Shown: piece after piece, positions 1 through 64,000 of the stretch
How positions within the stretch are numbered: position 1 is the first letter of the stretch
Layout: each line of letters starts with the position of its first letter
NCBI RefSeq assembly: GCF_003367475.1
Contig: NZ_QRHA01000007.1
Location: 1 to 64,000 of the forward strand
Reading direction: 5' to 3'
Origin: Alteromonas aestuariivivens
GTDB taxonomy: Bacteria; Pseudomonadota; Gammaproteobacteria; Enterobacterales; Alteromonadaceae
Length of the DNA: 64,000 nucleotides
Position numbers and translations under genes: made by a program
The notes under the pieces: generated by a model
Databases searched by the model: none
Told to the model about the DNA's origin: nothing
Seen by the model: the letters and a program-made list of their open reading frames with translations, nothing else

Positions 1-220
1 GCCTCAGCAAAACGCATACATCGAACGTCACAACCGAACAATGCGTTACAGCTGGGTCAGTAAGCACCTGTTCGAATCAATCGAAGAGGTGCAGGACTAT
101 GCAACGAAGTGGCTGTGGTTTTACAATCACGAACGACCACACAAAGCCAACGGTGGAAAACCACCTTTGATGGCAGCATAACTTCTACTTTTAGCGTCAG
201 TTAAAAATGGGAGGATTACC
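1..220 (+). mobile_element. Right end of an IS3-family insertion sequence (partial)
   Basis: The window opens inside an IS. The transposase reading frame ends at 181 and the remaining ~40 bases are the IS terminal region. The neighbouring integrase frame on the minus strand runs into this terminal region and finds its stop there, which places the IS/target junction at about 213-221. The left end of the IS lies outside the window, so its exact inverted repeat and target duplication cannot be read. Confidence 0.7.
2..181 (+). CDS. IS3-family transposase, C-terminal fragment (DDE integrase core)
   Basis: Only the last 59 codons are in the window, ending in TAA at 179-181. The visible peptide has the QNAYIERHNRT stretch, whose glutamate is the third acidic residue of the DDE/rve catalytic triad in IS3-family OrfB, followed by the typical WLWFYNHERPH near the C-terminus and a KPP motif close to the end. 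The family would cut and join the IS ends together with an OrfA product encoded upstream, outside the window. Nothing suggests it is broken within the visible part, but activity cannot be judged from a fragment. The assignment to the IS3 family is clear; the subgroup is not. Confidence 0.85.
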   Translation, partial: PQQNAYIERHNRTMRYSWVSKHLFESIEEVQDYATKWLWFYNHERPHKANGGKPPLMAA

Positions 221-1210
221 CGCCGTCCAAGTAGGGCGGTAGATTTGTTGTGTATAAGCTTTTGCTACGACCTCATCATTTCTTACATACACGTTTGTTA
301 ATAATCTATTAGATTTTAACTTTTCGGGGCTTTGTTCCCGTTCCTCAATAATGAGATTAAAATATTTTCGCCAGATTTTATTTTTGAAATATACAGTTCG
401 TTCTCCGCTTTTCGAGTAACGTCTGGGATAGTAAACACTCGTAATGCCATCTTTTTGAACGTTATATTGCTCCTTGCTTGACCTTAGAATCTCTATAGGG
501 CGACCGCCTGTAAGCATTAAAGTCAATACAACAAATTTTCCTTCGATGGATGTGTTCAAGGAATCTATAAATTTAGATACTTTTTTGTAGCTCAGACTAC
601 TGTATACAGTTTTGTCAGTCTGTCCGTCATTATGAAAGTTTACTGGTCGAATAGGGTTCTCGGTAAAGTAATCCTTTTTGACCAGTGTGTTGAACACTGC
701 TCTTAGCATCATATAGAACTTTCTTTTTGTTACTTCCTTTGTAGGCTTCGCTCTTCTCCACGAATCAATGTCTTCATTCCCAATATCTCTCAACTTTTTA
801 CCAAGTAGATGAGGAAATTCATTTTTTATTCTTGAAATAGTTAGCTCGGTTACTGGCTTTGCTATTTCTCTTCTGTCTTGTCGGTATCTTAAGTCGATGT
901 ACTCCCCTAGAGTCATGGAGGTTATGTACGGCGAATAAGTTTCAGATTGTTTGAGCATGTTGGCGGCAGCTAAGCGAGCCTGTTGTAGTGTCATGCCCTC
1001 ACCAGATTCGAATTGATCAAACCGATCTAGCCGCTTCATCCTTCGATCTACATAAACGTAAAACGTTTTGGCTGTTTTGGTCAGTCGTAGTATCAAACCC
1101 TTCTGGTCTGAATCGTAAAAGTCTTTACTTTGTCTACCATTCAGGTCTTCTCCCTTGAGTTGGGATATTGATGTTTTACTCAGACGAAAGCGGCTATTAC
1201 TTTGTTTCAA
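197..1210 (-). pseudogene. P4-like tyrosine integrase, C-terminus removed by IS insertion
   Basis: A 337-residue tyrosine recombinase. Residues ~10-60 match the Arm/DUF4102 DNA-binding type (KGLILRLTKTAKTFYVYVDRR), residues ~95-185 look like the SAM-like core-binding domain, and the catalytic domain begins at ~205 with the first catalytic arginine in LTGGRPIE (Arg237). The HxxR box and the nucleophilic tyrosine that should follow are absent: the frame ends in six residues (NPPIFN) encoded by the IS terminal region. The enzyme is therefore almost certainly inactive. It is transcribed away from the truncated tRNA gene at 1429-1469, the usual arrangement of an integrative element next to its attachment site. 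The gene is AT-rich compared with the flagellar genes. Confidence 0.85.
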
Positions 1211-1221
1211 AATAATGCTCC

Positions 1222-1240
1222 ATAGTGCAGCAATAGTGCA
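1222..1240. repeat. Two 8-bp direct repeats one helical turn apart upstream of the integrase
   Basis: ATAGTGCA occurs at 1222-1229 and again at 1233-1240, just upstream of the integrase start at 1210. Equal-sense short repeats spaced 11 bp apart near an integrase promoter are typical of arm-type integrase or excisionase sites, but this role is inferred only from position and spacing. Confidence 0.4.
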
Positions 1241-1317
1241 TTAGCTCTATAGGTTTCAATATTGAACTCTATATAACAAAATGATATTATAGATATATAA
1301 TAAATAATTATAGGTAA

Positions 1318-1368
1318 TATACCACGTATTAATTGCCTTTCAAGGCTTCTGAATTAATGGGTGGTATA
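1318..1368. repeat. Long imperfect inverted repeat in the AT-rich element end
   Basis: The arms 1318-1334 and 1352-1368 are 17 bases each and match at 15 positions (TATACCAC-nn-ATTAATT). Between them 1335-1346 (GCCTTTCAAGGC) forms a further small hairpin. Together they make one extended stem-loop in the 219-base gene-free stretch between the integrase and the tRNA fragment. It could be an integrase/Xis binding structure or an RNA hairpin; there is no T-run after it, so a terminator is not favoured. Confidence 0.55.
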
Positions 1369-1428
1369 TAACAAGAAATTAAATGAGCCAAAATTTGACA
1401 AAAATTTCACGCTCATTCTAAAGATGTG

Positions 1429-1469
1429 GCTTAGGAGGCTCTTGTTTTATCCAGTTAAACTATGGGGAC
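1429..1469 (-). tRNA. Truncated tRNA-Arg (CCU): 5' half only, probable attachment site
   Basis: Read on the minus strand from 1469 the sequence gives a normal acceptor strand GTCCCCA, a D-arm (GTTTAACTGGATAAAAC), the 5' anticodon stem AGAGC and the loop CTCCTAA (1437-1431) with anticodon CCU. The matching 3' stem should be GCTCT but reads GCCAC, and no T-arm or 3' acceptor follows, so homology stops within two bases of the loop. This is what is left when an integrase recombines in the anticodon loop. The promoter of the tRNA gene (1508-1535) is intact. The 3' half is not in the window. E. coli argW, also tRNA-Arg(CCU), is a known integration site. Confidence 0.8.
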
Positions 1470-1507
1470 GTAACTGACTGATGTCTGCCACCATTCAGAT
1501 GCGCCCC

Positions 1508-1535
1508 ATTATAACGGGCATTTCACAGAGTGAAA
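1508..1535 (-). promoter_or_regulatory. Sigma-70 promoter of the tRNA-Arg gene
   Basis: On the minus strand a perfect TATAAT (-10, 1508-1513) is preceded at 16 bp by TTTCAC (-35, 1530-1535). It lies about 38 bases before the tRNA 5' end at 1469 and directly behind the flgT stop codon, so it should drive the tRNA gene and now reads into the integrated element. Confidence 0.6.
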
Positions 1536-1538
1536 GGC

Positions 1539-2726
1539 CTAACGTTTGGTAACAAAATCATTTGGCTGAATATTCGCCAGAATTCCATTGTCTTCAGCGA
1601 CAACCGTAGCCGTGTCGGCAAATGCCTCAATCACGCGCACCCTGGTTGGGTAGAGCCGGTATTGCTGGTATTCCTGTCCGTACTGATTGGTAAAGCGTTC
1701 TGTCTGGTACAGTGAGAGAATGTCACCCACCGCAACCCCGTGCGCCAGTCCAACTGATACGTCCAGCTGATCGTTGTTTACTCTGAGGACCCTGCCTGTT
1801 AGTGGCTGGCAGGCAAGCGCATCGGTAACGTCCCGACTTATTTCTGATAATACGGAGCTTATCATTGCACCGTACTGAGATTGCCAGAAGGCTTGGCCGG
1901 CAACGTCCACCTGGCTGAAGCGGTCAAACTCCCACTGGGCCGAATTGTGATACTGCCGGCTGAAAATACGCGCTCCATTGACGCTGTCGATGATATCGAT
2001 TTGAAGGGCAAATTGCCTTGTTGCGTTATCTGCCTGCCAGAACGTCGCCAGCGATGGTGGTTTTCTCTCAAGGCTCAAATCTGTAACAGACGCCGCTAAT
2101 GTGTATTGGGATTTACCCTGTCTGGCCAGCGCCGGGGCCTGCTCCATTACCGGTGAATCCCACCACTTAACCGCATAGGGTGAAATGTGCTGAATGGTAA
2201 CCGCGGATTGCTGATGTCGCAGAGTGTTTTTCAGCGCTACCGGCAATTCTGCGCTTAACGCCTGTATCTGGCCATCCTGTGCCTGTGCGGGATGCTGCAG
2301 AGGGAAGTGACTGGTGGCGATATATTTTTGCAGGACAGCGGAATTGCACTGGTCAGCAGAAGCAAAAATATCAGCTCGTAGGGTTACGGTAATGTAATCA
2401 GCATGCCATTTTTCACGAACCAGCTCCACGTCATTTACTTCGCCATTGGCAGATACCTGAAAGGATTCGCTGCTCAGCAGGCCGTTGGTCAGGGTCTGGA
2501 CACTGTGCACAGAGGCTCCGGCGAACAGTAAGGCTTGTTTTATTGCTTCCTCGGTCGCCTGCTTGCGAGCTGCCTCCTTATTGCCGTTAACAATGACAGC
2601 CTGGCCTTGTGCTTCGTACCAGGCGGCAGGGACTTGCCACGACAACAGGCTTGCCAGGCAAAGTGTGGCATACCGGAATTGCCGTGAAAAAGTTTTGCTT
2701 GAAAGATTGTTGAGCCAGTTTTTCAT
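1539..2726 (-). CDS. flgT: Flagellar assembly protein FlgT (H-ring)
   Basis: 395 residues. An N-terminal signal peptide ends near the PAAW at ~residues 33-36, so the protein goes to the periplasm. The following part (WYEAQGQAVIVNGNKEAARKQATEEAIKQALLFAG) is the characteristic FlgT N-terminal domain, and the C-terminal ~80 residues form the small beta domain (GRVLRVNNDQLDVSVGLAHGVAVGDILSLY) seen in this family. FlgT builds the H-ring around the LP ring of polar sheathed flagella in Vibrio and relatives and is needed for motor assembly outside the cell. It is divergent from flgP, as in related bacteria, and its stop lies right beside the tRNA promoter. Function is known from the family; length and domain order fit a complete gene. 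Confidence 0.9.
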   Translation of the reverse strand: MKNWLNNLSSKTFSRQFRYATLCLASLLSWQVPAAWYEAQGQAVIVNGNKEAARKQATEEAIKQALLFAGASVHSVQTLTNGLLSSESFQVSANGEVNDVELVREKWHADYITVTLRADIFASADQCNSAVLQKYIATSHFPLQHPAQAQDGQIQALSAELPVALKNTLRHQQSAVTIQHISPYAVKWWDSPVMEQAPALARQGKSQYTLAASVTDLSLERKPPSLATFWQADNATRQFALQIDIIDSVNGARIFSRQYHNSAQWEFDRFSQVDVAGQAFWQSQYGAMISSVLSEISRDVTDALACQPLTGRVLRVNNDQLDVSVGLAHGVAVGDILSLYQTERFTNQYGQEYQQYRLYPTRVRVIEAFADTATVVAEDNGILANIQPNDFVTKR

Positions 2727-2780
2727 GTATCAGTTGCCATTTTACTGCCGGGTGCGGAGAAAAACGGGCTTGTTGCCTGC

Positions 2781-2806
2781 CTATCTGCCCTTAATTAAGG
2801 GCTTTA
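2781..2806 (-). promoter_or_regulatory. Possible sigma-28 promoter of flgT, overlapping a perfect palindrome
   Basis: On the minus strand TAAAGCCC (2806-2799) is followed after 10 bases by GCAGATAG (2788-2781), compared with TAAAGTTT-N11-GCCGATAA; the spacer is one short. The site overlaps the perfect 16-bp palindrome GCCCTTAATTAAGGGC (2787-2802), so an operator or activator site is the alternative reading. Confidence 0.35.
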
Positions 2807-2878
2807 CCCCTTCCGGGTAAGCCGCCATTGTTTCGTTTTATTGAGTCTGTATAAGCACAATGCGTTCCTAAATTTCCC

Positions 2879-2894
2879 AGGCACGGAATTTGCT
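2879..2894 (+). promoter_or_regulatory. Sigma-54 promoter of flgP
   Basis: AGGCACGGAATTTGCT matches the -24/-12 consensus TGGCACG-N4-TTGCW at all key positions: GG at 2880-2881, GC at 2892-2893, 10-bp spacing between them. It lies 76 bases before flgP. The perfect palindrome at 2787-2802 is centred about 110 bp before the predicted start, a usual place for an activator such as FlrC or FlrA. Confidence 0.75.
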
Positions 2895-2970
2895 GAGTTC
2901 GGGTACAACAGAAAATTCCTGCCGCGCCTGAAATGCAGGTCCGGTCGTCAACACAACACTGAGGCAACGG

Positions 2971-3444
2971 ATGAGAAGTTATACCGTCATCACAACATTA
3001 CTGCTGGGCGTCAGTGCCCTGTCGCTGAGTGCGTGCAGCCATCTGGTTGACAAACATGTGGAATGGGAAAGAATCGAACCACAAACTTATCCGGTACTCA
3101 ATGCTGTTGGTTATGCGCCTATCGCATCCCAGCGGGGGCAGACCGACGGTCAGAGAATGCTGCTTGCCATGAAAGCGTCAAAACTCGATGCCTATCGTGA
3201 ACTTGCAGAACAGGTTTATGGGCAGCGCATTGACGGCGAACTGTCGGTGGCTAATCTGGTTGTTGAGGACGCCCGTCTCCAGTCTTCCGTTCAGGGTGTG
3301 ATTCGTGGTGCGGAGGTAGTGAAAACCTACGCGATAGGTGAAGATACCTATGTGACCGAACTCAAGCTGGACATGCAGAAGGTGTACGATATTTACCTGA
3401 CTACTGCCAAACCCAAACGAATCAAGGCAGTTAAGTATTACTGA
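2971..3444 (+). CDS. flgP: Flagellar outer-membrane lipoprotein FlgP
   Basis: 157 residues with a lipoprotein signal peptide; the lipobox LSLSAC puts the lipidated cysteine at residue 22 and the next residue is Ser, favouring outer-membrane sorting. The mature part has the LPP20-type core (NAVGYAPIASQRGQTDGQRMLLAMKASKLDAYRELAEQVYG split over residues ~46-85), diagnostic for FlgP. In Vibrio and Campylobacter FlgP forms the basal disk or stabilises the sheathed motor. The usual partner flgO is not next to it here. A GAGG ribosome-binding site precedes the ATG, and a good sigma-54 promoter lies upstream. Confidence 0.88.
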   Translation: MRSYTVITTLLLGVSALSLSACSHLVDKHVEWERIEPQTYPVLNAVGYAPIASQRGQTDGQRMLLAMKASKLDAYRELAEQVYGQRIDGELSVANLVVEDARLQSSVQGVIRGAEVVKTYAIGEDTYVTELKLDMQKVYDIYLTTAKPKRIKAVKYY

Positions 3445-3472
3445 TGGGCTAAGCGCCTGTTAAAAGTAATTT

Positions 3473-3494
3473 ATGCCAGCCCGTGAACTGGCAT
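3473..3494. terminator. Hairpin between convergent flgP and flgN
   Basis: ATGCCAG-N8-CTGGCAT forms a 7-bp stem between two converging genes. It lacks a clear T-run on either strand, so it is only a candidate bidirectional terminator. Confidence 0.4.
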
Positions 3495-3519
3495 TAAAGT
3501 GATAGCCGTTTTATGAGGC

Positions 3520-3954
3520 TCAGGCCCGGTATCCTTTGCTGGCAGAGGCGCCGCTGGTTTTGCCTTTTTTGTCGTATGTCATTGACTCTTTTGCCCGTAC
3601 TTCCATCATCAGATTACGTAGATGTGTCAGTCTCAACTGACCCTGTTCGACGGCTTTCTGGTTGATTTCAGTGCGATATTTGCATTCGTCAAGCAACGAT
3701 TGAGCAGTGGAAATGAGGTGTTGCTCTTCGTCGCTGAGAGCCTCTTGGGCTATTTTTTGCTGATGCAGCGGTGTAACTTCGGCATCCAGTTTCTGGATCT
3801 GTTCCAGTGTCTGTTCTTTTTCGTTGAGCAGTGTCATCAGCGCCTCGGCATCACGGCAACTTATCAGGTGAAGCTCCTGCTCCAGCAAGCCGGACAGGGC
3901 TTGCAGGTTTTCAACCTGTTGCTGTAATGCCAGATGCAGAGATTGCCCCGTCAT
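3520..3954 (-). CDS. flgN: FlgN, export chaperone for FlgK and FlgL
   Basis: Start chosen at the ATG at 3954 (MTGQSLHLALQQ), which has an AGG upstream and follows flgM by 7 bases; the open frame continues 25 codons further up but those overlap flgM and do not fit the family. The product is 144 residues, nearly all helical and glutamine/leucine/glutamate-rich, with the FlgN core HLALQQQVENLQALSGLLEQE and a Lys-rich C-terminal tail. FlgN keeps the hook-filament junction proteins FlgK and FlgL soluble and delivers them to the export gate. It forms an operon with flgM, the standard arrangement. Confidence 0.85.
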   Translation of the reverse strand: MTGQSLHLALQQQVENLQALSGLLEQELHLISCRDAEALMTLLNEKEQTLEQIQKLDAEVTPLHQQKIAQEALSDEEQHLISTAQSLLDECKYRTEINQKAVEQGQLRLTHLRNLMMEVRAKESMTYDKKGKTSGASASKGYRA

Positions 3955-3961
3955 CAAGAAC

Positions 3962-4294
3962 CTACGACTTAATACCGAACACCTGGGCTTCCAGGCGGGC
4001 AATCTTTCTGGCCATTGAATCTGGATCAATGCGGTACTGGCCGCTTTGTATTGCCTTTTTAAGCTTGTCGACTTTTTCCTGGTTTACCGGAGCTTCACTG
4101 GCACGCTTCTGCACCTGGTTTAACTGCTGGGCAGATTGAGTCAACGATACGGAATCCTGACGTGGCTGAGCTGTAACTGCAGCTTTGTTGGCTGCCTGTT
4201 GCTGCGCCTCAGTCTGGTTCTGGGACTGTTGGTTGGTGATCTTGTTTTCGAGCGGGGCTTTCGGACCGCCCCCATTTACATTATTAATTGCCAT
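3962..4294 (-). CDS. flgM: Anti-sigma-28 factor FlgM
   Basis: 110 residues. The N-terminal half is Gln/Asn/Ala-rich and expected to be disordered for export; the C-terminal half carries the sigma-28-binding helices (DSVSLTQSAQQLNQVQKRA and VDKLKKAIQSGQYRIDPDSMARKI). The KAI..G.Y.ID....A..I signature is the FlgM hallmark. It holds FliA inactive in the cytoplasm until the completed hook exports it. Its own promoter is a perfect sigma-28 site (4331-4357), giving the expected feedback loop. Flagellin, FlgK/FlgL chaperone and regulator genes elsewhere in the window belong to the same checkpoint. Confidence 0.92.
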   Translation of the reverse strand: MAINNVNGGGPKAPLENKITNQQSQNQTEAQQQAANKAAVTAQPRQDSVSLTQSAQQLNQVQKRASEAPVNQEKVDKLKKAIQSGQYRIDPDSMARKIARLEAQVFGIKS

Positions 4295-4330
4295 ATCTCA
4301 TTCCACTACCTGTATAACACCTCAGTATGG

Positions 4331-4357
4331 TTATCGGCAGTACTGACCCATTCTTTA
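4331..4357 (-). promoter_or_regulatory. Sigma-28 (FliA) promoter of flgM-flgN
   Basis: On the minus strand TAAAGAAT (4357-4350), an 11-base spacer, then GCCGATAA (4338-4331). The -10 element is identical to consensus and the spacer is exact, 37 bases before the flgM start. Confidence 0.85.
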
Positions 4358-4389
4358 GCACCAATCACGTGATTTTTCGGCTTTTTCGG

Positions 4390-5142
4390 TTATAAATTTA
4401 CCACTACTTCCTGGGTGCTGGCTACCTCAGCAATCACAGACTTCTGCGATTGGGCGTTGATGACCTCAATGGTATCACCAATCACGCCATCCTGCTGGGC
4501 GATTCCGGCGGTTTTTACCCGCATTACGTTGGTCCCGGCGCTTATTGTAATACGATCACCTTTACAAACAAAGCACAGCATGTTTGTCTGAATCGGCTGG
4601 CCAGGTCTAACTCTGTGCTTCATGCGGGCGCCAATCAAATCCTTTATGTTGGTGAAGGCTGTGTGCCGGAGTCGATTTACTTCAATGTCGGCAAGTTCGA
4701 GATTTTGTGAAGTCAGCAGAGTGCCGGGGCTAATCATGCCCGATGTTACGACCACACTGCGGGTGCGGGTAATTCTGGCGTTGGTGAACAGGTACCAGTC
4801 GTTGTTAGCGCAACTGACGCGCACCGACAGATAGGACTGTAGCAGTGCTTCGTCACCAACATGATACTGAAAGCCGGTAGGGCAGTCCGGAATGGAAATT
4901 CTGGAGTCGATGGCAACCATGTCGATATGGAGCTTGTCATCTTCATTCATGGTGCCGATGGCCTGCTGCAGGTATTGCTGAGCGCCCTGGCTCAGATGCT
5001 CATGCCGTGTTTGGGGTTCGACAGCAAGTGCAGTAGCTGGGGTTAAAAAGATGAGCATTAACAGCAGAATAGTGGCCGTGATTGGAGCAAATGCTGTGCA
5101 ACCTACTCTAAACCAAATTTTTTCGTGTTCACGTGAAGTCAT
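4390..5142 (-). CDS. flgA: Flagellar P-ring assembly chaperone FlgA
   Basis: Start placed at ATG 5142 (MTSREHEKIWF), giving 250 residues with a single N-terminal hydrophobic signal segment ending near ATALA; the frame is open to an ATG at 5175 that would add 11 residues, and neither start has a convincing ribosome-binding site. The C-terminal half is the SAF/ChapFlgA domain (SGMISPGTLLTSQNLELADIEVNR, then RMKHRVRPGQPIQTNML and the terminal GDTIEVINAQSQKSVIAEV). FlgA works in the periplasm in P-ring (FlgI) assembly. Two cysteines in FVCKG and PDCPTG may matter for folding. It precedes flgM on the same strand, as in Vibrio and Shewanella. Confidence 0.88.
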   Translation of the reverse strand: MTSREHEKIWFRVGCTAFAPITATILLLMLIFLTPATALAVEPQTRHEHLSQGAQQYLQQAIGTMNEDDKLHIDMVAIDSRISIPDCPTGFQYHVGDEALLQSYLSVRVSCANNDWYLFTNARITRTRSVVVTSGMISPGTLLTSQNLELADIEVNRLRHTAFTNIKDLIGARMKHRVRPGQPIQTNMLCFVCKGDRITISAGTNVMRVKTAGIAQQDGVIGDTIEVINAQSQKSVIAEVASTQEVVVNL

Positions 5143-5190
5143 TTTGTCTATGATTGTGCCATCTGAGCACCGCATTGCAGCGTCAGAATT

Positions 5191-5218
5191 TTGGCGATTT
5201 TACTGTTATGAATATAGT
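5191..5218 (+). promoter_or_regulatory. Possible sigma-70 promoter of cheV
   Basis: TTGGCG (5191-5196), a 16-base spacer and TATAGT (5213-5218), 48 bases before cheV. The match is moderate and no flagellar sigma site was seen in this divergent flgA/cheV region. Confidence 0.35.
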
Positions 5219-5265
5219 GGTAAGGTGCAACGCAATGTTCATGCCCAAAATTGAAGAGGTGAGGT

Positions 5266-6195
5266 ATGTCAGGAATTCTCGACTCCGTTAATCAACGGAC
5301 CCAACTGGTGGGACAAAACCGACTTGAGTTGTTGTTGTTCAGGCTAAACGGTCGGCAGCGATTTGGGATCAACGTGTTTAAGGTCAGGGAGGTGTTGCAA
5401 TGCCCCCCGTTAACCGCAATTCCAAAGCTGAATGCGTTGGTGCGAGGGGTTGCCCACATTCGCGGGCAGGCTATTTCTGTCATTGACCTGAGCATGGCCA
5501 CCGGTGGAAAGCCCATTCAAGACCTCTCCAGCGCTTTCATCATCATCGCCGAATACAATCGCTCCGTGCAGGGATTTTTGGTTGGTGCCGTAGAGCGCAT
5601 CGTGAATACCAATTGGGACAATATCATGCCGCCTCCGAAAGGCAGTGGCCGAGCCAGCTATCTGACAGCGGTTACTGAAGTGGAAAAGGAGTTGGTGGAA
5701 ATTCTCGATGTTGAGAAGATCCTGAATGACATTTCTCCACTCAACAGTGATGTCAGTGAAGAGGTTGCAAAAGGTCTCAGCAGTGAAGGTCACGAGGATA
5801 AAATTATCTTTGTTGCCGATGATTCTGCTGTTGCCCGCGGTCAGGTTGTTAAAGCACTGAGTTCTCTTGGGCTGGAAATTGAGGTTGCCAAAAATGGCGC
5901 TGAAGCCCTTAAACGGCTGCGTGAACTGGCTGAGGAAACCGGCAATGTTACCGACAAGGTTGGGGTACTGGTGTCGGATATTGAAATGCCGGAAATGGAT
6001 GGCTATACCCTCACAGCGGAAGTAAAAAATGCTCCGGAACTGCAAAAATTGAACGTGATTTTGCATACTTCATTGAGCGGCGTTTTCAATCAGGCCATGG
6101 TGCAAAAGGTTGGGGCCGATGATTTCATCGCCAAGTTCCACCCGGATGAACTGGCCACAGCCGTTCAAAAATGGCTTACGGCTCCGGTTAAATAG
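5266..6195 (+). CDS. cheV: Chemotaxis coupling protein CheV (CheW domain + receiver)
   Basis: 309 residues in two domains. Residues ~15-155 are a CheW-like coupling domain (LELLLFRLNGRQRFGINVFKVREV; VRGVAHIRGQAISVIDL). Residues ~178-305 are a response-regulator receiver with the acidic pair in VADDS, the phosphorylatable Asp238 in VLVSDIEMPEMDG and the HTS switch residue. CheV links chemoreceptors to CheA and can act as a phosphate buffer for adaptation. It is followed 15 bases later by cheR. A GAGGTGAG ribosome-binding site precedes the ATG. The pair cheV-cheR before flgB is the usual order in Vibrio and Shewanella. Confidence 0.93.
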   Translation: MSGILDSVNQRTQLVGQNRLELLLFRLNGRQRFGINVFKVREVLQCPPLTAIPKLNALVRGVAHIRGQAISVIDLSMATGGKPIQDLSSAFIIIAEYNRSVQGFLVGAVERIVNTNWDNIMPPPKGSGRASYLTAVTEVEKELVEILDVEKILNDISPLNSDVSEEVAKGLSSEGHEDKIIFVADDSAVARGQVVKALSSLGLEIEVAKNGAEALKRLRELAEETGNVTDKVGVLVSDIEMPEMDGYTLTAEVKNAPELQKLNVILHTSLSGVFNQAMVQKVGADDFIAKFHPDELATAVQKWLTAPVK

Positions 6196-6210
6196 CGGAG
6201 TCGTATACGT

Positions 6211-7044
6211 TTGAAGAACAAAGAAGTATCGGCGGACTGCTACCGAATATTTGGCCAGTACCTGGAATCCCAATGCGGTATTGTGCTGGGCGATAACAAA
6301 CAGTATCTGGTCCGCAGCCGTCTTTCTTCGCTCCTGTACCAGTTTGATTTTGACTCCCTGGACACACTCATTAAAACTGCCATGTCCGGCAGCAACCGGG
6401 TGTTGTTACAACAGGTTATTGACGCCATGACGACCAACGAAACCCTGTGGTTTCGTGATGGCTACCCTTTCGAAGTACTGCAAAAAGACTTGCTCCCAAT
6501 GTTTGCCAGCCTCGGCCGACGTCTGAGGATCTGGAGTGCCGCCTGTTCTTCTGGTCAGGAGCCATATTCAATTGCCATGTCTGTGCTGGAGTATCAGCGT
6601 CGGCAACCGGGCGCATTGCGCATGGGAGTTGAAATTGTAGCAACAGACTTGTCATCCGCGATGCTGGCAAAATCCGATGTGGGCCTGTATGACGAATTGT
6701 CACTGGCCAGGGGCTTGTCGGAAGAACGTCGTGAACGCTTTTTTACCGCTCATGAAGGCGGGTTGCGGCAACTGAAGCCTGAAGTTCGCAATATGGTAAA
6801 GTTTCGCAGCCTCAACCTGCTGCATTCCTATGCGGGCATGGGCACCTTCGATATTGTGTTTTGCCGTAATGTGCTGATTTACTTTGCGCCACCGGTAAAA
6901 CAGAAAATACTGCAACAAATTGCCGCCCTGCAACAGCCAGGCGGCATCCTTTTCCTCGGTGCATCTGAATCTATCAGCAGCGCAGCGGAACTCTATACCA
7001 TGGTTAAGTGCCACCCAGGCCTGTATTACCAGCGTAAGCCCTGA
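6211..7044 (+). CDS. cheR: Chemoreceptor glutamate methyltransferase CheR
   Basis: 277 residues. Residues ~5-65 are the helical N-terminal domain that binds receptors; the rest is the SAM-dependent methyltransferase (TTNETLWFRDGYPFEVL, then RIWSAACSSGQEPYSIAM as SAM motif I, EIVATDLS, and DIVFCRNVLIYF near the end). It methylates receptor glutamates for adaptation. It starts with TTG at 6211; GGAG lies about 10 bases upstream and no ATG fits the conserved N-terminus better. A non-ATG start behind cheV suggests limited, coupled translation. A sigma-54 promoter for flgB begins 32 bases after the stop. Confidence 0.92.
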   Translation: MKNKEVSADCYRIFGQYLESQCGIVLGDNKQYLVRSRLSSLLYQFDFDSLDTLIKTAMSGSNRVLLQQVIDAMTTNETLWFRDGYPFEVLQKDLLPMFASLGRRLRIWSAACSSGQEPYSIAMSVLEYQRRQPGALRMGVEIVATDLSSAMLAKSDVGLYDELSLARGLSEERRERFFTAHEGGLRQLKPEVRNMVKFRSLNLLHSYAGMGTFDIVFCRNVLIYFAPPVKQKILQQIAALQQPGGILFLGASESISSAAELYTMVKCHPGLYYQRKP

Positions 7045-7076
7045 TTCTTAAAAATTAAAAATACATTTCTGAATTT

Positions 7077-7093
7077 TTGGCACCTAATTTGCA
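7077..7093 (+). promoter_or_regulatory. Sigma-54 promoter of the flgBCDE operon
   Basis: TTGGCACCTAATTTGCA matches the -24/-12 consensus (GG 7079-7080, GC 7091-7092). It lies 28 bases before flgB and is followed by an ACGAGGAG ribosome-binding site. FlrC is the expected activator. Confidence 0.85.
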
Positions 7094-7120
7094 AATCCCA
7101 TTGCAAACGAGGAGTTTTTT

Positions 7121-7525
7121 ATGGCCATTAACCTAGACCGCTTAGTTGGTTTTCATCAGAAAGCACTGAATATCCGCCAGGACAAGATGGAAGTGATCGC
7201 CGGAAATTTGGCGAACGCCAATACACCCGGATACAAAGCCCGGGATATTGACTTCAAGCAGGCTATGGCTTCGGCACGGGATCAGCAGGGCCAGGGTATG
7301 GTTCGTACGCATGAAAATCACATTGCCGGCAGTATGAACACCAGCTGGGACTTGCAGTATCGCATCCCGACCCAGCCGGATACCGGAGACGGTAATACCG
7401 TGGAAGCGCAGGCTGAGCGCAACGAGTTTCTGGATACCGCAATGCGCTATCAGGCAGGCGTACAATTCCTCGATGGCAAAATCAAAGGCATGAAAAAAGC
7501 ACTGAGCGGAGGGCAAGGCGCATGA
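7121..7525 (+). CDS. flgB: Flagellar proximal rod protein FlgB
   Basis: 134 residues, the usual size. The N-terminal rod-protein helix and motif (GNLANANTPGYKARDIDFKQAM, residues ~27-48) is the common signature of rod/hook proteins, and the C-terminal helix (AMRYQAGVQFLDGKIKGMKKAL) completes the coiled pair. FlgB is the first axial subunit above the MS-ring and FliE. It overlaps flgC by four bases (ATGA), so the two are translationally coupled; both are secreted by the flagellar type III system without a signal peptide. Confidence 0.95.
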   Translation: MAINLDRLVGFHQKALNIRQDKMEVIAGNLANANTPGYKARDIDFKQAMASARDQQGQGMVRTHENHIAGSMNTSWDLQYRIPTQPDTGDGNTVEAQAERNEFLDTAMRYQAGVQFLDGKIKGMKKALSGGQGA

Positions 7526-7944
7526 GTTTGTTTAATGTTATGTCTATTTCCAGTAAAGGCATGGAAGCGGAAAGTGTTCGCCTTAATACTACCGCCAGTA
7601 ACATCGCTAACGCCAACAGCGTTAGCAGCAGCTACGACGAAACTTATAAAGCCCGGCACCCTGTGTTCGCTGCAGAACTGGCTCGCGCAACTGAAGATCA
7701 AAGTAAAGGTGTGGGTGTCAGAGTTATGGGGGTGGTGGAAAGTGATGCGCCATTGCAAATGGAATACGCACCCAATAATCCGCTCGCTGACGAGAACGGT
7801 TACATCTATAAGCCAAATGTGAATGTGGTAGAGGAAATGGCCAACATGATGTCGGCCTCCAAAGCCTATGAAACCAATGTACAGGTGGCAGACACCACCA
7901 AAAAAATTTTTCGCCGGGTACTGCAACTCGGACAAGGGCAATAA
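7522..7944 (+). CDS. flgC: Flagellar proximal rod protein FlgC
   Basis: 140 residues. Carries the N-terminal rod motif NTTASNIANANSVSSSYDETY and the C-terminal NVNVVEEMANMMSASKAYETNV that defines the FlgC/FlgG group. It forms the proximal rod together with FlgB and FlgF. Its ATG overlaps the flgB stop; flgD follows after 32 bases. Confidence 0.95.
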   Translation: MSLFNVMSISSKGMEAESVRLNTTASNIANANSVSSSYDETYKARHPVFAAELARATEDQSKGVGVRVMGVVESDAPLQMEYAPNNPLADENGYIYKPNVNVVEEMANMMSASKAYETNVQVADTTKKIFRRVLQLGQGQ

Positions 7945-7976
7945 TTTGCCGCTAGTGTGAATGTGAGGAAATAAGC

Positions 7977-8672
7977 GTGGGCACCATTAATAGTACTGGC
8001 AACACAGGGCTTCGAACTGACCTTTACTGGCAGGAAGAGACCGTACCCGTTGCCGACGGTACCGAACAGAATCTGACCCAGGAAGATTTTTTCTCGTTGC
8101 TGACCGAGCAACTGGCCAATCAGGACCCAACCAAGCCGGTGGATAACGACCAGATGGTGGCGCAGATGACGTCGTTCACCATGGCAGACGGTATTCAGCA
8201 ACTCAATCAGAGATTCGAGTCCTTTGCCGCTTCAATGACCTCAAACCAGGCTTTGCAGGCTTCAAGCCTCATCGGTCAGGATGTGTTGGTACAGGGGAAT
8301 GTGGGTTATGTCGGTGAAGACGGTGCCGGGTTCAGTGGTGTTGTGGTGAATGATCAGACTCTGCAGGACATGCAAATCACTATTGAGAACCAGTACGGCG
8401 AGATCATCAAAACCATTGACGTGGGTACGCAGGCCGCTGGAAATATCGAATTTAAATGGGATGGTACCGACGCTAAAGGGAATCCTATGCCAAGCGGTGA
8501 ATACGTAGTGCGAGCCAGCGGAAAACTGAACGGTGAAGGGGTGGCAGCCGCTACCGCCGTAAATCGTCATGTTGGTAGCGTAAGCCTGGCTGGCAGCGGT
8601 CAGGGAATTATTTTGAATTTGGACGGTGATGTCAGTATCAACCTTGATGACGTCATTCAGATCGGCAGTTAG
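7977..8672 (+). CDS. flgD: Hook-capping scaffold protein FlgD
   Basis: 231 residues, GTG start at 7977 with GTGAGGAA upstream. The N-terminal part has the FlgD core (LTQEDFFSLLTEQLANQDPTKPVDNDQMVAQMTSF cut over residues ~30-65), needed for export and capping; residues ~110-225 form the FLG tudor/Ig-like pair (GNIEFKWDGTDAKGNPMPSGEY). FlgD sits at the tip of the growing hook and guides FlgE polymerisation, then is replaced by FlgK. flgE follows after 14 bases. Confidence 0.93.
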   Translation: MGTINSTGNTGLRTDLYWQEETVPVADGTEQNLTQEDFFSLLTEQLANQDPTKPVDNDQMVAQMTSFTMADGIQQLNQRFESFAASMTSNQALQASSLIGQDVLVQGNVGYVGEDGAGFSGVVVNDQTLQDMQITIENQYGEIIKTIDVGTQAAGNIEFKWDGTDAKGNPMPSGEYVVRASGKLNGEGVAAATAVNRHVGSVSLAGSGQGIILNLDGDVSINLDDVIQIGS

Positions 8673-8686
8673 TAGGAGTAAGAAGT

Positions 8687-10072
8687 ATGTCTTTTAACAT
8701 TGCATTAAGTGGCGTATCCGCTGCGCAGAAAGACCTGGATGTAACCGCCAACAACATTGCGAATGTCAATACCGTAGGCTTTAAGGAGTCGCGTGCTGAG
8801 TTTGGTGATGTGTACGCGTCATCATTGCTGGCTGGCAGCAAAACCAAGGTGGGAGACGGCGTGCTGACCCAGGAAGTGGCACAACAGTTTTCCCAGGGTA
8901 GCCTGCAATTTACCAATACTGCGCTGGACCTGGCCATCACTGGTAATGGTTTTTTTGCCACCGTACCTGAAATCACCTCACGGGATTTTTCCTTTACCCG
9001 AGCCGGCCAGTTTAAACTGGACTCGGATAACTTCGTGGTGAACAGCAACGGCGATAACCTGCTGGGCTTCCCGGTCAACTCCGACGGCAGCAGCTCTTCA
9101 GTCGCATTGAGTACCACGGTTCCGGTCCGGGTTCCTGATTCCTCCGGTTCACCTCAGCAAACATCAGAAGTAGACATTCGTATGAACTTGCCGGCGGCAG
9201 ATTCTGGCCTCGACCCGGCACAGTTTGACCCCGATGATCCGCTTTCCTACAATGCCGCCACCTCAGTGACCGTTTACGACTCATTGGGCGACAGCCATGT
9301 AATGACCTACTACTTTATCAAAGATAATACCACCGGTGTGGATAACGAGTGGTATGTGGCTACCTCGGTTGATGACCAACTGGTTGATCTGGTCAACTCC
9401 GATGGCAGCAACTCCAACACGGCGACGGCGGTTCATTCTGTGGGTACCAGCACAGGTAACGGTGTCACGGCAGCCAAAATGCAGTTCAGCGCTGGTGGTG
9501 ATTTCATTGGCATTCAATCGCCGGATGGCATTTCTACCACCGATTACAAAATTCGTACTGAATCGCTGGGCGCCAGCATTCTGTCTAATGGGTCTGATGA
9601 TACGCAGCAAATTGCAGTGGACTTCAACCTTAACCCGGCCAGTGCTACCACCAGCGAGCCAACCCAGTTTGCTTCGTCGTTTGAAGTTACCTCTCTGGAG
9701 CAGGACGGTTTGCCGGTAGGGCGCCTGACCGGTATTGATATCGGGCCTGACGGCCTGGTGCGGGCGACTTTCTCTAACGGTACTTCTGAGCCTATTGTGC
9801 GCGTGGCACTGGTGCGGTTCTCCAACGAGCAGGGCCTGACCCAGGAAAGCAGCACCCAGTGGAAAGAGAGTATTCTTTCCGGTGAAGCGCTGGCTGGCGA
9901 AGCTACTACAGGTACATTTGGTGAAATCAATTCCTCAGCCCTGGAACAGGCCAACGTAAACCTGACCACTGAGCTGATTGATATGATCATCGCCCAGCGT
10001 AATTTCCAGGCTAACTCCCGTGCACTGGAAGTTAACAATCAGCTTAACCAGACCATTCTGAATATCCGATAG
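8687..10072 (+). CDS. flgE: Flagellar hook protein FlgE
   Basis: 461 residues. N-terminus has the axial motif (SGVSAAQKDLDVTANNIANV; NTVGFKESRAEFGDVY), the middle has the FlgE D2 domain, and the C-terminus has the matching heptad helix (NVNLTTELIDMIIAQRNFQANSRALEVNNQLNQTIL split). The protein polymerises into the hook. The length is at the longer end for the family, as common in marine gammaproteobacteria. A good ribosome-binding site (AGTAGGAGTAAG) precedes the ATG. A strong terminator (10091-10115) separates it from flgF, whose own sigma-54 promoter follows. Confidence 0.95.
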   Translation: MSFNIALSGVSAAQKDLDVTANNIANVNTVGFKESRAEFGDVYASSLLAGSKTKVGDGVLTQEVAQQFSQGSLQFTNTALDLAITGNGFFATVPEITSRDFSFTRAGQFKLDSDNFVVNSNGDNLLGFPVNSDGSSSSVALSTTVPVRVPDSSGSPQQTSEVDIRMNLPAADSGLDPAQFDPDDPLSYNAATSVTVYDSLGDSHVMTYYFIKDNTTGVDNEWYVATSVDDQLVDLVNSDGSNSNTATAVHSVGTSTGNGVTAAKMQFSAGGDFIGIQSPDGISTTDYKIRTESLGASILSNGSDDTQQIAVDFNLNPASATTSEPTQFASSFEVTSLEQDGLPVGRLTGIDIGPDGLVRATFSNGTSEPIVRVALVRFSNEQGLTQESSTQWKESILSGEALAGEATTGTFGEINSSALEQANVNLTTELIDMIIAQRNFQANSRALEVNNQLNQTILNIR

Positions 10073-10090
10073 TCTGAATAAACCCTCAAG

Positions 10091-10115
10091 AGGCCGCAAC
10101 CCTGCGGCCTTTTTT
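10091..10115 (+). terminator. Rho-independent terminator after flgE
   Basis: AGGCCGCA-acc-(c)TGCGGCCT stem of 8 bp followed by six T residues, 18 bases after the flgE stop. Confidence 0.85.
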
Positions 10116-10153
10116 ATTGCCCCGCAGCTTCTCTCCCCCCCAGTTATCAGTTC

Positions 10154-10169
10154 TGGCATTACCTTTGCA
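10154..10169 (+). promoter_or_regulatory. Sigma-54 promoter of the flgF-flgL operon
   Basis: TGGCATTACCTTTGCA fits the -24/-12 consensus (GG 10155-10156, GC 10167-10168), 40 bases before flgF and just past the flgE terminator. Confidence 0.8.
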
Positions 10170-10208
10170 GAGTAACAGGTAACGGTTCCTTATCGTCAAA
10201 AGTCAGTC

Positions 10209-10952
10209 ATGGATAAATTACTCTATATTGCCGCCAGCGGCGCGAAGCAAGACCTGATGGCCACCGGGCTGCGGGCCAACAATCTGGCCAACGCACAAAC
10301 CAATGGGTTCAAGGCTCAGCTTGAGCAGGCGCGGGCTATGCCGGTGTACGGCGAAGGTTTGCCGACCCGGGTATTTTCAATGACCGAAAGCCCCGGTAAC
10401 AATTACGAATCCGGCCCTATGATCCAGACCGGCAGAGATTTAGACGTTGCCATTCAGGGTGATGGCTGGTTCACCGTACAGGATGCCAATGGCCAGGAAG
10501 CGTATTCCCGTGACGGCAGTTTTCAGTTGAATGCCGACGGAGTTTTGACGGACATGAGCGGCAATATCGTGATGGGCGACAACGGCCCCATGTACCTGCC
10601 TGTGCCGCTGGAAAACCTGAATATTGCCGCTGATGGCACCATCTCAACCCGCCCCCTGGGTGCCCCTGAAAATGTCTCCCAGGATGTAGGGCGGCTGAAA
10701 CTTGTGAATCCTCAGTTGACCAGCATTGAGCGGGGAAGTGACGGCCTTTTTCGCATGAAGAACGGTCTGGCGGCAGATGCCGATGAGGGTGTCAAAATTC
10801 TTTCGGGTATGCTGGAAGGTTCCAATGTTAATGCGGTTGACGAGATGGTCCATATGATCAGCCTGCAACGTCACTATGACATGCAGGTGAAAATGATGAA
10901 AAAAGCAGACGAACTTGCCTCTCAGGGCAATATGTTGCTGCGCATTATGTAA
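10209..10952 (+). CDS. flgF: Flagellar proximal rod protein FlgF
   Basis: 247 residues. Begins with MDKLLYIAASGAKQDLMATGLRANNLANAQTNGFKAQ-type rod sequence, the FlgF signature, has the central DVAIQGDGWFTVQ box shared by FlgE/F/G, and ends with the NVNAVDEMVHMISLQRHYDMQVK helix. FlgF is part of the proximal rod. The first gene behind its own sigma-54 promoter; flgG follows 59 bases later with its own AGGAGGT ribosome-binding site. Confidence 0.95.
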   Translation: MDKLLYIAASGAKQDLMATGLRANNLANAQTNGFKAQLEQARAMPVYGEGLPTRVFSMTESPGNNYESGPMIQTGRDLDVAIQGDGWFTVQDANGQEAYSRDGSFQLNADGVLTDMSGNIVMGDNGPMYLPVPLENLNIAADGTISTRPLGAPENVSQDVGRLKLVNPQLTSIERGSDGLFRMKNGLAADADEGVKILSGMLEGSNVNAVDEMVHMISLQRHYDMQVKMMKKADELASQGNMLLRIM

Positions 10953-11011
10953 TTAACTTAAAACAAACTGTATCAGAAGGCAGGGGCCTTCGGTGTAGTC
11001 AGGAGGTCATT

Positions 11012-11800
11012 ATGCATCCAGCACTTTGGATCAGTAAAACCGGGTTAGACGCCGCGCAAACAGACGTTTCCGTGGTATCAAACAACCTGGCAAACGCATC
11101 TACTGTGGGGTTTAAAAAAGACCGCGCAATCTTTGAAGATTTGCTTTATCAGAATATAAACCAGCCTGGTGGCCGTTCCTCGGCTGACACTGAAAAGCCG
11201 TCTGGTTTGATGCTGGGTGCTGGTTCCAAAGTGGTCGCAACACAGAAAGCTCACACCCAGGGCAATATGCTGACCACCGAAAACTCTCTCGACATGATGA
11301 TTCAGGGCCGGGGCTATTTTGAAATTCTGCAGCCTGACGGCACTCTGGCGTATACCCGCAACGGTCAGTTTACCTTGAACGACCAGGGGCAAATTGTTAC
11401 CCCGGGTGCTGGTTTCCTGCTGCAGCCTGAAATCACTATTCCGGAAGACGCCCAGCAACTGACCATTTCCCAGGATGGTGAAGTATCGGCCAGCATTCGT
11501 GGTGAGGCTGAGCCACAGGTATTGGGGCAAATTAATGTTTCTGACTTTATCAACCCAACCGGGCTGCAACCGGTGGGGCAAAACCTGTTTGTTGAAACTG
11601 CTGTGAGTGGCGCCCCTATTCAGGGGATCCCGGGCCTGCAGGGTTTGGGTACGGTTGTGCAGGGTGCGTTGGAAACCTCCAACGTCAATGTCACTGAAGA
11701 ACTGGTCAATCTGATTGAGAGTCAGCGTTTGTATGAAATGAACTCCAAGGTGATTTCGTCGGTTGATCAGATGCTCGGCCAGGTTATTCAACAGCTTTAA
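11012..11800 (+). CDS. flgG: Flagellar distal rod protein FlgG
   Basis: 262 residues, exactly the family size. N-terminal ALWISKTGLDAAQTDVSVVSNNLANASTVGFKKDRAIFEDLLY-type motif (positions ~4-46), central LDMMIQGRGYFEI box, C-terminal ETSNVNVTEELVNLIESQR. The FlgG-specific N-terminal stretch after the axial motif (YQNINQPGG) distinguishes it from hook protein. It forms the distal rod that crosses the P and L rings. flgH starts 15 bases after it. Confidence 0.95.
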   Translation: MHPALWISKTGLDAAQTDVSVVSNNLANASTVGFKKDRAIFEDLLYQNINQPGGRSSADTEKPSGLMLGAGSKVVATQKAHTQGNMLTTENSLDMMIQGRGYFEILQPDGTLAYTRNGQFTLNDQGQIVTPGAGFLLQPEITIPEDAQQLTISQDGEVSASIRGEAEPQVLGQINVSDFINPTGLQPVGQNLFVETAVSGAPIQGIPGLQGLGTVVQGALETSNVNVTEELVNLIESQRLYEMNSKVISSVDQMLGQVIQQL

Positions 11801-11815
11801 GCAGTAAGGTGTAGT

Positions 11816-12496
11816 ATGCGACTGTTTGTCTTCAGTGTGGCTCTGCTTGTGCTTGCAGGGTGTGCCAGTACGTCGAACCCACCGGTACAGGCCAACGACC
11901 CTTCGTTTGCGCCGGTGATCCCGGACATTCCCCGTGAGCACATTGTTGAAGACGGTGGCCTGTTCCGCCCTCACATGGCCAACAGTTTGTATTCCGACGT
12001 AACCGCCCGCCGGGTGGGTGACATCATTACGGTAACGCTGTCGGAAAACACCAACGCTTCCAAATCGGCAGGCACCTCTACATCGCGGGATTCCGACATC
12101 AGTGTCGATCCCATTCTTGGTTTAGGTGGTAACCCCATAAATATTGGCAATGAGTCCATTCAGTTTGGCATGACATCTTCAAACCAATACGAAGGGGACG
12201 CCCAAGCCAAACAGAGCAACAGCCTGAACGGCAGCATTTCGGTCACTGTGGTTGATGTGTTGGCCAACCAGAATCTGGTGATCCGCGGTGAAAAATGGCT
12301 GACCCTGAATCATGGTGACGAATACATTCGCCTTACCGGTATTATCCGCCCGGCCGACATCAGCCCGGAAAACGAAATTGTTTCCACCAAAATAGCGAAT
12401 GCACGCATCCAGTACAGCGGCACCGGCAGTTTTGCCCGCGCCCAGGAAAAAGGCTGGCTGACCAAATTCTTTTCTTCCGATTACTGGCCGTTCTAA
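11816..12496 (+). CDS. flgH: Flagellar L-ring lipoprotein FlgH
   Basis: 226 residues. Lipobox LVLAGC gives a lipidated Cys16. The mature part shows the FlgH core ([30 protein letters not shown] cut, ~residues 62-90; [29 protein letters not shown] at ~155-185). FlgH forms the outer-membrane L ring, the bushing for the rod. Followed 11 bases later by flgI, the P-ring gene, so both rings are co-expressed. Confidence 0.95.
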
Positions 12497-12507
12497 GAGA
12501 GGGTGAT

Positions 12508-13620
12508 ATGAAGTTGTGGTATGTCTCTTTAATGGCGTTGATGGCTTTTACCAGCCAAATGGCCTTTGCCCAGCGCATCAAGGATGTGGCTGATATCCAA
12601 GGGGTGAGAAGCAACCAGCTGGTAGGTTATGGTCTGGTCGTGGGGCTGCCAGGGACGGGAGAACAAAGCCCGTTTACAGAGCAAAGCTTCAGAACCATGC
12701 TAAGCAACTTTGGCATAAGCCTGGACCCGAACACCAAGCCTAAAATCAAAAACGTAGCGGCGGTTGCCGTGCATGCAGAGTTGCCACCTTTTATCAAGCC
12801 GGGCCAGACTATCGACATCACCGTATCGTCAGTGGGCGAAGCCAGCAGCTTGCGTGGCGGTACTTTGCTGCAAACCTTTCTCAAGGGTGTAGATGGCAAT
12901 GTTTACGCAGTGGCGCAAGGCAGTCTGGTGGTAAGCGGGTTTGGTGCCGAGGGGCAGGACGGCTCGCGTATTGTGGCTAACACTCCCACCGTAGGGCGTA
13001 TTCCAAACGGTGCTTTGGTCGAGCAGTCGGTACCCAGTGGTTTTGCCAATGGTGATTCCTTAACGCTTAATTTGCACTATCCGGATTTTTCCACCGCCAA
13101 AAGACTGGCAGACACTATCAACGAACGCCTGGGGGCCCAGCCGGACCAGGGTTATGTGATTGCCACTCCGCTGGATGCCGCATCAGTGAAAGTTTCCGCT
13201 CCACGGGATATCGGCCAGCGTGTTGGCTTTCTGGCCACGCTGGAAAATTTTGAATTTGAACCTGCTGATGCTCCGGCCAGAGTGGTTATTAACAGCCGCA
13301 CCGGCACCATTGTAATCGGGCAGGATGTGCGCTTGTTGCCGGCTGCCATTACTCACGGAGGTCTGACTGTTACCATCGCCGAAAATCAGCAGGTCAGCCA
13401 GCCTAACGCATTGGGAGAAGGCCAAACTGTGGTGACTACCCAGTCGCTGGTGGACGTGGATTTGGCCGACAGCCGCATGTTCAAGTTTGAACCGGGTATC
13501 ACCCTAGATCAGCTTGTGCGGGCAGTAAATGAAGTGGGCGCTGCTCCGGGTGACCTGATGGCCATTCTGGAAGCCTTACAGCAAGCAGGAGCTTTGCGTG
13601 GTGAACTGGTGATCATCTGA
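12508..13620 (+). CDS. flgI: Flagellar P-ring protein FlgI
   Basis: 370 residues with a cleavable signal peptide (ends MAFAQ at ~residue 21). The mature start [29 protein letters not shown] is diagnostic for FlgI, and the C-terminal [44 protein letters not shown] closes the family match. FlgI subunits assemble around the rod in the peptidoglycan with help from FlgA. The stop shares one base with the flgJ start. Confidence 0.96.
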
Positions 13621-14576
13621 TGGACACCTTGCATACCCAAACCCAGCTTGAAACGGCGCGCAACGTTCATGATATGGGCAGTATCAACAGTCTGCGTGAG
13701 GCCATTGCCTCCGGAGATGAGAAAGTACTTAACGAAGCGGCTCAGCAATTTGAAGCGATTTTCGTACAGATGATGCTTAAATCTATGCGCCAGGCCCAGG
13801 ATGCCCTGGCTGACGAAGACAGCCCGTTCAATTCCCAGCAGGTTAAGTTTTACCGTGACATGCACGACCAGCAAATGGCCACTGATTTGGCCAGCAACGG
13901 TGGTCTCGGTTTGGCAGAGCTGATTGTACAGCAACTGGGGCAGATGGATGGTTCGTTCACGCCCGCCAGTGTACTGAGAAACGATGCTAACCTGCCGTCG
14001 CTTAACCGCCAGCGTCAGCAAGTAATTGATGAAGCACAGCAGAATGTGCTGGGACCAGAGCAGAGCCGGCCAGCTGCAGGAGCTGCTTTCAAAGCACCGA
14101 TGTTCGAAAGTGCGCAAGACTTTATTGCGCGCCTGTACCCTTATGCCAAGCAGGCAGCGCAGGAGTTGGGCACTGATCCCAAAGCCTTGATTGCCCAAGC
14201 CGCCGTTGAAACTGGCTGGGGGCAGCACGTTATCCATAAAGGCGAAGGCCAGAGCAGTAATAACCTGTTCGGAATTAAAGCAAATCGTCACTGGCAGGGA
14301 GATCAGGCTGTGGTCAGTACGCTGGAGTTTAATGGCGGTGTGGCCAACAGGCAAAAGGCTGCATTCCGTGCGTATGATTCGTTGGGGCAGGGTTTGCAGG
14401 ACTACGTGGAATTCATCAAGTCCCAGCCACGATATCAGCAGGCGGTCGCCAACGGTCACGATACACAATCGTATTTTGAATCCCTGCAACAGGCGGGTTA
14501 CGCCACTGACCCGGAATACGCTTCAAAAGTGATGGCGGTGTACAACGGAACAATGCTTAAAGAGTATTTGCCATGA
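13620..14576 (+). CDS. flgJ: FlgJ: rod cap with peptidoglycan hydrolase domain
   Basis: 318 residues in two domains. Residues ~20-100 are the rod-capping part (QQFEAIFVQMMLKSMRQAQDAL). Residues ~165-315 are a GH73-type muramidase domain (PKALIAQAAVETGWGQHV, with the catalytic glutamate at about residue 195, then NLFGIKA and FRAYDSLGQGLQDYVEFI). It caps the rod and opens the peptidoglycan for its passage. The two-domain form is the enteric/Vibrio type. Start overlaps flgI (TGATGG) and the end overlaps flgK (ATGA). Confidence 0.95.
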   Translation: MDTLHTQTQLETARNVHDMGSINSLREAIASGDEKVLNEAAQQFEAIFVQMMLKSMRQAQDALADEDSPFNSQQVKFYRDMHDQQMATDLASNGGLGLAELIVQQLGQMDGSFTPASVLRNDANLPSLNRQRQQVIDEAQQNVLGPEQSRPAAGAAFKAPMFESAQDFIARLYPYAKQAAQELGTDPKALIAQAAVETGWGQHVIHKGEGQSSNNLFGIKANRHWQGDQAVVSTLEFNGGVANRQKAAFRAYDSLGQGLQDYVEFIKSQPRYQQAVANGHDTQSYFESLQQAGYATDPEYASKVMAVYNGTMLKEYLP

Positions 14577-16723
14577 TCCGAACCTCCGATCTGTTTTCCA
14601 TTGCCAGCAGTGGCGTAAACGCCAGCAACCAGTTACTGCAAACCACCAGTAACAACATTGCCAATGTTAACACAGAAGGCTTTGTGCGCGAGCGCACGGT
14701 GTTTTCCAATAATTTACTGGGTGGGGTAGGTGCGGGAACGACTGAGCGGGTCATTAATATATTCGCCCAGAACCAGCTCCGCCGGGACATTACCCAGGTC
14801 GGTGAATTGCAGACCTTTGCGGAAAAAACCGCCGCGCTGGACAACATGTTGGCGAACGAAGCCAATGCGCTATCAAGCGGTTTGAGCGGCTTTTTCGCAG
14901 CCATGCAAACGGCGGCCGATGACCCAACCAATCTGGCATCACGGGAACAGTTACTCAGCAAGGGCGAGTCTTTCTTACGCCAGGTGACGGTGTTATCTGA
15001 TTACATGGCGCAAAAAGAAGAAGAACTGAATCTTGAATTTGCCAGCCAGGTAAATCGTGCCAATAGCCTTATTCAAACCATTGCCGACCTCAATCAGGCC
15101 GTGATGGTAGCGTCAGCCAATAATACCGGCTCCGAGCCGGGAGCGTTGCTGAATGAGCGTGACAAAGCCGTCAACGAATTGGCGGAACTGATGTCGATTG
15201 AAGTGCGCAACAGTGCAAATGACAATGGTTCAGTAACGGTTAGCCTCAGCACAGGTGAATCACTGGTGCTGGAAGACGGCACGTTTAATGTGCTGGCACT
15301 GGGCAGCGAAGCTTATCTGAGCGACAAGCAACTGGTGCTGAAAACCGGTTATAGTGACGACAGTAAGAATACGTCCATTTACATCAATGAAACGGATCTG
15401 GGCGGGAGCCTTGGGGGGTTGTTCCGTTTTCGTGATGAAGTACTCGGCCCGGCTCAACGGGACGTGGGGCAGCTGGCAGTGGCCTTTGCCGACGCAGTTA
15501 ATACCCAGAACCGTCTGGGCATGGACCTGGACGGCCAGCTGGGAGGAGATATCTTTTCCATAGCGGGCTTTACCGGTGTGTATGTGGACCCGGACCCGAA
15601 TGATGGCACAACCAAAAACCTGGGCATTAGCGGCCAGTTTACCGCTGGAAAAGGCACCGAACTGACGGATGCGGACTACCGTATTGAAATCACCGCTGAA
15701 TCTGGCGGTGTGCCGACAGAAATAACCATCAAACTTTTGAACAGTGACGGTTCGCCTAAACTGGACTCCTCGAATAATGCCATTGAGTACACCAATGTTG
15801 CGGTTGGTAGCGGGTTTAACGAACTGCCAGGTGGCATTGAAATTGAGTTTTCTTCCGGCTCAGGTTATGCGGTAGGCGATGAGTTTCTGATGCAGCCAAC
15901 CAAGAACAGTGGTTTGGGTATTGGTCTGGCGTCCTCCCGGGCTGAAGATTTAGCGCTGTCTGCGCCTATTCGTGTGGACGCCCAAAGCAGCAACCTTGGC
16001 AACGCCCGTATCAGCGGCATGAGCATCACCAACACCACGGTGGACGCATCTCTGGGCGCTTCCGCATCGGCGTTTGACGGCAGTGGCGGCATACACGATT
16101 TGGCTGGTTCGCCGGACGCTTCAGTAGGAGCCCCGGCTCAAATCATTTTTACCTCGTCCAGCAGCTTTCAGGTGTTGGACGGTGAATCGCCTGCCAATGT
16201 GATCACAGAAGTCACTGGGGTGACGCATTACAATAACCTGCTTGAGCAGGCCAAAACCAGTGGTGCTTCGCCGGCGTGGCCAGCGGCTTTTTCCGCGTTG
16301 GACGATTACCCGGGTTACGACTTCAGTCTAGAGGGAGTACCGGTGGCCGGAGACACCTTTAACCTGCAGTTCAACACCGGCGGTTTCATGGATAACACCA
16401 ACGCGCTGGCAATGTCCAAACTGCAACAGGCCGGCCTGGTGCAGTTGAGCAGTGAAACCGCCAATCAGCCCAGAACTCTGCACGATTCCTATTCTTCGCT
16501 GGTAGGGCGGATCGGCGAAGACGCGGCCAGCGCGGATATTGCGCTGCAGTCAGCCGAAGCGATGAAAACCCAGTCCAGTAACTGGTTCGAGTCGGTATCC
16601 GGCGTCAGCCTGGACGAAGAGGCGGCAAATCTGGTCCGCTTCCAGCAGTCCTATGCCGCTGCAGCCCGGATCTTGACCACCGCACAGGAATTGTTTGACA
16701 CTATCCTGTCGGCAGCGAGGTAA
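14573..16723 (+). CDS. flgK: Hook-filament junction protein FlgK (HAP1)
   Basis: 716 residues, longer than the enteric protein (about 550), because of inserted central domains at ~330-600. The ends carry the FlgK signatures: IASSGVNASNQLLQTTSNNIANVNTEGFVRERTVF (cut) at the start and EEAANLVRFQQSYAAAARILTTAQELFDTIL at the end. FlgK is the first junction protein placed on the finished hook after FlgD leaves. It is a client of FlgN. ATG overlaps the flgJ stop; flgL follows after 6 bases. Confidence 0.95.
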   Translation: MIRTSDLFSIASSGVNASNQLLQTTSNNIANVNTEGFVRERTVFSNNLLGGVGAGTTERVINIFAQNQLRRDITQVGELQTFAEKTAALDNMLANEANALSSGLSGFFAAMQTAADDPTNLASREQLLSKGESFLRQVTVLSDYMAQKEEELNLEFASQVNRANSLIQTIADLNQAVMVASANNTGSEPGALLNERDKAVNELAELMSIEVRNSANDNGSVTVSLSTGESLVLEDGTFNVLALGSEAYLSDKQLVLKTGYSDDSKNTSIYINETDLGGSLGGLFRFRDEVLGPAQRDVGQLAVAFADAVNTQNRLGMDLDGQLGGDIFSIAGFTGVYVDPDPNDGTTKNLGISGQFTAGKGTELTDADYRIEITAESGGVPTEITIKLLNSDGSPKLDSSNNAIEYTNVAVGSGFNELPGGIEIEFSSGSGYAVGDEFLMQPTKNSGLGIGLASSRAEDLALSAPIRVDAQSSNLGNARISGMSITNTTVDASLGASASAFDGSGGIHDLAGSPDASVGAPAQIIFTSSSSFQVLDGESPANVITEVTGVTHYNNLLEQAKTSGASPAWPAAFSALDDYPGYDFSLEGVPVAGDTFNLQFNTGGFMDNTNALAMSKLQQAGLVQLSSETANQPRTLHDSYSSLVGRIGEDAASADIALQSAEAMKTQSSNWFESVSGVSLDEEAANLVRFQQSYAAAARILTTAQELFDTILSAAR

Positions 16724-16729
16724 TGAAGT

Positions 16730-17953
16730 ATGCGTGTTACCACTAATCAGATTTACGATCAGAACATTCGGGCCATTATGGACAACCAGAAGGGGATGAG
16801 CGATACCCAACTGGCGTTGTCCACTGGTAAGAAACTCAATAAGCCTTCGGATGACCCGGTTGGCGCGGCACAGGTCATTCGCCTGACCGAAGAACTGGAT
16901 AAGATCACCCAGTATCAGCGCAACAACAACATGTTGACTAATGCGCTGGAACAACAGGAAACGGTGCTGGCCAACATTACCAATTCGGTAAACAAAGCCC
17001 GGACCCTGGTTGTTCAGGCTGGTTCGGGGGTGTTGTCACCTTCTGATCGCAACGCACTGGCGGTGGAAATTGAGCAGATCCGCGACGAAGTGCTGGACCT
17101 GATGAACACCAAAGATTCGGACGGTAATTTCATTTTTGCGGGGTTTCAGTCGCAAAGTCAGGCATTCAGCTTTAACCCCGCAGCTACCGGCAACGCTATC
17201 ACCTTTGTGGGTGATTCCGGTAGCAACCAGCTCCAGTTATCTGACAGTGTAACGTTAAAGGGTACCAGCAGCGGCCAGCAGGTGTTTGAGGATGTATTTG
17301 CGCGGTTTAATTTTTCGATAACCGGAAGCACCGGAGCAACGGTAGGCAGCGCCAGTATTTCCGCCCAAGGCACATTCGATACCTTTCACAAGAACAACTA
17401 CGACGGCCTGACCTCTGCAAACAACGATTTTCAAATTACCATTTTGGGAACAGGGCAGGCACAGCTGACCAATGTGGGCACCGGTGCCGTAGTCGATACG
17501 GTGGATTTTACCTCCGGGCAACCGTTCACTATGCAGGGCATGACCTTTACCATCAACGGAACCGCGGGTGACTCGGTGGATTTTTCACTGGATACGCCGG
17601 AAAAACAGAATATCGCCCAAACACTGCATGAGATCTTTCTGGCGTTGTCGGATGAAAACATCAGCCAGGCTGACTATCAAAGTGCGCTGGACGATGCGTT
17701 GGTGGGGATGGACAACGCGCTGCAAAAAAATTCCCTGGAGCGCTCATCCATTGGTAGCCGTCTCAATGCGGCGGAATCGATATACGAAACCAATCTGGAT
17801 TTGGAAATTGCCGCCAAAGATGCCCGTTCTGCGATAGAAGATACCGACTACGCAGAGGCCTCGGCCCAGTTTGCGCGCCAGGAAGCAGCCCTGAGTGCTG
17901 CCCTGGCCACCTTCCCCAAAATATCCAACCTCTCGCTGTTTAATTACCTCTGA
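16730..17953 (+). CDS. flgL: Hook-filament junction protein FlgL (HAP3)
   Basis: 407 residues. N-terminal flagellin-like helix MRVTTNQIYDQNIRAIMDNQ and LSTGKKLNKPSDDPVGAAQV are typical of FlgL, and so is the C-terminal helix (DLEIAAKDARSAIEDTDYAEASAQFARQEAALSAALATFPKIS, ~360-402). FlgL is the adaptor between FlgK and the filament. Last gene of the flgF operon; a hairpin lies just after the stop. Confidence 0.95.
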   Translation: MRVTTNQIYDQNIRAIMDNQKGMSDTQLALSTGKKLNKPSDDPVGAAQVIRLTEELDKITQYQRNNNMLTNALEQQETVLANITNSVNKARTLVVQAGSGVLSPSDRNALAVEIEQIRDEVLDLMNTKDSDGNFIFAGFQSQSQAFSFNPAATGNAITFVGDSGSNQLQLSDSVTLKGTSSGQQVFEDVFARFNFSITGSTGATVGSASISAQGTFDTFHKNNYDGLTSANNDFQITILGTGQAQLTNVGTGAVVDTVDFTSGQPFTMQGMTFTINGTAGDSVDFSLDTPEKQNIAQTLHEIFLALSDENISQADYQSALDDALVGMDNALQKNSLERSSIGSRLNAAESIYETNLDLEIAAKDARSAIEDTDYAEASAQFARQEAALSAALATFPKISNLSLFNYL

Positions 17954-17967
17954 TAGGGTTTCATTTT

Positions 17968-17991
17968 GGGGTACAGTTCTGCCTGTACTCC
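17968..17991 (+). terminator. Hairpin after flgL
   Basis: GGGGTACAG-N6-CTGTACTCC gives a 9-bp stem with one G-T pair, 15 bases after flgL. No T-run follows, so termination here is uncertain. Confidence 0.4.
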
Positions 17992-18024
17992 ATCAGCCTA
18001 AATAACTACCCCTAACTGTGAGTC

Positions 18025-18123
18025 ATGGGCATGTAACGGATGACAAACACGCCGAAATCCCATCCATTGGGCTCTGCCGCAGCATCCATGCTGCGGAAGG
18101 TTTGTCATCCGATACATGCCCAT
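18025..18123. repeat. 99-bp compound palindrome in the flgL-flagellin gap
   Basis: Arms 18025-18048 and 18100-18123 are 24 bases and complementary except for one position (ATGGGCATGTAACGGATGAC... against ATCGG in the mate). Inside, 18077-18096 is a second near-perfect hairpin CCGCAGCAT-cc-ATGCTGCGG. It lies in a 555-base gene-free stretch (17954-18508). The architecture resembles a REP/MITE-type mobile palindrome; copies elsewhere cannot be checked here. Confidence 0.75.
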
Positions 18124-18366
18124 CACTCAGGTGGATCAGACTTAGCCATTATTTAGTAACTAAATTAATCTCATTGCTTTGATTACCAGTCGTGTTTTCT
18201 ACGCAGGCGTAACTTCCATTTAACTCACTTTTCAAGGCCTGTTGCCCGCGGAATTCACATTTCCAGGCGAATGGGCTATCGCGCAAATGTGTTTTGAAAC
18301 AACGCCTTGAACCTGGTTTTTTTACCCTGCCTGATCTGACTAATTCAAATTTTTTGCAATTTTTAT

Positions 18367-18393
18367 TAAAGGGAATTTTACCGGGGTCGATAA
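18367..18393 (+). promoter_or_regulatory. Sigma-28 promoter of flagellin gene 1
   Basis: TAAAGGGA, 11 bases, GTCGATAA: one mismatch in the -10 element, exact spacer, 115 bases before the flagellin start. Confidence 0.8.
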
Positions 18394-18508
18394 GGTTACC
18401 GAGAGAGCCAGTTCATCAATTACCCCTCAGGTGTTGGTGACTACTAAAATTGTAACGCCGGTAACACGGCAGCCAGCACCTGCTGGACTGAGAGTGTAGG
18501 AGAGACTT

Positions 18509-19354
18509 ATGTCTTTATTCGTCAATACCAATGTGTCCGCATTAAATGCCCAGCGTCAGTTGTTTGATGTGGGTAATTCCCTGAGTACTTCGTTTGAACG
18601 TCTGTCTTCAGGTTTCCGCATCAACAGCGCTGCCGACGACGCCGCCGGTCTGCAAATTACCGACCGCATGACGTCTCAGGTACAAGGCCTGAACCAGGCG
18701 GTTCGTAACGCCAACGACGCCATTTCCCTGTCACAAACTGCGGAAGGAGCACTGCAGGAAACCACTACTGCGCTGCAACGTATTCGCCAGCTAGCAGTAC
18801 AATCGCAAAACGGCATTAACAGTGACGCAGACCGTGAAGCGCTGCAAAAAGAAGTCACTCAACTGGCTACCGAAATTTCGCGTATTGCGACCAACTCTGA
18901 GTTCAACGGCATTAAAATTTTGGATGGCGGCTACTCTGCCAAATTCCTGGTGGGTGCCAACAGCGGCCAGACCATTTCGGTGAATCTGTCCAGCCAGACT
19001 ATGGCCAAAGCCAACATTCAGGGATTCAGTGCCACCGGTTTGGGTATTGCGGGTGAGACTATCGCTACTCAGGCAGGAGCCTCTGCCATGATGGCGAAAA
19101 TCGACGCGGCCATTTCCGGTATCGGAGCCGTACGTGCCGACCTGGGTGCGCTGCAAAACCGCTTCCAGTCTACCATTCGTAACCTGAGCAACATATCTGA
19201 AAACGTGTCTGCGGCACGTTCACGCATCAGAGACACCGATTTTGCCACTGAAACTGCTGATCTGACCCGTAACCAGATCATCCAGCAGGCCAGCACCACC
19301 ATTCTGGCTCAGGCGAATCAGCGTCCGCAATCAGCTCTGTCACTACTGGGTTAA
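18509..19354 (+). CDS. fliC: Flagellin 1
   Basis: 281 residues. N-terminal D0/D1 ([39 protein letters not shown]) and C-terminal D1/D0 ([22 protein letters not shown]) are intact; the central variable region (~150-200) is very short, so the filament surface domain is minimal. Together with flagellin 4 it forms one subtype ([39 protein letters not shown]), distinct from flagellins 2 and 3. Exported by the type III system with FliS, probably glycosylated by the Maf/Pse genes downstream. AGGAGAG ribosome-binding site; own sigma-28 promoter. Confidence 0.95.
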   Translation: MSLFVNTNVSALNAQRQLFDVGNSLSTSFERLSSGFRINSAADDAAGLQITDRMTSQVQGLNQAVRNANDAISLSQTAEGALQETTTALQRIRQLAVQSQNGINSDADREALQKEVTQLATEISRIATNSEFNGIKILDGGYSAKFLVGANSGQTISVNLSSQTMAKANIQGFSATGLGIAGETIATQAGASAMMAKIDAAISGIGAVRADLGALQNRFQSTIRNLSNISENVSAARSRIRDTDFATETADLTRNQIIQQASTTILAQANQRPQSALSLLG

Positions 19355-19389
19355 GCCCAAAGCTGGCGTACAGCATCCTAGCGAGGGAT

Positions 19390-19408
19390 TGAAGCCAGGA
19401 GGTAGTGA
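19390..19408 (+). repeat. 19-base repeat, copy 1, downstream of flagellin 1
   Basis: TGAAGCCAGGAGGTAGTGA lies 36 bases after the flagellin 1 stop and is repeated exactly at 20633-20651 after flagellin 2. It includes an AGGAGG block. It probably reflects duplication of the flagellin units and may be a kept RNA element. Confidence 0.7.
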
Positions 19409-19457
19409 TTCGGGTATCAGCCGTCGCAAAGAGTGCTCACTCTTACAAACCGAGCAG

Positions 19458-19487
19458 ACAGTCAGGCTAAAAAGTCTGACTGTTTTT
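19458..19487 (+). terminator. Terminator after flagellin 1
   Basis: ACAGTCAG, 10-base loop, CTGACTGT then TTTT. An 8-bp stem with a T-run, about 105 bases after the flagellin 1 stop. Confidence 0.75.
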
Positions 19488-19547
19488 CCAATTAAAATGC
19501 TGTAACAAACTGAAAAATAAGACTTAAAAAATTTAGTGAAAAATTGC

Positions 19548-19575
19548 TAAAGGATTTTTCGCGCCCTGACGATAC
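19548..19575 (+). promoter_or_regulatory. Sigma-28-like promoter of flagellin gene 2
   Basis: TAAAGGAT, 12 bases, GACGATAC: six of eight -10 bases and one extra spacer base. It sits about 150 bases before the gene, the same distance as for flagellin 4, which supports the call. Confidence 0.55.
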
Positions 19576-19724
19576 ATAAGCAAAGGCACTGAGAACAAAA
19601 ACAATAAATGCTCAGGCCACGGACAAGCGCCCCTAAAAATAATAACAGCGCACGTTCAGCCAGGTCCCAATAAAAACAACAATGACCTGGGCTTATAAGA
19701 CAAAAAAATCGTTAGGAGATTACA

Positions 19725-20573
19725 ATGAGCTTATTCGTCAGCACGAATGTGTCTGCCCTGAATGCACAGCGGCAGCTTTTTACCTCAAATAACCATCTGA
19801 ATACGGCATTTGAGCGCTTGTCCTCGGGTTTCCGTATCAACAGCGCCAAAGATGACGCTGCCGGTCTGCAGATTTCAGACCGTATGACCTCACAAATCAT
19901 GGGCCTGGATCAGGCCGTCCGTAACGCCAATGACGGAATTTCCCTGGCTCAGACCGCTGAAGGCGCGATGCAGGAAATTACCACCGCATTGCAGCGTATC
20001 CGGGTACTGTCGGTTCAGTCTCAAAACGGGATTAACTCGGCCTCTGATCGCCTGGCACTGCAAAAAGAAGTGTCGGCACTGAAAGCAGAAATTTCCCGGG
20101 TAGCCACTACCACCCAGTTTGCTGGTGTCAACATTCTGGCGGGGAACTACTCAGCCAAATTCCTGGTGGGCGCGAATGCTGGCCAGACGATTTCGGTAAA
20201 TTTGTCTACCCAGAAACTGGCCAATGCCGGTATCGGTGGCTTCAGTGCAACCGGCCTGAACATTGTCGGCCTGGACGTAATGACCGAAGCCAATGCGTCT
20301 TCCATGCTGACTGCCGTTGACCTGGCCATCTCTGCAATCGGGTCGGTGCGTGCTGACCTGGGTGCACTGCAGAATCGTTTTCAGTCAACAGTTCGCAACC
20401 TAAGTAATGTTTCAGAAAATTTGAACTCGGCCCGTTCACGTATCCGTGATACCGACTTTGCCGCTGAAACGGCAGAATTGACCCGCTGGCAGATTCTGCA
20501 ACAGGCCAGCACCACAGTGCTGAGCCAGGCGAATCAACGCCCGCAAGCGGCTCTGAGCCTGCTGCAAGGATAA
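19725..20573 (+). CDS. fliC: Flagellin 2
   Basis: 282 residues with complete D0/D1 ends ([59 protein letters not shown]). It belongs to the second subtype of this cluster together with flagellin 3: [37 protein letters not shown] and the tryptophan in LTRWQI. The variable centre is short. The gap before it (19355-19724, 370 bases) holds the 19-base repeat, a terminator and the promoter. TTAGGAGAT ribosome-binding site upstream of the ATG. Confidence 0.95.
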   Translation: MSLFVSTNVSALNAQRQLFTSNNHLNTAFERLSSGFRINSAKDDAAGLQISDRMTSQIMGLDQAVRNANDGISLAQTAEGAMQEITTALQRIRVLSVQSQNGINSASDRLALQKEVSALKAEISRVATTTQFAGVNILAGNYSAKFLVGANAGQTISVNLSTQKLANAGIGGFSATGLNIVGLDVMTEANASSMLTAVDLAISAIGSVRADLGALQNRFQSTVRNLSNVSENLNSARSRIRDTDFAAETAELTRWQILQQASTTVLSQANQRPQAALSLLQG

Positions 20574-20632
20574 CATTTACCTTTTGGAATAAGTCGGTCG
20601 GATGGCTCGAAAAGGGCGCCGATGGACTGGAA

Positions 20633-20651
20633 TGAAGCCAGGAGGTAGTGA
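20633..20651 (+). repeat. 19-base repeat, copy 2, downstream of flagellin 2
   Basis: Identical to 19390-19408. It lies 60 bases after the flagellin 2 stop in the 306-base gap 20574-20879. A short stem GGTATGA...TCATACC follows it at 20655-20677. Confidence 0.7.
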
Positions 20652-20716
20652 GAGGTATGAGGTCTGGAACATCATACCGGTCCATCAGCTGTGAGGCAGG
20701 TAGTGTGCCTGACTCA

Positions 20717-20741
20717 TAAAGGGTGCTTTCACTGCCAATAG
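20717..20741 (+). promoter_or_regulatory. Degenerate sigma-28-like promoter of flagellin gene 3
   Basis: TAAAGGGT, then only 9 bases, then GCCAATAG (six of eight). It lies 139 bases before the gene, matching the spacing at flagellins 2 and 4, but the short spacer predicts weak use. Confidence 0.4.
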
Positions 20742-20879
20742 GCAATCAAAGCGTCAGTAATTTAACACTGACAAGGATATATAAGCACAGGTTGTGCCAA
20801 TACTTTTAAACGATAACCCGAAGCGCTGAAATCAAAAATTAAAACGGGCGCTGATGTTCGACACTGTTAGGAGAGACCC

Positions 20880-21728
20880 ATGAGTCTATTTGTAAACACC
20901 AACGTTTCCGCATTGAATGCTCAACGTCAATTATTTAACTCTGGTAATGCGCTGGATACTGCGTTTGAACGTTTGTCGTCCGGCTTCAGAATCAATAGCG
21001 CCGCGGACGACGCCGCCGGGCTGCAGATTTCAGACCGAATGACCTCCCAGGTGATGGGCCTGGACCAGGCCGTAAGAAATGCTAACGACGGTATATCCCT
21101 GGCGCAGACCGCTGAAGGCGCCATGCAGGAAATCACCACCGCGCTGCAACGTATTCGGGTGCTGTCGGTGCAATCTCAGAATGGCATTAACTCAGCGTCG
21201 GACCGTCTGGCACTGCAAAAAGAAGTATCGGCATTGAAATCGGAAGTTACCCGGATTGCTACCACTACACAGTTTGCCGGGGTGAACATTCTTGCCGGTG
21301 ATTATTCGGCCAAATTCCTGGTTGGGGCGAATGCGGGGCAAACCATTTCGGTAAACCTGTCGACTCAAAAGCTGACCAACGCGGGCATCAGTGGTTTCAG
21401 TGCCACCGGTTTGAATATCGTAAACGGCGATGTATTGAGTGAGAGTAATGCTTCAGCGATGCTGAGTGCAGTGGACCTGGCAATTTCAGCCATTGGCTCA
21501 ATGCGGGCGGATTTGGGTGCATTGCAAAATCGTTTCCAATCCACCATTCGTAATTTGAGTAATGTCTCGGAAAACATTGCGGCGGCAAGATCTCGCATCC
21601 GCGATACAGATTTTGCCACCGAGACGGCACAACTTACCCGCTGGCAGATTATTCAACAAGCCAGTACCACGGTTTTGTCACAGGCAAACCAAAGACCCCA
21701 GGCAGCATTGTCGCTGTTGGGTGGTTAA
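20880..21728 (+). CDS. fliC: Flagellin 3
   Basis: 282 residues, closest to flagellin 2: shared [20 protein letters not shown], the [20 protein letters not shown] segment and [20 protein letters not shown]. Differences cluster in the short central region ([20 protein letters not shown]). Complete at both ends and preceded by TTAGGAGAG. Expected filament subunit. Its sigma-28 promoter is the least canonical of the four, so its share of the filament may be low or differently timed. Confidence 0.95.
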
Positions 21729-21821
21729 TAACAGAAAGAGTTAATTGGGAAGGAGTTGAGAGGCCATCCCCAGAAGATGGCGGCCGTAAAGGCCGCCTCT
21801 TAAAGAAAACGCCGACTAACA

Positions 21822-21836
21822 GGACTGAGAGTGTAG
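21822..21836 (+). repeat. Copy of the flagellin 1 leader segment without a gene
   Basis: GGACTGAGAGTGTAG is identical to 18485-18499, directly upstream of the flagellin 1 ribosome-binding site. Here it is followed by GAAGTTGTGG instead of a ribosome-binding site and flagellin start. It may be a scar of a lost flagellin copy. Confidence 0.5.
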
Positions 21837-21926
21837 AAGTTGTGGTTGAGAGGCCAGTTAATCTACTATAATTCCTGCCAGCCGACTGAAACTGAATTTT
21901 GCTCAATCTCCTAACGTGAGCAGATT

Positions 21927-21956
21927 GGCCGGGACATTTGTCCCGGCCTTTTTTTT
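21927..21956 (+). terminator. Strong terminator between flagellins 3 and 4
   Basis: GGCCGGGACA-tt-TGTCCCGGCC, a perfect 10-bp stem followed by eight T residues. The 626-base gap 21729-22354 also holds a GGCGGCC/GGCCGCC hairpin (21771-21797, no T-run), the leader-like repeat above and the flagellin 4 promoter. Confidence 0.9.
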
Positions 21957-22177
21957 ATTCTTGCCAAGACATCCCTGCTATCTGCGACATATCATAAGCA
22001 TTCTTCGTGCCAACTATTTCGTTATTATTTTGACACTACCCTATAGCTGCTCAGCTTAGATACCTTGCAGCGATGAATCTGCTCTCAATATGACGGTCTA
22101 TTCATTCTTGTTCTTAGTTTTTAACCATTATAAATCATAGGGTTAAATGGTTTTTCAAAAAAATTTTAAAAAACCGC

Positions 22178-22204
22178 TAAAGAAATTCAAGACTTCGCCG
22201 ATAG
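22178..22204 (+). promoter_or_regulatory. Sigma-28 promoter of flagellin gene 4
   Basis: TAAAGAAA, 11 bases, GCCGATAG. Near-consensus with exact spacer, 151 bases before the gene. The long leader holds several GGA triplets, one in the loop of a CAGTC...GACTG hairpin (22272-22295), which would suit CsrA-type control. Confidence 0.85.
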
Positions 22205-22354
22205 CTATTGTCGAGGGGTAATGTAATTACTTTTTGGTGAAATGGCCAGCCGTTTCACAAATAAGAGGGATCAGTCGGGAGTAGTGACCTGACTGGTCGA
22301 ATTGGAAGGTTCGATGGTAGCACAGTTAACATCGAGTCCCTAGGAGGTAGACCA

Positions 22355-23200
22355 ATGTCTTTATATGTAAATACAAATGCATCAGCACTGAGCGCCCAGC
22401 GTAACTTATTTGACGTGGGCAATCGTCTGAGCACGTCTTTTGAAAGACTGTCATCAGGGTTTCGCATTAACAGTGCTGCCGATGATGCAGCCGGTATGCA
22501 GATTTCCGATCGCCTGACGTCTCAGGTTCAGGGTCTGAACCAGGCCGTGCGTAACGCGAATGACGCCATCTCTCTGACCCAGACCACCGAAGGTGCGCTG
22601 CAGGAAGTGACCACCGGTTTGCAGCGTATTCGCCAACTGGCGGTACAATCGCAAAACGGTATTAACAGTGACTCTGACCGTGAGGCACTGCAAAAAGAAG
22701 TGACTCAGTTAACGCAGGAAATTTCCCGCATTGCCACCACCACCCAGTTTGGTAATGTCGATTTGCTAAAGGGCAACTTTTCCGCCAAATTCCTGGTGGG
22801 TGCCAACGGCGGCCAGACCATCTCGGTAAACCTGTCCAGTCAGGCTTTGACTAAGGCAGGTGTAAGTGGTTTCAGCGCTACTGGCCTGGGGCTGAGTGGC
22901 GAAACCGTTGCGACTCAGACTGGCGCATCCAGCATGATGACCGCGGTAGATGCAGCCATTTCTGCCGTGGGTTCCGTTCGTGCTGATCTGGGGGCGCTGC
23001 AAAACCGTTTCCAGTCTACCATTCGCAACCTGAGCAGCATCTCTGAGAACCTGTCTTCAGCAAAATCACGTATCAAGGATACCGATTTTGCTGCAGAAAC
23101 GGCGGAACTTACCCGTAATCAGATCATCCAGCAGGCATCAGTATCTGTGTTAAGTCAGGCGAACCAGCGTCCGCAAACTGCGCTGTCGCTGCTGGGCTAA
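22355..23200 (+). CDS. fliC: Flagellin 4
   Basis: 281 residues, subtype of flagellin 1 ([60 protein letters not shown]). N-terminus MSLYVNTNASALSAQRNLF differs slightly from the others. Has the best sigma-28 promoter and a CTAGGAGGT ribosome-binding site, so it may be the main subunit. A terminator follows, then flaG. Confidence 0.95.
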   Translation: MSLYVNTNASALSAQRNLFDVGNRLSTSFERLSSGFRINSAADDAAGMQISDRLTSQVQGLNQAVRNANDAISLTQTTEGALQEVTTGLQRIRQLAVQSQNGINSDSDREALQKEVTQLTQEISRIATTTQFGNVDLLKGNFSAKFLVGANGGQTISVNLSSQALTKAGVSGFSATGLGLSGETVATQTGASSMMTAVDAAISAVGSVRADLGALQNRFQSTIRNLSSISENLSSAKSRIKDTDFAAETAELTRNQIIQQASVSVLSQANQRPQTALSLLG

Positions 23201-23234
23201 ATCAGCTAAAAATACGCCTTAACAAAAACACATT

Positions 23235-23268
23235 AAAACGGGTGCCTGATTCGTCGGGGCCCGTTTTT
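23235..23268 (+). terminator. Terminator between flagellin 4 and flaG
   Basis: AAAACGGG paired with CCCGTTTT around an 17-base loop, ending in a T-run (23264-23268), 35 bases after the flagellin 4 stop. Confidence 0.75.
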
Positions 23269-23296
23269 GTCGTTTTAAGACAATGGGGTAACTCAA

Positions 23297-23728
23297 ATGG
23301 AAATCGCAAATACACAAGTTGGCCAAAATTTTGCTCTCAATACCTCAGAAACGATGTCCGGGCAGGAGTCTGCGCGCCAGCAAGCCTCGTTATCGAAGGT
23401 GGAAAGGCAGGAGCAATCAGCGGTTGAACTGAAAACTGCTCAAGGACAACAATCTGAGGCCGATAACTCTAAACGAGAGGGGCAAGATCGCGATGTCGAA
23501 CTTGCGGCACAAGAGGTAGAGGCATTTCTGCAAGTGCAAAATCGCAACCTGGCGTTTACGGTGGATGACAATACGCAACGTTCGGTGGTTACAGTGAAAG
23601 ACTCTGAGTCGGGTGATGTGATCCGGCAGATACCATCAGACGAAGTGCTGAGACTGGCAGAGCGTATAAAGGATCTCCAGGAAGACATTGGCAGTAGCGT
23701 GGGTGTGCTTTTGAACAAGCGGGTTTAG
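23297..23728 (+). CDS. flaG: FlaG family protein
   Basis: 143 residues. The first ~75 are low-complexity Gln/Ser/Glu-rich; residues ~80-135 form the FlaG domain (LAFTVDDNTQRSVVTVKDSE; DVIRQIPSDEVLRLAERIKD), whose IRQIPSEE-like motif is diagnostic. FlaG affects filament length in several polar flagellates; the mechanism is not settled. Position between the flagellins and fliD is typical. Reads into fliD after 12 bases. Confidence 0.88.
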   Translation: MEIANTQVGQNFALNTSETMSGQESARQQASLSKVERQEQSAVELKTAQGQQSEADNSKREGQDRDVELAAQEVEAFLQVQNRNLAFTVDDNTQRSVVTVKDSESGDVIRQIPSDEVLRLAERIKDLQEDIGSSVGVLLNKRV

Positions 23729-23740
23729 TGAGGTAGTAGA

Positions 23741-25195
23741 ATGTCGATTCAATCGCTGGGTGTGGGGTCCGGGCTCGCTTTGGACGATCTGGTTAATCAG
23801 CTTTTGCAGGCTGAGCGCCAGCCAAAAGAGAACAGGTTAAATGAGCGTGAAGAGCGGATTGAGGCCGAAATATCCGGCCTGGGCCAGATAAAGTCGAAGC
23901 TGTCGGATTTTAAGGACAGCCTGGATGACCTGCGTACCGATTCGGATCTGAACAGCCGTGAACCGGTTATTACAAACCCGTCAGAAGATTATGACGTGCT
24001 TTCTGCCGAAGCATCGAATTCTGCTCTCACAGGCAGTTATGATATCGCGGTTACCCAACTTGCATCCGGAAGCCGGATCGAAACCAACAATGCCTCTGCT
24101 GGGGGGTATACCTCATCGACCGACAGCGTTCTGTCTGCAGGTTCGGGCACCCTGACGTTTAAAATTGACGCTACGGGCGACAGCTTTACCGTAGATGTGA
24201 CGGCGGGGATGACCCTGGCAGACTTGCGTGAGGCGATTAATGCCCACGCTGACAATTTTGGCGTTAACGCCAATATTATTGATACCGGCACCACCACTGG
24301 CGGAGCCAAACTGGTTCTGACTTCGGACGTAACCGGCAGCGGCAACGATTTGCAGATTGTCAACGACAATGACCTTGCCGACTTGCAAAAAATTGCCACC
24401 ACCGACTCGACCGAAACCAGCACCTACCTGTCGCCGGTGAAATCGGCCACCAATGCCATGGCTACCATTGACGGCATTGCGGTAGAAAGTGCAACCAATG
24501 ATTTTGAAAGTACTATTCAAAATGTCAGTTTTGAAGTCAAAGAAGTCTCGCCGCTGGCATCAGACGGGGTTACCTACGAAACTACCTCACTGAACATTGG
24601 TTACGACAAAGAAGGTCTGGAAGAAAAGATCCGCGCTTTCGTTGATAATTACAACAAGTTAATCAGCGAGATTGAAACCCTGACCAAATACGGTGAGTCA
24701 GACTTGGAAGAAGATGGTGCACTGGCCGGAGATTCGCTGCTCCGAGGCCTGCGGCAGGGGATGGCAAGTATCGTCGGAGACAGCGTCAGTGCCTCATCTT
24801 TGGGTAATTTGTTTGAGCTTGGTATTGAATTTGACAACGAAGGCAAACTGGAAGTGGGCAGCACCGACTTCGGGCTGGGGTCAGGAGAAGAACGGTTGCA
24901 AGATGCCCTTGACGATGCGTTTGATGAAATCTCCGCCCTGTTTACCGACGAAACCGAGGGCGTAGCCGTTCGCCTGTACGATTTTGTTGATCAGTACACC
25001 AGCTATGACGGCCTGTTGACCCTGCGGGAAAACGCCGCCAAGGATAACCGCGATCAGTTGTACAGCGATCGCGAAGCGCTGGAATTGCGCATGTTCAGTT
25101 ATGAACAGGTTTTACGTGACAAGTATCTGAATCTTGACCAGACCGTTGCACGAATGAATCAAACCAGTATGGCGTTACTGTCAGCACTGGGCTAA
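23741..25195 (+). CDS. fliD: Filament cap protein FliD (HAP2)
   Basis: 484 residues. Starts MSIQSLGVGSGLALDDLVNQLLQAERQP, a typical FliD N-terminus, has the FliD N domain to ~residue 110, a Thr/Asp-rich middle (~115-260) and the C-terminal coil (EALELRMFSYEQVLRDKYLNLDQTVARMNQTSMALLSAL, ~440-484). It forms the cap that folds flagellin at the filament tip. fliS follows after 22 bases. Confidence 0.94.
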   Translation: MSIQSLGVGSGLALDDLVNQLLQAERQPKENRLNEREERIEAEISGLGQIKSKLSDFKDSLDDLRTDSDLNSREPVITNPSEDYDVLSAEASNSALTGSYDIAVTQLASGSRIETNNASAGGYTSSTDSVLSAGSGTLTFKIDATGDSFTVDVTAGMTLADLREAINAHADNFGVNANIIDTGTTTGGAKLVLTSDVTGSGNDLQIVNDNDLADLQKIATTDSTETSTYLSPVKSATNAMATIDGIAVESATNDFESTIQNVSFEVKEVSPLASDGVTYETTSLNIGYDKEGLEEKIRAFVDNYNKLISEIETLTKYGESDLEEDGALAGDSLLRGLRQGMASIVGDSVSASSLGNLFELGIEFDNEGKLEVGSTDFGLGSGEERLQDALDDAFDEISALFTDETEGVAVRLYDFVDQYTSYDGLLTLRENAAKDNRDQLYSDREALELRMFSYEQVLRDKYLNLDQTVARMNQTSMALLSALG

Positions 25196-25217
25196 GCATG
25201 TTTTAACAGGAGTCATT

Positions 25218-25646
25218 ATGGCACTTACCGGTATTAACGCCTATCGCAAGGGTAACCTGAAACAGGATATTGCTACGGCCGATCCTCACAGACTGACACT
25301 GATGTTGATGCAGGGCGCGTTGGATCGCCTCGCATTTGCAAAAGGCGCGATGGAACGCAAGGATTTTGTTGCCAAATCGGAATTCCTGTCTCGGGTAACC
25401 GCCATTCTCATGAATTTAAGGGACACCCTAGATTTGGATGTCGGTGGTGAAGTGGCAGAAAACCTGTTTGCCCTCTATGACTACATGATCGAAAAGGTGA
25501 ATGACGGCCATGTTAAGAATGACTTGAAGATGCTGGACGAAGTGATTAGCCTGTTGACTCCTATTCGAGATGCTTGGGTACAGATACCTGAAGCGGCCAA
25601 GCAGGAAGCTTATGAGGCCCAGCGTCAAAAACGACAAGCTGTGTGA
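25218..25646 (+). CDS. fliS: Flagellin export chaperone FliS
   Basis: 142 residues, helical. N-terminus MALTGINAYRKGNLKQDIATADPHRLTLMLMQGALDRL has the YR...DPH.L..ML..G pattern of FliS. It binds the flagellin C-terminus and prevents early polymerisation. Good AACAGGAGTC site; the stop overlaps the GTG of the next gene. Confidence 0.94.
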   Translation: MALTGINAYRKGNLKQDIATADPHRLTLMLMQGALDRLAFAKGAMERKDFVAKSEFLSRVTAILMNLRDTLDLDVGGEVAENLFALYDYMIEKVNDGHVKNDLKMLDEVISLLTPIRDAWVQIPEAAKQEAYEAQRQKRQAV

Positions 25647-25957
25647 AGAAAAACGAATTAAACCATGCCCTGACTCCCGAGCCGTTGCGCAGTATCAATC
25701 AGGAGATAGCTGAACTGTTAGAGCAAGAGGACGATGGGCAAAAATACGCTCAATTACTCGGGTTAGTTGAATCCCGCGACAACATTATTCAATCCCACCT
25801 AAACGCTCTTGATGGTGAGCCTCGCCGGCATTTTGCCGAACAGGAACTTGAGGTTAATAACCGTCTCATGGAAATGGCGCAATCTTTGCTAAAATCAGCT
25901 AAGCAGGATGTAACGCAGTTCGTCCGTAGTCAGGCAGCCATTAAGAAGTACAAGTAA
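25643..25957 (+). CDS. FliT-like small helical protein
   Basis: 104 residues, GTG start overlapping the fliS stop (GTGA), so translation is coupled. The sequence is entirely helical and charged (ELLEQEDDGQKYAQLLGLVE, LMEMAQSLLKSAKQDV), with no signal peptide. Position directly after fliS is where the FliD chaperone fliT normally sits, and size fits, but there is no clear motif. Best guess is a FliT-type export chaperone; a generic flagellar rod-shaped protein is the alternative. A maf gene follows 2 bases later. Confidence 0.6.
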   Translation: MKKNELNHALTPEPLRSINQEIAELLEQEDDGQKYAQLLGLVESRDNIIQSHLNALDGEPRRHFAEQELEVNNRLMEMAQSLLKSAKQDVTQFVRSQAAIKKYK

Positions 25958-25959
25958 TT

Positions 25960-31590
<5,631 letters not shown>

Positions 31591-31594
<4 letters not shown>

Positions 31595-31951
31595 AAATTG
31601 CAGCGGCTTCAACTGGTGGTAAAAGTCAGCGCTACGAAGTATCGGCTGTTAGCTTTTCTCGTCCCTGCCCAAACGTTCAATATGGCTCTGATAACGAACA
31701 AAATCTGATTGAGTTTACGAATTTAGAGAGATGTTTTTAGCGTCTGGAAAGATGTTATCACCATGCGGGGCAGTTGTATTCGCGTCTTGGGGGCTTACAA
31801 CCATGCCTGATTATACGTAGACCCATAGCCCCCAAGGTATTCCTGGCATTTTCCCGGATATCCTCAACAGGATGTCGGTATACCGGAAGACTATGGGAGG
31901 GCCGAGTTGATGTATCAAGCGTGCAAACTGGTACACCGGCATAACGACTAG
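31591..31951 (+). pseudogene. pseF: Decayed pseF (CMP-pseudaminic acid synthase) relic
   Basis: The GTG at 31591 overlaps the pseC stop and reads VKIAAASTGGKSQR, like the MKIA...GGSKR start of PseF. Most of the middle (about residues 12-110) is missing. Then come YEVSAVSFSRPCPNV and an in-frame TAG at 31738-31740; the same frame continues with YHHAGQLYS (31756-31782; intact PseF has FHDAGQLYW), and after a shift to another frame QDVGIPEDYGRAELMYQA (31868-31921; intact copy QDIDTPEDWRRAELLYK). Deletion, stop and frameshift make it non-functional. It sits exactly where pseF stands in a pseBCFIGH operon. The intact copy is at 49863-50564. Confidence 0.85.
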
Positions 31952-32023
31952 GCGGGCTAATGTTACAGCAGAATCCTGCTGAATTTTTTGTACACTGATT
32001 TACCGGCACTCGGGAGATTTGAA

Positions 32024-33082
32024 GTGAAAAAAGACGTACGAATCGGTAACAGATTGATAGGTCCAAATGAACCACCTTTTATAATTGCTGAACTAAGTGG
32101 TAACCATAATCAGGATTTGGTTGTGGCTGAGCGTATGGTCGACGAAGCGGCAAGAGCCGGAGCCCACGCAATAAAATTGCAAACTTATACGGCAGACTCC
32201 ATGACTCTAGACCTGGACGCCGATGGATTTGTAATAAAAGAGGCCAAAAGTCTGTGGGCAGGAGAAAGGTTACATGCACTTTATCAAAAAGCATCTACTC
32301 CTTACGAATGGCATGAAGCATTATTCAAAAGGGCTAGTGCTCTGGGTATGTTGGCATTCAGTTCCCCATTTGACACTGAGGCCGTGGATTTTTTAGCTGA
32401 ACTCGATGTGCCGTGTTTCAAAATAGCTTCTTTTGAATTAACTGATTTACCTTTGATTGCACATGCGGCAAGCAAAGGTAAACCATTGATAATGTCAACG
32501 GGGATGGCCACCCTGAGTGAAATTGAAGAAGCGGTAGATTGTGCCAAAACTAACGGCTGTGATGACATTGTGTTACTTAAATGCACAAGCACGTATCCTG
32601 CCGAGCCGAGTGACACAAACTTGCGAACAATCCCCAATATGCGCGAAGCATTCGGTTGTCAGGTGGGGTTGAGCGACCATACCAGGGGGGTTGGTGTTGC
32701 AGTTGCTGCTGTCGCATTGGGTGCAACCGTAATAGAGAAGCACTTTGTGCTGAATCGTGATGATGGCGGAGTTGATGCCGCGTTCTCCTTGGAACCTGAA
32801 GAAATGACTTCACTGGTCGTTGAAACCGAGCGGGCGTGGAAAGGTCTGGGGCACGTAGAATATGGGGGCTCTGACGCAGAGTTGGCATCCAAACAATATC
32901 GCCGTTCTATCTATGTTAGCCGAGACGTAAAAAAGGGTGAACGGCTGACCGAAGAAAACATGAAAATCGTCAGACCCGCATTCGGGCTTGCCCCCAAACA
33001 TTGGAATGACGTTCTTGGCAAAATTGCCCGGAATGACTTGCAATGCGGAACTGCATTAGGATGGGAACACATCTCTTCGTGA
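32024..33082 (+). CDS. pseI: PseI: pseudaminic acid synthase
   Basis: GTG start at 32024 chosen because GGGAG lies 8 bases upstream and the protein then begins VKKDVRIGNRLIG, the family start; an upstream TTG at 31988 has no ribosome-binding site. 352 residues. NeuB-type TIM barrel (PPFIIAELSGNHNQD, KLQTYTADSMT, CFKIASFELTD, LLKCTSTYPAEP, GLSDHTRG, VIEKHFVLNRD) plus C-terminal SAF/antifreeze-like domain (~285-350). It condenses phosphoenolpyruvate with 2,4-diacetamido-2,4,6-trideoxy-L-altrose to pseudaminic acid. GTGA overlap with pseG. Confidence 0.94.
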   Translation: MKKDVRIGNRLIGPNEPPFIIAELSGNHNQDLVVAERMVDEAARAGAHAIKLQTYTADSMTLDLDADGFVIKEAKSLWAGERLHALYQKASTPYEWHEALFKRASALGMLAFSSPFDTEAVDFLAELDVPCFKIASFELTDLPLIAHAASKGKPLIMSTGMATLSEIEEAVDCAKTNGCDDIVLLKCTSTYPAEPSDTNLRTIPNMREAFGCQVGLSDHTRGVGVAVAAVALGATVIEKHFVLNRDDGGVDAAFSLEPEEMTSLVVETERAWKGLGHVEYGGSDAELASKQYRRSIYVSRDVKKGERLTEENMKIVRPAFGLAPKHWNDVLGKIARNDLQCGTALGWEHISS

Positions 33083-34098
33083 GCAAAATGATCATTTGCA
33101 CAGATGCTAATGAACAAATTGGCGTGGGGCATTTGTTTCGCTGCATCGCGTTGGCCCAGGCCGCCGCACACCAGGGAGTTGATTGTCATTTTGTGCTCAC
33201 ATCTGCAGCGGCACGTATCTCGGATCATCAGCGTGATTGGAGTTTTGCTGTTTCCGAATCATCTCCTGAAGACTGTTTTTTGACGTTATGTGATTTGCTC
33301 GAACAGCCGGAGAATAGCGTTCTGGTGCTGGATGGTTACAAAATTTCTCGAGAACAACTCAAGAAGTTGCGTTCAAAAGTTAAGTGTATTGTCGCTCTGG
33401 ATGATGGAGAATTTCGGTATATCGAATTTGCAGATATTGTAGTAAATCCGGCTTCCCGGAACCTCAATAATAAGTACATTGAGATTCAGCCTAGCGTTCA
33501 TTGTTGTACTGGCTCATCTTATCGATTACTGCGACAGGAGTTCTGTAATTTAAACCCCCTGCCCGTTCAGTGTAGGCAGGGGATTGTCCTCTGCTTTGGT
33601 GGCAGCGATCCAGCTGGTCTAACAATTAAGTTGCTTCAAGCATTAGATGAAGTTGGCGCAAGAGTTCCTATACGCGTAATTACAGGTGCGGCCTACCCAA
33701 CGCTGCAAGAGCTGAAATCGCTGATTCCTACACTCGATCTGCCTATTGAGCATAGCCATCAATGTCAGGACATGGCACAAGCCTGGAGCAGTGCGAGGCT
33801 CGCGATCAGTGCTGCCGGTGGCAGCCAGTTCGAACTGGGTGTCTGCCAGACTCCTTCGGTGTTAGTCACTGTGGCTAACAATCAACTTGCCGCATCTGAG
33901 CGTGCAGCTAAGGAGGGCTGGTGTCGTGTGGTCGACAAATCCATATCAATGCGTTCACTTGCCACCCTGGCTTTAACGCTTTATGGCGACGACGAAGTTC
34001 TGAAAACCATGCAGGCGGCATGCAGCAAATTTTATGACGCACAGGGGGCATTCCGAGTAATAAATTGCATTAGAGAGGTTTTGAATGATTGCCGTTGA
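33079..34098 (+). CDS. pseG: PseG: UDP-sugar hydrolase of the pseudaminic acid pathway
   Basis: Start placed at GTG 33079 (VSKMIICTDANEQIGVGH), which overlaps the pseI stop; an ATG at 33088 is the nearest alternative and the frame is open back to 33043. About 339 residues. N-terminal TDANEQIGVGHLFRCIALAQ holds the catalytic His of the GxGH motif; C-terminal GT28-like half has LCFGGSDPAG and ISAAGGSQFELG. It removes UDP before PseI acts. Overlaps pseH by 14 bases. Confidence 0.9.
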   Translation: MSKMIICTDANEQIGVGHLFRCIALAQAAAHQGVDCHFVLTSAAARISDHQRDWSFAVSESSPEDCFLTLCDLLEQPENSVLVLDGYKISREQLKKLRSKVKCIVALDDGEFRYIEFADIVVNPASRNLNNKYIEIQPSVHCCTGSSYRLLRQEFCNLNPLPVQCRQGIVLCFGGSDPAGLTIKLLQALDEVGARVPIRVITGAAYPTLQELKSLIPTLDLPIEHSHQCQDMAQAWSSARLAISAAGGSQFELGVCQTPSVLVTVANNQLAASERAAKEGWCRVVDKSISMRSLATLALTLYGDDEVLKTMQAACSKFYDAQGAFRVINCIREVLNDCR

Positions 34099-34648
34099 AC
34101 CGAATAAGAATGGTGTTATTATTCGCGGCTACCAAGTTGAGTTGATTCCGTTGTCGTCCCAACATTTAGGTTTGCTCAGAAAGTGGCGTAACAGTGCCCG
34201 TGTGCGCTTAAATATGATTAACTCAGGACAAATTTCAGAGGAACAGCATCAAACTTGGTTTGATGGTTTGAAATCGGATCCATCCCAGCAACATTGGGTA
34301 GCGTATTACAAAGGTATACCATTTGGTGCAACCAATCTTAAGGCTTTCGCTGGCAAAGAGATTGGTTCATCAGCAGTGCTGGAGCCGGGTTTGTATGTAG
34401 GCCACCCTAAATATCAGAATAACCTAATTGCATTTGCCCCAACATTAGCCTTGTATGATTATGTATTTGATCTGCTCAAGATCAGGGAATTACAGGCGAA
34501 TGTTAAATCCAGTAATCAGGCGGCGTTGAATTACAATCAAAAATTAGGATATAAGGTAGTTAAAAGGGCAGATTTGGTTACGTTATCGTTATTAAAAACC
34601 GACTACAGCAATGAAACCAAAATGATTAAAGGCTTGTTGTCGCGCTAA
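34085..34648 (+). CDS. pseH: PseH-like GNAT N-acetyltransferase
   Basis: 187 residues with GNAT features: LRKWRNSARVR at ~31-41 (the WRN motif common in PseH/RimJ types), FGATNLKAF, and ELQANVKSSNQAALNYNQKLGYKVV as the acetyl-CoA-binding end. In the pathway it acylates the 4-amino group of the UDP-altrose intermediate. The acyl cassette that follows makes an acyl group other than acetyl possible here; this is inference. Seven bases separate it from the ACP gene. Confidence 0.87.
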   Translation: MIAVEPNKNGVIIRGYQVELIPLSSQHLGLLRKWRNSARVRLNMINSGQISEEQHQTWFDGLKSDPSQQHWVAYYKGIPFGATNLKAFAGKEIGSSAVLEPGLYVGHPKYQNNLIAFAPTLALYDYVFDLLKIRELQANVKSSNQAALNYNQKLGYKVVKRADLVTLSLLKTDYSNETKMIKGLLSR

Positions 34649-34655
34649 ACAAGAA

Positions 34656-34913
34656 ATGGCAGTGAAAAGTACTATGAGTAATCAGCAAAAACTAGTTCAG
34701 GCGTTTTGTGATGCGCTAGGTGTGTCATCGCAAACAGTTAATGATGAGTTGCAATACAACACAATTAGGGAATGGGACTCAACCGGGCATATGGTGCTGG
34801 TATCAGAACTGGAAACCGTCTTTAACGTTATGCTCGATACTGATGACATTATTGATATGAGTTCTGTGGCAAAGGCCAAAACCATTCTGGCGAAATATGG
34901 CGTTTCCTTATAG
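34656..34913 (+). CDS. Acyl carrier protein (phosphopantetheine-binding)
   Basis: 85 residues (78 if translation starts at the second ATG, 34674). WDSTGHMVLVSELE has the DS motif with phosphopantetheine-attaching Ser42, followed by LDTDDIIDMSS typical of helix 3. It is a dedicated ACP, not FabD-region acpP, since its neighbours are a FabG-like reductase, an acyl ligase and LuxE/LuxC-like enzymes. It would carry the acyl chain handled by these. Its last 17 bases overlap the next gene. Confidence 0.9.
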   Translation: MAVKSTMSNQQKLVQAFCDALGVSSQTVNDELQYNTIREWDSTGHMVLVSELETVFNVMLDTDDIIDMSSVAKAKTILAKYGVSL

Positions 34914-35664
34914 CGGTTCGATATTGCAGGGCCATTCAGTCTTGGTCACTGGCGCCACCGGAGGCATCGGCAGAGCCATCGTTTCCAATCTAGCACAATC
35001 TGGTGCGACGGTGTTTGCCGGAGGTCGAAACAAAGTTGCTCTGGATTCACTGGTGGAGGAGGTAGCCGGTAAGGTTGTGCCAGTGGACTACGATGTGACC
35101 GATGAAAACGCCGTTAAAGAGGTGTTTCGAACAATTCAAGCCAGGCAATCGGATCCGGACGTCGGTAATTTTGTGGGGCTTGTGAACAATGCCGGCGAAA
35201 TGAAGGAAGCCGGGCTTGTGGCAAGTAACATGGAATTGCTCAGGTTACAAATGAGCGTGAACTTTTACGCGGCATATCAGCATATGCAACTGGCAAGCCG
35301 GCTGATGGTTCGTCACCGCAAAGGTGCCATAGTCAATGTGGTGTCACAGATTGGTGAGCAGGGCGGGGCTGGCTTGAGCGCTTATAGCGCGAGTAAGGCT
35401 GCACTGACCGGGGCAACTAAGTCTCTGGCAAAAGAGTTGGCTCCGTTCGGAATTCGTGTAAATGCCGTGGCTCCTGGCTTTATCAGCACCCCGATGACTG
35501 CTCATTATACACAGTTGCAAAGAGATGATGTTTACTCTCGTGTCGCGTTGAAACAAAGTGGAACCCCTCAGCAAGTTGCGGATGCAGTATTGTTTTTGCT
35601 TGATCAATGCGCGGGTTATACCACTGGCCATGTTTTACCCGTCGACGGCCTTTTTCAGGCGTAG
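34897..35664 (+). CDS. FabG-like short-chain dehydrogenase/reductase
   Basis: 255 residues, classical SDR. NADPH motif TGATGGIG (18-25), NNAG (97-100), and catalytic Tyr163/Lys167 in AYSASK, then PGFISTPMT. Resembles 3-oxoacyl-ACP reductases, so it could reduce a 3-ketoacyl group on the adjacent ACP to a 3-hydroxyacyl group. A sugar-modifying SDR is the alternative. The start overlaps the ACP gene, a strong sign that they work together. Confidence 0.85.
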   Translation: MAFPYSGSILQGHSVLVTGATGGIGRAIVSNLAQSGATVFAGGRNKVALDSLVEEVAGKVVPVDYDVTDENAVKEVFRTIQARQSDPDVGNFVGLVNNAGEMKEAGLVASNMELLRLQMSVNFYAAYQHMQLASRLMVRHRKGAIVNVVSQIGEQGGAGLSAYSASKAALTGATKSLAKELAPFGIRVNAVAPGFISTPMTAHYTQLQRDDVYSRVALKQSGTPQQVADAVLFLLDQCAGYTTGHVLPVDGLFQA

Positions 35665-35679
35665 TGGAGTCAGATTTTT

Positions 35680-37092
35680 GTGATTAGATGGGTTACAGCA
35701 CTCGAAAAGTGGGGCGGTAACACTGCCATCATTGAAAATGGCTATGAGGTTTCTTATACCGAGTTGTCCGCTCTAATTAGGCAGAACCAACGGGCAATTA
35801 CATCGTTGCTGCTCACTGACAAGCCGGGAATACTTCGCGGCGAGGCTGTGACTCGTCCGTTGGTGCTTGTGGTCATGGATAACTCTCTGCAGAGCGTAGT
35901 GCATTATCTAACCTGCCTGGCTTACAACTGGCCGGTTCTCCTCATCAGTCCAAAACTCAACAAGGACGCGATTGAACTTGTCGAGGAGCAATTTCGACCT
36001 AACCTGATTTTGTCTGGCGAACGACAGGTGTTGGCGTCGAAGCAACAACACAGACTGTCACCAGAGCTGGCTCTCATACTGATGACATCAGGCTCAACGG
36101 GAGGGGGTAAAGGGGTGGCAATTTCTGCTCTGAATATCGCCGCTAATACGGCCAGTATTTGTGGTTACCTACCCATTGAGTCAAGCGACATAACTCTGGC
36201 AACGATGCCATTTTCCTATTCCTACGGACTTTCCATTCTGAATACGCATTTGTCTGTTGGGGCATGTATCGCGCTGAGTTCGGCTACGCTTGTAGATAAG
36301 GAATTCTGGAATCTGTTGGAAAGTTTGCCAGTCAATTCTCTGGCGGGTGTGCCCCATTGGTATGAAATGTTGGTAAGCCTGCGCTTTACCCGCCGTGCGT
36401 GGCCTCATTTGCGATATTTTACTCAGGCCGGAGGGAAGCTTTCTCCGAAATTGATTAAGGAGTTGAGCCAGTTTGCCGATACTAATCAAAGTCGGTTTTA
36501 TCGAATGTATGGTCAAACCGAGGCCACGGCCAGAATGGGATGGCTTGAGCCTGCCCTTGCGGGAACCAAACTGGAGGCTATTGGAAAGGCCATTCCTGGT
36601 GGGGAGTTTAGTTTGCGCGATGAAGCCGGGAAGTTGATTGAAAATATCAACGTTATAGGAGAGCTTTATTACCGGGGGGATAATTGTATGTTGGGGTACG
36701 TTGAAAGCGTTGCAGACCTGCACAATTTTGAGCCCCAATCCAGCTTGGCCACTGGAGATTTAGCCATGCAGGATCACGATGGGGATTACATTCTTAAAGG
36801 GCGGAAGCATCGAATAATCAAACTACTGGGTGAGAGGGTTAATCTTGACGGCTTGGAGTTTTTGTTTGCTGGCCGGGACCTGGAAGTAAAGTGTTTTGGT
36901 GATGATTCAATGCTGTATTTGGCCTGTTCTAAGTTTTCTGAAAAGCAGGTCACTGCTTTGGCAAGGGAGTTTCTGGCTTTTCCGCCTAAATATTATTCAG
37001 TTTTTGTAGTGAATAATTGGCCACTGCTGCCGAATGGAAAAACTGACTATATGACTTTAATGCGATTAGCTGCAGTATTAACCGATGACTAA
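35680..37092 (+). CDS. AMP-forming acyl ligase (ANL superfamily)
   Basis: 470 residues, GTG start, slightly short for the family. P-loop MTSGSTGGGKGVAIS (~130-145), YGQTEATARMGW (~282), TGDLAMQDHDGDYILKGR (~360) and LLPNGKTDY near the end with the adenylation lysine. It should adenylate a carboxylic acid and load it on the ACP or CoA. The substrate cannot be read from the sequence. Overlaps the LuxE-like gene by 8 bases. Confidence 0.87.
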   Translation: MIRWVTALEKWGGNTAIIENGYEVSYTELSALIRQNQRAITSLLLTDKPGILRGEAVTRPLVLVVMDNSLQSVVHYLTCLAYNWPVLLISPKLNKDAIELVEEQFRPNLILSGERQVLASKQQHRLSPELALILMTSGSTGGGKGVAISALNIAANTASICGYLPIESSDITLATMPFSYSYGLSILNTHLSVGACIALSSATLVDKEFWNLLESLPVNSLAGVPHWYEMLVSLRFTRRAWPHLRYFTQAGGKLSPKLIKELSQFADTNQSRFYRMYGQTEATARMGWLEPALAGTKLEAIGKAIPGGEFSLRDEAGKLIENINVIGELYYRGDNCMLGYVESVADLHNFEPQSSLATGDLAMQDHDGDYILKGRKHRIIKLLGERVNLDGLEFLFAGRDLEVKCFGDDSMLYLACSKFSEKQVTALAREFLAFPPKYYSVFVVNNWPLLPNGKTDYMTLMRLAAVLTDD

Positions 37093-38179
37093 CCCGACCA
37101 ACTTGACCTATTGTGCTGAGTTTGACAGTTTGTTTCAGCACCAAGTCTTTGGATTGCCTGCATTAGAAAAGCGCGCCGCATTGATGCCTGTTTTTAATGC
37201 ATTGCATCAACATCACCTTGCCTGCTCACAAACTTATGCAAGGCTGACCCACGGACAGCCGCTTTCCTTTCGAACACCAGATGAGCTGCCTTATTTGGCA
37301 GTAAGACTGTTCAAGCACTATTCATTATCCAGCGTGCCTGACAATGAAGTCTTTCGAGTATTACAATCCTCCGGTACCACAAGCCAAAGCCCGGCCAAGG
37401 TATTATTAGACAAAGCAACCAGTGCCCGGCAAAGCAAAGCGCTGGTTAAGATAATGCAAAATTTTCTGGGAAAACAGCGTTTACCAATGCTGATTATTGA
37501 CTCTCCGTCTGTGGTTAAGAACAAGGCTCTTTCTGCACGGGCTGCAGGTATACAGGGGATGGCATTTTTTGGCCGCCAACCCGTATACGCACTGAATGAA
37601 GACATGTCTTTGAATAGTGTGGCTATTGAAGCCTTTCAACGTCAGTATCATGCTGGTCCGGTGTTGGTGTTTGGCTTTACTTTTATGGTTTGGGAGTATT
37701 TTGTCCGGGCGCTGCAAATAGCCAAGCAAAGACTTTCTATGACCAATGCTACTCTGATACACAGCGGCGGCTGGAAGACGTTAGTTGATAAGCAGGTTGA
37801 CAATCCCTCATTTAAGCAGAAAGTGAGCGAGGTGCTTGGAATAGAACGGGTACACAATTTCTATGGCATGGCAGAACAAGTCGGAACGGTATTTGTGGAG
37901 TGTGAACATGGCTTTCTGCATGCCCCTTCTTTGGCTGAAATACTCATCCGTTGCCCTTACACGCTCAAGCTTCAAAAAATGGGGCAGTCCGGGCTTGTTC
38001 AGGTATTGTCCAGTATTCCTAGCAGTTATCCGGGGTATAGCCTGTTAACCGAGGATTTGGGGCGGATACTTGGGGAAGACGATTGCTTGTGTGGCCGAAA
38101 AGGAAAGTATTTTGAAATACTCGGCCGCCTTCCAAAGACTGAGCTGCGAGGCTGCAGTGATACTATGGGGGCTGGATGA
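37085..38179 (+). CDS. LuxE-like acyl-protein synthetase
   Basis: 364 residues, matching the LuxE/acyl-protein synthetase family: FRVLQSSGTTSQSPAKV (~88-104), GFTFMVWEYF, IHSGGWKTL, HNFYGMAEQVGTVFVEC (~255-272) and a terminal cysteine-containing segment GEDDCLCGRKGKYFEILGR. In luminous bacteria LuxE activates fatty acids and passes them to LuxC. No luxAB is near, so light production is not the role. ATGA overlap with the LuxC-like gene makes a coupled pair. Confidence 0.88.
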   Translation: MTNPTNLTYCAEFDSLFQHQVFGLPALEKRAALMPVFNALHQHHLACSQTYARLTHGQPLSFRTPDELPYLAVRLFKHYSLSSVPDNEVFRVLQSSGTTSQSPAKVLLDKATSARQSKALVKIMQNFLGKQRLPMLIIDSPSVVKNKALSARAAGIQGMAFFGRQPVYALNEDMSLNSVAIEAFQRQYHAGPVLVFGFTFMVWEYFVRALQIAKQRLSMTNATLIHSGGWKTLVDKQVDNPSFKQKVSEVLGIERVHNFYGMAEQVGTVFVECEHGFLHAPSLAEILIRCPYTLKLQKMGQSGLVQVLSSIPSSYPGYSLLTEDLGRILGEDDCLCGRKGKYFEILGRLPKTELRGCSDTMGAG

Positions 38180-39384
38180 AATATACCCTGTTGGCCCCCC
38201 GGCCGAAAGAGCAGTGTGCTGAATTACGCCCGGTATATGAACTGCCAGTTTGGTATCAATTGCCTTTGTCCTATCATTGCGATTCCACCATCGAGTTTCT
38301 GAACCACATATCGCGGACTATCATGCAAGATAAGGAATGTCGCGGCCACAGTGAGCTGGTTGCGCTGGCGTTTTGGTTGAGGGCCTCAAATCTTGTGGAG
38401 TTTGTGAAGGATTCTCCGCCAGGCCACTATAAAGCGCTGGGTACAGTGGTTCACTTTACACCGTCTAATGTGGATACCATGTTTGTTTATAGTTGGGCGT
38501 GTTCTGTGCTGGCAGGCAACAATAATGTTGTCCGGGTATCGGAGCGGGGAGGCTTGGTAAAAGAGCACCTTATAAGGATACTGAATCAGGTTTTCGCATT
38601 ACCCCAATTTTATGAATTTGCCATACGCAACCTTTTTGTTACATATGAATATCAGGCATCACAGGGTAAAAGTATCACTCATGCGCTTTGTAAGCAGGCT
38701 GACGCGAGGATCCTGTGGGGCGGCGATAACAGCGTCAGTACCATTCGCGCAATTCCGTGTCCGCCAAGGTGTCGCGATATAAGCTTTGCAGACCGTTACT
38801 CATTCAGTGTGATTGGCTCGGAGGTGATGGTTGATATGGAGATTGCTGAGGGCGCAATGACGAACCTGATGAAGGAGCTCACACCCTACAATCAGCAGGC
38901 ATGCTCATCGCCGAAGGTATTGTTTTGGATAGGAGATAGCCGGTCACTAGAAAAGTTTTTGTCGCTGGCTGGTGAACGTCATTTCGAGGTGCTGCCGTCA
39001 TTAACAAGGCGCAATGAGCAGCTTGTCACTGCTCAGTCGCTGCAAATTGAATACGCGGCAAGCCGGGTACATATGGTTGGGGAGTTATGCGCTATTGAAA
39101 TGACGAAAGTGAATGACAAAATGCTCAGTCTTCACAGCGGTAACCAAGTGTTATTCTGTCAATGTGTGGCTTCACTGGATGAGATAGCTCCGTTTATTTC
39201 GCCGAAAGTACAAACATTGAGCTTCGCTGGAATTGCCAAACCTGCGTTAGTAAAGTTTATGGCTAAGCCGTCGATAACAGGAGTGGATCGGGCGGTCCCA
39301 CTGGGAGAGGCGTTGTCCTTTTCTCCCGTTTGGGATGGTTATGAACTTTTTAGCCAACTTTCTCGGCGCGTGGTAATAAGATGA
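38176..39384 (+). CDS. LuxC-like acyl-CoA/acyl-protein reductase
   Basis: 402 residues of the LuxC family (PF05893 type). The nucleophile is probably Cys243 in YNQQACSSPKVLFW; HFTPSNVDTMFVYSWACSVLAGNNNVVRVS (~93-122) is the NADPH-binding region. It would reduce an activated acyl group to an aldehyde. Together with LuxE-like, ligase, reductase and ACP it forms a five-gene acyl module in the sugar locus. End overlaps the next glycosyltransferase by four bases. Confidence 0.88.
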   Translation: MKYTLLAPRPKEQCAELRPVYELPVWYQLPLSYHCDSTIEFLNHISRTIMQDKECRGHSELVALAFWLRASNLVEFVKDSPPGHYKALGTVVHFTPSNVDTMFVYSWACSVLAGNNNVVRVSERGGLVKEHLIRILNQVFALPQFYEFAIRNLFVTYEYQASQGKSITHALCKQADARILWGGDNSVSTIRAIPCPPRCRDISFADRYSFSVIGSEVMVDMEIAEGAMTNLMKELTPYNQQACSSPKVLFWIGDSRSLEKFLSLAGERHFEVLPSLTRRNEQLVTAQSLQIEYAASRVHMVGELCAIEMTKVNDKMLSLHSGNQVLFCQCVASLDEIAPFISPKVQTLSFAGIAKPALVKFMAKPSITGVDRAVPLGEALSFSPVWDGYELFSQLSRRVVIR

Positions 39385-40325
39385 AGTTATCGGTTCTGAT
39401 ACCTGCTTTCAAACTGGAAAAGTACATTGCAGCCTGCGTAACATCAGTGTGTGAACAGCAAACCAGTTTCGACTTTGAAGTTCTTGTTTGTGATGATGCT
39501 TCTCCGGATGGTACTGCAGATATTATTCGAAATTTGGCTAGGTGCTACCCGCAACTTATACCCATATTTAAGACGGAAAATCGCGGTTTGGCCGCGAATA
39601 TGAGTACGTTATTGTCCAGAGCAAAGGGGGACTACATTGCCTATCTGGACGGAGATGATATTGCTCTCCCAGGGAAATTACAAAAACAGGTAATGCACTT
39701 AGACACGAATCCTGACTGTGGCATGGTGTTCCATGAATCGGACGTGTTTGACTCTGACACCAATAAGTCGGTCAAACTGTATAGCCAGGGACACTACAAT
39801 TGGGCCCGTATCCCTGCGCGCTCGGACATTACCCATTTAGTGCGCTTTGGTACTTACATGCAGGCTAGCAGTGTTATGTTTCGTCGCCATCCTAATCTGT
39901 GTGACGCAGTGGTGCCTGAATGTGAAATCATTCTAGATTACCCTTTTTATGTTATGAATGCGGGTTTCCTGAATGGCAAAATAGATTTTATTGAAGATGT
40001 GCTGGGACGGTACCGTATTCACAATGAAAGCTTTGGAGCACAAACGCAGAAATCCGTTTCCAGGCGGCTACAGAGCTTGAATGATATTTTGCTTACGTGC
40101 AGAAAAGCGGGCCAATTTGGTGTTGAACAGGACGTTATTGAGCAAGGCATAGAGCATCATATCTATGCTGCTGCTTTGTATTTTTTGTTCAGGAATCACG
40201 ATCAGCAATTTACCGTTTTGATTGAACAATCTGCACCGAATGGGCGTTTTTTTGATCAACAGCACAAAGAAGTGTGGCTCAATCGTACGCAGCCCGCGCA
40301 GGTGCGTGAGTTGCTAGCGAGTTAA
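39381..40325 (+). CDS. Family 2 glycosyltransferase A
   Basis: 314 residues. GT-A fold with LSVLIPAFKLEKYI at the start, the VCDDASPDGT nucleotide-binding motif (~37-46) and YLDGDD as the metal-binding DxD (~88-93), then DYPFYVMNAGF. No membrane segments, so a cytosolic transferase adding a sugar to a nucleotide-activated or protein-linked acceptor. Donor and acceptor are unknown. It is one of four GT2 genes here. Confidence 0.88.
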   Translation: MKLSVLIPAFKLEKYIAACVTSVCEQQTSFDFEVLVCDDASPDGTADIIRNLARCYPQLIPIFKTENRGLAANMSTLLSRAKGDYIAYLDGDDIALPGKLQKQVMHLDTNPDCGMVFHESDVFDSDTNKSVKLYSQGHYNWARIPARSDITHLVRFGTYMQASSVMFRRHPNLCDAVVPECEIILDYPFYVMNAGFLNGKIDFIEDVLGRYRIHNESFGAQTQKSVSRRLQSLNDILLTCRKAGQFGVEQDVIEQGIEHHIYAAALYFLFRNHDQQFTVLIEQSAPNGRFFDQQHKEVWLNRTQPAQVRELLAS

Positions 40326-40327
40326 AC

Positions 40328-41503
40328 ATGATTAACCCTGATGTCATAGTTATAGGTGCTGGCTTTTCTGGTGCTGTTATTGCTGAACGTTTTGCGACAG
40401 TTGCCAATAAAAAGGTACTGGTGCTGGAGCAACGTGAGCATATAGCGGGAAATTGTTATGACTATAAAAACGAAGACGGTATTCTTGTGCATCGCTATGG
40501 ACCCCACTTGTTTCACACCAACAAGCAGCATGTATGGGATTACTTATCCCAGTTTACAGACTGGCATTGCTACGAGCATAAGGTACTCAGCCGCGTTGAT
40601 AATCAACTGGTGCCATTGCCGTTTAATTTAAATACGCTGGATTGTCTTTATTCAGTGGAAGACGCCCGAAAACTCAAGGCATTGTTGTTTGAAAATTATG
40701 GGGAAGGACAAAAAGTTCCAATTTTGACTCTGAAAAACAGTTCGGAGCCGTTATTGAGACAATTGGGCCAGACGGTTTACGACAAATTTTTTGTCAACTA
40801 CACGGTCAAACAGTGGGGTTGTGCGCCAGAAGATATCTCCCCTGAGGTAACGGCGAGAGTTCCGGTGGTGATTTCGAGGGATAATCGTTATTTCCATGAT
40901 TTTTTTCAGGCCATTCCTGCGCAGGGTTACAGTGAATTGTTTAAGCGCATGCTGGCACATTCGAACATAGAGCTGGTTTTAAATTGTGATGGCACGCAAC
41001 GGCTGTCGCTAAATCGAGATACCGGAAAAATCTACTTTGATGGCCGTCGCTTTGACGGCCAACTTGTTTACACAGGTATGTTAGACGGGCTGTTCAGTTA
41101 TACTCACGGGGAATTGCCTTATCGTTCCCTGAAGTTTGTTTATGAGCGTCATAAAAAAGCGTTTTATCAGCCCGCCACAACGGTTAATTATCCTAACGAA
41201 GAAGCCTTTACCCGCATTACAGAGTTTAAACATATTTTGCCAGCTGAATCTGATTACACCGTAATAGTGAAAGAATACCCTCAGAATTTTGTTCGGCATG
41301 ATCCAGAACGCGACATACCTTATTACCCGATATTCAATCAGAAAAATACAAAATCCCACGATATTTACCAAGGTTTGGTCAGGCAATTTCCTAATATGAC
41401 GGTACTTGGAAGGCTTGCTGACTATAAGTATTACAATATGGATGATGCTGTCGATAATGCGTTGAAATGTTTTGACAGGTTAAACGGCGCAGTTGATGAC
41501 TAA
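40328..41503 (+). CDS. glf: UDP-galactopyranose mutase
   Basis: 391 residues, FAD-dependent. VIVIGAGFSGAVIAERFA (5-22) is the dinucleotide fold; HIAGNCYDYKNEDGILVHRYGPHLFHT (~38-64) and TVKQWGCAPEDISPEVTARVPV are the mutase signatures. It interconverts UDP-galactopyranose and UDP-galactofuranose, supplying Galf for a transferase in this cluster. This implies that galactofuranose is part of the glycan. Ends inside the start of the next GT gene. Confidence 0.93.
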   Translation: MINPDVIVIGAGFSGAVIAERFATVANKKVLVLEQREHIAGNCYDYKNEDGILVHRYGPHLFHTNKQHVWDYLSQFTDWHCYEHKVLSRVDNQLVPLPFNLNTLDCLYSVEDARKLKALLFENYGEGQKVPILTLKNSSEPLLRQLGQTVYDKFFVNYTVKQWGCAPEDISPEVTARVPVVISRDNRYFHDFFQAIPAQGYSELFKRMLAHSNIELVLNCDGTQRLSLNRDTGKIYFDGRRFDGQLVYTGMLDGLFSYTHGELPYRSLKFVYERHKKAFYQPATTVNYPNEEAFTRITEFKHILPAESDYTVIVKEYPQNFVRHDPERDIPYYPIFNQKNTKSHDIYQGLVRQFPNMTVLGRLADYKYYNMDDAVDNALKCFDRLNGAVDD

Positions 41504-42371
41504 AGTTTCAGTTTGGATGCCAGCTCACAATGCGGGACCATTTTTATCTGAGGCGATTGAGTCTGTATTGGTTCAGACACACCCCGAGTTGGAGTTACTG
41601 ATCTGGAATGATGGTTCGGTGGATGAAACTGATTCAATAGCCCAACAATGGGCAACCAGAGATACCAGGGTAAAGGTTTTTAGCTCGGGCAACAAAGGAA
41701 TTGTTCGCAGCTTGAATGCATTACTTCCTCATACTCATGGGGAATATGTAATGCGGATGGACAGTGATGATGTGTGTTTCCCGGACAGAATTGCTAAGCA
41801 ATTGGCGTATTTCTCATCGGACAGGTCTCTTGGTGTACTGGGGTGTAAAGTGTCACTGATCGGGAATCACTCAGGGGTCTGGCATTATCGACAGACAGCA
41901 AAGCAGACCGAAGCCCTGGCAATGCTAGGTAATACGCCACTGTGCCACCCCAGTTGGATGGTGAAGCGCGAGCTGTACGAGCAATTTCATTATGATCCTA
42001 GTTATCAGGACATGGAAGATTACGAATGGCTGGCCCGGGTGCTGTTTAATTCGCCGTTTAGAGGGTATGCAGCCCGGGAAGTGCTAATGCATTATCGGGT
42101 GCATGCCGATAATATTTCTGTAAAACGCAAAACTAATCAAATAAGGCTTCGCAAGCGAGTCTTGTCGTCCATTTGGGAAAATCTGGGCATTAATTTTGAT
42201 AATCACGATGTGAATCGATTTTGTGACGAATTGCTGACGGGAGTTCCTTGTCAAGACATGACAGGGATTACCGAGAGCGTAGAAAAAATATTGCCTCAGT
42301 TAGGCGAAATAAATGCACATACAACCAACGAAATTCGTCGTCGTTTTAACCGTTGTATGCAGAAGCAGTAG
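41496..42371 (+). CDS. Family 2 glycosyltransferase B
   Basis: Start at ATG 41496 (MTKVSVWMPAHNAGPF), overlapping the glf stop by 8 bases; a TTG one codon earlier is the alternative. 291 residues. IWNDGSVDETDSI and MRMDSDDVCFPDRI are the GT2 donor and metal motifs; MEDYEWLARVL follows. Being coupled to glf makes it a good candidate for a galactofuranosyltransferase, an inference from context only. Confidence 0.86.
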   Translation: MTKVSVWMPAHNAGPFLSEAIESVLVQTHPELELLIWNDGSVDETDSIAQQWATRDTRVKVFSSGNKGIVRSLNALLPHTHGEYVMRMDSDDVCFPDRIAKQLAYFSSDRSLGVLGCKVSLIGNHSGVWHYRQTAKQTEALAMLGNTPLCHPSWMVKRELYEQFHYDPSYQDMEDYEWLARVLFNSPFRGYAAREVLMHYRVHADNISVKRKTNQIRLRKRVLSSIWENLGINFDNHDVNRFCDELLTGVPCQDMTGITESVEKILPQLGEINAHTTNEIRRRFNRCMQKQ

Positions 42372-42392
42372 ACAGTAGGCCGGGAGGCGAAT

Positions 42393-42746
42393 ATGCAAAA
42401 ATTAACACTCATCAGTTTTGGGTTTAAATATGGCATTCCCAATGCGAATTATTATTTCGATGTCAGCTTTGCGAAGAACCCTGCCCGTGAAAGTAGGTGG
42501 AGTCTGTTCGACCAGCCGGATAATGCAATGATGGACTATGTCCTTAGTCAGCCCAAGGTTGAAGATTTCATAAATGCACTGTTGCCGATGCTGGATGTGA
42601 TTATCACTCTGGATGATGACGCAAGAATTGCTCTGGGCTGCAATGCAGGAAGACATCGTTCTGCAATTATTGTAGAGCATGTGGCGAGCAAAATTCGCGC
42701 AAAAGGCATAGATGTGGAAGTTATCCATAGAGAGTGGAAAAAATGA
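42393..42746 (+). CDS. Stand-alone RapZ C-terminal-domain protein
   Basis: 117 residues matching only the C-terminal domain of RNase adapter RapZ: ISFGFKYGIPNANYYFDVSF at the start, YVLSQPKVEDFI in the middle and the anion-binding loop GCNAGRHRS (Cys83-Arg89, a CX5R pattern). The N-terminal P-loop kinase-like domain of RapZ is missing and there is no room for it. In E. coli this domain senses glucosamine-6-phosphate and controls amino sugar synthesis through GlmZ. GGGAGG ribosome-binding site; overlaps the next gene. Its role in a sugar locus is unknown. Confidence 0.85.
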   Translation: MQKLTLISFGFKYGIPNANYYFDVSFAKNPARESRWSLFDQPDNAMMDYVLSQPKVEDFINALLPMLDVIITLDDDARIALGCNAGRHRSAIIVEHVASKIRAKGIDVEVIHREWKK

Positions 42747-43537
42747 ACAAACAGCCCAGTATTGCCATTATCATCGTTTCACGCAACCGCCCAGATCTGG
42801 TTGAAAGGAGTGTGGCACAATTTGAGCAGGACAGTTATCCAAATAAAGACATACTTATTGTCGAATGTGGGACTGAGCCACAAAATCTCACTGCTCATTC
42901 TACGGTGCTGTATTCTGACGATGATTTTAAAGGTAAATGTTTCGGTCACAATGTTGGGTTAGATTATTTAAACCTTCAACGCGAATACGATTATTACCTT
43001 TTCTGCATGAACGATGTGTTCATCAATGACAAAACGGATTTTCTGGCTGAATTAGTTTCGGTTATGCAGCAGAATCCTGAGCTCGGGGTTGTTTCGCCAA
43101 CAGAAAAAGGTGCTAAGTATCCTGGGGCTGAGCCACAGTCTGTCGGGGTAAGACCGGTAACAACATCAGATTATTTGTTTTTATTTATGCGTGGTGAAGT
43201 GGTCCGCAAATACGGCTTCTTGAACGCCCAGTTCAAATATTGTTGGGGCGCTATCCACGAATACAGTTACAAACTGTATTCAGATGGTTGGTACTTGGCG
43301 TATTACGACCATCTTGACTATCTGCATCTTGGGGGAACCACCTACGGCAATAAAGCCACCAAAACTATATCGAGAGAAGACTATCTGGTTAATGCCAAAC
43401 GGTTTGCGTATCAGTATTTTGTTGATACTTATGGTGAAGATTGGGATACCCGGTTCTGGCAAACCGCATCTAGAATCAGAAACATTGAACACAACACTTA
43501 CCAAGCCCACAGGGCCTACTGGGCCAGCGCACTGTGA
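42743..43537 (+). CDS. GT2-like glycosyltransferase C
   Basis: ATG at 42743 overlaps the preceding stop (ATGA). 264 residues. Begins IAIIIVSRNRPDLVERSV, with FCMNDVFINDKTDF in place of the classic DxD and VVRKYGFLNAQFKYCWGAIHEYSYKLYSDGWYLAYYDHLDYLHLGG later, a GT2/GT-A layout with a weak metal motif (MND). Could be a divergent glycosyltransferase with altered donor use. Cytosolic. Confidence 0.75.
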   Translation: MNKQPSIAIIIVSRNRPDLVERSVAQFEQDSYPNKDILIVECGTEPQNLTAHSTVLYSDDDFKGKCFGHNVGLDYLNLQREYDYYLFCMNDVFINDKTDFLAELVSVMQQNPELGVVSPTEKGAKYPGAEPQSVGVRPVTTSDYLFLFMRGEVVRKYGFLNAQFKYCWGAIHEYSYKLYSDGWYLAYYDHLDYLHLGGTTYGNKATKTISREDYLVNAKRFAYQYFVDTYGEDWDTRFWQTASRIRNIEHNTYQAHRAYWASAL

Positions 43538-44811
43538 AGTACGTTGACGCTACTATTGTCATCCCATGTTACAACCATAATGAGTTGTTGCTGGGTGCTC
43601 TGGCGTCCATTGCTCAGTTGCGACCACTACCCAAAAAGGTCATTGTCGTGGATGATGGTTCGGATACCCCAATTGAGTTGGATGACTACCCGTTTCCGTC
43701 ATCGCTCACGGTGATCCGGCAATCGAACATGGGCCTGGCGGCGGCCAGAAATACCGGGTTGCGATCGGTAAGTACCCATTGGGTGATGTTTCTCGACGCC
43801 GATGATGAGCTTTATCCAGGTGCGTTAGGCCATTTACCCAGCGACAAGGTTGTTTCGAATATTGATGTGTTTGTTTCTGGTTATACTTTGCAGAGAGACG
43901 GCGAAAAATCGGACGTTTTTCCACAGATAGGGGATCCAATCGCCGCATTGCTCAGAGGCAATCCTGCCCCTGTCCACTGTTACTGCTTCAAGGTCCCCAA
44001 GCTGCAATCAATTGGTTTTGATGAAACAGATGAACTGCACGGTGGGCATGAAGATTACGATTTTATATGCAAGTTAGCTTTAAGAAAAAGCACTTTCGCA
44101 ACCATTCACACCGTTTCCTGCAAATACATTAAACGAAGCGGCTCGATGTCTTCGCACATTGAAAACATGAATAAGACTCGAGTGAAGGTTTGGACTCGAT
44201 TCTTCTTGCAATGCCCGGTTCAGTCAGACAATCAAGTGATGGCAGCGTTAAGTTTTTTCAAACAATATTGGCGTCATATCGCGCAATTTGTTCCAGAAAA
44301 AATGGACGCGGTGACCGAGCATTTGAGGAAATGCCTGCAGGCGAATGCGAGCAATTCTGCTGAAATTAAATTTATGCTTGCCGATTTACCAGAATCTTTG
44401 GCTGCGTGCATTTGGCCTGCTGACAGCCAAATTCAAGCTCCGAAACCGTTGCACACATTGCAGCACGAACTGTTAGATTGGCGTGTTCAGGAAGTAGTAA
44501 GAGGCATCGCTCTGCAACGTTTTCATACCATGCTAAGAGCGCTTGAGGGGAAGCAGGAAATAAGATCGCTGGTTTTATGGGGCGCCAACGACATTGCAAA
44601 AATGCTTCTTACCATTTCACAACGGTTGATTAGGGTTATCGTTGTTGATTCTGCAAGGGCTGGTGGACAGCTTATGGGAAGTCATATTCTGCACCCTGAC
44701 GAAGTTGAGTTTACATCAGACACTGTGGTGCTGATCACAGCACACAGATATTACGATGATATTTATTCGCACCTGCTTTCGAATGGAGTGAATAAGGAGA
44801 GGGTATTTTGA
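43534..44811 (+). CDS. GT2 glycosyltransferase D with extra C-terminal Rossmann-like domain
   Basis: 425 residues, GTG start overlapping the previous stop. Residues ~1-230 are a GT2 domain (ATIVIPCYNHNELL, VVDDGSDTP, MFLDADDELYPG, HEDYDFICKLAL). Residues ~340-425 (LVLWGANDIAKMLL, VIVVDSARAGGQLMGSHILHP, VVLITAHRYYDDIYSHLLSNGV) form a separate small Rossmann-like domain that resembles the C-terminus of the next gene product. The two-domain form is unusual and may bind a nucleotide or a partner. Confidence 0.82.
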   Translation: MKYVDATIVIPCYNHNELLLGALASIAQLRPLPKKVIVVDDGSDTPIELDDYPFPSSLTVIRQSNMGLAAARNTGLRSVSTHWVMFLDADDELYPGALGHLPSDKVVSNIDVFVSGYTLQRDGEKSDVFPQIGDPIAALLRGNPAPVHCYCFKVPKLQSIGFDETDELHGGHEDYDFICKLALRKSTFATIHTVSCKYIKRSGSMSSHIENMNKTRVKVWTRFFLQCPVQSDNQVMAALSFFKQYWRHIAQFVPEKMDAVTEHLRKCLQANASNSAEIKFMLADLPESLAACIWPADSQIQAPKPLHTLQHELLDWRVQEVVRGIALQRFHTMLRALEGKQEIRSLVLWGANDIAKMLLTISQRLIRVIVVDSARAGGQLMGSHILHPDEVEFTSDTVVLITAHRYYDDIYSHLLSNGVNKERVF

Positions 44812-45908
44812 CCAAACCCATGATACTGGCATCCGGGCTGCAAAGTGGTGGTACCACGCTGGTTTCCAGTGCTTTTTTGAAACACCCTGATTTGGATGGA
44901 GTATTGGACATGGCTTCCGACCGGATTGAGTATGAGCTTAGCTTGGCGAAAAAGCCGGTTACCTGGGTAAAAATGACCACAATCAGTTTTACTTGGCAGG
45001 AAGTGGCTGAAGTCTATTCGCTGCAAGGGTATCAGGTATTCCCTCTGCTTATTGTTAGAAACCCTTTTGATGCGTGGGTCTCATTGAAGTCGAAATGGTA
45101 TGGCTTAAACAGTACTACGGCAGAGGATCCACCGCTCATTTTGCGATTTCGTCGGTTCTTGCGAGATTGGGAATGGTTTGTCTCTCAGGGGCATCCTATT
45201 ATCAACTTTGAAACATTTGTGGCAAATCCCAAAGACGCTTTGCAAGAGGCCTGTAAGTCGCTGCCCATCGATTATCATGAATTTATGACAGAGGGCGAGA
45301 CCAAGCTGAAGGACATCGCTTATGTGTCTGAGTCGAATCAGAGTTTTTTGAGTTCTTTAACAAAAGGGGTGAGTCAACAGATTGCCTCTAAAACGAAATC
45401 GATTTCCAGTGAAGAGGCACAGTGGCTAACATCCAATTTCAGTGAAATCATTACAGCCTATGGTTATCAGAATCACCATCATGTTCATGATGAGCCATCT
45501 GTTTTGGGAGGTCATCTGGTTCCACATCCTTTTGACAGTCGCCGATATCTCGGATTTGGTCCTCAGGCGAGTTTGAGAAGGGTCTCAGACAAGTTTCCTG
45601 AACTCATTAAGTGCTGCAGTGCTTTGATAGATAGTGGGGTGCCAATCGCTATTTATGGTAGTGGTGAGTTTGCACAATATCTGAACTCTGTTCTCAGCCA
45701 GAACAATATCAAAGTTGAGTGTTTTTACGACAGCTTTTTGAACGTCGAACACGCCATTCACGATGTGCCAGTGAGGCGTTACTCAGCGACTTCGCGGGAT
45801 CAGTTTATTATTATTGCCAGTTTTAAAAATGCACAATCCATCGCCAGTTTTTTAAGCTCAAAGGGAGTGAGTGCTGAGCGAGTATATACTTTTTTACGGG
45901 AGGGCTGA
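44808..45908 (+). CDS. Sulfotransferase-like protein with C-terminal Rossmann-like domain
   Basis: 366 residues. TTG start at 44808 overlaps the preceding stop, with a strong AAGGAGAGGG upstream; an ATG four codons later is possible. LASGLQSGGTTLVSSAF (7-23) is the PAPS 5'-phosphosulfate loop and LLIVRNPFDAWVSLKSKW (~80) the 3'-phosphate motif. Residues ~275-366 (IAIYGSGEFAQYLNSVL, VECFYDSF, VPVRRY, FIIIASFKNAQSIASFLSSKG) parallel the end of gene 43534. It probably sulfates a sugar; the extra domain is of unknown use. Confidence 0.8.
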   Translation: MTKPMILASGLQSGGTTLVSSAFLKHPDLDGVLDMASDRIEYELSLAKKPVTWVKMTTISFTWQEVAEVYSLQGYQVFPLLIVRNPFDAWVSLKSKWYGLNSTTAEDPPLILRFRRFLRDWEWFVSQGHPIINFETFVANPKDALQEACKSLPIDYHEFMTEGETKLKDIAYVSESNQSFLSSLTKGVSQQIASKTKSISSEEAQWLTSNFSEIITAYGYQNHHHVHDEPSVLGGHLVPHPFDSRRYLGFGPQASLRRVSDKFPELIKCCSALIDSGVPIAIYGSGEFAQYLNSVLSQNNIKVECFYDSFLNVEHAIHDVPVRRYSATSRDQFIIIASFKNAQSIASFLSSKGVSAERVYTFLREG

Positions 45909-46837
45909 TGGGCGCTTTAGTTCGATATTGTAAAACTCATTATGAATACAAATGGATTGTTTCCAGAGACGCATCGGCTTTGGATTTCGCTAAGCAAGTA
46001 CTGTACGAGAATGATTTTGAACTTAGTGACCACCTCCAGCTTGTATATCCCGAAAATGTTGAAATAACCTTTCCCGAAAATTCGATTCTTGTTGTTTTCG
46101 AGCATTCACTAAACGAGGCTTTGCAAACCAGCAAGTTATTAAATCAGTGGAAAGATTATGGTGTTCCTGTGGTTTTTGGGAATGCTAGAAACGTTTTTTT
46201 CGAAAAGCCGGATGTTTCTGCGCAAGGGCTTTCTTACCCAGGTATGTTTCAGTTGTGTGCCAGCTATTTACGCGGAATGAAGCAGACAATAAGCCAGCAT
46301 TTGGCGTACGCTGAATTTGGAGTGTTCGACGGTAGGACCTGCACATTGGCATGGCATCTGTTGAATGAAACCCTGGGGCACTATTACGCATTCGATTCCT
46401 TTAAAGGGATTCTGGGTAAAGCCGATGGAGAAGAAAAATTTTACCAAACAGGAGACTACTACGCTAACCAGCAAACCTTTTCTGTGAATTTAGAAATTTG
46501 TGGCGCCGACCTGTCACGCTTTTCTGTTGTAGAGTGCGATTTCGATAATGTTCCTGTATTACAGAGCAAAGCGAGCACCATTAATCATAAGTTGGCTGTT
46601 GTTCACATTGACTGCGATGTTTATCCGGCGGCCTACAATGTGTTGAATGCTGTGACTGCTCATTTGGCTGAAGGGTGCATTTTGCTCTTTGATGACTATG
46701 ACTCAATGTGGGGCGATTCCTCCAAAGGAGAAAAGAGAGCTCTTGCTCAATGGCAGACTGAAAATCCTGAGTGGGAGATATCGGAGTATCGTCGATATTC
46801 AGCGACAGGAAGAGCTTTTTTATGCAGCAAACGTTAA
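45908..46837 (+). CDS. TylF/MycF-type class I methyltransferase
   Basis: 309 residues. The first ~95 are an extra domain without a recognised motif. The rest is the TylF family: YAEFGVFDGRTCTLAWHL as SAM motif I, YAFDSFKGI, VVHIDCDVYPAAYNVL and CILLFDDYDSMWGD, whose aspartates bind the catalytic metal in macrocin O-methyltransferase relatives. Expected to O-methylate a sugar. TGATG overlap with the upstream sulfotransferase-like gene and a 16-base overlap with the downstream radical SAM gene. Confidence 0.85.
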   Translation: MGALVRYCKTHYEYKWIVSRDASALDFAKQVLYENDFELSDHLQLVYPENVEITFPENSILVVFEHSLNEALQTSKLLNQWKDYGVPVVFGNARNVFFEKPDVSAQGLSYPGMFQLCASYLRGMKQTISQHLAYAEFGVFDGRTCTLAWHLLNETLGHYYAFDSFKGILGKADGEEKFYQTGDYYANQQTFSVNLEICGADLSRFSVVECDFDNVPVLQSKASTINHKLAVVHIDCDVYPAAYNVLNAVTAHLAEGCILLFDDYDSMWGDSSKGEKRALAQWQTENPEWEISEYRRYSATGRAFLCSKR

Positions 46838-47781
46838 AACCACTTGAACAATCTCCTTGGCTTGAAGAGGAGCAGCGCCTCATTGTCGGCATCGAGTTTA
46901 CCAATGCGTGCAACTTTCGCTGCCCGATATGCCCTCAGGCGTATCGTTATAGTAAGCAGCCACAGCCCGCAGGAGCGGTGTATGACAGACAGATCGGCAA
47001 CATAACTTCGCCAGTTTTTCATCGAATTGTGGATGAATGTGAGAGAGTAGCCAAGACGGTAGAGCTTAATTTTTTTGGTGAGCAGACTCTTCATCCTAAA
47101 TATCATGAATTTTTAACTGTGATGAAGTCGAGACAAAATTATCGCGTGGTGACAAACACAAATATGTCGTTACTCGATCCAAGTATTATGGAATTGTGGA
47201 TTGACGCAAAAGTTGATCAAATCCGTCTGAGCATTGACGCAATCGACAGCGATGTTTTCGATATCGCACGACCCGGACGAGTCAGGAGCCTGGATGGGAA
47301 GTCGATTAAAAAGAATCGACTGGAAGCCATACATGAAAAAATGAAAATGTGGTTCAGTTTGCCTGATCATCGGCCTACACGGCTAGTGTTCGTTGAGAGT
47401 CAGTTCAACCAAGGTCAGTCCAATCGATTTATCGATTACTGGACGCCATACCTTGGCGTTTCAGATGAGCTCATAGTAAAGCCAGTTCTATCCTACGGTG
47501 GAAAAATTAGTGATCCATCCATTACATCAGGACGATGCAATGTGTGGGATCTCAAAATGTGTCAGGTGGATTGGCAGGGGAATGTCTCGCCGTGCAATCT
47601 CGATGTCAATATGGATTTGCACCTCGGAAACATTATGAACCAAAGTTTATTTAATATTTATTACTCGGCCGATGCAAATACGCTTAAGTCTAAAACGGGG
47701 TGCGGTAACGATATTTCACCATGTAAAACGTGCACGGACAGCAATTTTTGGGAAGGTACAATTCGTGTGGTGGGTAAATAG
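46822..47781 (+). CDS. Radical SAM protein with C-terminal cysteine (SPASM-like) cluster
   Basis: Start at ATG 46822 (MQQTLKPLEQ) because AGGAAGAG lies upstream; a longer frame opens at 46771. 319 residues. Radical SAM motif CNFRCPIC (Cys30, 34, 37), FFGEQTLHP and VTNTNMSLL. The C-terminal Cys set (RCNVWDLKMCQVDWQGNVSPCN and CGNDISPCKTCTD) suggests an extra iron-sulfur cluster. Families of this type modify peptides or sugars. Substrate unknown; the glycan context suggests a sugar or flagellin. Confidence 0.85.
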   Translation: MQQTLKPLEQSPWLEEEQRLIVGIEFTNACNFRCPICPQAYRYSKQPQPAGAVYDRQIGNITSPVFHRIVDECERVAKTVELNFFGEQTLHPKYHEFLTVMKSRQNYRVVTNTNMSLLDPSIMELWIDAKVDQIRLSIDAIDSDVFDIARPGRVRSLDGKSIKKNRLEAIHEKMKMWFSLPDHRPTRLVFVESQFNQGQSNRFIDYWTPYLGVSDELIVKPVLSYGGKISDPSITSGRCNVWDLKMCQVDWQGNVSPCNLDVNMDLHLGNIMNQSLFNIYYSADANTLKSKTGCGNDISPCKTCTDSNFWEGTIRVVGK

Positions 47782-48572
47782 TGAGCTTTTCAAAACAGAT
47801 GTTAAGTCCGATCTGGGCTAGTGATGAGGTTCATGACTCAGAGTGTGCTCCATCTTTTATTGGTTTAGGTACACCCAAAACAGGAACTTCCTGGTGGTTT
47901 GAGTTGTTATTACAGCATCCGCTCATTGAATCAAATCAATTTAACGTTAAGGAAACTTGCTATTTTTGTCACGCCTGGTCAGAAAACCAGAATGACCAAT
48001 TTCTTAATGGTTATCGAAAAGGTTTTAAAAAGGCGGAAGCTAATATTATTAGTGGCGAATGGTCAACCTTGTATTTTTCCCACCCTTATGCATTGGAAAG
48101 AGTCGTAGAAGCGTTTCCTGATATCAAGTTTTTTTTGACTTTTCGTTCGCCTCTTCCCATGTTTTATTCTTGGCTTAACCAACTGATGCGAAACCGGGCT
48201 AGAAGCATGTTGAAAGAAAGCGAAGAGGCTAGGTTCATGTATTTAAACTACGATGCAGTTCCATCATTGTTCTCTCAAATTTCTATTTTTCCTCAAAGGT
48301 TACATTGGTTGAAGAAAAAAGTTGGCGATAATTTACTTTGCCTGCAGTATGAAAAAAATGTGATTGATACTCAGGGCCAAATTGATCGTTGTATGGTGCA
48401 CCTAGGTTTGCCAAGTTTCGAAGTGAAAAGTGCGGAGGTTAGGGTGAATAAGGCTGATGAAAATTTGGTTCAGGATTTAAAAATACCAGCGGTAACCAAA
48501 GACGCTCTTAAAGAGACAGGAGAGGAGCTGCTTAAACTATGCCCGGATTTTGACGAGGCGCTTTGGAAGTGA
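47781..48572 (+). CDS. PAPS-dependent sulfotransferase
   Basis: 263 residues, GTG start. FIGLGTPKTGTSWWFELL (~26-43) is the 5'-PSB loop and KFFLTFRSPLPMFYSW (~115-130) the 3'-PB motif with the conserved Arg and Ser; LLCLQYEKNV is the usual later strand. Classic sulfotransferase layout, cytosolic. With 44808 it gives two sulfotransferases in one operon. The neighbourhood becomes clearly AT-richer from here to about 49860. Its TGA overlaps the ATG of a broken frame (48572). Confidence 0.85.
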   Translation: MSFSKQMLSPIWASDEVHDSECAPSFIGLGTPKTGTSWWFELLLQHPLIESNQFNVKETCYFCHAWSENQNDQFLNGYRKGFKKAEANIISGEWSTLYFSHPYALERVVEAFPDIKFFLTFRSPLPMFYSWLNQLMRNRARSMLKESEEARFMYLNYDAVPSLFSQISIFPQRLHWLKKKVGDNLLCLQYEKNVIDTQGQIDRCMVHLGLPSFEVKSAEVRVNKADENLVQDLKIPAVTKDALKETGEELLKLCPDFDEALWK

Positions 48573-48772
48573 TGTTTAGTAAACTCAGGGTATATATGTA
48601 TCAAAGATAAATCAGAGAGCATTCAGAATTTTTATTTAGTAAGCCTGCATGTATCTTCAGAAAACCTTCGAACATAAATGTATCCTTTATCACTGATAAG
48701 CCTAGTGGGATAGATAAAAAATCTATTGTCCTAACAGAAAATGGAAAAATAAACGGTTTTAAATTAATTTAA
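48572..48772 (+). pseudogene. Broken short reading frame after the sulfotransferase
   Basis: ATG at 48572 shares a base with the preceding TGA. The frame reads 12 residues (MFSKLRVYMYQR), a TAA at 48608-48610, then stays open for 53 codons of ordinary-looking protein (…FLFSKPACIFRKPSNI…SIVLTENGKINGFKLI) to TAA 48770-48772. This looks like the end of an operon gene interrupted by one stop or a remnant after deletion. No family recognised. Confidence 0.4.
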
Positions 48773-48775
48773 TCT

Positions 48776-49756
48776 TCACAAAAATGCAGATAATTCCTGA
48801 TAGAGTTTTTCAAACATTTTGCTGCCGTTTGGGTCAATTAACCAGTTTTGCGTAGGGATGGATATTTTTTTAATATTGGTGATGCATTGGTAGTTGGTGA
48901 TATTTTTTTGGAATCTGTCAAGGATGATTTTTTCACTTCTACTGTCTATATCAAAAGACTCTAAATAGTACTCAGATTTATCTGATTTGATGAGTTCCCG
49001 CAGAGCATTTAAGTTGTCTGAGTTAAGCTTTTTTAGATTGAGGATAAATGCCCTTCTTACACTTGCTCCTTGAATGCTTTTTCTTTTCGAGAATGCAACG
49101 TTAAGTGCTCTGATTAACTCGACATCGTGGCTCTCAAGTGCTGTATTCGTTGCCGTTCCGTCGTTATAAGGTATTCGTATGTCTAATTCAGATTTTATTC
49201 CCAATGTTTTTAAAAATTGTTGAATCAGGTCTTTATTTATAAAAGAGTTGTCATAATCAATTATATTTATGCTTGCGTTTCCAAAAACTCTCTCAAGCAT
49301 TAACAACTTGAGATCGGCTGAAAGTGTGGCACTTTTGCTGGTTTTGGCGAGATGTGGAAACGAAAACTGATAAAAAGTTTCAGTTCCGCCATGTTTAACA
49401 ATTTCCTGCCAAATAGAAAATATTTTACTCGTGGCTCTACGCCAGCAATAAATAATATTTATTTCAAAATTAGAGAGTGCATTTTTTAAGTACTCAAAAT
49501 CATCCTCTTCTAGATTTATTAAATTCTCACTCGATAATAGAATGTTTTTCTCGGGTTTTTCTAAATGAGATATGTCTTCTGAGTGTATTTGGCGATTCCT
49601 GATTGGATTTATAAGGTCATGGTGACCGAAAATTCTAATAAATTTTGATGGGTAAAATAAATTGTTATCAAGCAATACTTTTTGGTTATCGAGCATTGTT
49701 TTTTGGATCAACGTTGTAGCGGTCTTATGTGGGCCTACATGTAAAAATAACTTCAT
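48776..49756 (-). CDS. Sulfotransferase-like P-loop protein, AT-rich
   Basis: 326 residues on the minus strand, converging with the plus-strand operon. N-terminal KLFLHVGPHKTATTLIQKTML is a PAPS-type P-loop (PHKTATT), and CWRRATSKIFSIWQEI could be the 3'-phosphate site. The rest is poorly conserved. Strongly AT-rich and Ile/Asn/Lys-rich compared with neighbours, which suggests recent transfer. It may sulfate a sugar or only resemble the family. Confidence 0.65.
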   Translation of the reverse strand: MKLFLHVGPHKTATTLIQKTMLDNQKVLLDNNLFYPSKFIRIFGHHDLINPIRNRQIHSEDISHLEKPEKNILLSSENLINLEEDDFEYLKNALSNFEINIIYCWRRATSKIFSIWQEIVKHGGTETFYQFSFPHLAKTSKSATLSADLKLLMLERVFGNASINIIDYDNSFINKDLIQQFLKTLGIKSELDIRIPYNDGTATNTALESHDVELIRALNVAFSKRKSIQGASVRRAFILNLKKLNSDNLNALRELIKSDKSEYYLESFDIDSRSEKIILDRFQKNITNYQCITNIKKISIPTQNWLIDPNGSKMFEKLYQELSAFL

Positions 49757-49862
49757 TTTAATAAATTACTGTTGCAAATGTTGGGTTGTTGAGTGCTCAT
49801 GTATCATAGATTAAATTCTATGAAGGCATATATGATAATTACGCAGCTGAATTTTATTACCT

Positions 49863-50564
49863 TCAAAGCTCTCCCTCTTGGCGAAGTACCTTGTAAAGCA
49901 ACTCGGCGCGTCGCCAGTCTTCGGGGGTATCGATATCCTGAACCCGGTGGTCCGGTAACACGATCATCTGTGAGGTCGGGCTGAAGATATCCTTGGTGCT
50001 GTCCAGCCAGGTTGCATGATTGGCCCAGTACAGTTGTCCGGCGTCGTGAAAAGCATCGGGCAAATCCTGCGAGCGCTTGCCAATACTGTCGGGATCAAAC
50101 GGGGTAACGCCGCCGGATTCAGTTTTCAGCAACGCACGCTGAATGGGAAACGAAAACCGTGCAGCGGTGAAAACGTAATCCGCCCCGGAGCGCTTTAACT
50201 GTTCAAGCGCATCGGCAATCAGGCCGGGATGCAGCAGTGGAGCCGTAGCATAAATGCAGGCAACCTGTTTGAGTGGCCAGTCTGAGTCAAGTAACTGTTC
50301 AACCGCATGGCGCACCACCGGGCGGGTGCCCACGGTGTCATTGGCAAGATCTGCCGGGCGCATGAAAGGCACATCGGCACCAAATTTTCGGGCGACGTGG
50401 GCAATTTCTTCATCATCAGTGGACACCACAACTTTATCAACCACGCCACTTCGCAACGCTGCGGTAATGGAATGGGCAATCATGGGTTTACCGCAAAACG
50501 ACTTGATGTTTTTGCGTGGAATGCGTTTGCTGCCGCCTCGGGCAGGGATCACGACGATATTCAT
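49863..50564 (-). CDS. pseF: PseF: CMP-pseudaminic acid synthase (intact copy)
   Basis: 233 residues. CTP-binding start MNIVVIPARGGSKRIPRKN with GKPMIAHSI, then VVSTDDEEIA, MRPADLANDTVGT, and FHDAGQLYWANH with QDIDTPEDWRRAELLYK at the end: full PseF motif set. It activates pseudaminic acid with CTP for Maf. It stands alone on the minus strand at the far end of the island, with a base composition like the core flagellar genes. The relic at 31591-31951 shows that the operon copy is dead, so this copy should be essential for the pathway. Confidence 0.94.
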   Translation of the reverse strand: MNIVVIPARGGSKRIPRKNIKSFCGKPMIAHSITAALRSGVVDKVVVSTDDEEIAHVARKFGADVPFMRPADLANDTVGTRPVVRHAVEQLLDSDWPLKQVACIYATAPLLHPGLIADALEQLKRSGADYVFTAARFSFPIQRALLKTESGGVTPFDPDSIGKRSQDLPDAFHDAGQLYWANHATWLDSTKDIFSPTSQMIVLPDHRVQDIDTPEDWRRAELLYKVLRQEGEL

Positions 50565-51063
50565 ATTTCACACTCTACTGGCTGTAATGGCCAACAGTCT
50601 GGCTGGGTGATAATTGGGTTATCGGTAACCGGGGTCGATTCATAAATAATAAAGACCTGCTGCTAACCGCACACAACGTTCTGTTTTAAATATTTATTGT
50701 CCTGAAAAGACTCGATTTCTCCCAGTCCGGACCTGAATCATTACTAACCAGCGCAATGGCGGGTGTCAATCAGCCGGTAAACCGAAGGAGCGCAAGCCTG
50801 TCCCATTTGCATATCATTATGGCATGTGTTGTGACCAAGCGCAGACTCTCATTGTTCCTGAACTGTAGGAATTGCGGGGTATTGAGAAAGATGAAAGCGG
50901 GCAGGCAAAGCTTCCGCTGCGAATTACACAGAATGGTATGTGCCTGACCGGAAGGTATGGGTGCGCCTTGGTTGGTATTATAATGCATACCTAAAGTGTG
51001 ATTGCCTGCTTACTAATTGGCCATGCCTTTGGTATTCTGAACATGAGGTATAAGGGGGAAAGT
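50565..51063. other. 499-base gene-free region between pseF and the fifth flagellin
   Basis: Divergent region. It holds a possible sigma-28 site for pseF (50619-50645) and a TATAAT at 50979-50984 inside a GGTAT...ATACC inverted repeat (50975-50992) upstream of the flagellin-like gene. No convincing gene was seen; the short frames here have no ribosome-binding site and no known motif. Confidence 0.5.
50619..50645 (-). promoter_or_regulatory. Possible sigma-28 promoter of pseF
   Basis: Minus strand: ACCGATAA (50626-50619) is seven of eight for the -10 element; 11 bases upstream TTATGAAT is a weak -35 (four of eight). 55 bases before pseF. It would place pseF in the flagellin regulon. Confidence 0.4.
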
Positions 51064-51867
51064 ATGTTAGAAGTCAACCAGTCCAAATCCAACGCGTCGT
51101 TGCTTCAGCAGGTTCAGGAAAAGCAGAACAACCTGATGGAGAAACTGGCCTCAGGTAAGCGCATCAACAGTGCCGCAGACGGCGCCGCCGCGCAGCAGAT
51201 CATTGATCGCCTGACTTCACAGGTCGAAGGAAATCGACAGGGCATTCATAATGCCTACGATGGTATTTCACTGGCCAAAGTTGCTGAAAGCGGCCTGGCT
51301 GGTATCAACGAGGATGTGAGTCGCATTCGGGAATTGAGCCTGCAGGCGGGCAGTGGGATATTGAGCGACGGTGATCGCAAGGCCATACAGGCGGAAATTT
51401 CCCAGCTTCAGGAAAATATTACCCAAACCGTTGAACAGACTAACTTTGCCGGTAAACCGCTGCTTTCCTCCGATGACAGTCTGAGCTTTCTGGTTGGTGC
51501 CAATGGTGGTCAAAATATTGATGTGGCAACCACCGATATCGCCAGTCAGCTTACCGACGTACTGAATGTCGACGTAACCGCTGAAGGTGGTGTTGAAGCC
51601 GCGCTTGAAGCGTCCGACAGTGCACTGGAAACCATCGGCTCCGCACGCGGTGATTTGGGTGCTGTGCAAAATCAGCTTGAAAGTGCAGCGCGCAGTTTGT
51701 CTGAAGCCGATGTCAACATTGCCGCAGCGCGCAGCAGAATTCAGGATACCGATTATGCCCAGGCCGTATCCCAAAGTGTGGCCAACGATGTACTCGGGCA
51801 GGCAGCCATTTCGGTGCAGGCACAGGCCAATCAGCAGCAGGGGCAGGTTCTTACATTGCTCAGTTAA
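51064..51867 (+). CDS. Divergent flagellin-like protein (fifth copy)
   Basis: Start at ATG 51064 (MLEVNQSKSNASLLQQ) preceded by AAGGGGGAAA; a longer frame from 50998 has no flagellin match. 267 residues. Keeps LASGKRINSAADGAAAQQIIDRLTSQ, DGISLAKVAESGL and the end IQDTDYAQAVSQSVANDVL...VQAQANQQQ, but lacks the [16 protein letters not shown] start shared by the four array flagellins, and the conserved DDAAG reads DGAAA. Probably a special filament or junction subunit, or a regulator-like paralog. It sits alone before flrA, away from the array, with its own terminator. Confidence 0.85.
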   Translation: MLEVNQSKSNASLLQQVQEKQNNLMEKLASGKRINSAADGAAAQQIIDRLTSQVEGNRQGIHNAYDGISLAKVAESGLAGINEDVSRIRELSLQAGSGILSDGDRKAIQAEISQLQENITQTVEQTNFAGKPLLSSDDSLSFLVGANGGQNIDVATTDIASQLTDVLNVDVTAEGGVEAALEASDSALETIGSARGDLGAVQNQLESAARSLSEADVNIAAARSRIQDTDYAQAVSQSVANDVLGQAAISVQAQANQQQGQVLTLLS

Positions 51868-51893
51868 TCGACAATTTAATCTGTCGGTAAGAT

Positions 51894-51919
51894 AAAAAAG
51901 CAGGACTGCCTGCTTTTTT
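51894..51919 (+). terminator. Terminator after the flagellin-like gene
   Basis: AAAAAAGCAGG-actg-CCTGCTTTTTT, an 11-bp stem that includes the T-run, 26 bases after the stop. Confidence 0.9.
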
Positions 51920-52035
51920 ATCGCGCCAGAATCCGCAGTAGTGGTTGCGCCAGACGCTTTTACCGTTACAATCGGCAAATAGGCTAGACTTTACTAACAC
52001 TAATAATAAGCAATGATTGCCTTTTCGGGGTTTTG

Positions 52036-53505
52036 ATGAAGGACATTCTACTCGTCAGTGACAATGGCGATCTAATTGACAAACTAGAAACCATCATCAC
52101 ATTTCTGGGCGAGACGGTTCAAACTCGCACTTATGCAGAATGTTCTGGATTTCTTAAAACCGTGAAAGTGGCTGCGGTCTTTATTGATTATTGCAAGCCC
52201 GAGCGGGTTCAACAGCTGGTTGCGGAATTCCCTCACATTCCTTTTGTTGCGCTGCAGGCGCAGGATGGAATGGTCAGGCCCAAATGCAATCTGGTTAGTG
52301 TGATGACCCTGCCTATTACCTATCCTCTGTTAACCCAGGCCATTCATCGTTGTCAGGAATACAGCCGACGCAAGCCCGGTAAGGTGAAGGCGGTTGGTGG
52401 AAAAACCCGGCTGTTCCGCAGTCTGGTGGGCAAGAGTGATCAAATACAGACAGTACGCCGTTTGGTTGAGCAGGTGGCCCCCACCGACGCCACGGTGTTG
52501 ATTCTGGGTGAATCCGGTACGGGCAAGGAAGTGGTCGCCCGCAATGTGCATTTTATGTCGCAACGCAAGGATGGCCCATTCATTCCGGTTAACTGTGGTG
52601 CCATTCCCGGTGAACTGCTTGAAAGTGAATTGTTCGGCCATGAGAAGGGCGCATTTACCGGCGCCATCAGCTCCCGCAAGGGGCGCTTTGAACTGGCTGA
52701 AGGTGGCACACTGTTTCTGGATGAAATCGGTGACATGCCCATGCAAATGCAGGTAAAGCTGTTGCGGGTGTTGCAGGAACGCATTTTTGAGCGGGTGGGG
52801 GGGAATCAGTCCCTGCGTTGCAATGTGCGTATTATTGCTGCAACGCACCGGGATCTGGAAACCATGATCCGTGACAACAAATTTCGCGAAGATCTCTACT
52901 ACCGGCTCAACGTGTTTCCTATTGACAGCCCAGCACTACGGGAGCGCCGGGAAGACATTCCACTATTGTTGCAGGAGCTGGTTACCCGTATACAGGGTGA
53001 AGGTGTCGACAGCGTCCGTTTTACAGAGCACGCCATAGGTTCACTGATGGAGCACAACTGGAGCGGCAACGTACGTGAACTGGCCAACCTGGTAGAACGT
53101 CTGAGTATTTTGTACCCCGGGCAAATCGTAGACGTTCAGGATTTGCCGGCCAAATATCAGTACGGTGATGTGAATGCTTACCAGCCAGATTATCCGGAAG
53201 AACTGCTCGAGCGTGAGGCTTTCAATGAGCTGTTTGCCGAAGCAGCCCGTGAAGATCAGACGACCGGCGAACAGGCAGGCACATCCGACTGGTCTGAAGA
53301 ACCCTCTCAGCTTCCTGAGGAAGGGGTTAATCTCAAGGAGTTTTTGTCCGAGCTGGAAATTAACCTCATTCGTCAGGCGCTGGAACAGCAGGACTGGGTG
53401 GTAGCCCGGGCTGCGGATAAACTCGGAATGCGCCGAACCACACTGGTTGAAAAAATGCGCAAGTATGACATTCAGCGCGAAGAACCGCAGACGTCAGATA
53501 ATTGA
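52036..53505 (+). CDS. flrA: FlrA: sigma-54 activator, flagellar master regulator
   Basis: Start at ATG 52036 ([12 protein letters not shown]), with CGGGG upstream. 489 residues. N-terminal FleQ/FlrA-type domain (~1-115) without a phosphorylatable receiver set, AAA+ domain with Walker A GESGTGKE (~158-165), sigma-54 contact loop GAFTGA and a Fis-type helix-turn-helix at the end ([19 protein letters not shown]). It starts the flagellar hierarchy by activating flrBC and the fliE operon with sigma-54; in relatives c-di-GMP binding blocks it. Confidence 0.93.
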
Positions 53506-53564
53506 CATTCCATTTGAAGTGATTAATCCTTCTTTAAATTATTGAAATATATCTGAAAAAATTC

Positions 53565-53580
53565 TGGCACAGAATGTGTA
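53565..53580 (+). promoter_or_regulatory. Candidate sigma-54 promoter of flrBC
   Basis: TGGCACAGAATGTGTA has a perfect -24 half (TGGCAC) and a poor -12 half (GTGTA for TTGCA). It lies 48 bases before flrB, where FlrA-dependent transcription is expected. Confidence 0.4.
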
Positions 53581-53627
53581 AGTAGCTATATCAAACCCTG
53601 TTGCGTCTGCTTTTTGACGAGGAAGAT

Positions 53628-54809
53628 ATGGCATATCAGAGCAGTAATTTTGCCACTTACAATGTTGGTAACGAATATCGCGAAACCCTTCAGTCTGCGC
53701 CGGTTTCCTACCTTAATGGCGCCTCGGATGTGCCTCCGTCTTCCCCGTCCCAACCTTCCGTAGAGGAAATCGACGCCCTGCGTTCCCAGGCCAATCGGCT
53801 GTCTCATTTATTGCAGGTGATGCCTGCGGGCGTGATTGTGCTCGATGGCAAAGGCATTGTTCGTCAGGCCAACAGTCAGGCGATAGATTTGCTGGGTGAA
53901 CCGCTGGAAGGGGAATTGTGGCGTACGATTATTGCCCGCTCTTTCAACCCCCGTGCCGATGATGGTCATGAGGTGTCACTGATTGATGGGCGCAGAGTCA
54001 AGCTGTCCATCACACCGCTGGAAACCGAACCTGGCCAGTTGATTGTATTAACCGATTTGACCGAAACCCGTGAATTGCAGGCGCGTGTAAGCCATATGCA
54101 GAGGCTGTCTGCACTGGGTAAAATGGTTGCTTCCTTGGCTCACCAGGTGCGTACACCGCTGTCTGCTGCCATGTTGTATGCGGCCAACCTGACCCGCAAA
54201 AATTTGCCTGATGAGTCTCGTGTACAGTTTGCAGAAAAGCTCAATGCACGGCTCAAGGATCTCGAGAGCCAGGTTAACGACATGCTGTTGTTCGCCAAGT
54301 CCGGCGATAATCAGGTGGTTAACACCCTGAGCCTGCAGGATATTGAACAGCTGGTGCACGCCAATGCCCAGACAATGGCTGAACAAGCCGGACAGCAGCT
54401 GATTTTTGAGGGTTTTGAGCAGGATTCATCAATTTTGGGTAACGGTCCGGCACTGCAGGGCGCGTTACTCAATCTTATTCACAATGCCAGTCAGGTGTCG
54501 CCTAAACAAGGCGTAATACGTGTGAAGGCTGTCGCCGTTGAAAAGGCGGTAGCGATATCGGTGTGCGATGCCGGCCCGGGTGTTCCCGCCGAATTGCAGA
54601 GCAAAATATTCGAACCTTTTTTTACCACCAAAAGCCAGGGTACCGGACTGGGACTGGCAGTGGTGAAATCGGTTGTGTCTGCCCATAAAGGGCAACTGGG
54701 TGTGAACAATCTGGCAGGTCAGGGCGCCTGTTTTACCATTTCTCTTCCTCGGGTGCCGTCTGTGGACATTCAGGATGCCGACTTGCTGTTAGACGCAGGA
54801 GAAAAATAA
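53628..54809 (+). CDS. flrB: FlrB: cytosolic sensor histidine kinase
   Basis: Start at ATG 53628 with GAGGAAG upstream; the frame opens nine codons earlier at a TTG. 393 residues without membrane segments. PAS domain at ~50-145 (LLQVMPAGVIVLDGKGIVRQAN), HisKA with His172 in SLAHQVRTPLSAA, and the ATPase domain (NLIHNASQVSPKQG, CDAGPGVP, GTGLGLAVVKSVV). It phosphorylates FlrC. One-base overlap with flrC. Confidence 0.92.
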   Translation: MAYQSSNFATYNVGNEYRETLQSAPVSYLNGASDVPPSSPSQPSVEEIDALRSQANRLSHLLQVMPAGVIVLDGKGIVRQANSQAIDLLGEPLEGELWRTIIARSFNPRADDGHEVSLIDGRRVKLSITPLETEPGQLIVLTDLTETRELQARVSHMQRLSALGKMVASLAHQVRTPLSAAMLYAANLTRKNLPDESRVQFAEKLNARLKDLESQVNDMLLFAKSGDNQVVNTLSLQDIEQLVHANAQTMAEQAGQQLIFEGFEQDSSILGNGPALQGALLNLIHNASQVSPKQGVIRVKAVAVEKAVAISVCDAGPGVPAELQSKIFEPFFTTKSQGTGLGLAVVKSVVSAHKGQLGVNNLAGQGACFTISLPRVPSVDIQDADLLLDAGEK

Positions 54810-56155
54810 TGAGCAAAAGCACCATTCTTATTGTGGAAGATGACGCGGGATTGCGCGAAGCCCTGGTGGATACACTGCAACTGGCAGGCTACGGCATCGT
54901 TACCGCTGACAGCGCAGAACAGGCAATGATCAGCCTGTCCCGCCAGATGGTGGATCTGGTGGTCAGTGATATTCAGATGGGTGAGATGAGCGGGCTGGCA
55001 CTGCTTAAAAGCATTAAAAGCAAGTACCCCCAATTGCCGGTACTGCTGATGACGGCTTATGCCACCATAGATGATGCCGTACAGGCCATGCGCGACGGTG
55101 CTACCGATTATTTGTCCAAGCCATTTGCTCCGGAAGTTTTGCTCAATCTGGTTGGCCGTTATGCGCCAGCCCAGAAGGTTGAATCCCGCAACCCTGTGGT
55201 GGCAGACCCATCAAGCCTGAAATTGCTGGAACTGGCACGCAAGGTTGCCAAATCCGACGCCACGGTAATGGTATTGGGCCCCAGTGGTTCCGGTAAGGAA
55301 GTGTTGTCCCGCTATATTCACGATCAGTCGGAGCGCAGCCAGGCCCCGTTTGTGGCGATTAACTGTGCGGCCATTCCGGAAAACATGCTGGAAGCAACCC
55401 TGTTCGGATACGAGAAAGGCGCATTTACCGGCGCGGTACAGGCTTGTCCGGGCAAGTTCGAGCAGGCCCAAAACGGGACTTTGCTGCTCGACGAAATCAC
55501 CGAAATGGATTTGGCCCTGCAGGCCAAATTGCTACGGGTATTGCAGGAGCGTGAAGTTGAGCGTCTGGGCGGCAGAAAAACGGTGCAGCTGGATGTGCGG
55601 GTAATTGCCACCAGTAACCGTGATCTGCGCCAGGCTGTGCAGGCCGGAGAGTTCCGCGAAGATCTCTACTACCGGCTGAATGTATTCCCAATTGTGTGGC
55701 AGCCTCTGGCCAAGCGCCCGGGTGATATTGTTCCTCTGGCCGAACATCTGATTCAGCGCCACGCTGCCAGCCAGGGCAGGAGTTCGGTCAAACTGACCGC
55801 CGCCGCCCGTAACAAACTGAGCCAGTATCAGTGGCCGGGTAACGTAAGGGAACTGGAAAACGTGATCCAGCGGGCACTGATTTTGTGTGACGGTGAAAGC
55901 ATTGACTCCGGCGATTTGATGCTGGATATGGCTACCAGCCCGCATACACAGGATACGGTTGTTGAAGCGCCGGTGGAAGATTCCAGTCGCCTGGGCTCAG
56001 AACTGCGCCATCAGGAGCATCAGATCATCCTCGACACCCTTGAACTGTGTAAGGGGAAACGCAAGGACGTGGCGGAAAAACTGGGTATCAGCCCTCGAAC
56101 CTTACGCTACAAACTGGCCAGAATGCGGGAAGACGGCATTGATGTCCCAGCCTGA
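54809..56155 (+). CDS. flrC: FlrC: sigma-54 response regulator
   Basis: 448 residues. Receiver domain with Asp54 in VVSDIQMGEMSG, AAA+ domain with Walker A GPSGSGKE (157-164) and GAFTGA, and C-terminal Fis helix-turn-helix (DVAEKLGISPRTLRYKLARM). Phosphorylated by FlrB, it turns on the class III genes at sigma-54 promoters such as those before flgB, flgF and flgP. A terminator follows. Confidence 0.94.
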   Translation: MSKSTILIVEDDAGLREALVDTLQLAGYGIVTADSAEQAMISLSRQMVDLVVSDIQMGEMSGLALLKSIKSKYPQLPVLLMTAYATIDDAVQAMRDGATDYLSKPFAPEVLLNLVGRYAPAQKVESRNPVVADPSSLKLLELARKVAKSDATVMVLGPSGSGKEVLSRYIHDQSERSQAPFVAINCAAIPENMLEATLFGYEKGAFTGAVQACPGKFEQAQNGTLLLDEITEMDLALQAKLLRVLQEREVERLGGRKTVQLDVRVIATSNRDLRQAVQAGEFREDLYYRLNVFPIVWQPLAKRPGDIVPLAEHLIQRHAASQGRSSVKLTAAARNKLSQYQWPGNVRELENVIQRALILCDGESIDSGDLMLDMATSPHTQDTVVEAPVEDSSRLGSELRHQEHQIILDTLELCKGKRKDVAEKLGISPRTLRYKLARMREDGIDVPA

Positions 56156-56188
56156 GGCTATTGGCCGGTAAAACCTGCCCTAATGGCT

Positions 56189-56220
56189 ACGCCACTCTGA
56201 TCGGGTGGCGTTGTTGTTTT
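56189..56220 (+). terminator. Terminator after flrC
   Basis: ACGCCAC-N9-GTGGCGT stem followed by a T-rich tail (TTGTTGTTTT), 33 bases after flrC. Confidence 0.65.
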
Positions 56221-56272
56221 CAGGCCATAGTTATCCGCTTTAACCGATGGTTATTGTCGGGCGGATTCAAAA

Positions 56273-56290
56273 TTCCGGCGCGCGCCGGAA
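56273..56290. promoter_or_regulatory. Perfect 18-bp palindrome upstream of the fliE promoter
   Basis: TTCCGGCGCGCGCCGGAA reads the same on both strands. Its centre lies about 108 bp before the predicted start of the fliE sigma-54 promoter, the usual distance for an enhancer bound by FlrA or FlrC. A symmetrical DNA site is the simplest reading. Confidence 0.5.
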
Positions 56291-56362
56291 CGTTAACCCT
56301 CAAATTTCCTGTCAACTTTTTGGCATGCAGTGTAACACCATGAATTTAAAGGCTTGTAAAAG

Positions 56363-56379
56363 TTGGTGTGGTAATTGCT
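56363..56379 (+). promoter_or_regulatory. Sigma-54 promoter of the fliE operon
   Basis: TTGGTGTGGTAATTGCT: GG 56365-56366, GC 56377-56378, perfect -12 half (TTGCT), relaxed -24 half. 73 bases before fliE, which has no other promoter in view. Confidence 0.65.
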
Positions 56380-56451
56380 GTAATGCTTTCAGATAATCAA
56401 AAATTCGAGTTTCCAGCCCAATGCTGGTCAGGCAGTTCCACAGGAGTAGTT

Positions 56452-56781
56452 ATGGACGTTAAAGCCAACAGTTTGTATCAAGAAATGCAAGCCATGATCG
56501 GCCAAACTCGTCTACCGGTGAATGAAAATCCCGATGCGGTTGCCAACGTCTCTTCAGGCGGCGACTTTTCAGCCATGCTGAAACAGGCCGTTGAAGGGGT
56601 TAACAATATGCAATTGCAGTCCAAAGACATGCAGCAGTCGTTCGAGATGGGAGATCCCAATTTGAGCCTGGCGCAGGTTATGATTGCCAAGGAAAAAGCA
56701 GGTATTGCTTTTGAAGCGACAGTACAGGTGCGTAACAAGGTACTTGAAGCTTATAAAACCATTATGAATATGCCAGTTTAA
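56452..56781 (+). CDS. fliE: Hook-basal body protein FliE
   Basis: ATG 56452 (MDVKANSLYQEMQ) is preceded by CACAGGAGTAG; earlier in-frame starts do not fit. 109 residues. The C-terminal FliE signature (GDPNLSLAQVMIAKEKAGIAFEATVQVRNKVLEAYKTIMNM, ~65-107) is clear. FliE joins the MS-ring to the rod and is the first export substrate. First gene of the operon, 19 bases before fliF. Confidence 0.94.
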   Translation: MDVKANSLYQEMQAMIGQTRLPVNENPDAVANVSSGGDFSAMLKQAVEGVNNMQLQSKDMQQSFEMGDPNLSLAQVMIAKEKAGIAFEATVQVRNKVLEAYKTIMNMPV

Positions 56782-56800
56782 GCAGTAGGGCGGATCTAGC

Positions 56801-58498
56801 ATGGCGGAAGCAACAGGCACTAACCTGACGGTGAGTGAAAATAACGGGCCGGCAGACAACGAGTCGGAAAACAAATCGGGCTTTATGGATACCCTCGGTA
56901 GTGCCGATATGGTGCGCCAGGTAGCTCTGGTCATGGTGCTGGTCATTTGTGTCGCCATCGCCGTATTCATCTTCATCTGGACCCAGGAACCTGACTACCG
57001 CCCGCTGGCGAAAATGGAAACTGAAGAGCTGATCGAAACTCTGGATTATCTCGACGCCAATCAAATTGAATACCGTCTCGAAGGCAACACTGTCTTCATC
57101 CCCAACGATGAGTTCCAGAACGTCCGTCTTGGCATGACGCGCCAGGGGTTGGTGGCTTCTGAATCTGCTGGCAGCGACATCATCATGCAGGATATGGGCT
57201 TTGGTGTAAGCCAGCGGGTAGAGATGGAACGCCTTAAGCACGCCCGCGAAAAGCAGATCGCTGAAACTATCGAAGATATGGCCAGTATTCAGAAAGCCCG
57301 CGTGCTGCTGGCCATGCCCAAAGAAAACGTATTTGCCCGCCGAGAGAAAAAGGCCAGTGCCACTGTGGTGCTGACCGCCAAACGGGGCGCGGTGATCGCC
57401 GGTGAAGAAGTGGACGCCGTGGTGGACATTGTGGCCTCCGCGGTACAAGGCATGGAGCCGGCGAAAGTCACGGTCACTGACAGTAATGGCCGTTTGCTGA
57501 ATTCCGGTTCACAGGACTCATTGAGCGTGCAGGCCCGCAAAGAGTACGAAATTGAGCGTAAGCGTGAAGACGAGTATCTTGAAAAAATCGACGCCATTCT
57601 GATCCCGGTTCTTGGGATTGGCAATTACACCGCCCAGGCCGATGTATCCATGGATTTTACCGCCATGGAACAGACCCAGCGCAGCTATAACCCTGACTTG
57701 CCGGCCGTTCGCAGCGAGATGGTGGTGGAACAGAGCAGTGTCGGTGATGCCGCTGGCGGAATTCCCGGCGCTTTGTCCAACCAGCCGCCGATGGAAAGTA
57801 ACATTCCCGAAAATGCTCTGGCCGGTGGAAACAGCCGACCTTTACCCGGGCGTACCTCAAAAGAATCCACCCGTAACTATGAGCTGGACACCACCATCAG
57901 CCACACTAAAAAGCAAACCGGGGTTATCCGCCGTTTAAGTGTGTCAGTGGCGGTGGATTACACACGCAAAGTGGCAGAAGATGGCAAGGCAGAGAACGTG
58001 CCGCGCAGTCAGGAAGAGATCCTCAATATTCGCCGATTGTTGCAGGGTGGTATTGGCTTTGATGTGGCCCGTGGTGATTCCCTTGAAGTGGTTAGTGTGC
58101 CCTTTACCCGGTTTGACGGTGGTGAGGTTGAAGAACTTCCACTGTGGCAACAGCCCAAATTTATGCCCATCCTTAAGCTGGTGGTGGGTGGCCTGGTGAT
58201 TATTGTACTGATACTGGCCGTGATCAAACCGATGCTGCGCCGCCTTATCTATCCTGAAAATATCAAGGATAGTGATGACTTTGACGCTGACGAAGGGCTG
58301 GATTTGGGCGACGAAACCATTACCATGTTGTCCAATGAATTTGATGAAGGTCAGGTGGGCTTTGCGCCGGATGGTTCACTGATGTTGCCGGACCTGCATA
58401 AAGACGAAGATGTATTGAAAGCCGTTCGGGCCCTGGTGGCCAACGAACCCGAGCTGTCCGCTCAGGTTGTGAAGGGCTGGTTGTTACAAGACGAGTAG
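56801..58498 (+). CDS. fliF: MS-ring protein FliF
   Basis: 565 residues. Membrane segments at ~40-60 (VALVMVLVICVAIAVFIFIW) and ~460-480 (LKLVVGGLVIIVLILAVIKP) flank the periplasmic YscJ/FliF domains (LDANQIEYRLEGNTVFIP, ARVLLAMPKENVFARRE). The C-terminal tail (~500-565) binds FliG. It forms the ring in the inner membrane on which export gate and rod are built. fliG follows after 10 bases. Confidence 0.95.
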   Translation: MAEATGTNLTVSENNGPADNESENKSGFMDTLGSADMVRQVALVMVLVICVAIAVFIFIWTQEPDYRPLAKMETEELIETLDYLDANQIEYRLEGNTVFIPNDEFQNVRLGMTRQGLVASESAGSDIIMQDMGFGVSQRVEMERLKHAREKQIAETIEDMASIQKARVLLAMPKENVFARREKKASATVVLTAKRGAVIAGEEVDAVVDIVASAVQGMEPAKVTVTDSNGRLLNSGSQDSLSVQARKEYEIERKREDEYLEKIDAILIPVLGIGNYTAQADVSMDFTAMEQTQRSYNPDLPAVRSEMVVEQSSVGDAAGGIPGALSNQPPMESNIPENALAGGNSRPLPGRTSKESTRNYELDTTISHTKKQTGVIRRLSVSVAVDYTRKVAEDGKAENVPRSQEEILNIRRLLQGGIGFDVARGDSLEVVSVPFTRFDGGEVEELPLWQQPKFMPILKLVVGGLVIIVLILAVIKPMLRRLIYPENIKDSDDFDADEGLDLGDETITMLSNEFDEGQVGFAPDGSLMLPDLHKDEDVLKAVRALVANEPELSAQVVKGWLLQDE

Positions 58499-58508
58499 GA
58501 GCCGCAGT

Positions 58509-59555
58509 ATGGCTAACCAAATAACGACCATCGATGATGATGAACCCCGGTATGACGTCAGAAAACTCGAAGGGGTCGAAAAAGCCGCAATTTTGTTGCT
58601 GAGCCTGTCGGAAGAAGATGCGGCCCAGATCCTCAAGCACCTTGAGCCCAAGCAGGTTCAGAAGCTGGGGACCGAAATGGCCAAAATCGATGATATGACC
58701 CAGGTCAAAATCACTGCCGTGCACAAACATTTTATTGAAGACATTCAGAACTACAGCACCATCGGTTTCCAGAGCCAGGATTTTGTTAAACGCGCGCTAA
58801 CAGCAGCACTGGGTGAAGACAAGGCCGCCAACCTGATTGACCAGATCATGATGGGCTCCGGTGCCAAAGGTCTTGATTCTCTCAAGTGGATGGATTCAAA
58901 GCAGGTGGCCAGCATCATCCGCAACGAACACCCGCAGATCCAGACCATTGTGTTGTCGTATCTGGAGCCGGAGCAAAGCGCCGAAATTCTGGCCCAGTTC
59001 CCGGAAAAAGTGCGTCTGGATCTGCTGATGCGTATTGCCAATCTGGAAGAAGTGCAGCCAGCTGCCTTGCAGGAACTGAACGAAATCATGGAGAAACAGT
59101 TCGCCGGACAGGCTGGCGCCCAGGCTGCCAAGATGGGCGGGCTCAAGTCTGCTGCCGATATCATGAACTATCTGGATACGGCCATTGAAGGCCAGCTGAT
59201 GGATGCCATCCGTGAGCAGGATGAAGAGATGAGCCAACAGATCCAGGACCTGATGTTTGTATTCGACAACCTGGTGGATGTAGACGACCGGGGCATTCAG
59301 GCCATTCTGCGTGAAGTACAGCAGGATGCTTTGCTGAAAGCCATTAAAGGCGCCGACGAAGAGCTTAAAAACAAAATCACCAGGAACATGTCCAAGCGTG
59401 CGGCTGAAATGTTACTCGATGACCTTGAAGCATTGGGGCCGGTGCGAATTTCGGAAGTGGAAACGGCACAGAAAGAGATCCTGTCGGTGGCGCGCCGACT
59501 GGCTGATACCGGCGAGATCATGCTGGGCAGCGGTGGCAGCGAAGAGTTCCTGTAA
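58509..59555 (+). CDS. fliG: Motor switch protein FliG
   Basis: 348 residues. The three FliG domains are visible: N (KAAILLLSLSEEDAAQILKHL), middle with the EHPQIQT motif (NEHPQIQTIVLSYLEPEQ) and C with the charged torque helix (DLMFVFDNLVDVDDRGIQAIL, MSKRAAEMLLDDLEALGP). It transmits torque from the stator and switches rotation with FliM. Followed 19 bases later by fliH. Confidence 0.96.
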   Translation: MANQITTIDDDEPRYDVRKLEGVEKAAILLLSLSEEDAAQILKHLEPKQVQKLGTEMAKIDDMTQVKITAVHKHFIEDIQNYSTIGFQSQDFVKRALTAALGEDKAANLIDQIMMGSGAKGLDSLKWMDSKQVASIIRNEHPQIQTIVLSYLEPEQSAEILAQFPEKVRLDLLMRIANLEEVQPAALQELNEIMEKQFAGQAGAQAAKMGGLKSAADIMNYLDTAIEGQLMDAIREQDEEMSQQIQDLMFVFDNLVDVDDRGIQAILREVQQDALLKAIKGADEELKNKITRNMSKRAAEMLLDDLEALGPVRISEVETAQKEILSVARRLADTGEIMLGSGGSEEFL

Positions 59556-59574
59556 TAGTTGATGTGTGGTAGCC

Positions 59575-60357
59575 ATGAACAAACCCAGCCGAATTTCCCA
59601 GTCTGACGTAGATGGGCTGAAAGCCTGGGATCTGCCTTTTATGGAAGATCCCCAGTTGCGCCAGAATGACGGCAAAACTAATGCGCTTAACCGTCGTTCC
59701 GACTGGAAATACGAGCCCCCTGAGCCGGAAGAAGAAATACTGCCCCCGACCGCAGAAGAAATTGAAGCCATTCGCCAGGCTGCCTATGAAGAGGGGGTAG
59801 GCGAAGGGAAAGAACATGGTTATCAACAGGGCCTTGAACAGGGGCTACAGGAAGGCCGTGAAAAAGGTTTTGAGGAAGGGTTCCTGAAAGGCGAGCAACA
59901 GGGCCTGGAAGCCGGTAAGGCTGTTGTTCAGCAGCAGGCTGAGGTGTGGCAACAGCTGTCCGATACCTTGCGCAATCCTTTGTCACAGGCCAATGAAGAG
60001 GCTCGCCAGCAACTGGTCAAGCTGGCTGTGGCGCTTGCCCGCTCCGTCATTCGTACTGAGATCCAAACCCATGAACAAGTGATTTTGCAGGCCCTCTCTG
60101 ACGGTCTCAAAGCCTTGCCCATTAATGACAAACGCTACCGCATCCAGATGAACCCCGAGGATATTGAACTGGTGACGCAGCACTTCGGAGCGCAAACGGT
60201 GGCAGAAAAAGGCTGGGATCTGGTTGAGTCACCCAGTATGCAACGTGGGGGCTGTGACATTGTTACCGAGCAGAACGCGGTGGACGTTTCCATCGAGCGA
60301 CGCTGCCGGGAAGTGTTGGACAAGTTTTTACTGCAGCAGGGGCTTAAGGATGACTAA
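59575..60357 (+). CDS. fliH: Export apparatus ATPase regulator FliH
   Basis: ATG 59575 (MNKPSRISQ) chosen; the frame opens three codons earlier at a GTG. 260 residues. Contains a run of GxxxG-type repeats ([20 protein letters not shown]...[12 protein letters not shown], ~80-120) typical of FliH, then the C-terminal domain that binds FliI ([20 protein letters not shown]). It recruits and holds back FliI. Overlaps fliI by 8 bases. Confidence 0.92.
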
Positions 60358-61684
60358 CCCCTGGCACCGGTCCTTCGAGGGACTGCTTGCGCAGGTGCCG
60401 AATCCGCCCGTAGTGGCGGCTGGCAAGCTGGTCAGAGGCATCGGCCTGACACTGGAAGCGGTGGGCTGTCAGTTGCCCGTGGGTAGTCAGTGCATGGTGC
60501 AAACAATAGAAGGTGAAATTGAAGCCGAAGTGGTTGGCTTTGGCGATGATATTACCTACCTGATGCCCACCGAGGCGGTGCGCGGAATTGTGCCCGGCTC
60601 ACGGGTGATGCCACTTAACCGCGACAGTGGTCTGGCGGTGGGTATGGGGTTACTGGGACGGGTGGTTGATGGCAACGGTCAGCCGCTGGATGGCCTGGGA
60701 GCCATTGTTACCGATGCCCGGGTGCCAACCATTAAACCTCCTATGAATCCGCTGATCCGCCGCCCGATATCTCACCCTATGGATGTGGGCGTACGTGCCA
60801 TAAATGCGCTTAATACCGTAGGCGTTGGCCAGCGAATGGGTCTGTTTGCCGGCAGTGGTGTGGGTAAAAGTGTGTTGCTCGGAATGATGACCCGGGGCAG
60901 TCAGGCCGACGTAGTTGTGGTGGGCCTGGTGGGAGAACGGGGCCGCGAAGTTAAGGAATTCATTCACGACATTCTGACCGAAGAAGAACGTCAAAAAGCC
61001 GTGGTCGTGGCGGCTCCGGCGGATACCTCTCCGCTGATGCGCCTCAAAGGCTGTGAAACCGCCGTTACCATAGCCGAATATTTTCGCGATCAGGGCATGA
61101 ATGTGTTGCTGCTCATCGATTCTCTGACCCGCTATGCCATGGCGCAGCGGGAAATTGCCCTGGCGGTAGGTGAACCGCCAGCCACCAAAGGCTACCCGCC
61201 TTCGGTGTTTGCCCGTTTGCCAGCGCTGGTGGAGCGGGCCGGAAACGGCGGTGAAGGGCAGGGGTCCATCACGGCGTTCTATACCGTGCTTACCGAAGGC
61301 GATGACCTACAGGACCCCATTGCCGATGCGGCCCGTGCGATTCTTGACGGCCACGTGGTGTTGTCGCGCAAACTGGCCGACAGTGGCCACTATCCGGCCA
61401 TTGATATTGAAGCTTCGATCAGCCGGGTGATGCCGCATGTGGTGAGCGATGAGCACCTGAACCAGGCGCGCCGTATACGCCAGGTGTATTCCACCTATCA
61501 GCAAAATCGCGATCTGATTTCAATTGGTGCCTACAGCAAGGGCAGTGATCCACGCATCGATCTGTCCATTCGTGCCGAGCCCGCCATCAATGCTTTTTTG
61601 CAACAGGGGTTCCGACAGGTTCTACCTTACGATGAAAGCCTGGAGGGCATGAGTGCGCTGGCCAACGGCTTGGGTAACGGGTAA
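60350..61684 (+). CDS. fliI: Flagellar export ATPase FliI
   Basis: ATG 60350 ([13 protein letters not shown]) overlaps the fliH stop; a longer open frame reaching 60224 lies inside fliH. 444 residues. Walker A in AGSGVGKS (~167-174), [14 protein letters not shown], Walker [21 protein letters not shown], and the [18 protein letters not shown] loop of flagellar/T3SS ATPases. It drives unfolding and release of substrates. Six bases before fliJ. Confidence 0.96.
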
Positions 61685-61689
61685 GCCGC

Positions 61690-62130
61690 ATGGGGCAGTT
61701 GCAGTTGGTGTTGCAATTTGAGCGTGAGAAGGAGCAGAAAACTGCCCAGGCTTTTCAGATTGCCCAACAGAACGTAAATGCGCAGAAGCAGAAACTCACC
61801 AGCCTGGAACAATACCGGCTGGATTACCTGCGTCAAATTCAGCAAAACGGCAAATCCGGCCTGGGTGCACAGCAGTACAGCCAGCATCTGTCTTTCGTTG
61901 GCAAGCTCGACAAGGCATGCCAGCAGCAAACGACCATTTTATCTCAGGCTACCCTTGTGGCGGATCAGCGCAAGCAGCAGTGGCTGGCTCAACAGAAACG
62001 GCGTAAAGCCGTAGAGCTGTTGCTGGACAAACAGGCCCAGCAGGCCCAACAGAAGGCGCTTCAGGCGGAGCAGCGTCTGATGGATGAATTTGCCAGCCAG
62101 AAGTATTTCCGGCAGAAATACAAAGCCTGA
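61690..62130 (+). CDS. fliJ: Export chaperone-escort protein FliJ
   Basis: 146 residues, coiled-coil throughout (QLVLQFEREKEQKTAQAFQI; EQRLMDEFASQKYFRQKYKA at the end), Gln/Lys-rich. Length and position right after fliI identify FliJ. It links FliI to FlhA and recycles chaperones. Followed by a 141-base gap, then fliK. Confidence 0.92.
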   Translation: MGQLQLVLQFEREKEQKTAQAFQIAQQNVNAQKQKLTSLEQYRLDYLRQIQQNGKSGLGAQQYSQHLSFVGKLDKACQQQTTILSQATLVADQRKQQWLAQQKRRKAVELLLDKQAQQAQQKALQAEQRLMDEFASQKYFRQKYKA

Positions 62131-62271
62131 TAGGCCTTGAACAAAAATTTTACTCTGAATACCCAGTTGGAATGCTAATTGCTCTTCCACTATCAGAATC
62201 AGCAGTACAGCCCGGTCAAGCCCTTAAATCATCAAGCTATCAGAGGGATTGGCAGGGAGAGGAAATCGGAA

Positions 62272-64000
62272 ATGATGCAACAAGTTGCCGCCAAAAGTTC
62301 AGAAATTGCCGCCTTGCCGTTTGAGACGGACAGCAATGCGAAAGGGCTGTCCGTTGACAACGCAGAGGGTCAGTTTTCCGACGTATTCAGACAGGTATCT
62401 CAAAATCAGCCATCGTCGCAGCCAGGTGTTTCGAACAGTAAAGTAAGCCAGAATTCTGAAGCCGCTGCGCAACCTGTTGCTCAAGTAAGTACGGCTGAAG
62501 AGAATGCAAAAACAGCAGGCGCAGCCCCTCAATCGGATGACGATAACGGGGCGGGCGATGGCGAAATTGTGTTTAACGATGCGGAACCAGCTGAAATCCA
62601 TGAGGATACTGCAGGGCAGAAGATACCCGCAGATGATTTGGCCGAACAGGCTGCTTCTGAGCCAGACTGGCTGGCGCTGGTAGAAAGTATCCGCTCACTG
62701 GCAGACACTGAACAGGCGCTGACAGGTGATCCGTCTGCAAGGGCGGAACAGATGCTCCAGGATGCGGACTTTCTGGCGCTGGTGAACGATGTTCAACCTT
62801 TAGCGAGCGATGGAACAGCGGCAGAAATTCAGACTGAGGTTTCCGACGATACCGATAGCGGAAAGCTTGCTCCGGAAACGAAAGTAGCCGCATTACTGGT
62901 CGGGTTACTGCAAGTAGCGAAGCAGAGCGAAGTGGCAGAGGAATCGGCAGGCCTACTGGAGGCTGCCCGGCAATTGCTTGCCCGCCAGCTTGAAGGCGCT
63001 GAAACGGGTAGAGCAGGGCAATCTGAACTGACGGCGACCCAGACAGCACTGGTGGCGCAGTTGAGCCCCGAGTCAGAGGTGGAACCCTCGCCGCTTTCTT
63101 CCCAGCAGCAAGAAGATGCAGAACTGATGCTTGCGCTGATGCAGGCGCAACTGGCAGGCGTGAGTGGAGCCGGCGCTAAGGAAGCAACTTCTTCCGGTAA
63201 CAGGCCGCTCTCCATACCGCAGGTTTCAGCTGTGAACGTTTTGGACGCCAGTAAGCTGGATGACATTTCTTTGACACTGCAGCAACTTACTGAGCCGGCC
63301 AGAGCGCAGGCGACCGAGGCGCTGGCAGATAAAATTGTTGCGGTGTTGCCTGTGAGTGTGTCAGAGGCCCAGCAGAGTGGTGTGAAAGGGGCTGTGATCG
63401 CTGGCGTACAGGAAATGCAGTCGCAGCTGGCACAGGGGCGTGAACCGGGTGTGAGCCTGCAGGACATGATCGCCACTGCCCTTCAACAGGCAAATATTCC
63501 GGCTGACGGAACGCTGGCCCAGGCAGTGGAGCAACAGTTGGGACAGTTTCAGTCAGTATTGAGTAACGCTCAGCAAGCCAGCGCCAGCGCGATACAAAGT
63601 TTGGCTTCTGCTGACACGGTAATTCAGGAAAACAGTCAGCTGAGAAGTGAGATAAGCAAAGCGCAGGCGCAGCGGGAAGGGCTGGAAAAACCGGTAAATA
63701 TTCACAATGCCGACGGCCAGCAACAACTGGGCGACAAAATTCGCTGGATGGTGAACAGTCGTAACAGCATGGCGGAAATACGCCTCGACCCGCCTGAAAT
63801 GGGCAGCATGCAGGTTCGGGTTAATGTGTCGGGCGACACCGCCAGTGTCAGTATTGTTGTACAGAACGCCGCCGCTAAAGAAGCACTGGCAGACGCAGTG
63901 CCGCGTTTAAGAGACATGCTGGCCGAGCAGGGGATCCAATTGGGCGAGTCTTCGGTACAGCAACAGAACAAGGAGTCTGGCGAACAGGCCGGGGAGCAGC
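62272..64000 (+). CDS. fliK: Hook-length control protein FliK (3' end outside window)
   Basis: ATG 62272 (or 62275) with GGGAGAGGAAA upstream; open to the window end, 576 codons visible. Long Gln/Ala/Glu/Ser-rich, disordered N-terminal part as usual for the ruler segment, then the conserved FliK hook domain at ~484-555 (LGDKIRWMVNSRNSMAEIRL, DPPEMGSMQVRVNV, VQNAAAKEALADAVPRLRDM). It measures hook length and switches the export gate to filament substrates by contacting FlhB. The C-terminal Gln-rich tail is cut by the window. Confidence 0.92.
   Translation, partial: MMQQVAAKSSEIAALPFETDSNAKGLSVDNAEGQFSDVFRQVSQNQPSSQPGVSNSKVSQNSEAAAQPVAQVSTAEENAKTAGAAPQSDDDNGAGDGEIVFNDAEPAEIHEDTAGQKIPADDLAEQAASEPDWLALVESIRSLADTEQALTGDPSARAEQMLQDADFLALVNDVQPLASDGTAAEIQTEVSDDTDSGKLAPETKVAALLVGLLQVAKQSEVAEESAGLLEAARQLLARQLEGAETGRAGQSELTATQTALVAQLSPESEVEPSPLSSQQQEDAELMLALMQAQLAGVSGAGAKEATSSGNRPLSIPQVSAVNVLDASKLDDISLTLQQLTEPARAQATEALADKIVAVLPVSVSEAQQSGVKGAVIAGVQEMQSQLAQGREPGVSLQDMIATALQQANIPADGTLAQAVEQQLGQFQSVLSNAQQASASAIQSLASADTVIQENSQLRSEISKAQAQREGLEKPVNIHNADGQQQLGDKIRWMVNSRNSMAEIRLDPPEMGSMQVRVNVSGDTASVSIVVQNAAAKEALADAVPRLRDMLAEQGIQLGESSVQQQNKESGEQAGEQ

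Follow-up and report, generated by a model that had tools for sequence, protein, structure and literature searches.

What is a set of lux-like genes doing in the pseudaminic acid (Pse) locus of a bacterium that has no luciferase? The question is raised by a 64,000-nucleotide stretch of Alteromonas aestuariivivens DNA (contig NZ_QRHA01000007.1, positions 1 to 64,000; hereafter the window), in which genes for a PseH-like GNAT, an ACP, an SDR, an AMP-ligase, LuxE and LuxC run head to tail on the + strand from 34085 to 39384, within a pse locus downstream of flagellin genes. The answer proposed here, to which we give an even chance of being right, is that the block is a portable pathway making a dihydroxybutanoyl group, which would be transferred to the amino sugar precursor of Pse.

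Gene content of the block

The surrounding genes identify a pseudaminic acid locus: pseB, pseC, pseF, pseG and pseI all score above their NCBIfam cut-offs (Table 1), and the block is preceded by genes for flagellin, FlgK, FliD and Maf. Within the block, the AMP-binding, LuxE, LuxC and adh_short_C2 matches all exceed their Pfam cut-offs. The ACP has no Pfam match at E 0.001 and its NCBIfam ACP matches are all below cut-off (best 20.4 bits); its Asp41-Ser42 is kept in 116/116 block ACPs (those scoring at least 60 bits with an ACP HMM built here). Equally invariant among block proteins are Tyr163/Lys167 of the SDR (109/109), Lys454 of the ligase (119/119), Cys357 of LuxE (120/120) and Cys243 of LuxC (118/118). 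The LuxE profile (A1) matches the solved LuxE 7xc6_E with an E of 6e-26, and the nearest named LuxE relative is that of Alteromonas antoniana (65%).

Gaps of 7 and 15 bases separate PseH from ACP and SDR from ligase, and overlaps of 17, 8, 4 and 4 bases join ACP to SDR, ligase to LuxE, LuxE to LuxC and LuxC to the following glycosyltransferase. The Pfam matches and the junctions of +15 to -17 bases bear out the order, strand, coordinates and overlaps that a first-pass annotation had given for the genes from ACP to LuxC. It was also right that luciferase genes are absent: no match to Bac_luciferase (PF00296) was found across the 3.85 Mb genome at E<=0.001, and bioluminescence was rejected on this ground. 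The whole genome holds one LuxE match and one LuxC match, both inside the block, and a Pfam scan of the block genes revealed no luxD thioesterase.

Table 1. Genes of the block and of the surrounding pse and flagellar locus (window coordinates)
Feature	Position	Strand	Basis
Maf flagellin nonulosonic acid transferase	25960..29451	+	Pfam Maf_flag10_N 385 bits
pseB	29448..30452	+	NCBIfam PseB 551 bits, above cut-off
pseC	30449..31594	+	NCBIfam PseC 499 bits, above cut-off
pseI	31988..33082	+	NCBIfam PseI 495 bits, above cut-off
pseG	33043..34098	+	NCBIfam PseG 188 bits, above cut-off
PseH-like GNAT, proposed acyl-ACP-dependent N-acyltransferase, C4-NH2 of altrosamine (N-7 of Pse)	34085..34648	+	NCBIfam PseH below cut-off, fold
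Acyl carrier protein (ACP)	34656..34913	+	weak NCBIfam ACP matches, Asp41-Ser42
SDR reductase (FabG-like), proposed aldehyde reductase	34897..35664	+	Pfam adh_short_C2 172 bits
AMP-forming ligase, proposed acid:ACP ligase	35680..37092	+	Pfam AMP-binding 145 bits
LuxE-like acyl-protein synthetase	37085..38179	+	Pfam LuxE 156 bits
LuxC-like acyl reductase	38176..39384	+	Pfam LuxC 102 bits
GT2 glycosyltransferase, position of Aeromonas fgi-1	39381..40325	+	Pfam Glycos_transf_2
UDP-galactopyranose mutase	40328..41503	+	Pfam GLF 218 bits
pseF, CMP-Pse synthetase	49863..50564	-	NCBIfam PseF 304.5 bits, cut-off 205.7

Distribution and gene neighbours

The same gene order recurs in dozens of other genomes and is therefore not a product of chance. 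A hand count over one order sample puts PseI in 40/42 block genomes vs 101/352 others, a co-occurrence with pse genes for which the first-pass annotation had proposed to search. The SDR gene (at least 200 bits with the block HMM) is missing from 7/41 loci of the order sample and 12/78 named block loci, some of which are cut by contig ends, and the ligase is fused to LuxE in loci L058 and L067.

Within the stretch examined, pse genes are absent from 34 of the 78 named block loci. A scan of the neighbours at 30 of these 34, covering 84 of 107 selected genes (the other 23 looked like doubtful or very long ORFs), found GT2 glycosyltransferases in 9/84 and DegT aminotransferases in 7/84, so that a sugar role is common among block loci of this kind, though not one that the scan shows at every locus. 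Although many of them stay unexplained, the block did not lie mostly next to genes for lipids or polyketides at the surveyed loci, the outcome named beforehand as evidence against a sugar link. Directly 3' of luxC, a gene of the lactate/malate-dehydrogenase family is found in 2/159 loci, L166 (13 bp gap) and L171 (11 bp overlap), which lack pse genes and belong to one lineage (Gastranaerophilales). Their best model is L-LDH, with a score below its cut-off, and they carry Arg at a position where Gln stands in two of the three solved LDHs aligned with them.

Kinship with tetronate-type operons

Loci L044 and L045 contain operons of ACP, ligase, Fe-ADH and a fused LuxE-LuxC. HMMs trained on the block score these proteins at 291-292 (LuxE), 127-128 (LuxC), 148-150 (ligase) and 52-54 bits (ACP), as against 82-91 bits for LuxE and 64-78 bits for LuxC of three lux operons, controls in which two luciferase (PF00296) genes each lie beside luxE; the best other non-block LuxE, at L093, reaches 125 bits. 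Judged by these scores, the block proteins are nearer to operons of the L044/L045 type, with which they share about 33% (LuxE) and 22-23% (LuxC and ligase) identity, than to lux operons. HMM scores were preferred for this judgement because the LuxE tree has long branches that meet and its lux-operon rows were dropped by a length filter; in this tree, built with a random draw of 46 out of 122 block rows and including the window, block and fused type group at 93% SH-aLRT and the block alone at 88%. An Fe-ADH is present in L044, L045, L207 and L208, whereas the block genes of the window include none and have the SDR instead. When the fused LuxE-LuxC protein was searched against 227 genomes of a single genus, four matches were full-length, including the genome from which the query came.

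The gene content of L044 and L045 is that of the cholera O1 tetronate genes, where RfbN would presumably be the fused LuxE-LuxC and RfbM the Fe-ADH. In a tetronate operon of the V. cholerae type, perosamine is acylated with 3-deoxytetronate. One study describes five tetronate genes in V. cholerae O1, VC0248-VC0252, and loss of the O1 antigen upon deletion of wbeL, whose product has 471 aa (PMC3441752).

The PseH-like GNAT

The gene preceding the ACP had been called pseH, a name that holds in so far as the product is a PseH-like GNAT and fails at the NCBIfam equivalog cut-off (TIGR03585; 80.4 vs 93.1 bits). This cut-off is passed at the block by 1/36 block genomes, but by only 9/40 blockless pse genomes, and was rejected as a discriminator of the two groups because 31/40 of the latter fail too; several blockless loci score low because PseH is fused to PseG there. 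In G492, a block genome, a canonical PseH is encoded at another place.

With the predicted GNAT model (pLDDT 96), the tied top solved structures included PseH 4ri1 and the uncharacterised 2qml (both Z 20.6) and FdhC 5ktc and SpeG (both 19.9). PseH and FdhC have the GNAT fold in common with the block enzymes, and 5ktc was solved, according to its entry title, with a hydroxybutanoylamino sugar product; identity is, however, only 13-18%, and GxG/A is missing from the CoA loop of the block enzymes. The motif occurs in 0/81 block GNATs (70 sequences once rows at least 90% identical are removed) vs 10/13 from blockless pse loci, the latter scored by eye; over a longer segment, 2/81 show an incidental GxA further on. 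In H. pylori PseH, the pyrophosphate of CoA is bound by Gly103 and Lys133 (PMC4363471); these residues were mapped onto the block GNATs by alignment only. The absent loop motif argues against the use of acetyl-CoA, short of proving it.

At loci with an ACP or SDR gene, 71/76 GNAT genes of the block type lie within 60 bp of either, on the same strand, counted over two locus sets with genomes partly in common; such a GNAT was found in 28/29 and 42/44 loci with block plus pse genes. At L144 and L159, which lack pse genes, it follows luxC. On the GNAT tree the block rows require 2 changes vs 12.4 in shuffles, the clade being imperfect. A second, fused PseH was sought in block-bearing Aeromonas, where the GNAT HMM matched 0/5 PseG proteins; it did match the blockless control L192. 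The 71/76 linkage and the PseI co-occurrence support the earlier suggestion that the flagellin sugar bears an unusual acyl group, for which the PseH-like GNAT is the probable donor enzyme.

Flagellin masses and proposed pathway

In the flagellin of Aeromonas piscicola AH-3, which carries the block, a Pse of 376.14 Da and a terminal unit of 102 Da have been reported and left unexplained; the other glycan units described are hexose, HexNAc, phosphate and methyl, with fatty acyl not among them. The residue computed for Pse5Ac7(dihydroxybutanoyl), that is, Pse with one acetyl replaced, is 376.1482 Da, and the whole glycan with two such groups computes to 1491.49 (published, 1491.5). The published AH-3 deletion, however, removed fgi-1 to fgi-12 and left the block in place, and so does not tie the block to the 376 Da sugar. 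If N-5 carries acetyl, the likeliest acyl formula for 376.14 is C4H6O3. The same formula describes 3,4-dihydroxybutanoyl or, if N-5 is not acetylated, two smaller hydroxyacyls. The mass comparison covers three Aeromonas strains: A. caviae flagellin gives m/z 317.1, plain Pse5Ac7Ac, and AH-1 has yet another Pse of 403 Da, so that genes other than the block also alter the mass of Pse. Judging from the published island groups, A. caviae Sch3N and AH-1 would lack the block. None of the papers listed in literature searches, which covered few subscription papers, tied tetronate or dihydroxybutanoyl to flagellin or Pse.

In the proposed pathway, LuxE would adenylate the C4 carboxyl of malate and take the acyl onto Cys357, LuxC would accept it on Cys243 and reduce it with NADPH to the semialdehyde, and the SDR, standing in for the Fe-ADH of tetronate-type operons, would convert the aldehyde to 2,4-dihydroxybutanoate (3-deoxytetronate). 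The AMP-ligase would then charge the ACP with this acid, and in the fifth step the GNAT would place the acyl on UDP-4-amino-4,6-dideoxy-AltNAc, at the 4-amino group where acetyl would otherwise go, after which PseG, PseI, PseF and Maf would act as usual, so that flagellin would carry Pse5Ac7(dihydroxybutanoyl) with a residue mass of 376.148 Da. The analysis shows the gene content, the conserved catalytic residues, the kinship and linkage of the block, the missing motif in the CoA loop and the agreement with the published mass. We infer that malate is the substrate, in what order the five steps run and where the acyl group sits; a 2-hydroxy C4 acid is favoured by the dehydrogenase-family neighbours at L166 and L171 and by the tetronate precedent. 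By analogy, the organism of the window would make the same acyl group as Aeromonas. A wider generalization is offered tentatively, with slightly more doubt than belief: Lux-type reduction of malate would lead to 2,4-dihydroxybutanoyl-ACP, a distinct set of CoA-independent PseH-like GNATs would transfer the acyl directly from ACP to Pse precursors, the same cassette would serve other amino sugars in other phyla, and one biosynthetic family would embrace the Lux enzymes together with many flagellin glycans and the tetronate group of cholera O1.

Alternative readings

The same logic could operate on a substrate other than malate and yield a related small hydroxyacyl (3,4-dihydroxybutanoyl, or two groups of lactyl size). 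The isomers possible at 376.14 and the preference expected of a FabG-like SDR for a 3-oxo substrate suit this alternative, against which stand the malate-dehydrogenase-like neighbour and the tetronate precedent; it is unlikely. It is improbable that the acyl sits on a distal sugar (where it would be the 102 Da cap seen on the Aeromonas glycan) or on some other sugar, with the GNAT an ordinary acetyl-CoA-dependent PseH. Such a placement would fit the AH-3 cap and the blocks without pse genes, but the cap alone would leave the 376 Da unit unaccounted for, and the GNAT is linked to the block even in L144 and L159 and lacks the CoA loop motif. Moreover, the AH-3 fgi-1 mutant loses the cap and retains the 376 Da unit.

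A 'liposugar' was the guess of the papers on Aeromonas and Enterobacteriaceae (PMC7874193, PMC4875605): the flagellin glycan would bear a fatty acid or a fatty aldehyde, in line with the family names LuxE, LuxC, FabG and ACP. This is very unlikely: C12 and C14 acyl groups on Pse would require 456.28 and 484.31 Da, the AH-3 glycan is described without fatty acyl, and the block proteins resemble the tetronate type more closely than they do lux enzymes. Least probable of all is a group that stays an aldehyde on the sugar (malic semialdehyde amide or similar), one of the two end products that the first-pass annotation had envisaged. The block loci without SDR would fit it, but the SDR is present in 34/41 and 66/78, and the hydroxy-oxobutanoyl form of Pse computes to 374.13 Da, which does not fit 376.14, so that the aldehyde is likelier an intermediate.

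If the dihydroxybutanoyl pathway is correct, it would supply a structure for the unexplained 376 Da Pse of Aeromonas flagellin, and perhaps for the 102 Da cap, and supersede the liposugar guess. The LuxE/LuxC pair would prove to be widely reused for hydroxyacyl groups on surface sugars, a rule for genome-based prediction of the N-acyl groups of nonulosonic acids would follow, and an acyl-ACP-dependent PseH would become available for study.

Comparison with known systems

The block has already been described in other bacteria, and what is new is the proposed product; the first-pass statement that no pathway of this exact form was described does not hold. Group II of the Aeromonas polar-flagellin islands reads orf1-orf2-orf3-luxE-luxC-fgi-1 in print (PMC7874193), with ACP, 3-oxoacyl-ACP-reductase-like SDR, AMP synthetase, luxE and luxC in the order of the window and beside pseH. 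The GNAT-to-LuxC proteins of the named Aeromonas loci are 29-62% identical to those of the window. In 3/5 of these loci the glycosyltransferase after luxC is 41.6-46.5% identical to the GT2 of the window (AH-3 fgi-1 lay outside this comparison), and in 2/5 a UDP-galactopyranose mutase comes next, as in the window. All five have pseI and pseG on the opposite strand, whereas in the window pseI and then pseG run into the block; Group II has maf-2 downstream of pseI, whereas the Maf gene of the window precedes pseB. Acp, LuxE, LuxC, CaiC and FabG each occur in the flagellin islands of 71-80 Enterobacteriaceae strains (PMC4875605), a likeness at the level of gene families. Shewanella sfmABCDE was rejected as the same system, its genes being NeuB, a TPP enzyme, an SDR, a methyltransferase and ATP-grasp.

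With lux operons the block shares the LuxE and LuxC families and the conserved Cys of each; it differs in its ACP, ligase and SDR, in its lower similarity and in a genome without luciferase. A described pathway of nearly the same form is presumably that of the V. cholerae O1 tetronate genes (rfbKLMNO, VC0248-VC0252), which would correspond one for one to the block as ACP, AMP-ligase, LuxE plus LuxC, alcohol dehydrogenase and acyltransferase; the likeness was drawn from the L044/L045-type operons and gene descriptions. By this analogy Pse is probably modified by the block in much the way that the surface sugar of cholera bacteria is, with an SDR, separate LuxE and LuxC and a GNAT where V. cholerae O1 would have an Fe-ADH, a fused LuxE-LuxC and a hexapeptide acyltransferase.

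Gene organization of the locus

The FlgK, flagellin, FliD and Maf transferase genes of the window are followed by pseB, pseC, pseI, pseG and a gene for a PseH-like GNAT, and then by the ACP-SDR-ligase-LuxE-LuxC block, a GT2 glycosyltransferase gene and a UDP-galactopyranose mutase gene. From the GNAT through the GT2 gene, neighbours overlap or are separated by at most 15 bases; the gene content, order and overlaps recorded in the first-pass annotation were confirmed. LuxE and LuxC each match once in the whole genome, in which the search returned no luciferase-family match. Because the catalytic residues are invariant, namely LuxE Cys357 (n=120), LuxC Cys243 (n=118), ACP Ser42 (n=116), ligase Lys454 (n=119) and SDR Tyr163/Lys167 (n=109), counted with proteins under set HMM scores excluded and near-identical rows retained, all five block proteins look active at the sequence level. 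Natural fusions occur in comparison loci from other genomes, joining ligase and LuxE in L058 and L067 and block-type LuxE and LuxC in L051 and L172.

Features of the window and of comparison loci (L numbers)
Feature	Location	Position	Remark
Four ORFs of similar size	window, ahead of the island	18509-23200	both scanned (18509, 20880) match flagellin domains
Stand-alone RapZ C-terminal domain	window, between glycosyltransferase genes of the glycan island	42393-42746	98.5 bits
Methyltransferase, radical SAM/SPASM and sulfotransferase genes	window, island end	45908-48572 and 48776-49756	also a further protein without family hit, its start sulfotransferase-like by eye
PseF	window	49863-50564	opposite strand to pse and block genes
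ORF after PseF	window	50998-51867	matches flagellin domains
Lactate/malate-dehydrogenase-family gene	L166	12247-13200	abuts luxC
Lactate/malate-dehydrogenase-family gene	L171	12196-13104	abuts luxC
Same-family pse locus with AMP-ligase, GNAT, Fgi-1-like GT and LuxC	L186	13070-17128	LuxE not found in the 20 kb examined

Distribution and linkage to pse genes

LuxE-family matches were obtained in 61 of 394 genomes sampled from the order of the window and in 8 of 369 from its class. Blocks were called by HMM (LuxE at 250 bits or more, plus ligase and LuxC), and pse genes by PseI, or PseB and PseC, at 400 bits or more within the stretch examined. The order sample yielded 54 loci, excluding the window and with just L095 and L096 taken among 13 short weak matches; 41 are blocks, 29 of these have pse genes and 28 of the 29 a block-type GNAT. 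Among the 80 most window-like of at least 588 confirmed relatives, 78 loci are blocks and 44 of these have pse genes, 42 with the GNAT; in the stretch examined of the other 34, pse genes were not seen, and in some of them, such as Sphingomonadales and Clostridia loci, the analysis revealed no sugar acceptor. Alpha- and Betaproteobacteria are among the hosts of this set, as are Bacillota, Bacteroidota and Melainabacteria. The two sets overlap in genomes, and their counts are not additive. PseI exceeded the cut-off in 40 of 42 block genomes versus 101 of 352 others (hand count; Fisher 1e-17, ignoring kinship). The SDR gene is not present in every block.

The PseH-like GNAT as probable acyltransferase

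Where a locus has an ACP or SDR gene, the block-type GNAT gene lies within 60 bp of it on the same strand in 71 of 76 cases. The predicted model of the window GNAT (pLDDT 96) matches Helicobacter pylori PseH (Z 20.6; 161 residues superposed at 1.8 A), tied with the uncharacterised 2qml (Z 20.6), FdhC (Z 19.9) and SpeG (Z 19.9); the FdhC structure is a complex with a hydroxybutanoylamino sugar. In GNATs, the GxG/A loop binds the CoA pyrophosphate. This motif occurs in the aligned loop of 0 of 81 block GNATs (70 once near-identical rows are removed) and, by eye, of 10 of 13 PseH or PseG-PseH proteins encoded at loci that lack the block. In H. pylori PseH, Gly103 contacts the pyrophosphate of CoA together with Lys133 (PMC4363471), and in our reading of the alignment this Gly103 would fall in the same loop. 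Its absence suggests that the block GNAT uses an acyl donor other than CoA, the neighbouring ACP being the obvious one. Acyl delivery by this enzyme, first raised as a possibility, was judged right. The NCBIfam PseH cut-off fails to split block from blockless groups, and in one genome with the block (G492) a canonical PseH is encoded at another site. A second GNAT domain is absent from PseG in the five Aeromonas loci, where the block GNAT is therefore the sole PseH candidate detected.

Flagellin glycan masses

The N-5 acetyl of pseudaminic acid (Pse) derives from UDP-GlcNAc, and the PseH step determines N-7 alone, which leads one to expect a single changed acyl group. Pse5Ac7Ac has a computed mass of 316.127, and exchange of one acetyl for dihydroxybutanoyl gives 376.1482. 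According to the available part of PMC7874193, the flagellin glycan of the block-bearing Aeromonas strain AH-3 has as its first unit a 'pseudaminic acid derivative' of 376.14 Da, carries a terminal moiety of 102 Da of unassigned structure and totals 1491.5. The dihydroxybutanoyl residue computes to 102.0317 and the AH-3 glycan with two such groups to 1491.490. The mass comparison covers only three Aeromonas strains, a small number: A. caviae flagellin gives m/z 317.1 (excerpt of PMC9290775) and the Pse of AH-1 flagellin 403 Da (excerpt of PMC4691044), and from the island groups in the same part of PMC7874193 we infer that both lack the block. No mutant of the block was found in the published literature.

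Proposed pathway and substrate

The most likely function of the block is a reductive acyl pathway, in which Lux-type enzymes would lead to Pse5Ac7(dihydroxybutanoyl). The aldehyde would be an intermediate and probably not the final group; of the acyl or aldehyde product first envisaged on the flagellin sugar, the unusual acyl group was judged correct. In 2 of 159 loci examined, both Gastranaerophilales blocks (L166 and L171), luxC is abutted by a dehydrogenase gene whose product has Arg at a loop residue where two of three solved LDHs in the alignments have Gln. Arg there presumably marks malate/oxaloacetate specificity. The best match, 1y6j, deposited as LDH, also has Arg, and by model score both enzymes are closer to LDH than to MDH, under both cut-offs. 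The position of the gene and this Arg, in its assumed meaning, point to malate as the acid reduced by the block. The LuxE/LuxC and ligase steps could also run in reverse order, malyl-ACP being reduced first.

Three loci (L209, L210 and L211) have the block ligase, LuxE, LuxC and ACP without SDR and, between them, genes for a NeuB-family protein and for proteins of 594-623 aa and 157-158 aa, the latter two being a TPP enzyme and FabA-like by Pfam in L209. There, a NeuB-like condensation may take up the aldehyde formed by LuxC and yield a longer acyl group.

Comparison with known systems

The gene block as such is not new. The first-pass annotation knew of no described pathway of exactly this form and was wrong, since the accessible text of PMC7874193 contains the block, in Aeromonas Group II islands, and that of PMC4875605 its families, genes for ACP, LuxE, LuxC, CaiC and FabG each being reported from the flagellin islands of 71-80 strains of Enterobacteriaceae; both make the same product guess ('liposugar'). 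Five named Aeromonas loci share the GNAT-ACP-SDR-ligase-LuxE-LuxC order of the window, with proteins 29-62% identical.

The block LuxE HMM scores 291-292 bits with the fused LuxE-LuxC of two tetronate-type operons (L044, L045) versus 82-91 with lux operons and 31-125 with the remaining non-block LuxE proteins; the LuxC HMM gives 127-128 versus 64-78 with lux operons. In each of three lux-operon controls two luciferase-family genes lie beside luxE. The L044 and L045 operons encode a fused LuxE-LuxC together with an ACP, an iron alcohol dehydrogenase and a ligase, the last of 473 aa in L045; L207 and L208 are alike. All four lie near NeuB-family genes, L207 also near a UDP-GlcNAc 2-epimerase-family gene, and tetronate may decorate nonulosonic acids there as well.

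The Vibrio cholerae O1 set, which we take to be ACP, ligase, alcohol dehydrogenase, fused LuxE-LuxC and acyltransferase, matches these fused-type operons in its partly assumed content. Malate is said to be the starting point proposed in the older literature on it. The available part of PMC3441752 gives five O1 tetronate genes, VC0248-VC0252, a wbeL product of 471 aa and loss of the O1 antigen upon wbeL deletion. The block likely works like the tetronate pathway; it is not a member of that pathway, because the alcohol dehydrogenase and acyltransferase belong to other families.
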